IMG/VR virus record: IMGVR_UViG_3300044614_001036
Location: 1-32,709 of that record
Strand: one strand, 5' to 3'
Length of the DNA: 32,709 bases
Origin: a virus
Positions 1 through 32,709 of this stretch are shown here, piece by piece; within the stretch, counting starts at the first letter, position 1; every line of letters starts with the position of its first letter. The translations under genes were made by a program, and so were the position numbers. The notes below the pieces were generated by a model, which did not search any database, was not told where the DNA came from, and was given only the letters and a program-made list of their open reading frames with translations.

Positions 1-1501
1 CGTCGACCGGCACGTCCGAGTCGGGGAACCGCTCCCGCCACCACAGGATCGCCTTGCTCCGCGCGTACCCCTCGTGCGAGAAGCACACCCACTCGCTCGC
101 CACGCGCTTCCAGCCGGACTTGTAGTCGACGCGGAGTGTGGGGCGCTTTGTGGGGTCAGACGGCGTCGTGACGGAGAACTCGACGTCCGTCACGCCTTCC
201 CACAACGGTTTCGCCACCTCCATCGACAGCAGCGGCCGCGCACTCGGCACCGTTTCCAACTTCGGCGGTGCGGGCGGCGGGAACTCGTGCCCGCAGCTGC
301 AGACCGCGCAGCCCGCGGCCACCAACGCCTGGCACGACGGGCACTCTTTCGCGGGCGCGACGCCGGGCTCGGATGGCCGACGGGAGACGATCCGTTCGTT
401 CAGCGTGTCGACCGGGCCGTGCGCCATGACGTTGCCGGCGAAGTCAAGCACGAGACAGTCGACCTTGCCGGGCGCGATGCGCAGCCCACGGCCGGCCATC
501 TGACTGTACAGGCCCGGCGACTTCGTGGGGCGGCACATGGCGATCGCGTCAATACTCGGGTTGTCGTACCCGACCGTGAGGAGGTCGCACGTCACCGCGC
601 ACGTGAGCTCCCCGGACTTGTGCGCGGCGATCGCCGCCGAGCGCTCCGCGTCGGGCATGTCACCCCACACGGCAGCCGCACGAATGCCGGCGGCCCGGAA
701 CGCGTCCGCGAGGTGCGTGATGTGCTCCACCGACACGCCGAACACGAGCCACGACCGGCGGTCGTGGAAGGCCGCCACGCACTCGCGGACGATCGCCCGC
801 GTAGTAGCGTCGACGTCGACGGCTGCAGCCAGCGCCGCCGTCACGTAGTCGCCGCGCACCGCTACGCCGGTCGTGTCCAGGCGTTGCGTGGTGGCACGGG
901 GACGCAGCGGGGACAGGTAGCCCCGCTCGAGCAGCGTCGCCATCGGGACTTCGTACGCGATGCCGCCGAACAGCGCGTCGGGGCCCTCATGCAACAACCC
1001 GGACTTCATGCGGAAAGGCGTGGCCGTGAGCCCCACGATCAGCGTCTGGTTGTTCACCTGCATCAGCCCCGCCAGCGTCTTCCGAAAGCTTCCTTCCGCC
1101 TTGTCGTTCACCATGTGGCATTCATCCACCAACACCACGTCGATCGGGCGCGCGCGCGCCGACAGCACGTACGGATCACGCTGCAGTGACTGGATGGACG
1201 CGACGGTGATCGGGTGCGCGGTGTCCTTCCGGCCCAACCCCGCACCGTACAGCCCGACGTCGTGCGCCGGGAACATCCGCCACGCGGTGGCGACGGCCTG
1301 CTCCAACAACTCCTTCCGATGGGCGAGCAAGAGAACCCGCGCAGACGACTCGGCCTCGCGCACACGACGCACGAGGCCGGACATGACTGGCGTTTTCCCT
1401 GCCCCGGTGGGGAGCACGAGGAGGGGATGTTCGCCCGGCCTCGTGCGCGCCCAAGTGAAGACGGCCTCGACCGCCTCCACCTGGTAGTCGCGCAGCTCCA
1501 T
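1..1501 (-). CDS. Superfamily 2 DEAD/DEAH-type helicase, partial (3' end beyond window)
   Basis: This frame is open from an ATG at 1501 to the left edge (500 codons), so the C-terminus is missing. It begins MELRDYQVEAVEAV, a Q-motif-like start. Visible helicase motifs are Walker A LPTGAGKT (about residue 29), the DEAH-box variant VLVDECHMV, motif III LTATPFRM and motif VI QMAGRGLRIAPG. A four-cysteine zinc knuckle follows (CPSCQ, then CSCGHEF). The family comprises ATP-dependent DNA/RNA helicases related to the Res subunit and XPB, and phages use them in replication or recombination. The start codon overlaps the stop of the DUF669 gene (TGATG), and the Sak4-like ATPase is one gene further upstream, so a joint role at single-stranded DNA is a reasonable inference. 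The helicase assignment is firm; the substrate is unknown. Confidence 0.93.
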   Translation of the reverse strand, partial: MELRDYQVEAVEAVFTWARTRPGEHPLLVLPTGAGKTPVMSGLVRRVREAESSARVLLLAHRKELLEQAVATAWRMFPAHDVGLYGAGLGRKDTAHPITVASIQSLQRDPYVLSARARPIDVVLVDECHMVNDKAEGSFRKTLAGLMQVNNQTLIVGLTATPFRMKSGLLHEGPDALFGGIAYEVPMATLLERGYLSPLRPRATTQRLDTTGVAVRGDYVTAALAAAVDVDATTRAIVRECVAAFHDRRSWLVFGVSVEHITHLADAFRAAGIRAAAVWGDMPDAERSAAIAAHKSGELTCAVTCDLLTVGYDNPSIDAIAMCRPTKSPGLYSQMAGRGLRIAPGKVDCLVLDFAGNVMAHGPVDTLNERIVSRRPSEPGVAPAKECPSCQALVAAGCAVCSCGHEFPPPAPPKLETVPSARPLLSMEVAKPLWEGVTDVEFSVTTPSDPTKRPTLRVDYKSGWKRVASEWVCFSHEGYARSKAILWWRERFPDSDVPVD

Positions 1502-1962
1502 CAGGCCGCCGGGCGGTTCGCGGCCCACTTCGGGGCGGTCGGGGCGGAGGCGCGGGGGGCGGCGGCCATGCCGGGACCGGCGTCCGCCGTGTAGCCGCTC
1601 AGCCGGTTCTCCGCGTCGCCGGTGTCCTTCCGCTTGGCGACCTTCACCGCGCCGACGCACGTCTTGCCGACGAACTCAGACTCGGAGCGCGGCGCGAGGA
1701 TGCCCACCGCGGCGCACAGTTCCTTGATCTCGCCCTGCGCGATCTCGACGGCCTGCGCCGACTTGTTCCACAGGTTGAAGTTGTGCCACAGCTTGCGGCC
1801 GGCGTGCTCGCCGTCGAGGACGGCGAACGTGAACGCGAGGTAGGCGCCGCTGCCATCCTTCGTCGGCTTCTTCGTGCACTCCTCGACCACCAGCCGGTAG
1901 GAGCCCTGCGGGAGAATGTCGCGCTTGGCGCGGTCGTTGAACGTGCTGGCATCAAACAGCAT
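1501..1962 (-). CDS. DUF669 family protein, SSB-like
   Basis: This 153-aa protein has the features of the phage DUF669 family: an N-terminal FDASTFNDR segment, then LPQGSYRLVVEE, GSGAYLAFTFAVLDGEHAGRK and LWHNFNLWNKS. Those are beta-strand elements typical of an OB-like fold. The C-terminal 25 residues are rich in Ala and Pro and look disordered, as in single-stranded DNA-binding proteins. Members usually lie beside phage recombination ATPases and helicases, exactly as here. The ATG at 1962 lies 3 nt after the Sak4-like stop, and the stop overlaps the helicase start by one base. Binding of single-stranded DNA is known for some relatives and inferred here. Confidence 0.85.
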   Translation of the reverse strand: MLFDASTFNDRAKRDILPQGSYRLVVEECTKKPTKDGSGAYLAFTFAVLDGEHAGRKLWHNFNLWNKSAQAVEIAQGEIKELCAAVGILAPRSESEFVGKTCVGAVKVAKRKDTGDAENRLSGYTADAGPGMAAAPRASAPTAPKWAANRPAA

Positions 1963-1965
1963 GGG

Positions 1966-2748
1966 TTAGGACTCCGTAATCGTGGGAAAGACGGCGCCAG
2001 CGGTGTGCAGCGCGGTCAGGAGGTTGTGCCCTTCGGCGTCCATGCGGAGCGCGGGAGGAAGGGTGTAGCGCGTCTTGGCGACGTAGCCGGGCGTTTCGAC
2101 GAGCGCGATGTTGCGGTGGCCGGTGCCGATCGCGCGGGTGTTCGACGCCTTGCCGTTCTCACGATCACGCACCGATGTTTCCCAGTGCATGAAACCGACG
2201 ACCTCGACCCACTCGAGCACGAGCGGCGCGGCCAGCTTGTGCAGCTTCGGCATGTAGCGGTCGTACGACTCCGTGTTCGGATCGTCAAAGCGCACGACCT
2301 GCGAGTGCGCAAGGAACACGATCGCCCAGCCGGCATCACGCAGCGCCTGCATGCCGGACAGGAACTCGCGCCACACGGTCAGCGCTTCCGCGTAGCCCTT
2401 GCCGTACCCGAACGCCTCGATACTGGCCTTCCCGCCGCGCGCGCACGTCTCGGCGTGGATGATGACTTCCAGCCAGTCCAACGAGTCGACGACGAGCGTG
2501 CCCGGCGCCATCGCCAGCGCGTCGGTGATCGTCGCAGCGACGTCGGCCCACGTCGTCAGCAGCTCCGTGGCGGGCACGTCGAGTGTGCCCAGCCCGTCTT
2601 CCAATCGCATCACGACGGCGCCGGGGAAGGCGGCGCCCTGCGTGGTCTTGCCGACGCCAGGCGTGCCGTACAGCAGCATGGCGAGCGGGGTGTTACGGAC
2701 GCGCCGTTGAAAGCGCATCGGTGGCGGTGGTGCAACTGCAGTGGTCAT
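1966..2748 (-). CDS. Sak4-like AAA ATPase (phage recombination mediator)
   Basis: The protein is a RecA/Rad51-core ATPase of the Sak4 / phage nucleotide-binding (AAA_24) type. It has Walker A LLYGTPGVGKTTQ near residue 25, a Walker B-like LVVDSLDWLE (about residue 85), and AIVFLAHSQV (about residue 140) in the sensor position. Sak4 proteins promote single-strand annealing together with a phage SSB, and a DUF669 protein follows after 3 nt. I start it at the ATG at 2748 (MTTAVAPPPP) rather than 8 codons upstream, because AGAGGA lies 4 nt before it. It is the first gene after a non-coding leader that carries a promoter candidate and a stem-loop, so it probably begins a transcription unit with the two downstream genes. 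Confidence 0.85.
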   Translation of the reverse strand: MTTAVAPPPPMRFQRRVRNTPLAMLLYGTPGVGKTTQGAAFPGAVVMRLEDGLGTLDVPATELLTTWADVAATITDALAMAPGTLVVDSLDWLEVIIHAETCARGGKASIEAFGYGKGYAEALTVWREFLSGMQALRDAGWAIVFLAHSQVVRFDDPNTESYDRYMPKLHKLAAPLVLEWVEVVGFMHWETSVRDRENGKASNTRAIGTGHRNIALVETPGYVAKTRYTLPPALRMDAEGHNLLTALHTAGAVFPTITES

Positions 2749-2770
2749 GCGGTCCTCTGTGTGGATTGCC

Positions 2771-2817
2771 ACGTCGGGTCAGGCGTGGGGCGGCTAGACC
2801 GGCACGCGTCCCGACGT
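2771..2817 (-). promoter_or_regulatory. Stem-loop in the sak4 leader
   Basis: ACGTCGGG (2771-2778) and CCCGACGT (2810-2817) form a perfect 8-bp inverted repeat. A second pairing, GCGTG with CACGC, lies inside. It falls between the promoter candidate and the ribosome-binding site of the ATPase gene, so it would be part of the leader RNA. No T run follows, so it does not look like a simple terminator. Confidence 0.45.
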
Positions 2818-2821
2818 CGTG

Positions 2822-2849
2822 AAGGTACGCAATGACAGAACATTGTCAA
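2822..2849 (-). promoter_or_regulatory. Candidate sigma70-type promoter for sak4-DUF669-helicase
   Basis: On the minus strand a perfect -35 box TTGACA (2849-2844) is followed after 16 nt by TACCTT (2827-2822), which keeps the important T, A and final T of a -10 box. It lies in the 140-nt gap between the 75-aa gene and the Sak4-like gene, one of the few gaps in the window. Transcription would start near 2815 and read leftward. The -10 is weak, so activation or host-specific preference is possible. Confidence 0.5.
2833..2848. promoter_or_regulatory. Operator-like inverted repeat over the -35 box
   Basis: TGACA (2833-2837) and TGTCA (2844-2848) form a dyad with a 6-bp centre, overlapping the -35 hexamer. 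Size and position fit a repressor operator. The XRE-family protein encoded just upstream (3113-3382) is a natural candidate ligand, but that link is inference. Confidence 0.4.
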
Positions 2850-2888
2850 GAGTCGGGGCAACCAGTGTTCTGGCTCGCGGCCCGCCGA

Positions 2889-3116
2889 TCACGCCGCGGC
2901 CTCGATCGCCCGCGGGCTGATGCGGGTAATGGCATGCACGAGCAACGTGTGATCGCCGTAGGTGTCGCCTTTGCGCGACCCCGTCCGCGCGTTGTACCGC
3001 TGGCCGTTCGACGCGCGCCAGGACTTGCCGGTGGAGCGGAGATAGACGAGGGTGCGGGTGCCGTCCGTCGCGCACAGTTCGCCGGCGTGGGTGGCGAGGA
3101 AGGGCGTGGGTGTCAT
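2889..3116 (-). CDS. Small hypothetical protein, 75 aa
   Basis: I do not recognise this protein. It is short and basic, with a beta-type pattern (GTRTLVYLRSTGKSWRASNG) and a C-terminal helix. The ATG overlaps the stop of the XRE gene (ATGA at 3116-3113), which supports translation and co-expression. It is the last gene before the leader of the Sak4-like gene. A role as a small modulator partnered with the XRE protein is possible, but nothing in the sequence shows it. Confidence 0.6.
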   Translation of the reverse strand: MTPTPFLATHAGELCATDGTRTLVYLRSTGKSWRASNGQRYNARTGSRKGDTYGDHTLLVHAITRISPRAIEAAA

Positions 3117-3382
3117 GGCGCGTCCTCAAGCGGCTCGAGCGTGATTGAACAGGTGAGATCCAACGCGGTCGCAATGGCCGTGAGCGTGCTGATCACGGGG
3201 AGGTGGACGCCGTGCTCGAGCTTGAACACGCACTGCTTGCTGATCCCCGCGCGGTCGGCCAGCTGCTGCATGGACAGCCCGCGATACTCCCGCCACTCCC
3301 GCAGCAGTTGCGCCAGCGGCGGCGCGGGCGGCGTGATGTACGGCGCGACGGGCGCGAGGTGGGCGAGGTCGCAGGCGCTCAC
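3113..3382 (-). CDS. XRE-family helix-turn-helix regulator
   Basis: The 89-aa protein carries a Cro/CI-type HTH in its second half: LAQLLREWREYRGLSMQQLA, then DRAGISKQCVFKLEHGVHLP (recognition helix) and LTAIATALDLT. About 25 proline-rich residues precede the domain. The start is GTG at 3382, within a GTGA overlap with the upstream gene. There is no oligomerisation or peptidase domain, so it resembles a Cro-like or short repressor and not a full CI. It is the best candidate to bind the dyad at 2833-2848 and could control the Sak4-like unit or lysogeny; both are inferred. It lies in the same direction as all other genes, which is unusual for an immunity repressor. Confidence 0.85.
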   Translation of the reverse strand: MSACDLAHLAPVAPYITPPAPPLAQLLREWREYRGLSMQQLADRAGISKQCVFKLEHGVHLPVISTLTAIATALDLTCSITLEPLEDAP

Positions 3383-3705
3383 GGCTGCACCGCCGCGTCG
3401 GGTTGCGTAATCAGTCGCATGACGCCTTCCCGCATCCGCCCAGCGCCCGCGAGGTACGCCTCCTGAAGGCCGGACGGATCGGCGGGGGCGGCGTCAAGCA
3501 ATGCCAGCCGCGCACCCTCAAGCGAGTCGATGCACCGCGCCCGCTCCCGCTGCGCCCCTCGGGCCTCGGCGGCGGTGAGGGCGGTTCGCAGTTCGCCGTA
3601 CAGCGCGAGGCGTCCGGCGCTCACGCGATCCACCGCGTGCTGGCTTGCGGCGTCGATGATCAGCTCCAGTGCTGCGCCGATCTTCGTGGTGTCGATGTCA
3701 CTCAT
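3379..3705 (-). CDS. Hypothetical protein, 108 aa, helical
   Basis: I do not recognise this protein. It is predicted to be almost wholly alpha-helical and rich in Ala, Arg and Glu (LRTALTAAEARGAQRERARC), without membrane segments or cysteine motifs. The frame is open upstream to 3816, but I start it at the ATG at 3705. That codon has AGGAG about 5 nt before it and overlaps the stop of the preceding gene as ATGA. It belongs to the coupled series running from the methyltransferase to the XRE gene. Confidence 0.65.
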   Translation of the reverse strand: MSDIDTTKIGAALELIIDAASQHAVDRVSAGRLALYGELRTALTAAEARGAQRERARCIDSLEGARLALLDAAPADPSGLQEAYLAGAGRMREGVMRLITQPDAAVQP

Positions 3706-4001
3706 CCCTGCTCCTGCCGCCGCGCGGCGTCGTCGTTGAAGTAGTGTTTCATTCGCTCCCCGATGCGAGCGTTGCCGTCGTCGTGTATCTGGCGCTGGAT
3801 GCGATCCGCCAGCCAAGCCACCGCGTCACGCTTGCGCGGGAAGCACGCTGGGCCGTTGAACTGCATCACGCCGTGCGAGGTGTCGAGCGTCTTGGGGATC
3901 GACACTTCCTGCCCTGTCGGTGCGTGCACGATGCGCCACGGGTTGCTGGCGTAGCCGAGCTTCCGCACTTCGCAGGCGGCGAGGATTTCGGAGTCCGTCA
4001 C
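3702..4001 (-). CDS. Hypothetical protein, 99 aa
   Basis: This is an unrecognised small soluble protein. It begins at GTG 4001 (MTDSEILAACEVRKLGY) inside a GTGA overlap with the DUF3310 gene. The middle (NPWRIVHAPTGQEV) is beta-like, and the region around FPRKRDAVAWLADRIQRQIH is an amphipathic helix. The end is basic and glutamine-rich. Its place in the early phage cluster suggests an accessory role in takeover of the host or DNA metabolism, without direct evidence. Confidence 0.65.
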   Translation of the reverse strand: MTDSEILAACEVRKLGYASNPWRIVHAPTGQEVSIPKTLDTSHGVMQFNGPACFPRKRDAVAWLADRIQRQIHDDGNARIGERMKHYFNDDAARRQEQG

Positions 4002-4252
4002 GGCCCCTCCTGCCGCCGCGCGGCAATTTCCTTGATCGTGTCAGCCGCCTTGGTCGCATACCACACGGCCTTGCGGAGATCCTGCTCGGCGTCCCACTTC
4101 AAGCCGGTGCGCCAGAGGTACTTGATGGCCGTGGCGCGGCAGTAGGCGACGAACGCCTCGTCACCGAGCGCGGCGCGGAGCGCGTCGATACACTCGATGC
4201 CGCCAGCGGTGTAGTGAGGTGGCCGATTGACCATGTCGGGGGTGGGGGTCAT
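3998..4252 (-). CDS. DUF3310 family protein
   Basis: The 84-aa protein has the DUF3310 signature nearly complete: MVNRPPHYTAGGIECIDALR, then AIKYLWRTGLKWDAEQDLRK and AVWYATKAAD. Family members are widespread in phages and often labelled nucleotide kinase, but they lack a P-loop and their biochemical role is not settled. The ATG at 4252 overlaps the stop of the methyltransferase gene (ATGA), so the two are translated together. Association with DNA modification and replication genes is typical of the family. Confidence 0.85.
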   Translation of the reverse strand: MTPTPDMVNRPPHYTAGGIECIDALRAALGDEAFVAYCRATAIKYLWRTGLKWDAEQDLRKAVWYATKAADTIKEIAARRQEGP

Positions 4253-5628
4253 GCGGCACGCTCCTGGGTGAGTGCCACGCCGAACTGCGCGGCGATGATG
4301 GCGCGGGCCACGTCGGGCGCTACGCTGTTGCCGACCATGCGCTTCTGCGCGGTCAGGGTCAGCGGCACCCGCGCACCCGTCGCCGGGTTGATGCCGTGGT
4401 CGATCACGTACGAATCGGGGAACCCCTGTGCGCGGTACAGCTCACGCGCCGTCAGCATGCGCATGTGGATATCCGTGATGACGTACTCGCGCCCATGCAC
4501 CGTCACCAACCCGTACCGATCCTTCGTCGTCAGCGTGCGCATCGGACGGAACAGCGACCCGCCGTCCTGCTCGTTGCCGTAGTAGGCGACGAGGAAGGCG
4601 CGCACGTCGTCCGGCTGCTCGGTCCCCAGCGACGCCGTGACTTGCGCGTTGTGATCGACTGTCGTGATCGTCGGCAGTGGATCGACCAGTGACGCCGCCA
4701 TGACCTCCCCTAGCTTCCGTTCGCTGTAGTGCTTCGCGAGGAAGGCCGAGACGAGCGCGAAGTGTCCGCCCTTCACGTTGGCGCAGACGGTGCGCAGCGG
4801 TTCCGCCGCGTTCCAACTGCGCGGGTTGCTGGCGTTCGCGTGCTCGGTGATAAAATGCGCGGCGTCGCCCACGACGTACGGGCGGTCGCACTCCAGCACG
4901 TACTTCCGCAGTCCGTTGGCGACCCGCCTCAGCGTGTTGTCGGCCAGCGGCTTCGGGCGTCCGAAGATGCTGCGCGTCGGCGTGTCCCATTGCATGCACT
5001 CGCCAGCCGACCGCCACGTGCGCGGCGTCCCCTTCCCGTGCGTCGGCTTCGGCCAGACGATGAGAAGGCCGTCACAGCGCGCCACGAGGAACAGACGGCG
5101 GCGTGTCGTCGGCCCGCCGAAATCGGCGGCGCGCAGCTCCCGCCACTGCACGTCATAGCCAAGCCGTTCGAGCTTCCGCACCCACGCCCGGAACGTCGCG
5201 CCCTTCCGGTCAGGGTTCGGGCGCTGGGTCGCACGGGTGATCGGCCCCCACTCCAGCCACTCGGACACGTTCTCCAGCGCGATCACGCGGGGCCGGACGG
5301 CCTGTGCCCACCGGATCACCGCCCACGCGAGGCCGCGCCGCTTGTTGCTCACGGGCTTCCCGCCCTTGGCCCGGCTGTGATGGGTGCAGTCCGGCGACGC
5401 CCACATCAGGCCCACGGGTCGGCCGGCGGTCGCTTCCACCGGATCGACCTGCCACACCGACTCGCAGTAGTGGTGCGCGCCAGGGTGGTTCCGGGCGTGC
5501 ATGGCGATCGCTTCGGCGTCGTGGTTGATCGCGATGTCGGGGCTACGGCCGGTCGCCATCTCGATGCCAAGCGAGGCACCGCCGCCGCCTGCGAAGCTAT
5601 CGACGATCAGTTCGTGTGCGCCGATCAC
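4249..5628 (-). CDS. DNA (cytosine-5) methyltransferase, orphan
   Basis: The 459-aa protein has the C5-methyltransferase motifs in order: motif I DSFAGGGGASLG (SAM binding), a motif IV variant WASPDCTHHSRAKGG with the catalytic Cys, motif VI VIALENVSEW, motif VIII GGPTTRRRLFLVA, a variable target-recognition region (about 190-390), and motifs IX/X RELYRAQGFPDSY and QKRMVGNSVAP. SPDC instead of PPC at motif IV is a variant seen in phage enzymes. The start is GTG at 5628, overlapping an in-frame-blocked region; no strong Shine-Dalgarno is seen. No restriction endonuclease lies beside it, so it probably protects phage DNA from host restriction. It borders attP, so in a lysogen it would be the first phage gene at one prophage end. 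Confidence 0.93.
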   Translation of the reverse strand: MIGAHELIVDSFAGGGGASLGIEMATGRSPDIAINHDAEAIAMHARNHPGAHHYCESVWQVDPVEATAGRPVGLMWASPDCTHHSRAKGGKPVSNKRRGLAWAVIRWAQAVRPRVIALENVSEWLEWGPITRATQRPNPDRKGATFRAWVRKLERLGYDVQWRELRAADFGGPTTRRRLFLVARCDGLLIVWPKPTHGKGTPRTWRSAGECMQWDTPTRSIFGRPKPLADNTLRRVANGLRKYVLECDRPYVVGDAAHFITEHANASNPRSWNAAEPLRTVCANVKGGHFALVSAFLAKHYSERKLGEVMAASLVDPLPTITTVDHNAQVTASLGTEQPDDVRAFLVAYYGNEQDGGSLFRPMRTLTTKDRYGLVTVHGREYVITDIHMRMLTARELYRAQGFPDSYVIDHGINPATGARVPLTLTAQKRMVGNSVAPDVARAIIAAQFGVALTQERAA

Positions 5629-5648
5629 GCCGCCGTCCGGGCGCGGGT

Positions 5649-5669
5649 GCGTGTCGTCAGATCGGTCGT
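5649..5669. repeat. Direct repeat copy 1, candidate integrase arm site
   Basis: A 21-bp sequence (5649-5669) is repeated exactly at 5860-5880 in the same orientation. Its last 20 bases are CGTGTCGTCAGATCGGTCGT. This copy lies between the tRNA-derived core and the methyltransferase start, 78 bp from the core. Identity stops abruptly at both ends, as expected for a protein-binding site and not for a decayed duplication. Confidence 0.55.
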
Positions 5670-5747
5670 ACTCGCCCGTTCACTGCCGTTCACGTCCCTG
5701 CTACCGGAGTGCATCCCGCGCACCCCGTCTCCCCTCACGTCACACGT

Positions 5748-5797
5748 CTTAGGATCTGGTGCTTCACGGCGTCCGGGTTCGAGTCCCGGCGTTGGCA
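5748..5797 (+). other. attP: attP core: 3' half of tRNA-Leu(UAG)
   Basis: The plus strand holds a tRNA-Leu 3' half starting at the anticodon loop: CTTAGGA (5748-5754, anticodon TAG), the 3' anticodon strand TCTGG, a 13-nt class II variable arm, a perfect T arm (CCGGG TTCGAGT CCCGG, 5773-5789), acceptor strand CGTTGGC and discriminator A (5797). CCA is not encoded. The preceding bases cannot form the 5' anticodon strand, D arm or acceptor strand, so no complete tRNA is present. Tyrosine integrases commonly cross over in an anticodon loop and carry the tRNA 3' part to restore the host gene. The integrase gene ends 20 nt away, and phage genes lie on both sides. Confidence 0.85.
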
Positions 5798-5817
5798 TGT
5801 TGTTGTATTGCATGCGG

Positions 5818-6945
5818 TTACGCTTCCTTTCGGTGAATGGTCAGGCGCGGCGCGTCGTCGCGTGTCGTCAGATCGGTCGTCATCGCGGCAAGCTCAGCCG
5901 CCGTATCGTCGGGCGTGAAGGCGGCGTAGACGGTCGCGACTTGGTACACGCTGTTGCCCAACCGCGCCGCGATCGCCTCGAAGCTTCGGCCCTGCCGCCG
6001 CATCATCACGGCGACCGTGTGCCGGGCATCTCTCAGCGTGTAGTCGGCCACCTGCACCGCCGCGCACGCCTCCCGGTGCTTCCGGGCCAGCTCGTGCCGC
6101 GACACCCCGTCGAACAGCAGGGCGTCGGGCAGCACGGTCAGGCCCGACAGGAACGGACGCGCCCACGCTTCGATCGGGATGTCGTGCCGGAACCGCTTGG
6201 CCGTCTTTGTGCCAGGGATGTGGCAGACGAGGCGCGCCAAGTCGAGATCCCGCCCGCGCATCAACAGCGCCGACGACACGTCGGCCCCGGTGGCATGGAT
6301 CAGCGCACACGCGGCCCGGTACCGTGGCTCGACGGCCGCGCAGACCTTCTCGTCCACCGCCGCCGACTCGTACCGCAGCCGTGGCGCGTTCTTCTTCGGG
6401 GTACGGATCGTCGGCAGGACGAGCGCCGGCAGCCGCCCCGTTTCCACGAGCCACCGCTCGAAGGCCCGGAGCGCGTACAGATGCTTCCGCCGTGACCCGC
6501 TGGTGATGTCCAGCGCCCGCAGATGCGCTTGCACGGCTGCCGCTGACCACTGCGACCGCATCGGGTGCGCGTCGAGGTACGCGCCGATTTCCCGTTCGTA
6601 GTTCTCCAGCGTCCGCACCTTTCGGCCATCGGCCAGCCATGCCGCAACGAACGTCGGCACCAACGGGCGGAAGTCGACATCCGCCAACCGCGCTCGCAGC
6701 GGGGCCAGTGAGGCGACGCCGGACGCGTAGAGCGCCAGCACCTCGTCGAACGACAGCCGACCCGCCGCGAGTTCGGCCAGCACGTCGAACGCGCGGACGC
6801 GATCGCTCGCCAGCCAGTCCACCGCCGCCTTGTACTGGCGGAACCGCTTAGGGTCGGCGGTGCCCGTGCTGCGCTGCTTGCGGCCCGTGATGAGCGGCAC
6901 GTACAGCGACAGGTTCCCCGCTTTCCCGCGTGGCATGGCCGTCAT
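5818..6945 (-). CDS. int: Tyrosine-type site-specific integrase
   Basis: This is a phage tyrosine recombinase of about 375 aa. A SAM-like core-binding domain (about 95-170) is followed by the catalytic domain. The box I region reads HATGADVSSALLMRGRD, where most integrases have TGxR. The beta-hairpin lysine is in PGTKTAKRFRHDI, box II reads YTLRDARHTVAVMMRRQG (R in place of the usual first His, second Arg kept), then LGNSVYQVATVYAAF with the nucleophilic Tyr and Asn in place of His. I start it at the ATG at 6945, which overlaps the excisionase stop (ATGA), and not 14 codons earlier. It ends 20 nt from the attP core, and one arm-site repeat lies within its last codons. Confidence 0.9.
   Translation of the reverse strand: MTAMPRGKAGNLSLYVPLITGRKQRSTGTADPKRFRQYKAAVDWLASDRVRAFDVLAELAAGRLSFDEVLALYASGVASLAPLRARLADVDFRPLVPTFVAAWLADGRKVRTLENYEREIGAYLDAHPMRSQWSAAAVQAHLRALDITSGSRRKHLYALRAFERWLVETGRLPALVLPTIRTPKKNAPRLRYESAAVDEKVCAAVEPRYRAACALIHATGADVSSALLMRGRDLDLARLVCHIPGTKTAKRFRHDIPIEAWARPFLSGLTVLPDALLFDGVSRHELARKHREACAAVQVADYTLRDARHTVAVMMRRQGRSFEAIAARLGNSVYQVATVYAAFTPDDTAAELAAMTTDLTTRDDAPRLTIHRKEA
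5860..5880. repeat. Direct repeat copy 2, candidate integrase arm site
   Basis: Exact second copy of the 21-bp repeat at 5649-5669, in the same orientation. It lies within the 3' end of the integrase gene (encoding TTDLTTR), 62 bp from the tRNA-derived core. Together the copies bracket the core over about 230 bp, a usual attP size. Confidence 0.55.
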
Positions 6946-7118
6946 GCGACCGCCGCCAGTTCGTGCGACCGATGCGCGGCCACCCACGCGAGGAGTTGCG
7001 CCCGCTCGAACAGCAGCCGCCCGCCGATCTTGGAGCGCGGGCAGGTCGAGCGCCGCAGCGTCTGCGGGTGGAGGCGCACGAACGCCGCCGCCTCCTCCAG
7101 GGTCATGATGTCAGCCAT
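6942..7118 (-). CDS. xis: Excisionase-like MerR/HTH_17 protein
   Basis: The 58-aa protein is a winged-helix DNA-binding domain of the excisionase / HTH_17 type: MTLEEAAAFVRLHPQTLRR, then KIGGRLLFERAQLLAWVAAH. Typical members read tLs.eeAA.fL.v...tlrr...kiGr.wrf.r..l..wl. I start it at the ATG at 7118, with GGGGAGGGGG just upstream, rather than 14 codons earlier. The stop overlaps the integrase start as ATGA, and the start overlaps the previous gene by 8 nt. Position directly before int and small size indicate a recombination directionality factor that bends attP; this is inferred. Confidence 0.8.
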   Translation of the reverse strand: MADIMTLEEAAAFVRLHPQTLRRSTCPRSKIGGRLLFERAQLLAWVAAHRSHELAAVA

Positions 7119-7665
7119 GCGCCCCCTCCCCCGTCTCCGTCGCGCCGCGCAGGGCGGCAAGGTTCTGCATCAGCGCGAACACGTCGTCTCGGATCGGCGC
7201 GCACGGCACCACTTCGTTGCTACCGGCAAAGTCACGACACGGGCACACCTCACCGCAAGGCGTCAGCCGTTCCTCGGTGAGCGCAACGCCAATGCGCTGC
7301 GCCGTCTCTTGAATCCACGCACCTTCGATGTCTCCGCGCTCGCCGTCGCCGTGCCACTGCTTCAGCACCTCAATCGCGAACCGTGCGAGGTCACCCATCG
7401 TCTCCGCATCCACCCACACCACCGCCTCCGTGTCCTGTTCTGTCTGGGCCGCGCTGTTCTGCCGGCGCAGAACAGCGGGCAACTCTTCGATTTTTTCGAA
7501 GGGTTCGGACACGGCGGGCGGGGTGGCGAGGGTGTAGCGGTGGACGGTCGGGCGACGGTCCATCGGGAACTTCAGCGCAGCCTTCACGGCATCGTGCCCG
7601 TCATCAAGCACGAAGGCAGCGCCCTGCTCATCCACGAGCACCCACACCTCCCTCGGCGCGCTCAC
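7111..7665 (-). CDS. Conserved phage protein of unknown function, 184 aa
   Basis: I do not recognise a functional family. The start is GTG at 7665, within a GTGA overlap and preceded by GGAGGTG, so the longer open frame to 8010 is not used. The N-terminal part (VWVLVDEQGAAFVLDDGHD) looks like an alpha/beta or beta-meander domain. The C-terminal part holds GDIEGAWIQETAQRIGVA and TPCGEVCPCRDFAGS, whose three cysteines could bind metal. It is the last unassigned early gene before xis. Confidence 0.6.
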   Translation of the reverse strand: MSAPREVWVLVDEQGAAFVLDDGHDAVKAALKFPMDRRPTVHRYTLATPPAVSEPFEKIEELPAVLRRQNSAAQTEQDTEAVVWVDAETMGDLARFAIEVLKQWHGDGERGDIEGAWIQETAQRIGVALTEERLTPCGEVCPCRDFAGSNEVVPCAPIRDDVFALMQNLAALRGATETGEGAHG

Positions 7666-8408
7666 GGCGACACCTCCAGCGTGGGGACGACGACATACCA
7701 CTCGATCCCCCAGTCCGTGAAACACGTCGCGATGTGCTCTGCCGTCTCGCCTTCCTTCCAGTGATCGGCGTTCGTCACGTTCTCGTCGCTCACCGTCATC
7801 ACGCGCTGGCCGACACACGCCTCGCAGTCCCCCGCCGTCCACGCCCGCGCCGTCTGCACCGGGGTGCGTTCCACCCACGCCTGACCGGGGAGGCACCAGC
7901 GTACGGGCGCTTCGTACGTGGACAACTGCTCCGCCGTGATGAGGCGGCACGGCATGTCCGGCTCGCACTGCGCCACGATGATCGTACTGCGGCTCACACC
8001 GCGATCCCACGGCATCGGGAGCGCCGTCGTCGTCTCCACCGGACGCCGGACGATAGCAACCGGAACCGTCTGAATACCGGCAGCGGTTTCGGTAACTACT
8101 ACCGAACTGTCAGCCGATGCAGAATTAGTAGTTGCCCCGGCGCGGGCGGTGAGGCGGGCGGCGGCGGCGTTCCATGTTTCATGAGACGCCCTGCCGGATT
8201 CGTACCAGTCGAACTCGCCGTCATGGAGAGCGTCGAACATCTCCCGCCCCGTCACCACCCTCGGCGCGGCCCCGCCGACGCTGGGCCAGTGCGCGGCGAA
8301 CCAGTTAAACGTGCTCTTGCGAAACATTGCGCTGAAGTAGTTGTCCTCGGGGAAGTGGTCGAGGAACGCCTCTGCCGCCTCTGCCGCCGTCATCGTGCGA
8401 TCACTCAT
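7662..8408 (-). CDS. Hypothetical early protein, 248 aa
   Basis: I do not recognise this protein. The first 90 residues are helical and aromatic-rich (FRKSTFNWFAAHWPSVG, FDALHDGEFDWYESG). A low-complexity Ala/Thr/Ser stretch follows (about 88-110), then a region with four cysteines (AQCEPDMPC, GDCEACVGQ). The C-terminus, CFTDWGIEWYVVVPTLEV, looks like a beta strand. The ATG at 8408 overlaps the zinc-ribbon gene by 8 nt. Two modules joined by a flexible linker fit the sequence. The function is unknown; its place among early genes makes host takeover or anti-defence roles plausible. Confidence 0.6.
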   Translation of the reverse strand: MSDRTMTAAEAAEAFLDHFPEDNYFSAMFRKSTFNWFAAHWPSVGGAAPRVVTGREMFDALHDGEFDWYESGRASHETWNAAAARLTARAGATTNSASADSSVVVTETAAGIQTVPVAIVRRPVETTTALPMPWDRGVSRSTIIVAQCEPDMPCRLITAEQLSTYEAPVRWCLPGQAWVERTPVQTARAWTAGDCEACVGQRVMTVSDENVTNADHWKEGETAEHIATCFTDWGIEWYVVVPTLEVSP

Positions 8409-8535
8409 CGTCCGTCTCCTGGTTGCACTGTTGGGGACACACCCACACCCACCGCCCGTCCTCGTCCCGCACGCGGACGCCGGGCCGCTCGCAGCGGGGG
8501 CAGTCGCGCTCGTACCAGCGGGGGTGGTCGGTCAT
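8401..8535 (-). CDS. Small zinc-ribbon protein, 44 aa
   Basis: A very short protein with the pattern CPRC near residue 11 and CPQQC near residue 32, spaced as in a zinc ribbon, and a Trp/Arg-rich middle (DEDGRWVWVC). The start chosen is the ATG at 8535, which overlaps the stop of the next upstream gene as ATGA. The open frame extends further upstream, but those codons lie inside another gene. Small zinc-ribbon proteins are common among phage early genes and often bind nucleic acid or host proteins; the target is unknown. Confidence 0.6.
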   Translation of the reverse strand: MTDHPRWYERDCPRCERPGVRVRDEDGRWVWVCPQQCNQETDDE

Positions 8536-8876
8536 CGTGACACCCGCACGAGGGCTGTCGGGTACTCTTGGCAAGCTTCCAACACGCGGCGCACAAACGG
8601 CACGAAGTGCTCGTACATGCCCCACCCGTTCGACGCATTGAACTGCTTGAAGTGCTCCGGCTCGGCCTCAAGCCGTGACAGCCCAGCGCGCAGCGGGTCG
8701 ATCATCTGCGCCGCCGTCGTGATGCCGTTTTCGTCGGGACGCCACAGCGCACGGTAGATTCCCGCCTCGTCAGCCATGCGGCCGAGGTTGTGCGTGATGT
8801 TGGCCCAGAACATCTCGTCGCCGTCGTCGTCCGGTGCGCCGCTCGCCTCTCGGTACAGGTAGACGTCGAGGCTCAC
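8532..8876 (-). CDS. Conserved phage protein, ANITHNLGRMA family
   Basis: This 114-aa protein belongs to a family I recognise from many phage genomes, with unknown role: SLDVYLYREASG at the start, then FWANITHNLGRMADEAGIYR, LWRPDENG, NASNGWGMYEHFVPFVRRVL and a final VSR. The high conservation of ANITHNL and NGWG suggests a defined active or binding site. The start is GTG at 8876, overlapping the upstream stop as GTGA, directly after a GGGGGGAGGG tract. The frame is open further upstream, but nothing before this point resembles the family. Confidence 0.75.
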   Translation of the reverse strand: MSLDVYLYREASGAPDDDGDEMFWANITHNLGRMADEAGIYRALWRPDENGITTAAQMIDPLRAGLSRLEAEPEHFKQFNASNGWGMYEHFVPFVRRVLEACQEYPTALVRVSR

Positions 8877-9103
8877 CCCTCCCCCCGCATCGCTTCCGTC
8901 ACCTGCCCGTGCGTCGCCCCGCACGCCTTCGCATGCTTGCTCGCCACGTACAAATCCCACCCGTCCGGGTCCAGCTCCGGCGTCTGCGCCCGCGCCGTGA
9001 CCACGCAGAGCGCGGCGGCGATGGCGGCCGACAGGCCGTCGGCCATGCGGGCGTCAATGGATTGCGCGGCCAGCGCGCGCCGTGGGAATCGGATGCGCGT
9101 CAT
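8873..9103 (-). CDS. Hypothetical protein, 76 aa
   Basis: Unrecognised small protein. A basic start (MTRIRFPRRALAAQS) is followed by an Ala-rich helix (GLSAAIAAALCVVTARA) that could be a weak membrane segment or a hydrophobic core helix, then a hydrophilic tail with WDLYVASKHAKACGATHGQV. The ATG at 9103 overlaps the upstream stop as ATGA, which is the main support for translation. Confidence 0.55.
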   Translation of the reverse strand: MTRIRFPRRALAAQSIDARMADGLSAAIAAALCVVTARAQTPELDPDGWDLYVASKHAKACGATHGQVTEAMRGEG

Positions 9104-9360
9104 ACCGCCACCTCTTCCGACTGCACCGGCTGCTGCGTCTCCCCCTCACGGGCGATGGCGATCCGGCACAGTTCCACTTGCGTGCATAGTGCGTCAAGGA
9201 CAGTGTCGGCCCACTCAACCTTCCCCATTGCGTCATCCAGCGACCCCCCCGCGTGGCACAGCGCCGCGTCCACCAGCGCCTTGTCCAGGCGTCGGGACAG
9301 CAACAGCGCGTGCTGCAGGTGCCCGCGCGTGCGGATGATGGCGTCCGTAACGGCGCTCAT
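9100..9360 (-). CDS. Hypothetical helical protein, 86 aa
   Basis: Unrecognised. It looks like a helical bundle: TDAIIRTRGHLQHALLLSRR, LDKALVDAALCHAGGSLDDA, VEWADTVLDALCTQVELCRI. I start it at the ATG at 9360 (MSAVTDAI), which gives an ATGA overlap with the membrane-protein gene upstream, rather than three codons earlier. There are no membrane segments or known motifs. Confidence 0.55.
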   Translation of the reverse strand: MSAVTDAIIRTRGHLQHALLLSRRLDKALVDAALCHAGGSLDDAMGKVEWADTVLDALCTQVELCRIAIAREGETQQPVQSEEVAV

Positions 9361-9527
9361 GACGGCCACTCCTCGCGCCGCGTCATGCGAGCCCGCAGCG
9401 CCCGGCGCTGTGCCTCGTCCTCAGCGGCGTCCTCGACGCCCCCCGCGCTGACCAATGCCATCACGATGACCCCGACGCACGAGCCGATGAAGATCCCCAA
9501 CAATGTCCCCGCCCAGAATCCGGTCAT
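9357..9527 (-). CDS. Small single-span membrane protein, 56 aa
   Basis: A 56-aa protein with one clear transmembrane helix at residues 4-28 (FWAGTLLGIFIGSCVGVIVM) and a charged tail (VEDAAEDEAQRRALRARMTR) expected in the cytoplasm by the positive-inside rule. The ATG at 9527 overlaps the gam stop as ATGA and has GGGAGG 4 nt upstream. It could be a superinfection-exclusion or membrane-anchoring peptide, but nothing proves it. It lies in early genes, far from the lysis block, so a holin role is less likely. Confidence 0.6.
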   Translation of the reverse strand: MTGFWAGTLLGIFIGSCVGVIVMALVSAGGVEDAAEDEAQRRALRARMTRREEWPS

Positions 9528-10075
9528 GCATCCTCCCGCGAAGTGAGCTTCAGGTACGGCAGATCGTGCTCGGGCACGATGGTGAACCCTTCGACCTCTT
9601 CTCCCCCATCCGCGAGACGGGCCAGCACCGCAGGCTTCACGACGGCCAGCACCGGCTTCTCGGTGACCTTGACGCCCCCGGCGAGCGTCTTCGCAAACGC
9701 CAGCGCCAGCGCCTCGTCCGCGACCTCGACGGCTTCCGGCTTCGTGCGACGGCCAATCGTGCCCCACGTCAACGCCACCGACTTTTTGCCCTTGGCGAAC
9801 GTGAGCCGCTCGGCAATCGCCAGCACGCACCGCTCCAGCGCGGCGATCCGATCCGCACGCGGGGTCCGCTGCGTGGCGTAGTGGCTGCGGATCAGCGCGA
9901 GTTCGGCTTCCTCGCGCTCATCGATGGCGCAGACCTCGGCCGTCAGCGCGGTCTGCTGACGCATCCACCAACTGGCTTGGGCCTCGACGGCAGCGGGACT
10001 CGCGGATGCCATCCACTCCGCGACCTCTTCAACCGTTGCCGGTAGCACTTCGTCCTGTGTCTCAGTACCTTGCAT
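9524..10075 (-). CDS. gam: Gam-like host-nuclease inhibitor
   Basis: The 183-aa protein resembles Mu Gam: a long N-terminal helical pair (about 40-90), a beta region with KGKKSVALTWGTIGRRTKPE where Gam proteins place their DNA-binding core, then KTLAGGVKVTEKPVL and a C-terminal strand FTIVPEHDLPYLKL. Mu Gam is Ku-like, binds duplex DNA ends and blocks exonucleases such as RecBCD. The start is the ATG at 10075, with AGAGGA about 7 nt upstream; the longer open frame to 10456 runs through the HTH gene and is not used. It follows a leader with a perfect hairpin and heads the early run to the integrase. Confidence 0.8.
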   Translation of the reverse strand: MQGTETQDEVLPATVEEVAEWMASASPAAVEAQASWWMRQQTALTAEVCAIDEREEAELALIRSHYATQRTPRADRIAALERCVLAIAERLTFAKGKKSVALTWGTIGRRTKPEAVEVADEALALAFAKTLAGGVKVTEKPVLAVVKPAVLARLADGGEEVEGFTIVPEHDLPYLKLTSREDA

Positions 10076-10081
10076 TCGTGC

Positions 10082-10091
10082 GTCCTCTGTG
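10082..10091 (-). promoter_or_regulatory. gam ribosome-binding leader motif shared with sak4
   Basis: CACAGAGGAC lies just before the gam start here, and the identical 10-mer lies before the Sak4-like start at 2752-2761. Both genes follow a non-coding leader with a stem-loop. The AGAGGA core is the likely Shine-Dalgarno sequence in each. Confidence 0.45.
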
Positions 10092-10116
10092 GTGGGGGAT
10101 GTGCGTGGTGGGACTG

Positions 10117-10144
10117 CCCCAGAGAGCCACGCGGCTCTCTGGGG
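10117..10144. terminator. Perfect 12-bp hairpin between HTH gene and gam
   Basis: CCCCAGAGAGCC (10117-10128) pairs fully with GGCTCTCTGGGG (10133-10144) around a 4-nt loop. On the plus strand it is followed by TTTCCTC, so it could weakly terminate rightward transcripts. On the minus strand, the direction of the genes, it begins 5 nt after the HTH stop codon but lacks a T run. It may be an attenuator, a processing or stability element, or an antitermination site. Confidence 0.6.
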
Positions 10145-10149
10145 TTTCC

Positions 10150-10431
10150 TCATGTCTGGCCGCGCGGGAGGGGGGCAATGAGCGTGTCCCACGTCAGCCC
10201 CGAAAGCTCTTCGGCGGCGGCGACAATCCGGCGACCGCCTGGCGTGGTCGCGGGGCGTTGCAGGGAAATCACGTAGCAGGTCAGGCTGAGTGACAGCCCC
10301 GCCCGATCCGCCACGTCCCGCACACGCACGCCTCGGATCAGCAGCCGCGCCCGCACGCGAGTGCGCTCGAGCTGTGCCCGACGCGACAGAGGGCGGATTC
10401 GTGTGGATGAGTTGACAAGCACAGTGAGCAT
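10150..10431 (-). CDS. Small helix-turn-helix regulator
   Basis: The C-terminal two thirds carry a lambda-repressor-like HTH: GVRVRDVADRAGLSLSLTCY, then a VISLQRP turn typical of Cro/CI proteins (vsrvlsGkR) and RIVAAAEELSGLTWDTLI. About 30 arginine-rich residues precede it. The start at 10431 has no clear Shine-Dalgarno; a GTG a few codons inside is possible. The 9-mer TTGACAAGC lies at the start codon, and an inverted copy lies 97 bp upstream, which suggests autoregulation. It is the first gene after a 150-nt gap and lies upstream of gam, so it may control the early genes. This is inferred. Confidence 0.7.
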   Translation of the reverse strand: MLTVLVNSSTRIRPLSRRAQLERTRVRARLLIRGVRVRDVADRAGLSLSLTCYVISLQRPATTPGGRRIVAAAEELSGLTWDTLIAPLPRGQT

Positions 10432-10526
10432 AGTGAGGGTTGCGGCACGAGGTCATACCCCCCCCGCGTGCCAGATGAGAAGCCCATCTTGAAACTGAAC
10501 TTGTCCACCTTCACCCAGCTTGTCAA
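10412..10526. promoter_or_regulatory. Inverted TTGACAAGC pair around the HTH promoter region
   Basis: TTGACAAGC occurs on the plus strand at 10412-10420 and on the minus strand at 10526-10518, 97 bp apart and facing each other. The minus-strand copy supplies a perfect -35 TTGACA upstream of the HTH gene, but no good -10 follows at 16-19 nt. The pair could be operators for the HTH protein, and the 10432-10581 gap between genes holds little else. Confidence 0.35.
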
Positions 10527-10581
10527 GTGTCCCACAGCCCAGCGACCCCATGACACCGCAAGGGGAGCCGTCAGCGGTGGG

Positions 10582-10863
10582 TCATTCAGATTCTGTGGCG
10601 GTGACAGGCGCGGCTTTTTTTGCCGCCGGTCCCCGCTTCCGTCGCGGCTTCGGCAGTTCGGCGTGGCACCACACCCGCAGCACTTCGGGCACTAGCGGCG
10701 GTTCCGGTTCCTGAATCGTGAACGCCTCGGAAAATTCCCACCCGAGTTCGCACGCCGCGTTGATGAAGGCTTCCAGCTCCGCACGGGGTATGTCGCGGAT
10801 CAGCCATCGCTCGCGGGCGTCGTCGCCGACGCGCGGGATCGGGTCGCCGTCAGGCAGCCACAT
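10582..10863 (-). CDS. Hypothetical protein, 93 aa, basic C-terminus
   Basis: Unrecognised. Residues 1-60 form an alpha/beta pattern (RWLIRDIPRAELEAFINAAC, ELGWEFSEAFTIQEPEPP), followed by LRVWCHAELP and a lysine/arginine-rich tail (KPRRKRGPAAKKAAP) that could bind nucleic acid. The ATG at 10863 overlaps the metallophosphoesterase gene by 14 nt (a GTG one codon earlier is also possible). It is the last gene before the regulatory gap. Confidence 0.6.
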   Translation of the reverse strand: MWLPDGDPIPRVGDDARERWLIRDIPRAELEAFINAACELGWEFSEAFTIQEPEPPLVPEVLRVWCHAELPKPRRKRGPAAKKAAPVTATESE

Positions 10864-11965
10864 CACGCCAGCCGCGCATAAACCGCACCGCCTGGTCGGG
10901 GTCCGAGAAGCAGACGATCCGCTCGTCACGCGTCGGCGGCAGGACGATGGTCGGCATGGTCGGCCGGAAGTCTTGGAACCCCTTCGCACGGGCGTAGGCA
11001 CTCTCAACCTGCGCAGAGCCTGGCCGCACCGCCCACACGTCGCGGTTGTCAAAGTTGCGCACCCCGACGCACGCGGTGTGGTTGTGCGCGATGGCGAGCA
11101 CGTCTGGCACCACGCCCCACTTCGTGACACGCTCTTCCATCCAGCGGTAGCAGGCGTGCTCTGGGTTCATGTTGCTGTGCCGCCGGAACTGATGCCGCGT
11201 TGCGATGAGCCACTCAGCCGTGACCTCGTCCGCGTTGTGCGGGTTGACGATCTGCACTTTCCAGAGCAGTTCATCGGGCACAAAGTGAAAGCGGTGCCGC
11301 TTCGCGAATGCCGCGACGTGATCAAACCCCGCGACACTTTTCGTCCAATCGGTGTGGTTCCCGCTGATGCTGCCGAGCCACTTGCCGCGAAACCATTCGA
11401 TGTAGATGTCACCGAACCGCAACTGATCGGCCACCGCGCGCACGTCCTTGTCGCGGTGGACGATGTTGTTCTGCAGCAGATCGCCAATGTCAATGGTGTA
11501 GAGCCCATCCGTGCGCCCGACATACTTCGCGGTGTGTTCCAGAAAGTCGAGGTCCGTCCCAGTGCCGTCGATGTGCTGGTCGCCCTGCACGACGATTCCG
11601 ACCGGCTTGTCGCTGGCGATCTTCACCGTGGCGTAGTGCTGCACCCGCGCAACCGCGACGGACTTCGCCGCCCGCTTGCGATAGCGCGCCAAAAACTCTT
11701 CTGTTGACTCGTCTTCGGTGATGTTTGGCGCAAGGACCGTGGCAACGAGTGGCCCATCCGGCTCGCGGTACTCTGCCACAACCCGCGAGCCGGGGGCCAG
11801 CATCATTGGCCCGCACTGCAGTTGCTTCCGCATGTTGGTGATCTGCGCGTACCGCAGCCCCAGTGCGTCGGCGATCTCGACAGCGGTGAAGCCTTCTGCC
11901 GACATCGATTCCAGCCGCTGCTTCTCTTCCGGTGTCCAGATGTGGTACGCACGCTGGCGAGGCAT
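10850..11965 (-). CDS. Metallophosphoesterase with N-terminal helix-turn-helix
   Basis: The 371-aa protein joins two modules. Residues 8-50 look like a DNA-binding HTH: WTPEEKQRLESMSAEGFTAV, then EIADALGLRYAQITNMRKQL. From about residue 115 there is a calcineurin-like phosphoesterase: VVQGDQHIDG (D-x-H), IDIGDLLQNN (GD), SISGNHTDW (GNH), TRHQFRRHSN and AIAHNHTACVG (metal-binding His). Family members are metal-dependent nucleases or phosphatases such as SbcD/Mre11. The ATG overlaps the upstream stop as TAATG. It is the first non-structural gene after the tail cluster. A nuclease that acts on phage or host DNA is likely, but substrate and target site are unknown. Confidence 0.88.
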   Translation of the reverse strand: MPRQRAYHIWTPEEKQRLESMSAEGFTAVEIADALGLRYAQITNMRKQLQCGPMMLAPGSRVVAEYREPDGPLVATVLAPNITEDESTEEFLARYRKRAAKSVAVARVQHYATVKIASDKPVGIVVQGDQHIDGTGTDLDFLEHTAKYVGRTDGLYTIDIGDLLQNNIVHRDKDVRAVADQLRFGDIYIEWFRGKWLGSISGNHTDWTKSVAGFDHVAAFAKRHRFHFVPDELLWKVQIVNPHNADEVTAEWLIATRHQFRRHSNMNPEHACYRWMEERVTKWGVVPDVLAIAHNHTACVGVRNFDNRDVWAVRPGSAQVESAYARAKGFQDFRPTMPTIVLPPTRDERIVCFSDPDQAVRFMRGWRDVAA

Positions 11966-12327
11966 TACCGCCCGTCCGCGCGGGTGAACGTCACCGTGGC
12001 GTCCATCAGATCATGCGTGGTCCCGTTCGCGGTCAACGTCGCCACGACGCGCACGGTCGCCAGCGCGTCCATGCTGCCCGCCACGTAGGGCAGTTCAGCC
12101 GCCCACTGGTTCGCCGTCGCTGACCAGGCGAACGACACCGCGCTCGCGCCCGCGAGCGCCGTCGGCGTCACCGCGCCGTCATCCGTGAACGCTTGAGCCG
12201 ACATCGTGAACGCATCCCCGTCAACGAGGGCGCGGCCGAGGATCGCGTCCGTCAGTTTCCCGGCGGCGATGCGCAGCACATATCCGGTGCGTCGGTCCCA
12301 CGTGGAAATGCGATTGACAGTGCTCAT
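11965..12327 (-). CDS. Beta-rich tail-associated protein, 120 aa
   Basis: I do not recognise a named family. The sequence alternates short strands with Thr/Ala/Val-rich turns (GAVTPTALAGASAVSFAWSA, TVRVVATLTANGTTHDL) and ends in TVTFTRADGR, typical of an Ig-like or baseplate beta-sandwich. The start at 12327 overlaps the stop of the repeat protein (ATGA), so the two are coupled. It resembles N-terminal domains of upper-baseplate or tail-fibre proteins in overall pattern; the role is inferred from position. Confidence 0.6.
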   Translation of the reverse strand: MSTVNRISTWDRRTGYVLRIAAGKLTDAILGRALVDGDAFTMSAQAFTDDGAVTPTALAGASAVSFAWSATANQWAAELPYVAGSMDALATVRVVATLTANGTTHDLMDATVTFTRADGR

Positions 12328-13472
12328 GGATCGTCCGTGGTCACGTCGGCGCGGTAGCGACTCGAGAGAGCGAGCGCGGCGTTGTACCGACTGGAAAGGG
12401 CGAGGTGCCCGAGGTGCCGCGCGCGGGTGGCGACGACGGCGCGCGGCGACGTTGGCGTAAACGAGGCATACGGCGAGCCGATTGCCGTGCCGGTGCGACG
12501 CAATGCGCCGACCGTGGTTGCAACGACCTGCACGGCAACGACCGCCGCGCCAGTGCGCCGGATGCTGCCCGCGCTCGCACCGGTGACGCGCGCCGACGCG
12601 GCAGCGGTGCCCGTGCGGCCGATGCTCCCCGTGCTGCTTGCCGCCACCAGCGCGGCGGCTGTGCTTGCGCCACGCCGACCGATTGCGCCTGAGGCTGTGG
12701 TGTTCGCGCTCGGCGCTCCCGCCGTGCCGCTGCCCGTGCGACGCACCGCGCCGGTGCTCGTGCTCGTGACGCGCACCTCTGCCGCTGCGACACCCGTGCG
12801 CCGCAGGGCACCGCTCGCTGACGCCTGGACGCGACCCGTAGCAGCCGCCGACCCGGCACGATAAATCGCTCCGCTCGCCGTCGCGCCTGCAACGGCCACG
12901 CTCGCCGCTTGGGCCGTCCCTGTGCGGCTGACCGCGCCAGCGACCGTCGCGACAACAGCAACACCCGCTGCCGCCGCACCAGCACGCGTGATCGCCCCAC
13001 TGCCGGACGTTGCGACTCGGACACTTGCTGCCGCCGCACCAGCACGCGTGAGCGCTCCGCTGACACTGCCGCTGCCCGATGTGACTGTTGCGGCTTGTGC
13101 GGCCCCGGTGCGACGGATCGCGCCCGTCGCGCTGCCGACCACACGGGCAACCCCGCCGCCCGTTCCGGTGCGGACGATGGCTCCCGCGCCACCCGCCGCG
13201 ACGGAGGACGACGCAGCCGCGCTGCCGGTGCGACGGATCCGGCCCGACCCGCTGGCTGTATTGCCACCACTGACGACCGGATCGCCGCCGAGGATGCCCG
13301 TGTTGAGCGGGCGACCGTTCAGCGTGCGGGCCGTGCCTTCAGCGACGCGCGGGGTTGCGGTTGCCGCGCCACCGCGACGGAGAGCGCCGGACGCGGTGGC
13401 GCTGACGGCGACACCGGATGCTGGCTGCGCCGCAACGATGACTGCGCCGTGCAGAATCGGCAGGGAGTACAT
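12324..13472 (-). CDS. Tail protein made of about 14 glycine/alanine-rich 20-residue repeats
   Basis: The 382-aa protein has a short hydrophobic start (MYSLPILHGAVIVAAQ), then residues 29-341 consist of repeats of about 20 aa with consensus G-A-[I/L]-x-R-[T/A]-G-x-A-x-A-x-x-x-V plus five variable positions; I count 14. One spacer (RPLNTGILGGDPVVSGG) interrupts after the first. The C-terminus has two copies of ALSSRYNA/ALSSRYRA. Regular hydrophobic positions and strict Gly/Arg spacing suggest a beta-solenoid or fibrous shaft. It lies among tail-tip genes, so a fibre or adhesin shaft is likely. I know no described family with this repeat. Confidence 0.75.
   Translation of the reverse strand: MYSLPILHGAVIVAAQPASGVAVSATASGALRRGGAATATPRVAEGTARTLNGRPLNTGILGGDPVVSGGNTASGSGRIRRTGSAAASSSVAAGGAGAIVRTGTGGGVARVVGSATGAIRRTGAAQAATVTSGSGSVSGALTRAGAAAASVRVATSGSGAITRAGAAAAGVAVVATVAGAVSRTGTAQAASVAVAGATASGAIYRAGSAAATGRVQASASGALRRTGVAAAEVRVTSTSTGAVRRTGSGTAGAPSANTTASGAIGRRGASTAAALVAASSTGSIGRTGTAAASARVTGASAGSIRRTGAAVVAVQVVATTVGALRRTGTAIGSPYASFTPTSPRAVVATRARHLGHLALSSRYNAALALSSRYRADVTTDDP
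12450..13388 (-). repeat. Coding tandem repeats of about 60 bp
   Basis: The 20-residue repeats are encoded by roughly 60-bp units. Nucleotide identity between units is partial: the GCGCC/CGxACxGG section encoding R-T-G is the best kept and the rest varies. Two units are 6 bp longer. The pattern fits old tandem duplication under protein-level selection. Copy number could vary between relatives. Confidence 0.75.
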
Positions 13473-13493
13473 ATCGGCGCAGCTCGGATCAGG

Positions 13494-13655
13494 TTACAGC
13501 GAGCGCAGCTGCGCCAGCGTCAGGTCTGTCTCTTCGATCTCGGTCGTCAGCCGCTCGACAGCGGCCACATCACCAATCGCTGCCGCAGACGCGGAGAGCT
13601 GCGACAGGTGGACGACCTTGCGCTCAAGCATGGCAATCAGGGCGGCGATGGTCAT
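13494..13655 (-). CDS. 53-aa coiled-coil protein in the tail cluster
   Basis: A short gene: ATG at 13655, TAA at 13496-13494, product MTIAALIAMLERKVVHLSQL... ending LAQLRSL. Hydrophobic residues fall in heptad spacing (IAALIAMLERKVVHLSQL, then VERLTTEIEETDLTLAQL), predicting an almost entirely coiled-coil peptide. It begins 2 nt after the stop of the 480-aa tail gene and ends 21 nt before the repeat-protein gene. It could be a small trimerisation or chaperone subunit of the tail tip; that is inference. Confidence 0.65.
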   Translation of the reverse strand: MTIAALIAMLERKVVHLSQLSASAAAIGDVAAVERLTTEIEETDLTLAQLRSL

Positions 13656-13657
13656 GG

Positions 13658-15100
13658 TTAGATCACCATCGCGCGGAGCATCACCGTGCTCGTGTTGAGG
13701 ACCATGTAGACGTAGTCGATCTCAGTGGCTCCGTCTTTGTAATGCACGTCGAACGCCGTGTCGCCCGCGATGGCCGCGCCTTGGGTGTACGTCATCGTGG
13801 ACCATCCGTCCTGCGCGTTGGTCACGACGTTAAAGCGCATCCATCGGCCCGTCGCGTCTTTTTGTGCGTAGATCGAGTTGTGGCGGTACGTGTACTTCGT
13901 GCCCGCGCCGAAGACTTCGGTCGCCGGGGCGTAGGTGAGCGCACTCACCCATGTGTTCGCCGCGATGTCGTAGCGGTCCAGCACCGCACCCGCGCCGCCA
14001 CGGAACGAGTAGATAAAGCGCCCGTTCTGGATGGCGTTTTCGTTCGTCCACGCTGCGTCCGTGGCTTCCCACACCCAATGCGCGGACATGCCCACGGCGG
14101 GCGCAGCGGCACGGGCGGCGGTCGGCGTGAGCGTCGTCCACGTACCCGCGCTGATGCTGTAGCGGAACAGCGTGACGGCGTTCGACCCCAGGTAGTAGAT
14201 GAAGTCGTCGTTCCCTTCGATGTTGTAGACGCTCGTTGCATCGGGCTGCGTCGTCCACGCCGCCGATGTCGTCAGCACCGTGCCGGTGTTGCTGGCAATC
14301 GTGCGGATCTGCCCCGCGCCCGTGCCCGAGACGATGCGGACCTGTGAGTTCGTCCACTGGTTCGTCGTCCACGTCTTCGCGCTGTTCGTGAGCGTCGATG
14401 CGCCGCCAGCCGTCGCCGTGCCGGTGGCGAATGCGACGTAGCCATCACCCATCCACGACGGGGTGGCAACGAGCTTGCTGTCGGTGCCGATCACCGCTGC
14501 CGGTGCGATACCGTCCGTCGCGCCCGTCTCGGCGCTGCTCCACGTGTTCAACGCGAAGTCGTAGAACCTGAACACCGCTGCCGTCGTCGTGCCCGCTGCC
14601 GTGATGGCGTTGAGCACGTACCAACGCGGCGTCAGCAAGCGGAACGTCGTCGATGCGGTGAACGCTGACGCCTGCGTGGCGACCGTGATCACTGCGTTGG
14701 TGCCGACGGTGTTGCTGACAATCGCCAGCGTCACGCCAGCGTTCGGCCCGCCCGTGATGTGGATGCTGTAGCCGCGCAGGTCGCGGGCCAGCGTCAGGTT
14801 CGTGGTGATCGTGGACGTGGTGCCCGCCGTCGCCGTGCCCGAGGGGCCGATGCTCGTGGCCGTCCCACACGCGCCGACCGCAAACGTGCCCGCGAGTGCG
14901 CCGGACGGGATCTGCACCCACGCATCTTCTTGCGGGTTGTAGAGGTACTGCACTGTGGCCGAGACAACGTAGAGCTGCTGCTGGCGGTAGTGCCTCGACG
15001 ATGCGATGAACGCGCCCGCGACCGTGGCTGCCGGCGCCGGCGTGCAGAACTCCCACCGCTTGAGATCGAGAATCTTTCGGTTGCCGTTGGTGGTTGCCAT
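13658..15100 (-). CDS. Tail-tip protein, probable kelch-like beta-propeller, 480 aa
   Basis: The sequence alternates strand pairs such as YVVSATVQYLYNPQEDAWVQ, RFYDFALNTWSS, FRYSISAGTWTTLTP and LDRYDIAANTWVSALTYAP. These x-Y-D/N-x-x-x-x-x-W motifs are typical kelch/propeller blades. Two related insert domains share a pattern, GTATAGTTSTITTNLT to VATQASAF (about 87-150) and GTATAGGASTLTNSAKTW to IEGNDDF (about 230-300); the second holds SGTGAGQIRTIASNTGTVL, a module common in phage tail proteins. A receptor-binding or tail-tip role is likely. It is coupled to the 53-aa gene after 2 nt. Confidence 0.7.
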   Translation of the reverse strand: MATTNGNRKILDLKRWEFCTPAPAATVAGAFIASSRHYRQQQLYVVSATVQYLYNPQEDAWVQIPSGALAGTFAVGACGTATSIGPSGTATAGTTSTITTNLTLARDLRGYSIHITGGPNAGVTLAIVSNTVGTNAVITVATQASAFTASTTFRLLTPRWYVLNAITAAGTTTAAVFRFYDFALNTWSSAETGATDGIAPAAVIGTDSKLVATPSWMGDGYVAFATGTATAGGASTLTNSAKTWTTNQWTNSQVRIVSGTGAGQIRTIASNTGTVLTTSAAWTTQPDATSVYNIEGNDDFIYYLGSNAVTLFRYSISAGTWTTLTPTAARAAAPAVGMSAHWVWEATDAAWTNENAIQNGRFIYSFRGGAGAVLDRYDIAANTWVSALTYAPATEVFGAGTKYTYRHNSIYAQKDATGRWMRFNVVTNAQDGWSTMTYTQGAAIAGDTAFDVHYKDGATEIDYVYMVLNTSTVMLRAMVI

Positions 15101-15107
15101 ATGCGTC

Positions 15108-15770
15108 TCAGGTGACGTTGATGTTGCGGCGCATGCTGTCTGCGCCGAGGCGCATCAGCGAGGGAATCTGCTCGGTCGCCGCGAGGCCACCGATCTGCGT
15201 TTGGTTCGTCAGCGTCGACACCGTGGTGACCGTGCCGACCGTCGTGATCGTCGCGAGCGTCAACGACGCCGAGATGGAGTCGACCAGCACGCGCAGACGG
15301 CCTGCCGTGTCGGGCATCGACTGGCCGATGGTGCGGACGAGGGCTTGCAACGCCATGCGCTGCGCTTCGATGGCTTCGACCAACTCTGCAATGGCGTCCG
15401 TCGGGATCTTGTCGTCGATGCTTGCCAGCGCCGTGCTGGAGACATCCAGCCCCAGACCGAGCGCCGCCATCGCGGCCGCCGTGATACGCAGCTCGGCGCG
15501 GGTGCCCGCCGGCGCCGCGCGGGCGACCGTGTCCTCCTGCGCTCGCGTGACGGTCAGCACATCACCGACGCGCGCGGTACACATCACCTGTTCGCGCCCG
15601 AGGACGACGTTGCTCCCGTCCACCTCTTCGAGCGTCAAGATGAAGAAGTCGAGGCCCGTCGGCGCAGGGAATCGAACCCCCTCGCCCGTCGCCAGCGTGA
15701 GCGACGTGGTGCTCGTCGTGATGCTGCTGGCGAGCGTGCTCGCGGCCGCATCCTTCCACAGACGTGCCAT
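15108..15770 (-). CDS. Tail-tip/fibre N-terminal-type protein, 220 aa
   Basis: It opens MARLWKDAAASTLASSITTS, then GEGVRFPAPTGLDFFILTLE, MCTARVGDVLTVTRAQEDTV and RAELRITAAAMAAL. I recognise this pattern (wkdnA.stla..i, GxGxxFPxPT, LTV.RAqEgT.A) from the N-termini of many phage tail-fibre or tail-tip proteins. The C-terminal half has a helical part (AIAELVEAIEAQRMALQALV) and a Thr/Val-rich strand region. It probably anchors receptor-binding parts to the tail. The gene starts at the ATG at 15770 and ends 7 nt before the 480-aa gene. Confidence 0.75.
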   Translation of the reverse strand: MARLWKDAAASTLASSITTSTTSLTLATGEGVRFPAPTGLDFFILTLEEVDGSNVVLGREQVMCTARVGDVLTVTRAQEDTVARAAPAGTRAELRITAAAMAALGLGLDVSSTALASIDDKIPTDAIAELVEAIEAQRMALQALVRTIGQSMPDTAGRLRVLVDSISASLTLATITTVGTVTTVSTLTNQTQIGGLAATEQIPSLMRLGADSMRRNINVT

Positions 15771-15807
15771 TATGGTTTCAGGCGGAGGGTGAGTGGACGG
15801 CGGTCGC

Positions 15808-16155
15808 TCATGCGTCGATCCGGATGAGCGCCCACGGGAACGCGCGGGCGGTGCCGCCGTCCTGTCGCAGCACGGCGATCAGCTCCGAGCCGGACGGCAC
15901 GGCGATGAGCGGCGAGATCTTGACGGGATCGGATTGCGTGTGCTGATACGGTGCGCTGAACGCGGTTCGGGTGGTGCCGCCGGGCCGAGCGCGCGTCCGC
16001 AGCGTGAGCGTAAGCGTCTCCCCGTTCGCCAGGTTCACGGCATCAACGTGCAGCACGTAGCACCCGCCGCCCGTCGGCCCCGCCTGTGTGACGAGCGTGG
16101 TGTCCGTGGCGAGCGTCGGCGTCGTCGTGTTCTCGCTGGCGATTGAGGCAGGCAT
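15808..16155 (-). CDS. Beta-rich structural protein, 115 aa
   Basis: Unrecognised small protein with a jelly-roll-like pattern: TLVTQAGPTGGGCYVLHVDA, GETLTLTLRTRARPGG, SPLIAVPSGSELIAVLRQ and FPWALIRIDA at the end. This layout (an outer strand, a Gly-rich turn, an LTL strand, a final W-L-I/V strand) is frequent in small phage tail-tip proteins. The ATG at 16155 overlaps the previous stop by one base (TGATG). The structural role is inferred from its place between tail-tip genes. Confidence 0.6.
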   Translation of the reverse strand: MPASIASENTTTPTLATDTTLVTQAGPTGGGCYVLHVDAVNLANGETLTLTLRTRARPGGTTRTAFSAPYQHTQSDPVKISPLIAVPSGSELIAVLRQDGGTARAFPWALIRIDA

Positions 16156-16952
16156 CAGGCGAACAGGTGAAGGATGGGTGTCGCGACGGCGACATTGCGA
16201 TCAAACGCGAGCGAGACGCGCGTGCTCGCCGGGATCGCGCACGGGTACGGCCCCCACATCAGCGCGACAGACGCGTTGCCCCACTGGCCGGGCAGCCCGA
16301 CGCGCTCGGACGCCCGCACTTCAGACCCGCTCGCGCCGACGTACAGCGACATCAGCGCAATACCACCCGTGTCGCTGACCGACCCGAAGCTCACGCCCCA
16401 CGCGCGATACGCTCGCGCGGTGCTGGCGACGAACTCCACTCGCGCACCGCCGCCATACGCGCCCGTAATCGTTGTCGTGCCGCTCGTGGTCGTCGTGTCC
16501 GCGCCGAACGTGTCGCATCGGTGATATCCGACCGGGTACAGCGCGCCGCTGCGCACGAGCGAGACTGCGACCGCCACGTTCGGAGCGCCGCCGATGCTGC
16601 ACCGGCATGCGGCGGCGAGGCGACCCGCCGGGACCCGGATCGGGAGATACGCCTGCAGCGCGTAGGGCGAGCGATACCCGAGAATGTTCATCGCCAGATT
16701 CGACACGAGCGGCTCCTCGGACCCACTCGCGCCGGTCGCAATGGTCACGAGATACCGACCGCCCGTATCCGCGTTTGGCGACACGGACAACACGAGCCCC
16801 TCCGCACTCGGCGCATTCGCCGTCAGCTGCACATAACTGCTCAACGCGTGCGCGGTGGCCGACGGCGTCAGCAGGACATCGACGTTGTCGTTATCGACAT
16901 ACGTCGAGGCCACCATTGACGCATCGACTCGCACCAGCGGCCAGTTACTCAC
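16155..16952 (-). CDS. Beta-rich tail-tip protein, 265 aa
   Basis: I do not recognise a family. The sequence is mostly strands and turns without long helices: GRYLVTIATGASGSEEPLVS, LQAYLPIRVPAGRLAAACRC, GGARVEFVASTARAYRAWGV, ending VSLAFDRNVAVATPILHLF. Two GASGSE turns (about 74 and 213) hint at an internal duplication. It is coupled by one base to the 115-aa gene and overlaps the 140-aa gene by 4 nt. A carbohydrate-binding or structural role at the tail tip is possible but not shown. Confidence 0.6.
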   Translation of the reverse strand: MSNWPLVRVDASMVASTYVDNDNVDVLLTPSATAHALSSYVQLTANAPSAEGLVLSVSPNADTGGRYLVTIATGASGSEEPLVSNLAMNILGYRSPYALQAYLPIRVPAGRLAAACRCSIGGAPNVAVAVSLVRSGALYPVGYHRCDTFGADTTTTSGTTTITGAYGGGARVEFVASTARAYRAWGVSFGSVSDTGGIALMSLYVGASGSEVRASERVGLPGQWGNASVALMWGPYPCAIPASTRVSLAFDRNVAVATPILHLFA

Positions 16953-17371
16953 ATCGGCACCGTCGCGAGCACCGCGTCCCGACGCGCGGCGTCAAGCAGC
17001 CCGGCTGCGATCAGCGCATCGACCCCCGCAATCGTGCGCGGGTCGAGCACGTCGATGTCGCTCACCACCTGAAAGCGCAGCAGCCACGCGCGGAGCGCCG
17101 CCGCCTGCCCTGTCGTGCCTTGTGCGGCGAGATGGACCGCGACCAAGCACGCGTCGCCGAGTCGATCCATGAACGTCTGCCGCGAGATGGTCGAGCGGAC
17201 GCGCGGAGGACGTGGCACGAGCATGCGCTGCGTCGCGTCCCACTGCACCAGCGCGAAGTCTGGCGCGCTTTCATACGGCACGGCGGCGAGGCCGTCCGGC
17301 AACGGAGTGGCGATGACCGTCCCGCTGCTCACCATCGCGCCGGTGTCGGATCGATAGACGATGTAAAACAT
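16949..17371 (-). CDS. Phage protein of the tail region, 140 aa
   Basis: The protein starts MFYIVYRSDTGAMVSSGTVI, a beta-hairpin typical of small tail-associated proteins. A helical part follows: ISRQTFMDRLGDACLVAVHL, then QAAALRAWLLRFQVVSDIDV, LDPRTIAGVDALIAAGLLDA and ARRDAVL. This C-terminal pattern (F..R......A, a short linker, VDLdDp.t..Gv..L...Gll...R...IL) is one I recognise from many phage proteins near tail genes, with no assigned role. A tail-fibre assembly function would fit. The ATG at 17371 overlaps the upstream stop as TGATG. Confidence 0.65.
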   Translation of the reverse strand: MFYIVYRSDTGAMVSSGTVIATPLPDGLAAVPYESAPDFALVQWDATQRMLVPRPPRVRSTISRQTFMDRLGDACLVAVHLAAQGTTGQAAALRAWLLRFQVVSDIDVLDPRTIAGVDALIAAGLLDAARRDAVLATVPM

Positions 17372-17970
17372 CACGGCTGGTTGTCCGTGCTGCTGATCGT
17401 GAAGCTGTTCACCGAGAGCGACTGGCCGGATGTGAGCACGGCGTTGTCCAGCACGAGGTCGGGCGTGAACGTGATCGACGCTGCGCTCGACACGCCCGCC
17501 GTGCTGCTCATGGAGAGCGTGACCGTCGTGCCGGTCACGGCGATGACAGACGACCCGGCCACGATGCCAGTGCCCGACACGTTCATGCCGACGACGACGC
17601 CCGTCGTGGCCGCGAAGTTCAGCACGTTGCCGTTGGCCGCCGTCAGCGCATTGGTCGCGATCACAACCTGCACGCCCGCGCTGCCCTCGATGCGCGCCGT
17701 GTCGCCCGCGTTCCGCAGCCGGAAGTGGCCTGCCGTGCCCGCGTTGCTCGTGTTCGCCGTCAGCGGCACCCCGGCCAACGAGCGTGAGACGCCCGACACG
17801 GCGGCCCAGCCGCTCGCAAGGGTGAACGTCCACAGCAGCGTGCCCGTGGCCGCATTGGCGACGCCAGGCGGCGCACCAGTGCGGACCTCGAGGACAGCGG
17901 TCGATGGGAACGTCGTGGACAGGAACGCGAGGCTGTCGCCGTGGGCGACGGTATTCAGGTCATACGGCAT
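17371..17970 (-). CDS. Tail-associated beta-rich protein, 199 aa
   Basis: The frame is open to 18183, but the start that fits is the ATG at 17970 (MPYDLNTVAHGDSLAFLSTT), which overlaps the upstream gene by 11 nt. The centre (LRNAGDTARIEGSAGVQVVI) and the segment TTGVVVGMNVSGTGIVAGSS, then VIAVTGTTVTLSMSSTAGV, form a repeat-like beta domain found in many phage structural proteins (ttgi.vGM.VsGtgI..G..V..V.gttVtLS). It probably builds part of the tail tip. Confidence 0.65.
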   Translation of the reverse strand: MPYDLNTVAHGDSLAFLSTTFPSTAVLEVRTGAPPGVANAATGTLLWTFTLASGWAAVSGVSRSLAGVPLTANTSNAGTAGHFRLRNAGDTARIEGSAGVQVVIATNALTAANGNVLNFAATTGVVVGMNVSGTGIVAGSSVIAVTGTTVTLSMSSTAGVSSAASITFTPDLVLDNAVLTSGQSLSVNSFTISSTDNQP

Positions 17971-18403
17971 GATGCGGCGTCTCCGTGTGTGTGTGCGCCA
18001 GCGCCCACGCGCGCAGTCGGCGCGGGGTGCGTCCGGCGGGAAGAATCGAGAGCGGTGCGCCCGCTTCTGCGAGCGCCTCCGCGCACAGCTCCGAGCAGGT
18101 CCAGCGGTCCCGCGATGTGAGCGGCGTCCCGTAGAGCACCGCGCCGAGCAGGTCGTAGCGCGCGCCAGCGCGCCGATGCGCAAAGCGGATCGCGGTCAGC
18201 GCCTTTGCCTGTACGGGGACGCGTTCCCAGTCGGCGTCATCGGGCGGCACGAACACTGGCTGCACGCCGACGCCGAGCTGCGCTTCCCAGCCGGTGCCGT
18301 CCGGCAGCACAATGGCACAGTGGACGGGCGCGCCCGCGAACAACCGCACGACCTGCGACCAGAACGTCAGCGGGACGGAGCGGCGGAACGCAATCGCGAT
18401 CAC
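17960..18403 (-). CDS. Permuted papain-like (YiiX/NlpC-type) amidase
   Basis: The 147-aa protein shows the circularly permuted order of the YaeF/YiiX group: His first in APVHCAIVLPDG (about residue 28), then GARYDLLGAVLYGTPL, and the catalytic Cys in RWTCSELCAEALAEAG (about residue 100). Related enzymes cut amide or peptide bonds in peptidoglycan or lipids. The start is GTG at 18403 in a GTGA overlap with the secreted-protein gene; the longer frame to 18502 is less likely. It sits between the lysis genes and the second tail cluster, so it may assist cell-wall penetration during entry or lysis. No signal peptide is visible. Confidence 0.65.
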   Translation of the reverse strand: MIAIAFRRSVPLTFWSQVVRLFAGAPVHCAIVLPDGTGWEAQLGVGVQPVFVPPDDADWERVPVQAKALTAIRFAHRRAGARYDLLGAVLYGTPLTSRDRWTCSELCAEALAEAGAPLSILPAGRTPRRLRAWALAHTHTETPHHAV

Positions 18404-18741
18404 GGGCAGGCCGGTGGCTGCGCGGCGCGGGTGAGCGCACTCGCGCGGTGAACGTAGAGCGTTGGGTGGATGCGCCACTGCGCCCCTCGGCACGGCGGCC
18501 ACGCGACGAGGTAGCGGTCGCCTGCATCCGTGCGACGCAGGGTGACCACCGCGCGGCAGGTGCCGTCGGCGGCGACAAACCGTGTCTCGTCGCGCCGCTC
18601 GACATCAATGGCGCCGATCTGCGGCGCGTCAAGCCACTGGCCGATGCCCGGCCCCAGCGCGCATGGGTTGGGCAGGTCACGCACGGCGGTCTGTGCGGAC
18701 ACCGGCGCGGCGAGCACGAGGGCGAGGAGGAGGAGGCGCAT
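18400..18741 (-). CDS. Secreted cysteine-containing protein, 113 aa
   Basis: The protein starts with a clear Sec signal peptide, MRLLLLALVLAAPVSAQTAV, with cleavage predicted after VSA (residue 16). The mature part has four cysteines (PNPCALG, DGTCRAVV, PPCRGAQ and the final PPACP), enough for two disulfides, and no lipobox, so it is periplasmic or secreted and not a lipoprotein. I chose the ATG at 18741 because the signal peptide begins there. It is one of the few genes here preceded by a gap (88 nt). Superinfection exclusion, lysis support or a lysogenic-conversion role are possible; I cannot choose between them. Confidence 0.65.
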   Translation of the reverse strand: MRLLLLALVLAAPVSAQTAVRDLPNPCALGPGIGQWLDAPQIGAIDVERRDETRFVAADGTCRAVVTLRRTDAGDRYLVAWPPCRGAQWRIHPTLYVHRASALTRAAQPPACP

Positions 18742-18759
18742 AGCAATGAGGCGAAAGGG

Positions 18760-18829
18760 AGTGCAGCGCCGGGGATGGGACGTCCTACCTGCCGGGCAAC
18801 CTTCACGAGAAGGACCGACGCTGCGCACT
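18760..18829 (-). promoter_or_regulatory. Structured intergenic element
   Basis: The only sizeable gap in the lysis block folds well. AGTGCAGCGCCGGGG (18760-18774) pairs with most of CCGACGCTGCGCACT (18815-18829), with a small bulge and one mismatch. Inside are the hairpin CCTTC-ACGA-GAAGG (18800-18813) and the palindrome GGACGTCC (18778-18785). The element begins right after the zinc-finger gene's stop and lies before the secreted-protein gene. It lacks a T run. It could slow, process or separate expression of the downstream genes. Confidence 0.4.
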
Positions 18830-19333
18830 TCATGCCGTGTCGGCATTTCCTCGTATTGCGTTTTGTCGCGCGCGGCGTTCACGCATGTACGCGGCCCATC
18901 CAATGTGAGGCGCTTTGCCTTTGGCTAGCCCGTACTGCTGCTCTGCACAAAACGCGCACAGGTTTAGCCGCACGCGCACGCCGTCGATAATGCGGTACGC
19001 TTCGCGATTCCCGGCAAAGCGCCCACGGCATGTCGCGCACCGAAAGCTTTTGCGGGTTGCGAACCGTTGCGCTGCGTCGTGTTGCCGCTTTCGCTCACGA
19101 ACTTCCGGCCGCGCGTTGTAGTCGCGAAGGTAGGCGCGCCGCGTTTCTCGTTCTGCAACAGCCCGCAGCCGCGAGATCGCTCGCGTCGCCCGCACTGGCG
19201 CGTCGAGTGTGTCGCACACTACGCACCAAGATCGACGTGAAACGACAAACCCAGAACGGGCGTACTGGCACGGCTGCGGGCTGCGCAATACGTCGTCAAA
19301 CGAAGTGCCGCACAAGACGCAATGACTACGCAC
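18830..19333 (-). CDS. Zinc-finger protein with four CxxC pairs, 167 aa
   Basis: Four cysteine pairs are visible: HCVLCGTSF (residue 5), WCVVCDTLD, RCATCRGRF and LCAFCAEQQ, arranged as two separate zinc-binding modules. Between them is a long charged helix, ETRRAYLRDYNARPEVRERK, of the kind seen next to phage HNH and endonuclease VII-like domains. No HNH histidine motif is apparent, so nuclease activity is uncertain. The start is GTG at 19333, overlapping the small zinc-ribbon gene by 8 nt. Location inside the lysis block is unexpected for a DNA-binding protein and suggests an acquired gene. Confidence 0.6.
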   Translation of the reverse strand: MRSHCVLCGTSFDDVLRSPQPCQYARSGFVVSRRSWCVVCDTLDAPVRATRAISRLRAVAERETRRAYLRDYNARPEVRERKRQHDAAQRFATRKSFRCATCRGRFAGNREAYRIIDGVRVRLNLCAFCAEQQYGLAKGKAPHIGWAAYMRERRARQNAIRGNADTA

Positions 19334-19517
19334 GCGCCGCCCCGCACGTCCGGCACACCGTGTTCGCCGGAGCGTTCCACACGCCGTAGGTGCCGCAGCG
19401 ACACAGCCACAGCGCCAGCCGCGAGCGGTCGAACGGCTCGGACGGCATCATGTGCGGACGCTGGAGCGCGGCGGTCAGCGCCTCGTGCGCCTTGCGTGCC
19501 CAGCGGCCGTTGTGCAT
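19326..19517 (-). CDS. Small zinc-ribbon protein, 63 aa
   Basis: The C-terminal half, ALWLCRCGTYGVWNAPANTV then CRTCGAARA, matches a RanBP2-type or rubredoxin-like zinc ribbon (two C-x-C/C-x-x-C pairs). The N-terminal half is a basic helix (GRWARKAHEALTAALQRPHM). The ATG at 19517 lies 2 nt after the spanin-like stop, and the gene overlaps the larger zinc-finger gene by 8 nt. The two zinc proteins are probably co-expressed and may work together, an inference from adjacency. Confidence 0.6.
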   Translation of the reverse strand: MHNGRWARKAHEALTAALQRPHMMPSEPFDRSRLALWLCRCGTYGVWNAPANTVCRTCGAARA

Positions 19518-19519
19518 AG

Positions 19520-20092
19520 CTACCGCACCCCGAGGGTGACAGCCGTGCCAATAATCGCCCCCACTGACAGCCAGCGGAGGCGGGACGGCGGACGGAACGT
19601 GCGACGCTGCTCGGCCAGCGCGACGCGGAGGGCGTCCGCAAGGCGTGCTGGTTCGGTCGCCTGCAGGTCGCCCGCGATCATCAGCGCGCGGTCCTGGGCG
19701 GTCACGAGCGCGGTGAGGGTGTCCCGCTCGTCACGCCATGCTGTTGCGGCATCAGCGGCCGCTTGAGCCAGCGCCTCGCAGGTTGTGTCCGCCGTGGCAA
19801 TGGCGTCGTCAAGGCGCGTCACCGCGACGCGGGTCCGCACCTCGGTCCGAGTCACGGCCACGCGCACGGTATCGATGCGCCCCCGCGCCGCCGTCAGCGC
19901 CGTGCGCAGCGAATCGGCAACCGAATCTGCCACCGCGCGGGCCGCAACAGCATCCCGCAGCGCGTCCGCCCGCGTGTCCCGCACACCTTGCTCGTACTTG
20001 TTGTGCCCGTGCCACGCACACGCCACGAGCACGCCGAGCGCGACGGCAATGCCCCATGTGGCGCGGTGGCGGAGGATGGGCAGGAGGTTCAC
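19520..20092 (-). CDS. Spanin-like membrane protein (Rz-type), 190 aa
   Basis: An N-terminal membrane helix (about 12-27, TWGIAVALGVLVACAW) is followed by a long Ala/Asp/Thr/Val-rich helical stretch (about 35-150) likely to form a coiled coil, then a second hydrophobic segment near the C-terminus (LSVGAIIGTAVTLGV). The start is GTG at 20092, overlapping the endolysin stop as GTGA. Position after the amidase and an N-terminal anchor with periplasmic coiled coil are typical of inner-membrane or unimolecular spanins of Gram-negative phages, which disrupt the outer membrane. The C-terminal hydrophobic segment would fit a unimolecular type. No separate lipoprotein Rz1 was seen in the overlapping frames. 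Confidence 0.65.
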   Translation of the reverse strand: MNLLPILRHRATWGIAVALGVLVACAWHGHNKYEQGVRDTRADALRDAVAARAVADSVADSLRTALTAARGRIDTVRVAVTRTEVRTRVAVTRLDDAIATADTTCEALAQAAADAATAWRDERDTLTALVTAQDRALMIAGDLQATEPARLADALRVALAEQRRTFRPPSRLRWLSVGAIIGTAVTLGVR

Positions 20093-20604
20093 AGCGCCGC
20101 CGTGAGTCGGGCCACGAACGCTGGCCAGTGGAGCGCCTCAGGCAGCGGATCTGACTTGCGACCCGGCGCGCAGTCGCGGTGCCGGATGTGCGCTGATGGT
20201 GACGCCAACGCCGGATAGCGTGCCGCCAAGAGCACCGCCAGCGCCACCGCCGCGTTGATCTGCGCGGGCGTCACCGGCTCGCTGCCGTCGTTCTTGTTCG
20301 CGAAGGCGACACCAACCGACCGGCGATTGATCGACACGCCAGCGGGGACGCCAGCGGGCGGCACGGGCCATGCGCTGACGCCCGCGTGGTAGGCCGTGAC
20401 CCCGAGCGGCGTCGAGGCGATCACGCTGCCGTCGCGCTCGATCAGGTAGTGGTAGCCCGCGCCGCTGTTCGGGCGGGCGATCCACTGCGCCGACGACAGC
20501 GCCGACCCGCCAGCGGTACTATGCCAGCAGCATAATGCCGTCTGCGTGCGCTGCGGCCCGTGGTTCGGCGTCGGGACCGGCGTCGGGATCGTGTCGAGCG
20601 TCAC
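20089..20604 (-). CDS. Endolysin: N-acetylmuramoyl-L-alanine amidase (Amidase_2)
   Basis: The 171-aa protein has the zinc amidase signature: CCWHSTAGG (first His ligand, about residue 27), GYHYLIERDGSVIASTPLGV, then HAGVSAW, INRRSVGVAF, and a C-terminal HRDCAPGRKSDP with the second zinc ligands and the conserved Lys. The fold cleaves the bond between muramic acid and the peptide stem. The start is GTG at 20604, within a GTGA overlap with the holin candidate; the upstream extension of the frame is not homologous. There is no signal peptide, so release depends on a holin, for which two candidates lie directly upstream. Confidence 0.92.
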   Translation of the reverse strand: MTLDTIPTPVPTPNHGPQRTQTALCCWHSTAGGSALSSAQWIARPNSGAGYHYLIERDGSVIASTPLGVTAYHAGVSAWPVPPAGVPAGVSINRRSVGVAFANKNDGSEPVTPAQINAAVALAVLLAARYPALASPSAHIRHRDCAPGRKSDPLPEALHWPAFVARLTAAL

Positions 20605-20849
20605 GCGTCGTCCCGCACCAGCACCGGCTTGCCCGCCTTGACGAGCACCGCCGTCGCAACAAAACCGACGAGGAACGTCCACGGCTCTGCTGTCGCGATG
20701 ATCGGGACCAGCATCGGCGGCAAGCGATCAGGCACATGGTGCAGCCCTTCGATGATGCCGCACGCCGCGAGCACCACGCCGCCGATGCGCTGCCAATCGT
20801 AGGTGCCCGCGTCGATGGCGTTCAGGGTCAGCTTCAGGTTCATCTGCAT
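20601..20849 (-). CDS. Holin candidate with two membrane segments, 82 aa
   Basis: After a short charged start (MQMNLKLTLNAIDAG), two hydrophobic segments are predicted: IGGVVLAACGIIEGL (about 22-37) and a longer one around TFLVGFVATAVLVKAG (about 57-72), ending in a charged tail (KPVLVRDDA). The start is the ATG at 20849, with GAGG 5 nt upstream; the longer frame to 20933 runs into the upstream gene. It lies directly before the endolysin and overlaps it as GTGA, the usual place of a holin. Membrane pore function is inferred from context. Confidence 0.65.
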   Translation of the reverse strand: MQMNLKLTLNAIDAGTYDWQRIGGVVLAACGIIEGLHHVPDRLPPMLVPIIATAEPWTFLVGFVATAVLVKAGKPVLVRDDA

Positions 20850-20856
20850 GGCAACC

Positions 20857-21156
20857 TCACGAGTGCGGGTGGGATTCGCCGCGCCCTTCCATCCGCGCGA
20901 CGCTGAGAGCGACCGTCTGCGTGTTGACCGCAATGCGCTCGACGCTCGCCTCGATCTTGTCGATTTTTGCGCTCAGGCCTTCGCCGTTCTCCGAGCCAGT
21001 GAACGTCTCGACCTTCTGCAGCCGCTGCCCGTGCTCAACGCTGCGACTCAGCGCCCACGAGGCGAGGGCTATGGCAATCCCGGCCAAGAGCTGCACGGCC
21101 CAATCGCGCGAGGCAGGCGCAGCGGATGTCGCCACGAATACGGTGTCAGGGATCAT
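20857..21156 (-). CDS. Membrane-anchored coiled-coil protein, holin-associated candidate
   Basis: A 99-aa protein with one membrane helix (about 19-38, WAVQLLAGIAIALASWALSR) and a following helix with heptad-like spacing (LSAKIDKIEASVERIAVNTQ, TVALSVARME). The ATG at 21156 overlaps the tail-hub stop (TGATG). Such one-span plus coiled-coil proteins often precede holin and endolysin in siphoviruses and may be an accessory holin or antiholin. Which of the two small membrane proteins is the holin cannot be decided from sequence alone. Confidence 0.6.
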   Translation of the reverse strand: MIPDTVFVATSAAPASRDWAVQLLAGIAIALASWALSRSVEHGQRLQKVETFTGSENGEGLSAKIDKIEASVERIAVNTQTVALSVARMEGRGESHPHS

Positions 21157-23672
21157 CAGATGATGCCGAAGAATTCGTTGTAAGGGATCGCGCGCGAATC
21201 GACCGTCGCGCCGCCAGAGTCTAGCATCTCAAGCACCCCCCTCGCGCGGTCGGACGACTTCCCAGACGGCGGCGAGACCCCGTCGGTGTAGGCTTCCGCT
21301 GACAAAATCGTGACCGGCGACGATGCGCTAGTGAACACGTTTGCCGACACGAACGTCGAGTTATCAACAGAAAGCCGGTACGAGCCGCCGGACGGCAGGT
21401 TGATGCCGCCGAACACCACGCGCAGGTCACCCGCCGTGCTTGATGTGCCAGTGTTGGTCACACTGATTGATTGAATGCGAGGCGTGTCGTCGCCCGTTCC
21501 GGGCGCGTAGTAGGTCGGGATCGCAAACGTCATTTCCGTCAGCGCAGTCACGCCTTGAGGCAGAACTCCGAGTACGACGCTGTATCCGTCACGGGAAACG
21601 CGAGTCAGTGTCGCCCAGAACCAATTATTTGGAACGTCGTAATTCACGCTCAACGTACTTGACGTTGGCGCGCCACCGCCTGCTGGCGTGCGAATGGCTC
21701 GCGCTGACAGTTCAGACACCGACCCGAACGCCCCGTTATCGGCTAGCGCCGGACGCCAGCGCACTTCGTAATCGGCACCTGATTGTGCTGGCGCAACAAG
21801 TTCAATCCGCCCAGGCGTTGCTTGCCGTTGCGGCTCGACATCGACCGCGTCGGCATCCCATGACATCCCCGAGGCCGTGACGCGCACGCCAAACCGCGCA
21901 GGCTGCGCCCCGATGGCAGGCCGCGTCACGACGTAATCGCGGAACGCCACAGCAGCAGCACCACCGATAGCCCCATAATATCCGTCAGTCGTGCTGACCG
22001 TGACGGTGTCGGTGCTCACACTCGCAGGCGACTCAACGCGAGCCGCCCCGCCCATCGTGCAGGTCATGCCGCCGAGACTAATAATCGTAATTGTGCCATC
22101 GGCGTCGGCAATCGGATTGCTCGCGCTCACCCGAATGGTGTACGTGGTGCTGCCGATGGATATGACTCGCGCGCGTGTCAGAATCGCGACCGTGTCCCGG
22201 CCTTGTTCCTCGATGACCACCGCATCGTCATCCGACAGCCCAGCCACCTCGCCGCGAAACTCGGCGCTGCGCTGCCCCGCCCCGAATGCTGGCCGCTCGA
22301 AGTCCCACGTCTGCGGTGCGCTGCCAGATGTCCCCGCCGTGAGGCCAGCCAGCCGGGTCGCCGTAGACGACAGCAGTTGCACGGTGCCGCCCGCTGGCAC
22401 CGTGTCCACCTGCACTCGCGTGCGCGTCCCGTCGCCCTGCGTGAGCACGCGCGCCACGAGCGCGGGCGGCAGCGGGTCGCCTGCCCCGCCCAGCGTCAGC
22501 CACGACGACGTGCGCGACGCGGGTGCGCCGCGCAGCCGCAGCGTCATGGATCCGCCGCCGCTGCTCAGTGCCAGCTCCGTGCCGACCACGGCCAGCCGCT
22601 GCGTCGCGTCGTGCGTGACGCCGTTCGCCGCGACATCGACGATATCACCGACTTCGACCGCCCAAAACGCGTGGCGGTGCGTCAGCGTGTGCGAGTACGG
22701 CGGCACCTTGAGGTCGCTCAAGATCGCGTCAGCCATCACCTGCGCTTCGGCAAGCGTATCGATCTGCGATGAAGATTCTTCATCAATGATCAACCGGCGC
22801 GTACCGTAGGCCGTGACGCTCGCGGAGTCAGATGCCGACGCAATCAGCAGCGTGCCGGTTGGCGACGTGCGATAGCCGACCTGCACGTCGTTCCGCACTG
22901 AAGCAAGGTCAAGCGCCGCCTCACGCACTGCCGCAACTTCAGACGCGGCCAGCGTCCAGTCAGCGGACGCGAGGGAGCGGTTGGGCGCGTAGAATCGGAG
23001 CTCTGGCGTGTTGCCGTTCCATCGGTATCGGATCAGCCAGCCAATCTGATCGGCAATCTGCGAGATTAGTTGCCAAATTGAATCCCCGCGCGGGACTTTG
23101 ATCGCGGCTGGCGACCAGCCAGGCGATGAAGGCGTGACCACTGTCGGGGGGCTAGACATTCCCAACGACAGCAGTGACGCGATCATGCTCTCCGCCGATG
23201 CACTGAGCACCGTGGTCGTCCCAGTGAACGACGCGTCGAGGATCGGCAGCATCTTATTGCGGCAAGACAGCGTGATGCGCTGCCCGTCGCCCTGCGACAC
23301 GGTGTCGATAGTGCCATCAAAGACCGTCTTCCAATCTCCGCCTGACGGCGTGCTGCCGATTGCCAGCGTCGCCACGTCGATGACGATCCGACGCCCCACG
23401 TCGAGCAGCCTCCCTGCACTGCTGATCGTGCCGGTGACCATCAGCGGCGCAATACTGCCTGTGCTGCGGCCTGCGCGCACAACGACTGTCGCCGTGTCCG
23501 CAGGCGTGTCAACCGCGCTGACGATGGTGGCATTGAGTTGGTAGTCGGCGCTGTTGACTGTCCGCAGATCAACCAGCGTGCCGACATGGTTTGCGACCTG
23601 CACGCGCAGGAAATGCGCGACGCGCTGCCCCGCGAGGGTTGTGCGTTCGCCACCGCTGAGTGTGCGCGCCAT
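21156..23672 (-). CDS. Tail hub / tail tip protein, 838 aa
   Basis: A large beta-rich protein. Residues 1-400 look like the hub part of siphoviral tail-tip proteins (gp27/Tal-like): DVGRRIVIDVATLAI, KTVFDGTIDTVSQGDGQRI, DSIWQLISQIADQIGWLIRY, PELRFYAPNRS and LIIDEESSSQIDTLAEAQVM. Residues about 400-840 are a series of beta domains (VEVGDIVDVAANG, EIQ-like and FN3-like segments such as YEVRWRPALADNGAF). The order tape measure, 105-aa distal protein and large hub is standard. It starts at the ATG at 23672 with a TGATG overlap and is followed by the lysis genes. Its C-terminal domains may carry attachment or receptor-binding functions. Confidence 0.8.
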   Translation of the reverse strand: MARTLSGGERTTLAGQRVAHFLRVQVANHVGTLVDLRTVNSADYQLNATIVSAVDTPADTATVVVRAGRSTGSIAPLMVTGTISSAGRLLDVGRRIVIDVATLAIGSTPSGGDWKTVFDGTIDTVSQGDGQRITLSCRNKMLPILDASFTGTTTVLSASAESMIASLLSLGMSSPPTVVTPSSPGWSPAAIKVPRGDSIWQLISQIADQIGWLIRYRWNGNTPELRFYAPNRSLASADWTLAASEVAAVREAALDLASVRNDVQVGYRTSPTGTLLIASASDSASVTAYGTRRLIIDEESSSQIDTLAEAQVMADAILSDLKVPPYSHTLTHRHAFWAVEVGDIVDVAANGVTHDATQRLAVVGTELALSSGGGSMTLRLRGAPASRTSSWLTLGGAGDPLPPALVARVLTQGDGTRTRVQVDTVPAGGTVQLLSSTATRLAGLTAGTSGSAPQTWDFERPAFGAGQRSAEFRGEVAGLSDDDAVVIEEQGRDTVAILTRARVISIGSTTYTIRVSASNPIADADGTITIISLGGMTCTMGGAARVESPASVSTDTVTVSTTDGYYGAIGGAAAVAFRDYVVTRPAIGAQPARFGVRVTASGMSWDADAVDVEPQRQATPGRIELVAPAQSGADYEVRWRPALADNGAFGSVSELSARAIRTPAGGGAPTSSTLSVNYDVPNNWFWATLTRVSRDGYSVVLGVLPQGVTALTEMTFAIPTYYAPGTGDDTPRIQSISVTNTGTSSTAGDLRVVFGGINLPSGGSYRLSVDNSTFVSANVFTSASSPVTILSAEAYTDGVSPPSGKSSDRARGVLEMLDSGGATVDSRAIPYNEFFGII

Positions 23673-23989
23673 CAGACTTCTCGGATGTCGAGCGCCGCTG
23701 TCCAGAGCGCGCCAATGCCAAGCTCTGGCTCGACGCGCACCATTGCGCTGATCGTAATGCTGCGAATGGTATCTACGACCGTGACAACCGCATCCAGCGC
23801 GGTGTTCGACTTGAGTGTGGCGAGTTGTGCGTTCGTCAGGAACGACGTGCTGCCAGACCAGCGCCGCTTCTCAACGCGGACCTGTGAATACAGTCCGCCG
23901 TCAAACGCGCGGTCCTGCTCGCCGATCCGCTCAATCGTTTCGCGGAAAGGCGCTTGCATCGCATAAGAGACACCCGCGACAGTGATCAT
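23672..23989 (-). CDS. Distal tail-type protein, 105 aa
   Basis: A small protein with alternating strands: MITVAGVSYAMQAPFRETIE, GLYSQVRVEKRRWSGSTSFL, SITISAMVRVEPELGIGALW and a final DIREV. Position between tape measure and tail hub corresponds to the distal tail protein or small minor tail proteins of siphoviruses, though it is shorter than typical Dit proteins. Coupled at both ends: ATGA with the tape-measure stop and TGATG into the hub gene. Confidence 0.65.
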   Translation of the reverse strand: MITVAGVSYAMQAPFRETIERIGEQDRAFDGGLYSQVRVEKRRWSGSTSFLTNAQLATLKSNTALDAVVTVVDTIRSITISAMVRVEPELGIGALWTAALDIREV

Positions 23990-26493
23990 CCTTGGCTCGT
24001 GGGCAAAGTGCCAGCAGGCAGGCCCTGCGCCCGCGCGAGCCGTTCAAACTCGCGCAGCATTGCTTCCGCCTGCTCTCGAGGCGTGCCTTCCGGCAGCGTC
24101 ACGACAATCGTGTTCCCCGTCACATTGGTATTGCTAGGCCGACCGGCCTCAAAGCGGTATGCGCCCGCATTGAAGCCACTGGGCGCGTTGTACGTGCCTG
24201 CGCGTGCGACCTCCGCTTGCGGCGTGATCGACTGCCCCGGCATGAACGTGCCATAGCCCTGATTCTTGTCGGGCTTGAACAAGTTGAGGATCTGCGACCC
24301 AGCAAAAATGCCCAGCCCTGCGAGACCTAAGCCAATGCCGCCAAACGAGGCGACGCCGCCGGTCGTTGCCGCTGTCGAAGCCGCGCCAGCCTGTGCCGCT
24401 CCTGCCGCCGCACCCTTCTTCCCGAAGAGCCCGCCAAGGCCACTCATGAGCCCGCGCAACCCACCACCTTCTCGGCCGCCCATTATGCTGACGACGAGGT
24501 CGTTGGCGATAGACTCACTGATCGCGCTGATAATCGTCCGCTTCAGGTTTTCGCCGAACGCGGCAAAGCTTTTTGCGCCATCAAGAAACCCGTTCGTGAT
24601 GCCGTCCGCAATGCTGCGCTGCAGCCCGTTCGCGAGAGCTTGTGCCGTGGCTTCGGCGCGCGTCTCCGCTTTCGCCAGCGCAGTCAGTGAATCCGCCTGC
24701 GACTGCAGCCGCTTCACCTCGTCCATGTCGGGGAGGTCTACGCTGATGCCAGGCATTTCTCCGGGGCGCTTGCCACGCTTGGTCGCGTCATCATGAATGT
24801 TGTTAAGGAGCTCGCGATAGTCCTTCAACATGTCGAGACGTTCCTGCTGGTCCGCGATGTCCTCGCGCGCGGCCGCCTTGGCCGCTGCCTGCGCCTCTGC
24901 GGCTTGCCGACGAGTCTCAGATGCCGTGGCTGGCTTCGGCGCGTCCTTGCCAGCAAAAGCAGGGTTGATGCCGCCGCCAGCCGCGAAGAAGTCGAAGCCA
25001 GCCTGACGGGTGCCACGCCAACCTGCGGAAAACTTGGCAAGGTCTTCCTGTTCTTCCTTTAGGCGGCGTAGTTCGATTGTGGAGCCGCGCACGTTGTTCA
25101 GGTAGTCTTGCCGAGCCTTAGCAAGTGCGATGGTATTCTCCGTCTGACGCGCAGAGATCTGTGCCAGCGCCGTCGAGGCTTCGTTGATCTGCTCTGCCGC
25201 CTGAGTTGCCGTCTTCGGCATCGCCTTTCTGCGCGACCGCTCTTGGATCAACGCTTCAGGGTCCGTCAAGCCTAGCACAACGTCCCCTGCCTGCATCAAA
25301 AACTTCACCAGCCACCGTGACGCGCCGATCTGCTTGTCAAGCGCCGCGACCGCCGCCCCTGCGGAGTTGGTGAAGATCGTCCACCCCTGCGACACCGTCT
25401 TCGGCAGCTTCTCCATCTCCAACGCCAGCGTCTGCGTCTGCGACAGCAGCGCAGCGAACACTTTCTTTGACGTGAGTTCGCCCTCTGCGCCAAGCTTCCG
25501 GAGCGCGTCCGTGCTGACGCCGAGGCCATCCGCAATCGCCTTCGTGAGGCGTGGCGCGTTTTCGGTCAGCGCACGGAGCTCGTCACCTTGGAGCCGCCCA
25601 GACGCGAGCGCCTGTGATAGCTGAGTGCTCGCGGATGCGGCTTCCGATGCCGTCGCGCCGCTGATCGCGAGCGCCGCCGAGACAGCCTTCGTCGCTACCG
25701 CCATCGTTTGTTGGCTTGCGCCAAGTTGCTTCGACACCGAAGCCAGCCGCGAGTACAACTCAATGTTCGCCGCAAACGACGTGCCGGTCGCGTTTGCGGC
25801 GTTCAGCAAGTCCTTCTGCACCGCCGCCGACTGCGCCGCGCTCGTCGTGTACAGCGCGAGGCGCTGCCCCGCGCGGTTGTAAACTTCGGCTGATTCGCCA
25901 ATAAACCTCGCAGCGGTGCGAAGCGTTTGGTACACTCCCACCAGCGCAATGCCCTTGCTGATCAACCTGTCGAACCCACTCGTGTCGCCTGCGGCACTCT
26001 GCGCGGCTTTGAGCGCCTTCGCCGCGTCACGCGCCTCCTTGGCGACCGTGCGCGCGGCGGCGGCGGCGGCATCCGCTTGCGCCTTTTCGGCCCTTTCCGC
26101 CTCACGAGCCGCTTGCGTGAGTTTCCGCTTCTCCGCCGCTGCCGCTGCTGCGGCCACCCGCCCTGCCCGCAGCGTCGCTTCCAGATCACGCGCCGCCTTA
26201 GCCGCTGCGGCCTCGCCTTGCGCGGTCGCGAGCAGCGCCTGCAGCAGCCCTCGCTGATCTGCTGCAGCCGTTGTCGTGGCCGACGCCATCGCTTGCAGCG
26301 ACGAATCGTTGGCCCGCACCGCTGCCGCCATGCCGCGCTGGGCAGTTGCGCTTTCCTGTGCCGTCGCCAGCAGCGCCGCCAGCGTTTTCTCCGTCGAGAT
26401 CCCGCTCGCCGTCAGCGTCGTCAGCGCCGATGACGCGGCACCGGCTTGGCTGCCGTCGATGACAATCTTGAGCCGTGCGATCTCGTCAGACAT
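23986..26493 (-). CDS. Tail tape measure protein, 835 aa
   Basis: The central region (about 180-400) matches the phage tape-measure N-terminal domain: VYQTLRTAARFIGESAEVYN, LGASQQTMAVATKAVSAALA, TQLSQALASGRLQGDELRAL and KLGAEGELTSKKVFAALL. The first 180 residues are Ala-rich coiled coil, and a second helical part lies around 560-690. The end has a Gly-rich hydrophobic stretch (FGGIGLGLAGLGIFAGSQIL). The length of this protein sets tail length; at about 0.15 nm per residue the tail would be roughly 125 nm. I chose the ATG at 26493 (MSDEIARLKIVIDG), which overlaps the chaperone stop by 8 nt. It is a reliable siphovirus marker. Confidence 0.9.
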   Translation of the reverse strand: MSDEIARLKIVIDGSQAGAASSALTTLTASGISTEKTLAALLATAQESATAQRGMAAAVRANDSSLQAMASATTTAAADQRGLLQALLATAQGEAAAAKAARDLEATLRAGRVAAAAAAAEKRKLTQAAREAERAEKAQADAAAAAARTVAKEARDAAKALKAAQSAAGDTSGFDRLISKGIALVGVYQTLRTAARFIGESAEVYNRAGQRLALYTTSAAQSAAVQKDLLNAANATGTSFAANIELYSRLASVSKQLGASQQTMAVATKAVSAALAISGATASEAASASTQLSQALASGRLQGDELRALTENAPRLTKAIADGLGVSTDALRKLGAEGELTSKKVFAALLSQTQTLALEMEKLPKTVSQGWTIFTNSAGAAVAALDKQIGASRWLVKFLMQAGDVVLGLTDPEALIQERSRRKAMPKTATQAAEQINEASTALAQISARQTENTIALAKARQDYLNNVRGSTIELRRLKEEQEDLAKFSAGWRGTRQAGFDFFAAGGGINPAFAGKDAPKPATASETRRQAAEAQAAAKAAAREDIADQQERLDMLKDYRELLNNIHDDATKRGKRPGEMPGISVDLPDMDEVKRLQSQADSLTALAKAETRAEATAQALANGLQRSIADGITNGFLDGAKSFAAFGENLKRTIISAISESIANDLVVSIMGGREGGGLRGLMSGLGGLFGKKGAAAGAAQAGAASTAATTGGVASFGGIGLGLAGLGIFAGSQILNLFKPDKNQGYGTFMPGQSITPQAEVARAGTYNAPSGFNAGAYRFEAGRPSNTNVTGNTIVVTLPEGTPREQAEAMLREFERLARAQGLPAGTLPTSQG

Positions 26494-26800
26494 TCGCCAT
26501 CGTCTCCGCAACCGTTGAGAGGTACGCCGCGTCCTGCTCGAGCACCCAGCGCACCTCGCGTGGCGACAGCGGCTGCTGTAGCATCACGGTATAGCTCTGC
26601 ACATCCGACAGCGTGATCGGCTTCGGCCCACTCATCCCGCCGCCCCGCGTGGCGGACAACATCTCAAACGCTTCGACCGCCAGCACGGCGCACGCTGGAA
26701 TCGGACCAGGCGTCACGTCGCGCAGTGCGGCTGCGCCGCCGACCGGATCACGTTTCGCGTAGCTGCGAACGTGCTCACCGGCCGTGCGGCCATCCTTCAT
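26486..26800 (-). CDS. Tail assembly chaperone, downstream (GT-type) part, 104 aa
   Basis: The recognisable part is the C-terminal half: ITLSDVQSYTVMLQQPLSPR and EVRWVLEQDAAYLSTVAE, the typical sequence of the second tail chaperone (lsw.e...Y......plsp.E...l...D..y). It lies directly after the first chaperone gene and before the tape measure, as lambda T follows G. The ATG at 26800 forms an ATGA overlap with the upstream stop. In addition the frame is open upstream without stops as far as the slippery site at 26866-26860, so most product is probably made as a frameshift fusion and the ATG may be secondary. Confidence 0.8.
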   Translation of the reverse strand: MKDGRTAGEHVRSYAKRDPVGGAAALRDVTPGPIPACAVLAVEAFEMLSATRGGGMSGPKPITLSDVQSYTVMLQQPLSPREVRWVLEQDAAYLSTVAETMANV

Positions 26801-27276
26801 GCGCTGGCTGGCTCGGACACCGGCTGCGACTCTGGCGCGGAGAGCCGCAGCGACGGTGCCAAAAAACGGTCACCCTCATTCGCGGCCTTGAGCACCAGCG
26901 TCAGCACAAACGGCGCGCGGGTAAAGAGCGCCAGCACCGCGTCCGGCGTGCAGGGATCCGCCACGGACCAGCCGACCACCAGCGCAGCGGCGTACTCGCG
27001 CAGAGCCGCATCACGCGGCAGCGCAAGTTCCACCAGCCGCTCTGGCTCAACATCCTCGCGCTGCGAGCCGTCTGGCTGCATCGCGTCGCGCTCGAGCACC
27101 GTCTGCGCGGCGAACATGCGCAGACGTGCCGGTGCGACGGCCGGATGATCCGGCCAGCGCAGCGTGAGCGTGACGACCGACCCGTCTTCATGCGTAAGCC
27201 GCATCCCCCGCTCTTCATCCGAAAGCGGGAGGTCTGACGTGACGTTTGTGCCCAATGCAAACGGGACCGAGATCAT
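26797..27276 (-). CDS. Tail assembly chaperone, upstream (G-type) protein, 159 aa
   Basis: A mixed alpha/beta protein that lies between the tail tube gene and the tape measure, the standard site of the first tail assembly chaperone. Segments such as TLTLRWPDHPAVAPARLRMF, ALREYAAALVVGWS and AVLALFTRAPFVLTLVLKAA fit a chaperone that binds the tape measure. In frame near its end is T TTT TTG (26866-26860), a -1 slippery heptamer, from which reading leads into the next gene. The last 20 codons after the slip site are used only in the unshifted product. The ATG overlaps the tail tube stop as ATGA. Confidence 0.8.
   Translation of the reverse strand: MISVPFALGTNVTSDLPLSDEERGMRLTHEDGSVVTLTLRWPDHPAVAPARLRMFAAQTVLERDAMQPDGSQREDVEPERLVELALPRDAALREYAAALVVGWSVADPCTPDAVLALFTRAPFVLTLVLKAANEGDRFLAPSLRLSAPESQPVSEPASA
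26860..26866 (-). other. Programmed -1 ribosomal frameshift site (T TTT TTG)
   Basis: Read on the minus strand in the frame of the upstream chaperone, codons CGT TTT TTG contain the heptamer T TTT TTG in correct phase. A one-base slip back gives 20 sense codons (no stop) that enter the downstream chaperone in frame at its ATG. The fusion would be about 263 aa. A short hairpin, GCGG-CTCT-CCGC, lies about 12 nt downstream and could stimulate the slip. Lambda G/GT is the known precedent. Confidence 0.8.
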
Positions 27277-28457
27277 GCCGCACTCGTGCAGAGCGTGATC
27301 ATCGCGGCGTCGCGATCAGAGCCAGACGCCACGCCGATGAGCAGGTCGATCTCTTCCAACTGCGGACCCGAGGTGCCGATGCGTTCAGGCGGGGTGGCGC
27401 TGCCCAGCGTAAACGCCGGGATGTTCAGCGCGATGAACCCGTTGGTGCCAGGCTCGCGATACATCACCTGCATGGAGAACGGGCCCGACTCGTTCTGGAA
27501 CGCGGTGACGTTCGCCTGCGCGGTCTTCATGAACGTCAGCTTCGCCGCCACCTGTTGCACGCCATCGAACACGTTCGGCGCAGTCGTTGCACCGATCACA
27601 AACGGAGCCGCCGTCTGCAAGTCAAGCGACAGCGACATGTTCTGCAGAGTGAGCACCTGCGCGTTGTTGTAGCACACGATGGCATCGACCGACGCCATCG
27701 GCGCGGTTGTGGACTCCGTCGCGCTGGTGAAGTAGCGGCCGGTCCCTAGTACGCGGTCAAGACCCATGAACCCGAAGTCCACTGAGACAGTGCCTTCCGG
27801 CGGCTGGTTGAACGCCAACGACGACACGCGGCAGCCGGTAAACCGCTCCGAGTTTGTTGCGCCAGACTCCCAGTGCTCGATGCTGAAGCCGCGCAGCACA
27901 GGCGTGCTGCCAGCCACCAACTTCTTGGGGCGCGTGGCAACGACACCGGCCACCGAGGTCTGGTCGGCCCATGCTGTCCGGTTGCCGATTGTCGCGGTGG
28001 TCGTGCCGACCGCCACAAGGATCACGGGGACTCCAGCGTTTACCCCACCTGTCACCGTGACGACATCGCCGACCTTGTAGCCTTCACCGACGAAGCTGCC
28101 GGTGGCGCGCGTCCAGATGCCGGTTGACTGCACATAGCTTGATGTCAACGACGCAGACACAAGCGGTGCGCTGTACGTTGCGCGGAAGGCCGCTTCCAGC
28201 AGCGGATCGTAGCTGGTCAGCGACAGGTCGCCCGAAAGCGATCCCGCAACTGACTTCGGCCCGTGACGCGGGCGCACCATCTGCAAGTCGCTGCGGATTT
28301 CGTTGGGCGTGATCGGAGACTTCGTGAGCACCATGCCGCCGCCCGCATTCGTGCGGAACCGACGCGCGGTGGCATCATTCGTCGCGAGCGTGCCGTAGGT
28401 CGTCTCAACACGGTACGACGTGATCACATCGGGCTGAATCTGATAGCTAACGCCCAT
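27273..28457 (-). CDS. Major tail (tube) protein, 394 aa
   Basis: The start VSYQIQPDVITSYRVETTYG and RRFRTNAGGGMVLTKSPITP, then EIRSDLQMVRPRHGPKSVAG, are typical of a phage tail tube protein family, with SLSGDLSLTSYDPLLEAAFR following. An inserted beta domain (about 108-160, VGDVVTVTGGVNAGVPVILV, TTTATIGNRTAWAD) resembles an Ig-like or common add-on module. The final part (TAQANVTAFQNESGPFSMQV) again fits tube proteins. Position before the chaperones is standard. A strong Shine-Dalgarno (AGGAG) lies 8 nt upstream of the ATG at 28457, as expected for an abundant protein. Confidence 0.85.
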   Translation of the reverse strand: MGVSYQIQPDVITSYRVETTYGTLATNDATARRFRTNAGGGMVLTKSPITPNEIRSDLQMVRPRHGPKSVAGSLSGDLSLTSYDPLLEAAFRATYSAPLVSASLTSSYVQSTGIWTRATGSFVGEGYKVGDVVTVTGGVNAGVPVILVAVGTTTATIGNRTAWADQTSVAGVVATRPKKLVAGSTPVLRGFSIEHWESGATNSERFTGCRVSSLAFNQPPEGTVSVDFGFMGLDRVLGTGRYFTSATESTTAPMASVDAIVCYNNAQVLTLQNMSLSLDLQTAAPFVIGATTAPNVFDGVQQVAAKLTFMKTAQANVTAFQNESGPFSMQVMYREPGTNGFIALNIPAFTLGSATPPERIGTSGPQLEEIDLLIGVASGSDRDAAMITLCTSAA

Positions 28458-28460
28458 CGG

Positions 28461-28883
28461 TCAGGCTCCTGAAAAGGTATGAGTGCGGTACACGACCGCG
28501 ATGGCCTGCGTGATCGTGCGGTCGTCTTGGTACAGCGCCTGCACCGACGCGGAGTCGATGGCAAGCCAGAGGCCGTCCGTCGTGCCCTTTGCGCCTGGCG
28601 CAAATGCCGCGCGCACGAGTTGTGCGGCATCATCGATGAGCCGCGTGCCAGCGCCGGTCGGCGCGAAGAGATCAATCCGATACGTGCCAAAGCCAAGCGT
28701 CGTGCCGCCACCCGAACTCTGGTTTGCGCCGGGGGTCAGCAATTCGCGCGCCCAGAGCACCAGTGGGTCCGGCGCGTTATAGCGCAGCGACTGATATTGG
28801 CGATGTTGCTTGAGGATCTCAGCGGCATCGCACGCCTCATCGAACAGGCGACGCAGCACGCGGCGGGTAGTCGTGATGCTCAC
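28461..28883 (-). CDS. Tail terminator-like protein (DUF4128 type), 140 aa
   Basis: The protein starts at GTG 28883 within a GTGA overlap, giving SITTTRRVLRRLFDEACDAA. The central part RYNAPDPLVLWARELLTPGA, then TYRIDLFAPTGAGTRLIDDA and the C-terminal TQAIAVVYRTHTFSG, fit the alpha/beta pattern of small tail terminator proteins that cap the tail tube and join it to the head. It precedes the tail tube gene by 3 nt, the normal site for this gene. I start it inside the longer open frame because the upstream codons overlap another gene. Confidence 0.7.
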   Translation of the reverse strand: MSITTTRRVLRRLFDEACDAAEILKQHRQYQSLRYNAPDPLVLWARELLTPGANQSSGGGTTLGFGTYRIDLFAPTGAGTRLIDDAAQLVRAAFAPGAKGTTDGLWLAIDSASVQALYQDDRTITQAIAVVYRTHTFSGA

Positions 28884-29296
28884 TTGACGCTCGCGACGAA
28901 GTGCTGCACGATGCGCGGCCACGCGGCACGCGTGAGGGCCACCCATCCTTGGTTCTGCTTGCTGTGGCCGTCTTCTAGCCTTGCGATGTAGATCGCGCCG
29001 CCGATGATCGACTTGATGTCGCCGAGGCGCATGGATGCGAGGCTCGCGCGCGCCGCAAGGCCGATCTCAGGGCCGTGGTTCTTTTCCAAACGGCCAGTCG
29101 CAGGCGCGTCGCCGTCTTCCACACGCCACGAGTTTTGCGCATTGCCAATGTCCACGGGCGTGCCTTTTCCGCTGCCGACGATGTCGCTGCCAACCGACAC
29201 GCTGTTGTAGACCTCGTTCGCGGCCATGCGGAGCACATCCGTCTGACGCGCCTCAACCAATGACGAGAACTTCTTCAGGTCGCCACCGAAGCTCAT
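28880..29296 (-). CDS. HK97 gp10-like head-tail/tail completion protein, 138 aa
   Basis: After a helical start (MSFGGDLKKFSSLVEARQTD), the sequence shows VGSDIVGSGKGTPVDIGNAQ, NSWRVEDGD, GGAIYIARLEDGHSKQNQGW and a terminal helix (VALTRAAWPRIVQHFVASV). NP-x-Y-I-LE-GHS-x-Q-PxGW is the hallmark of gp10-like neck/tail completion proteins, here as IYIARLEDGHSKQNQGW. The ATG at 29296 overlaps the previous stop as ATGA; the open frame upstream is not used. Position between stopper and terminator agrees. Confidence 0.78.
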   Translation of the reverse strand: MSFGGDLKKFSSLVEARQTDVLRMAANEVYNSVSVGSDIVGSGKGTPVDIGNAQNSWRVEDGDAPATGRLEKNHGPEIGLAARASLASMRLGDIKSIIGGAIYIARLEDGHSKQNQGWVALTRAAWPRIVQHFVASVK

Positions 29297-29655
29297 GCGA
29301 CCGCCCGCGCGTCGTACACGAGCGGCACGCCACGCTGCGTCAGCGGCGTGATCGCGTTGAGCGTCCACGTCTGGCCCAGCGTCGTGATCTGCATCCCGAG
29401 CGTCGGCACAAAGGCCGCGCCCGTGCTGTCGATGGCGGCGAGGTACACGATAGCGCGGCGCTTCGACAGCCCTTGCGCAGACGAAATATCGTCCGGCGGA
29501 TCAGCCGTCAGCACCACGCCCGCGACACGCACTTCCGCGTTGGGCAACTGCGATACTTCGCCCGAGTCCGAATCTAGCCACTGCGCGCCGGGGCGCACCG
29601 CGACGATGGCGGAATCGTTGCGCTTCAGCATCGCGTTGATCGACCGGACGTTCAC
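29293..29655 (-). CDS. Head-tail stopper-like protein, 120 aa
   Basis: A small beta-barrel-like protein: SAIVAVRPGAQWLDSDSGEV, NAEVRVAGVVLTADPPDD, GAAFVPTLGMQITTLGQTWT and LNAITPLTQRGVPLVYDARA. The segment on a strand that ends at a conserved WxxxxxxP-like turn is reminiscent of head-closure (stopper) proteins, which seal the portal channel after packaging. The gene order adaptor, stopper, gp10-like, terminator is the standard neck order. Start within an ATGA overlap. The assignment rests mainly on order. Confidence 0.65.
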   Translation of the reverse strand: MNVRSINAMLKRNDSAIVAVRPGAQWLDSDSGEVSQLPNAEVRVAGVVLTADPPDDISSAQGLSKRRAIVYLAAIDSTGAAFVPTLGMQITTLGQTWTLNAITPLTQRGVPLVYDARAVA

Positions 29656-30218
29656 TTGCGCTCGACCTTATTGGCTTGCGAAGACTCCAGCAGCGGTTCG
29701 ATGGCGCGCCACACGCGAGGCCACTTGCTCAACGCGTCTTCTCGCTGCGGGGACTCGTTGCGGTACTGCGTCATCAGCGAACCGATGCGCTCAATCAAGA
29801 TGTCGCGTGACGGATCGTTTGCGAACGGATCGACGCCACTGCCCGCCTGCAAGATCACCACCGCAAGCTCGGCACACGCGCTGCGGATGCGGTCGGGGAT
29901 CGTGCTGGCATTCAAGTACACGACCATATCGTATGGCCGTGCGTAAGTAGACCCGACGTTCGTGTTCGTCTTGTCGGGATCGACTGCGTAGTTGCGCGGC
30001 CATGCCAGCTTCTGCGTCTGGTTGACCCGCACGCCGGTCCACGACTCCAAGTCGAGTCGGGCCGTCGCCTGCAACAGCGCACGGGTCTGGTCAGCCGTTG
30101 TGGTGCTGCTGACCAGCCCCGCGTTGGGGCCATCGTCCAAGAGGACGAGCAGTTCGGCCAGCGACAGGTAACTGTTGCTGGCCGAGCCGCCCACCGTCGA
30201 GACGATGGCCGACGGCAC
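29652..30218 (-). CDS. Head-tail adaptor (often annotated DnaT-like), 188 aa
   Basis: The start SNSYLSLAELLVLLDD and RALLQATARLDLESWTGVRV, KLAWPRNYAV, STIPDRIRSACAELAVVILQ are typical of the phage head-tail connector family, which databases often call putative DnaT-like ssDNA-binding protein. The family is helical and sits under the portal. RIGSLMTQYRNESPQREDAL and the ending are helical with basic residues. It begins at GTG 30218, overlapping the previous stop as TAGTG. Its position after the capsid genes supports a neck role and not a replication role. Confidence 0.75.
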   Translation of the reverse strand: MPSAIVSTVGGSASNSYLSLAELLVLLDDGPNAGLVSSTTTADQTRALLQATARLDLESWTGVRVNQTQKLAWPRNYAVDPDKTNTNVGSTYARPYDMVVYLNASTIPDRIRSACAELAVVILQAGSGVDPFANDPSRDILIERIGSLMTQYRNESPQREDALSKWPRVWRAIEPLLESSQANKVERK

Positions 30219-30427
30219 TACTTCTTGCCCTTCGTGGGCTCTTCCACGACCGGCGCAACAACGACCGGCTCTTCCACGACCGGCAAAACCGGCGCAGCAT
30301 CAGCGACGACATACTCAAAGTGCCCCGTCGCGACCAACTCGCGTGCGTCCACTGACCACCGAAGCATTTCCGCTCCGGTGGCCCGTTCACGCACCGTCAC
30401 CTGGGATGACTCAGGTGCGTACTTCAC
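30218..30427 (-). CDS. Small protein with Val/Glu/Pro-rich tail, 69 aa
   Basis: The first 40 residues (KYAPESSQVTVRERATGAEM, LRWSVDARELVATGHFEYV) are a compact alpha/beta unit. The rest is a low-complexity tail with repeated VVEEPVV/APVVEEP units and a basic end (TKGKK). The start is GTG at 30427, 1 nt from the preceding stop. Similar small proteins lie between capsid and adaptor genes in many siphoviruses; their function is unknown. The tail is encoded by short imperfect DNA repeats (CTCTTCCACGACCGGC). Confidence 0.6.
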   Translation of the reverse strand: MKYAPESSQVTVRERATGAEMLRWSVDARELVATGHFEYVVADAAPVLPVVEEPVVVAPVVEEPTKGKK

Positions 30428-30428
30428 G

Positions 30429-30845
30429 TCACGCCTCCTTGACGATGTAGATCGCGGCCGTGTACGACGGCGTCGTCCCTGCGATCACCTGGTTGACGCG
30501 GACATAGCGGTAGGTCACGCCGTTTACTTCATTCGAGAACGGCACCTCGTACCGGCCGGTGGCACTGTCTGCCGAGTTGCCGGTCACCGTGCTGTCGCCC
30601 AACTCCAGCGTCACGGGGCAGAAGATGCCCGAGGCGAAGGTGGCTGAGTTCGACACCTGCACGCGCAGTCGATACGACTCGTCGCCGCTTGTCGTGTCAA
30701 TTGCTGACACGTCCACGATGAGCCGCACGTCGGTGCGTGACGCGCCGAGGTCAAGGATGTTTGACGCCGCTGTTGCGGTGACCGCTGCGCTCGCCTTGAG
30801 CAGCAGCGAGTGGTCATACGTGAACGACTTATGATTGATGGGCAT
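30429..30845 (-). CDS. Capsid cement protein (Bbp16-like), 138 aa
   Basis: The order of motifs matches the Bbp16 family of capsid cement proteins found beside the capsid gene in BPP-1-like phages: FTYDHSLLLKASAAVTATA, then SNILDLGASRTDVRLIVDVS, DESYRLRVQVSNSATFASGI, RYEVPFSNEVNGVTYRYVRV and a terminal YTAAIYIVKEA. These proteins form a jelly-roll that stabilises the shell. The ATG at 30845 lies 15 nt after the capsid stop, and no strong Shine-Dalgarno is visible. Its neighbour, the capsid gene, agrees with this assignment. Confidence 0.75.
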   Translation of the reverse strand: MPINHKSFTYDHSLLLKASAAVTATAASNILDLGASRTDVRLIVDVSAIDTTSGDESYRLRVQVSNSATFASGIFCPVTLELGDSTVTGNSADSATGRYEVPFSNEVNGVTYRYVRVNQVIAGTTPSYTAAIYIVKEA

Positions 30846-30860
30846 CTGAGGAGTCTCGGA

Positions 30861-31793
30861 TTAGGCGGCGACAGCCGCGTTGCTGATGCCGTACAGACGA
30901 GCCGCTGCGCGGCCCTGTTCGATGCACATCGACATCAGCCACTCCACGCGCGTGCGGAGGACCGGCGTGGTCTGGAGCTCTCCGAGATCGCGCACGTCCA
31001 TCGTGCCGTTCTGGATGCCCTTCACGCCCATCTCGCCGAAATTGACGACGTAGATCGACGTGGCCGTCGAACCGCCCGAGGCAGCGGCTTCGTCAAACGC
31101 CACCGGCTCCGTGCCGTCGTTGCCGGGATACGGCACGAGGATCGGGAGGTCGTTGTACATCATCACGCGACGGCCGAACTCGTTCACGGCCCACTGAATG
31201 TTGCCGCCAATCGTAGTGGAGCGCGCCGCAGCGGTCATGCGACGGCGCATGGCCTTCGACATGAGGATGTGCGTTGCGCCGACGACCGCGTCGATGGTCG
31301 CGTCGAGGTTGATCAGCGAGAGCGGATCGCCACCCGAGGTGGCACCGTTGCTGATCAACTGCGCGCCCGTGATGCGCTTCTGCAGGCCGTCAAACTCGCG
31401 CGCGTTGACTTCGGAGTCACCCTTGATCATCACGCGGCTCAGTTCCTGACCGAGCGCCTTGGCCTTGAGGGCTTCGTGCGCGCTGCGCACGTTCGGGCCC
31501 ATCATCTTCACCGTCGCGACATCCACGTCGAGATCGCCACCGGCAATCTTGAGGGCTTCGGTCAGCGGGTTGATGATGCCGGTCGATTCCGTGTACGACT
31601 CGTTGAGTCCACGGAAGGCCACACCAGGCAACTGCCCTTCGCGATTGTACGCGTAGGCATTGCCAGAGATGGAATCAATCGGCATGGCGGCAAGCCATTC
31701 CGAGGCAGAAGCGAAGTTGGCGATGACCGCAGCCTTCTTCACTTCACCACCTGCGAGCGCCAGCTTGGCCGCTTCAGTGAGCGTAATTGCCAT
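30861..31793 (-). CDS. Major capsid protein, HK97 fold
   Basis: The 310-aa protein begins MAITLTEAAKLALAGGEVKK, then VIANFASASEWLAAMPIDSI, YAYNREGQLPGVAFRGLNES and LTEALKIAGGDLDVDVATVK, the pattern of small capsid proteins in Bordetella-phage-like siphoviruses. Later segments HEALKAKALGQELSRVMIKG, FDGLQKRI, LDATIDAVVGATHILMSKAM and DLPILVPYPGNDG are the A-domain and spine features of HK97-like proteins. I start it at the ATG at 31793 rather than 13 codons earlier, as that extension is not part of the family. No clear Shine-Dalgarno precedes it; the 150-nt leader is highly structured. Confidence 0.88.
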   Translation of the reverse strand: MAITLTEAAKLALAGGEVKKAAVIANFASASEWLAAMPIDSISGNAYAYNREGQLPGVAFRGLNESYTESTGIINPLTEALKIAGGDLDVDVATVKMMGPNVRSAHEALKAKALGQELSRVMIKGDSEVNAREFDGLQKRITGAQLISNGATSGGDPLSLINLDATIDAVVGATHILMSKAMRRRMTAAARSTTIGGNIQWAVNEFGRRVMMYNDLPILVPYPGNDGTEPVAFDEAAASGGSTATSIYVVNFGEMGVKGIQNGTMDVRDLGELQTTPVLRTRVEWLMSMCIEQGRAAARLYGISNAAVAA

Positions 31794-31805
31794 GAAAGGG
31801 GTCCA

Positions 31806-31899
31806 GTGATTCGATGTCGGAGCGCATCGCACGCGAGTGCGTGGTGCGGCGCAGCATCACGCTGCGACTTCGTCTTGCTCTCCGTCGAATCACTCGACG
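31806..31899 (-). promoter_or_regulatory. Structured leader of the capsid mRNA with two alternative folds
   Basis: GTGATTCGA (31806-31814) pairs with TCGAATCAC (31885-31893), extended by CGGAG (31818-31822) with CTCCG (31880-31884). Within the loop are hairpins CGCAC-GCGA-GTGCG (31828-31841) and CGCAGC-ATCAC-GCTGCG (31850-31866), so the whole forms a branched structure. A competing hairpin, CGTCGA-ATCAC-TCGACG (31883-31899), uses the same bases as the outer stem. The structure ends about 12 nt before the capsid start codon, which lacks a clear ribosome-binding site. Confidence 0.55.
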
Positions 31900-31914
31900 C
31901 CCTGCACCATCATG

Positions 31915-31935
31915 CGCGCGGTGTCACACCGCGCG
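31915..31935. repeat. 21-bp near-perfect palindrome after the scaffold gene
   Basis: CGCGCGGTGT and ACACCGCGCG are exact inverted copies around one central base. It lies 8 nt after the scaffold stop codon. In RNA it would form a very stable hairpin; no T run follows on the minus strand. It may protect or process the capsid mRNA, or bind a protein as DNA. Confidence 0.6.
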
Positions 31936-31943
31936 AGTGCGAC

Positions 31944-32591
31944 TTACGCGGCCTTGGGGTTCGCGTTCGCGTACCGCAGCAGTTCCACCGGATTGCTCTC
32001 GAGCAGCTTCTGCAGATCCACCTGCGATGCGCCCGTCGGCCCGGTTGAGGGCTTTGCGCCGCCACCAGCGGCCACAGGCGCAGCAAAGAATTCGGGGTAC
32101 TTGGTCACCAAGCCCGCGAGCGTCTTCGTCACGTCAGCCTGCGGCGCATCCTTCACCATCAGTGTCCCGCCGTCCGAGAGGTCGAGCAGGTGGCCTTCCA
32201 GCTTCCACAGCGTCTCGATCCGGTGCGGCAGGACGCCGACCTCCTTTGAAGCCATCAGCGTCTTGGCCTTGTCGTCCAGACGAAGCGCACGCAATGCGGC
32301 CTCTGCCTTTGATGCTCGCTCGCGCTCTGGCTCCAACTGGGCCTGAAAGTCCGCGCGGAGTGCCGCGAGCTGCTCGTCCGAGATGCCCGACTTCTTCAAG
32401 TCGGCGTCTTTCGCGGCGCGCTCGGCGTCCTTCGCAAGCTTGGTCGCGGCGTCGAGGTCACTGCGGACCTTCGCGAGCGTCAAGGTCAGCTTCGCGACAT
32501 CCTTGGACTGCGCCTTGCCATCGACCATCTCGTATTCGCTACGGAAGGCTTCAGGGACCAAGTCGAGAGAATCGAAAACAGGGAGAGGCAT
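31944..32591 (-). CDS. Capsid scaffold protein, 215 aa
   Basis: After a short start (MPLPVFDSLDLVPEAFRSEY), the protein is dominated by a charged coiled coil (about 30-115; SKDVAKLTLTLAKVRSDLDA, LKKSGISDEQLAALRADFQA, ERERASKAEAALRALRLDDK). A compact C-terminal part follows (LPHRIETLWKLEGHLLDLSD, VTKTLAGLVTKYPEFFAAP) with a Gly/Ala linker. This layout is that of GP20-like scaffolding proteins, which direct shell assembly. It lies directly upstream of the capsid gene. I start it at the ATG at 32591; the longer frame adds only a non-homologous region. No strong Shine-Dalgarno is apparent. Confidence 0.8.
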   Translation of the reverse strand: MPLPVFDSLDLVPEAFRSEYEMVDGKAQSKDVAKLTLTLAKVRSDLDAATKLAKDAERAAKDADLKKSGISDEQLAALRADFQAQLEPERERASKAEAALRALRLDDKAKTLMASKEVGVLPHRIETLWKLEGHLLDLSDGGTLMVKDAPQADVTKTLAGLVTKYPEFFAAPVAAGGGAKPSTGPTGASQVDLQKLLESNPVELLRYANANPKAA

Positions 32592-32646
32592 GGTGGTATC
32601 AATATGGTGGTGGAGAGTGGATGGGTCAAGGAACAGTCTGGACACG

Positions 32647-32709
32647 TCAGTCCGAGAACGCAAGGTTCACCCGGAACGCGCACCGGCAGTTCCACCCGCC
32701 AGGCACGTC
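32647..32709 (-). CDS. C-terminal end of a minor head protein (Mu F / SPP1 gp7-like), partial
   Basis: Twenty codons at the right edge read DVPGGWNCRCAFRVNLAFSD and then TGA (32649-32647). The motif P-G-G-W-N-C-R-C is the characteristic C-terminal zinc-binding-like end of Mu gpF / SPP1 gp7 head morphogenesis proteins (usually hPNCRC). The position directly upstream of the scaffold gene is the usual one. The rest of the gene, and presumably portal and terminase, lie beyond the window. The call rests on this short motif and gene order. Confidence 0.6.
   Translation of the reverse strand, partial: DVPGGWNCRCAFRVNLAFSD

Follow-up and report, generated by a model that had tools for sequence, protein, structure and literature searches.

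The window analysed here, the whole 32,709-bp stretch of an IMG/VR virus record that is classed as linear and has a G+C content of 66.9%, carries at positions 5748-5797 (+ strand) the sequence CTTAGGATCTGGTGCTTCACGGCGTCCGGGTTCGAGTCCCGGCGTTGGCA, which is the 3' half of a tRNA-Leu(UAG) gene. This half, the core of a predicted attP, starts at base C32 in the anticodon loop and ends with the discriminator base A73; no CCA is encoded. Read 5' to 3', it opens with the anticodon loop CTTAGGA, which holds the anticodon TAG, and continues with TCTGG as the 3' strand of the anticodon stem, a variable arm of class II, a fully paired T arm (CCGGG-TTCGAGT-CCCGG), CGTTGGC as the 3' strand of the acceptor stem and the discriminator A. 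In the window ARAGORN detected no complete tRNA gene, and a 5' half of the tRNA was likewise absent; when an artificial 5' half was placed before the core, the program called tRNA-Leu(tag). The letters and this call bear out the first-pass annotation, which had described a tRNA-Leu 3' half lacking its 5' half and extending from the anticodon loop to the discriminator. The Rfam tRNA model gave no call on any tRNA half, either that of the window or those of the relatives described below. A blastn search with a 56-bp stretch as the query resulted in a match (E = 3e-7) on a plasmid-borne stretch of Parabacteroides distasonis. That stretch, CTTAGGATCTGATGCTTCACGGCGTGGGGGTTCGAGTCCCTTCAGCCGCA, is shaped like a tRNA-Leu(TAG) gene and is identical to the core at 41 of 50 positions; the variable arms of the two are identical. 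Judged by this match, the resemblance of the core to a tRNA is above chance.

A tyrosine integrase gene (int; 5818-6987, - strand) lies on one side of the core, and its stop at 5818 leaves a gap of 20 nt between the two, the distance given in the earlier reading. The start of the gene is uncertain (GTG at 6987, ATG at 6945 or ATG at 6936). The protein matched the PHROG_1 integrase at 1.5e-20, and its match to PF00589 (E = 4.7e-5) was under the Pfam cut-off. Comparison of the predicted fold with known structures gave a Z score of 18.0 for XerA (rmsd 8.4, 247 aligned residues), 14.3 for the catalytic domain of HP1 Int (rmsd 3.3, 142 aligned) and 13.4 for lambda Int, which aligns from residue 1 of the model; the N-terminal part of the model is a short beta-beta-alpha. 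Both the arginine of the RH[TS] box (Arg-II) and the nucleophilic tyrosine are retained in all the aligned integrase relatives. Directly upstream of int is the gene of a small HTH_17 protein (6942-7160, - strand; its ATG start is probably at about 7118). Matches to PF12728 (4.3e-7) and to the PHROG_66 excisionase (2.3e-5) suggest that this protein is probably an excisionase, or directionality factor. The first gene on the core side away from the integrase encodes a C5 cytosine methyltransferase (4249-5628), and Sak4-like and helicase replication/recombination genes are located beyond it. The replication genes claimed for the far side of the core are therefore present, but the methyltransferase gene, not one of them, comes first. 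Among the other genes of the window we noted a Sak4-like annealing protein gene at 1966-2772, a gene for a Mu Gam-like end-protection protein at 9524-10456 (- strand; PHROG_2205, 1.3e-7) and, among the tail-side genes, a strongly repetitive 382-aa ORF at 12324-13472 (- strand) with units like SGAIRRTGAA and exact DNA repeats of 25 nt.

Two 27-nt direct repeats, identical at 25 of 27 positions and 211 bp apart, enclose the core. Copy 1, GCGTGTCGTCAGATCGGTCGTACTCGC, occupies 5649-5675 (+ strand) and contains the bipartite sequence TGTCGT-CAGATC-GGTCGT at 5652-5669. Copy 2 has the same orientation and is situated within the 3' end of int, at 5860-5886 (+ strand), with its bipartite site at 5863-5880. 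Each copy carries, on the tRNA strand, the arrangement TGTCGT-n6-GGTCGT, in which a 6-mer is repeated at a 12-bp period. The 21-nt exact repeat was reached in 0 of 5000 first-order shuffles of the region, and elsewhere in the window a longer repeat at such spacing was found only in one repeat-rich region at about 12.7-13.3 kb. Paired direct repeats on either side of the core are typical arm-type integrase sites in such phages (PMC3706429). The core and both arms together form a complete predicted attP, one that is now available for an uncultured temperate phage.

A tblastn search of 50,697 phage records with the integrase (threshold 1e-5) returned two matches, and a scan of viral contigs with the single integrase sequence returned none; alignment-based scans were required for the detection of relatives. 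In IMG/VR these scans gave L039 (contig 3300020202_000106), L040, L044 and L041, with integrase identities of 42%, 36%, 33% and 29%, respectively; the integrase of Caudoviricetes sp. ctjLE16 (MW202627, L002) is also 29% identical to that of the window. The group so formed has so far been only weakly annotated by Pfam and NCBIfam. As in the window, four of the relatives (L039, L040, L041 and ctjLE16) have a tRNA-Leu 3' half that starts with the first base of the anticodon loop, and no tRNA half was found near int in L044. The isotype is UAG in the window, in L039 (4219-4268, + strand) and in L040 (4734-4783, - strand, separated from int by one more gene), and CAA in L041 and ctjLE16, where the halves are on the - strand. 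The group stays with tRNA-Leu genes despite the wide divergence of its integrases.

In each of the five attPs, the 200 bp on either side of the core hold exactly two bipartite arm sites, one per side and both on the tRNA strand. The distance between these sites, start to start, is 211 bp in the window and 221, 221, 209 and 200 bp in L039, L040, L041 and ctjLE16, respectively; the half-sites vary by phage (GTCGY, GGTAGA, GGTAGC) and the layout is conserved. Since the bipartite motif was defined after inspecting the sequences, the shuffle counts obtained for it (two sites reached in 0 to 13 of 4,000 shuffles per phage) are descriptive. Compared with the window, the core and arms of L039 (L039:4114-4352) are inverted relative to int, and inverted attP sites have also been reported for the mycobacteriophages Omega and Gaia (PMC10865867). 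Pairs of GGTAGC-n6-GGTAGC arms bracket other tRNA 3' halves at L177:323-558 (Leu(UAA)-like) and L185:4986-5214 (Thr-like), and at L176:1848-2077 such a pair adjoins a canonical integrase, so that the arm layout is not private to this integrase group; we note these three arm-bracketed loci as unannotated attP sites. When viral contigs were scanned with the GTCGT-type arm pattern, the 120+ matches were mostly due to chance, and no T arm was located between the sites in the loci that were checked.

The integration module is not present in all close kin of the window phage. A sister phage of 42,277 bp (G001, IMGVR 3300034272_001526; loci L014 and L032-L034) is 99.4-100% identical to window positions 7510-14096 and 15421-32709, the late genes, and has an early region that is mosaic with respect to the window, with 65% identity in places. 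Its sequence is circularly permuted relative to the window and runs through both window ends as continuous phage DNA. The window is incomplete: positions 12408-24989 of G001, about 12.6 kb with primase-polymerase, terminase, portal and head genes, join window positions 1 and 32709. Comparison of L032:6587-8715 with window positions 4238-7510 showed that most of the HTH-int-attP block (5656-7125, 1.47 kb) has about 0.33 kb in its place in G001, between shared segments of 31 bp (5625-5655) and 39 bp (7126-7164). Adjacent to this replacement, a Mom-family DNA-modification gene (PF25680, 8e-42; L032:8066-8704) occurs where the window has the C5 cytosine methyltransferase. The 42-kb G001 contig gave no PF00589 match at E<=1, that is, no tyrosine integrase; the attP core was not found in it at up to 3 mismatches, and it contains no complete tRNA gene. 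As the block is replaced in G001, the integration module is a unit that can be swapped, and this near-identical pair indicates that lysogeny functions were lost or gained within one phage lineage.

Tyrosine integrases target tRNA genes, and the rebuilding of the tRNA by a phage-borne 3' half is a well-known strategy. The core, its two arms, the family and fold of the integrase and the recurrence of the arrangement in four relatives make it very probable that the locus is the attP of a temperate phage with a lambda-type integration module, inserting at a host tRNA-Leu(UAG) gene and restoring the tRNA. Here the strategy is met in a phage group that is new and about which little is known. In the mechanism that we propose, the N-terminal domain of the integrase would bind the two bipartite arm sites and its other domains the core, and strand exchange would occur between the anticodon-loop part of the core and the identical sequence in the host tRNA-Leu(UAG) gene. 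The 5' half from the host would thereby be joined to the phage-borne 3' half, giving an intact tRNA-Leu at one end of the prophage, and the 3' half native to the host would be displaced to the opposite end. The tRNA half points with its 3' end towards int, so that in the prophage the restored tRNA would adjoin int. The HTH protein encoded upstream of int would be the likely excision factor, and the window DNA would be unintegrated, with both arms present (POP').

Box I of canonical tyrosine recombinases holds an arginine (TG-x-R). In the integrases studied here box I reads TGAD (window, L039, L041, ctjLE16) or TGAE (L040, L044), and the Arg-I position is accordingly Asp or Glu in 6/6 (window, L039, L040, L041, L044 and L002). 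At the HxxR box the integrases of the window, L039, L040 and L044 have RxxR, and those of L041 and ctjLE16 keep HxxR; the tyrosine is present in all six, and the H/W position of the window integrase is Asn. With Asp at Arg-I, RxxR for HxxR and Asn at the H/W position, the catalytic competence of the window integrase is not certain. We therefore considered a decayed module, in which the integrase would be inactive and the tRNA half a relic. Such decay would fit the off-consensus catalytic positions and a sister phage that manages without the module, but the integrase frame is open and the arm repeats are still identical across 21 nt. Moreover, Asp or Glu occupies Arg-I in 5/5 related integrases, down to 29% identity, and 4/5 of these are accompanied by tRNA halves and arms. 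The IntCTnDOT integrases lack the Arg-I arginine and use another arginine instead (PMC8138268), a precedent for a displaced catalytic arginine by which the absence of Arg-I is no proof of inactivity. In the light of these observations decay of the module is unlikely.

A K-T/N-x-x-R-x-R sequence following the catalytic lysine is conserved in all six integrases, and R249 and R251 in it, near box I, are invariant in the alignment of the integrase relatives. These two residues may be candidates for the replacement of Arg-I. A tentative extension of this idea, to which we give limited credence, is that the group works without Arg-I, an acidic residue standing there and the conserved arginine just past the catalytic lysine (K-T-x-x-R-x-R) substituting for it; this would be a second relocation, independent of that in IntCTnDOT. 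The group offers a ready test case for the question of whether tyrosine recombinases can function with an acidic residue in place of Arg-I.

A prophage junction (attL or attR), or host DNA beside a phage remnant, would also show a single tRNA piece, as expected at the displaced prophage end. However, phage genes and arm sites are situated on both sides of the core, and in the circularly permuted sister contig phage DNA continues through both window ends, which makes a junction of this kind very unlikely. One special case, the junction between tandem prophages, would have an identical appearance, and sequence alone cannot distinguish it from the unintegrated form. Another reading is tRNA-dependent lysogeny of the Fionnbharth/Gaia type, in which the common core is short (~10 bp) and leaves the tRNA unrestored, and the phage brings a complete tRNA gene of the target isotype; this is known in mycobacteriophages, and Gaia uses it at a tRNA-Leu(CAA) site (PMC10865867). 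It is very unlikely here, because the phage-borne 3' half is complete, with a 50-nt core extending to the tRNA 3' end, and because no complete tRNA was seen in the 42-kb sister or in the window, from which about 12.6 kb of the phage is missing. The intact arms, the phage genes on both sides, the four relatives and the circularly permuted sister give good support to the view of an unintegrated phage already put forward in the first-pass annotation.

The same annotation had proposed an attP with a tRNA-Leu(UAG) target, and this part is well supported; neither the host attB nor lysogen junctions were seen, and for this reason we infer, from the phage side, that a host tRNA-Leu(UAG) gene serves as attB. 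The expectation that the 50-bp core would identify the host failed, since neither an exact 43-mer nor a relaxed gapped pattern of the core had a match in 84,980 species genomes; the 43-mer and the relaxed pattern also gave 0 matches among 2.9 million viral contigs. The Parabacteroides-like variable arm is too little for naming a host phylum. Caulobacter and Microcystis phages have major capsid proteins 50-56% like that of the window phage, and phages of several genera have primase-polymerases 25-30% like that of G001; neither comparison names the host, and an 838-aa tail protein had no match and hence gave no host clue.

Experiments have shown that mycobacteriophage Omega integrates into tRNA-Leu; its core of 44 bp has its left end in the anticodon loop, and its arm sites are paired (PMC3706429). 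The window resembles the cassette of Omega and Cluster J in having a tyrosine int, an attP on its 3' side and an HTH candidate excision factor upstream (PMC3706429), and its core, like that of Omega, is a tRNA-Leu 3' half from the anticodon loop with arm-type direct repeats on both sides. The target is UAG in the window phage and CAA in Omega, and the arms are 6-mers with a 12-bp period in the former and TGCATAC-type 10-mers in the latter; Omega was absent from the tblastn matches to the window integrase at 1e-5. In phage ctjLE16, as in the window, the genes for the small HTH protein and the integrase are followed by a tRNA-Leu 3' half and a C5 methyltransferase gene, box I reads TGAD, and bipartite arm sites are present, 200 bp apart in ctjLE16; its half-site (GGTAGC) and target (tRNA-Leu(CAA)) are its own; a P22-like portal gene is annotated in its record and the attP is unannotated. 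The closest integrase found (42%) is that of L039, which has the same tRNA-Leu(UAG) target and a matching arm motif; the letters of its tRNA differ from those of the window, so its host is probably another one. In the Islander collection the anticodon-centred islands number 2,083, about half, versus 1,836 at the T-stem region (PMC4383910). The entries of that collection are integrated elements, whereas the window element is unintegrated, but it has the components of the anticodon-centred islands, a 3' tDNA fragment from the anticodon loop together with a tyrosine integrase (PMC4383910).
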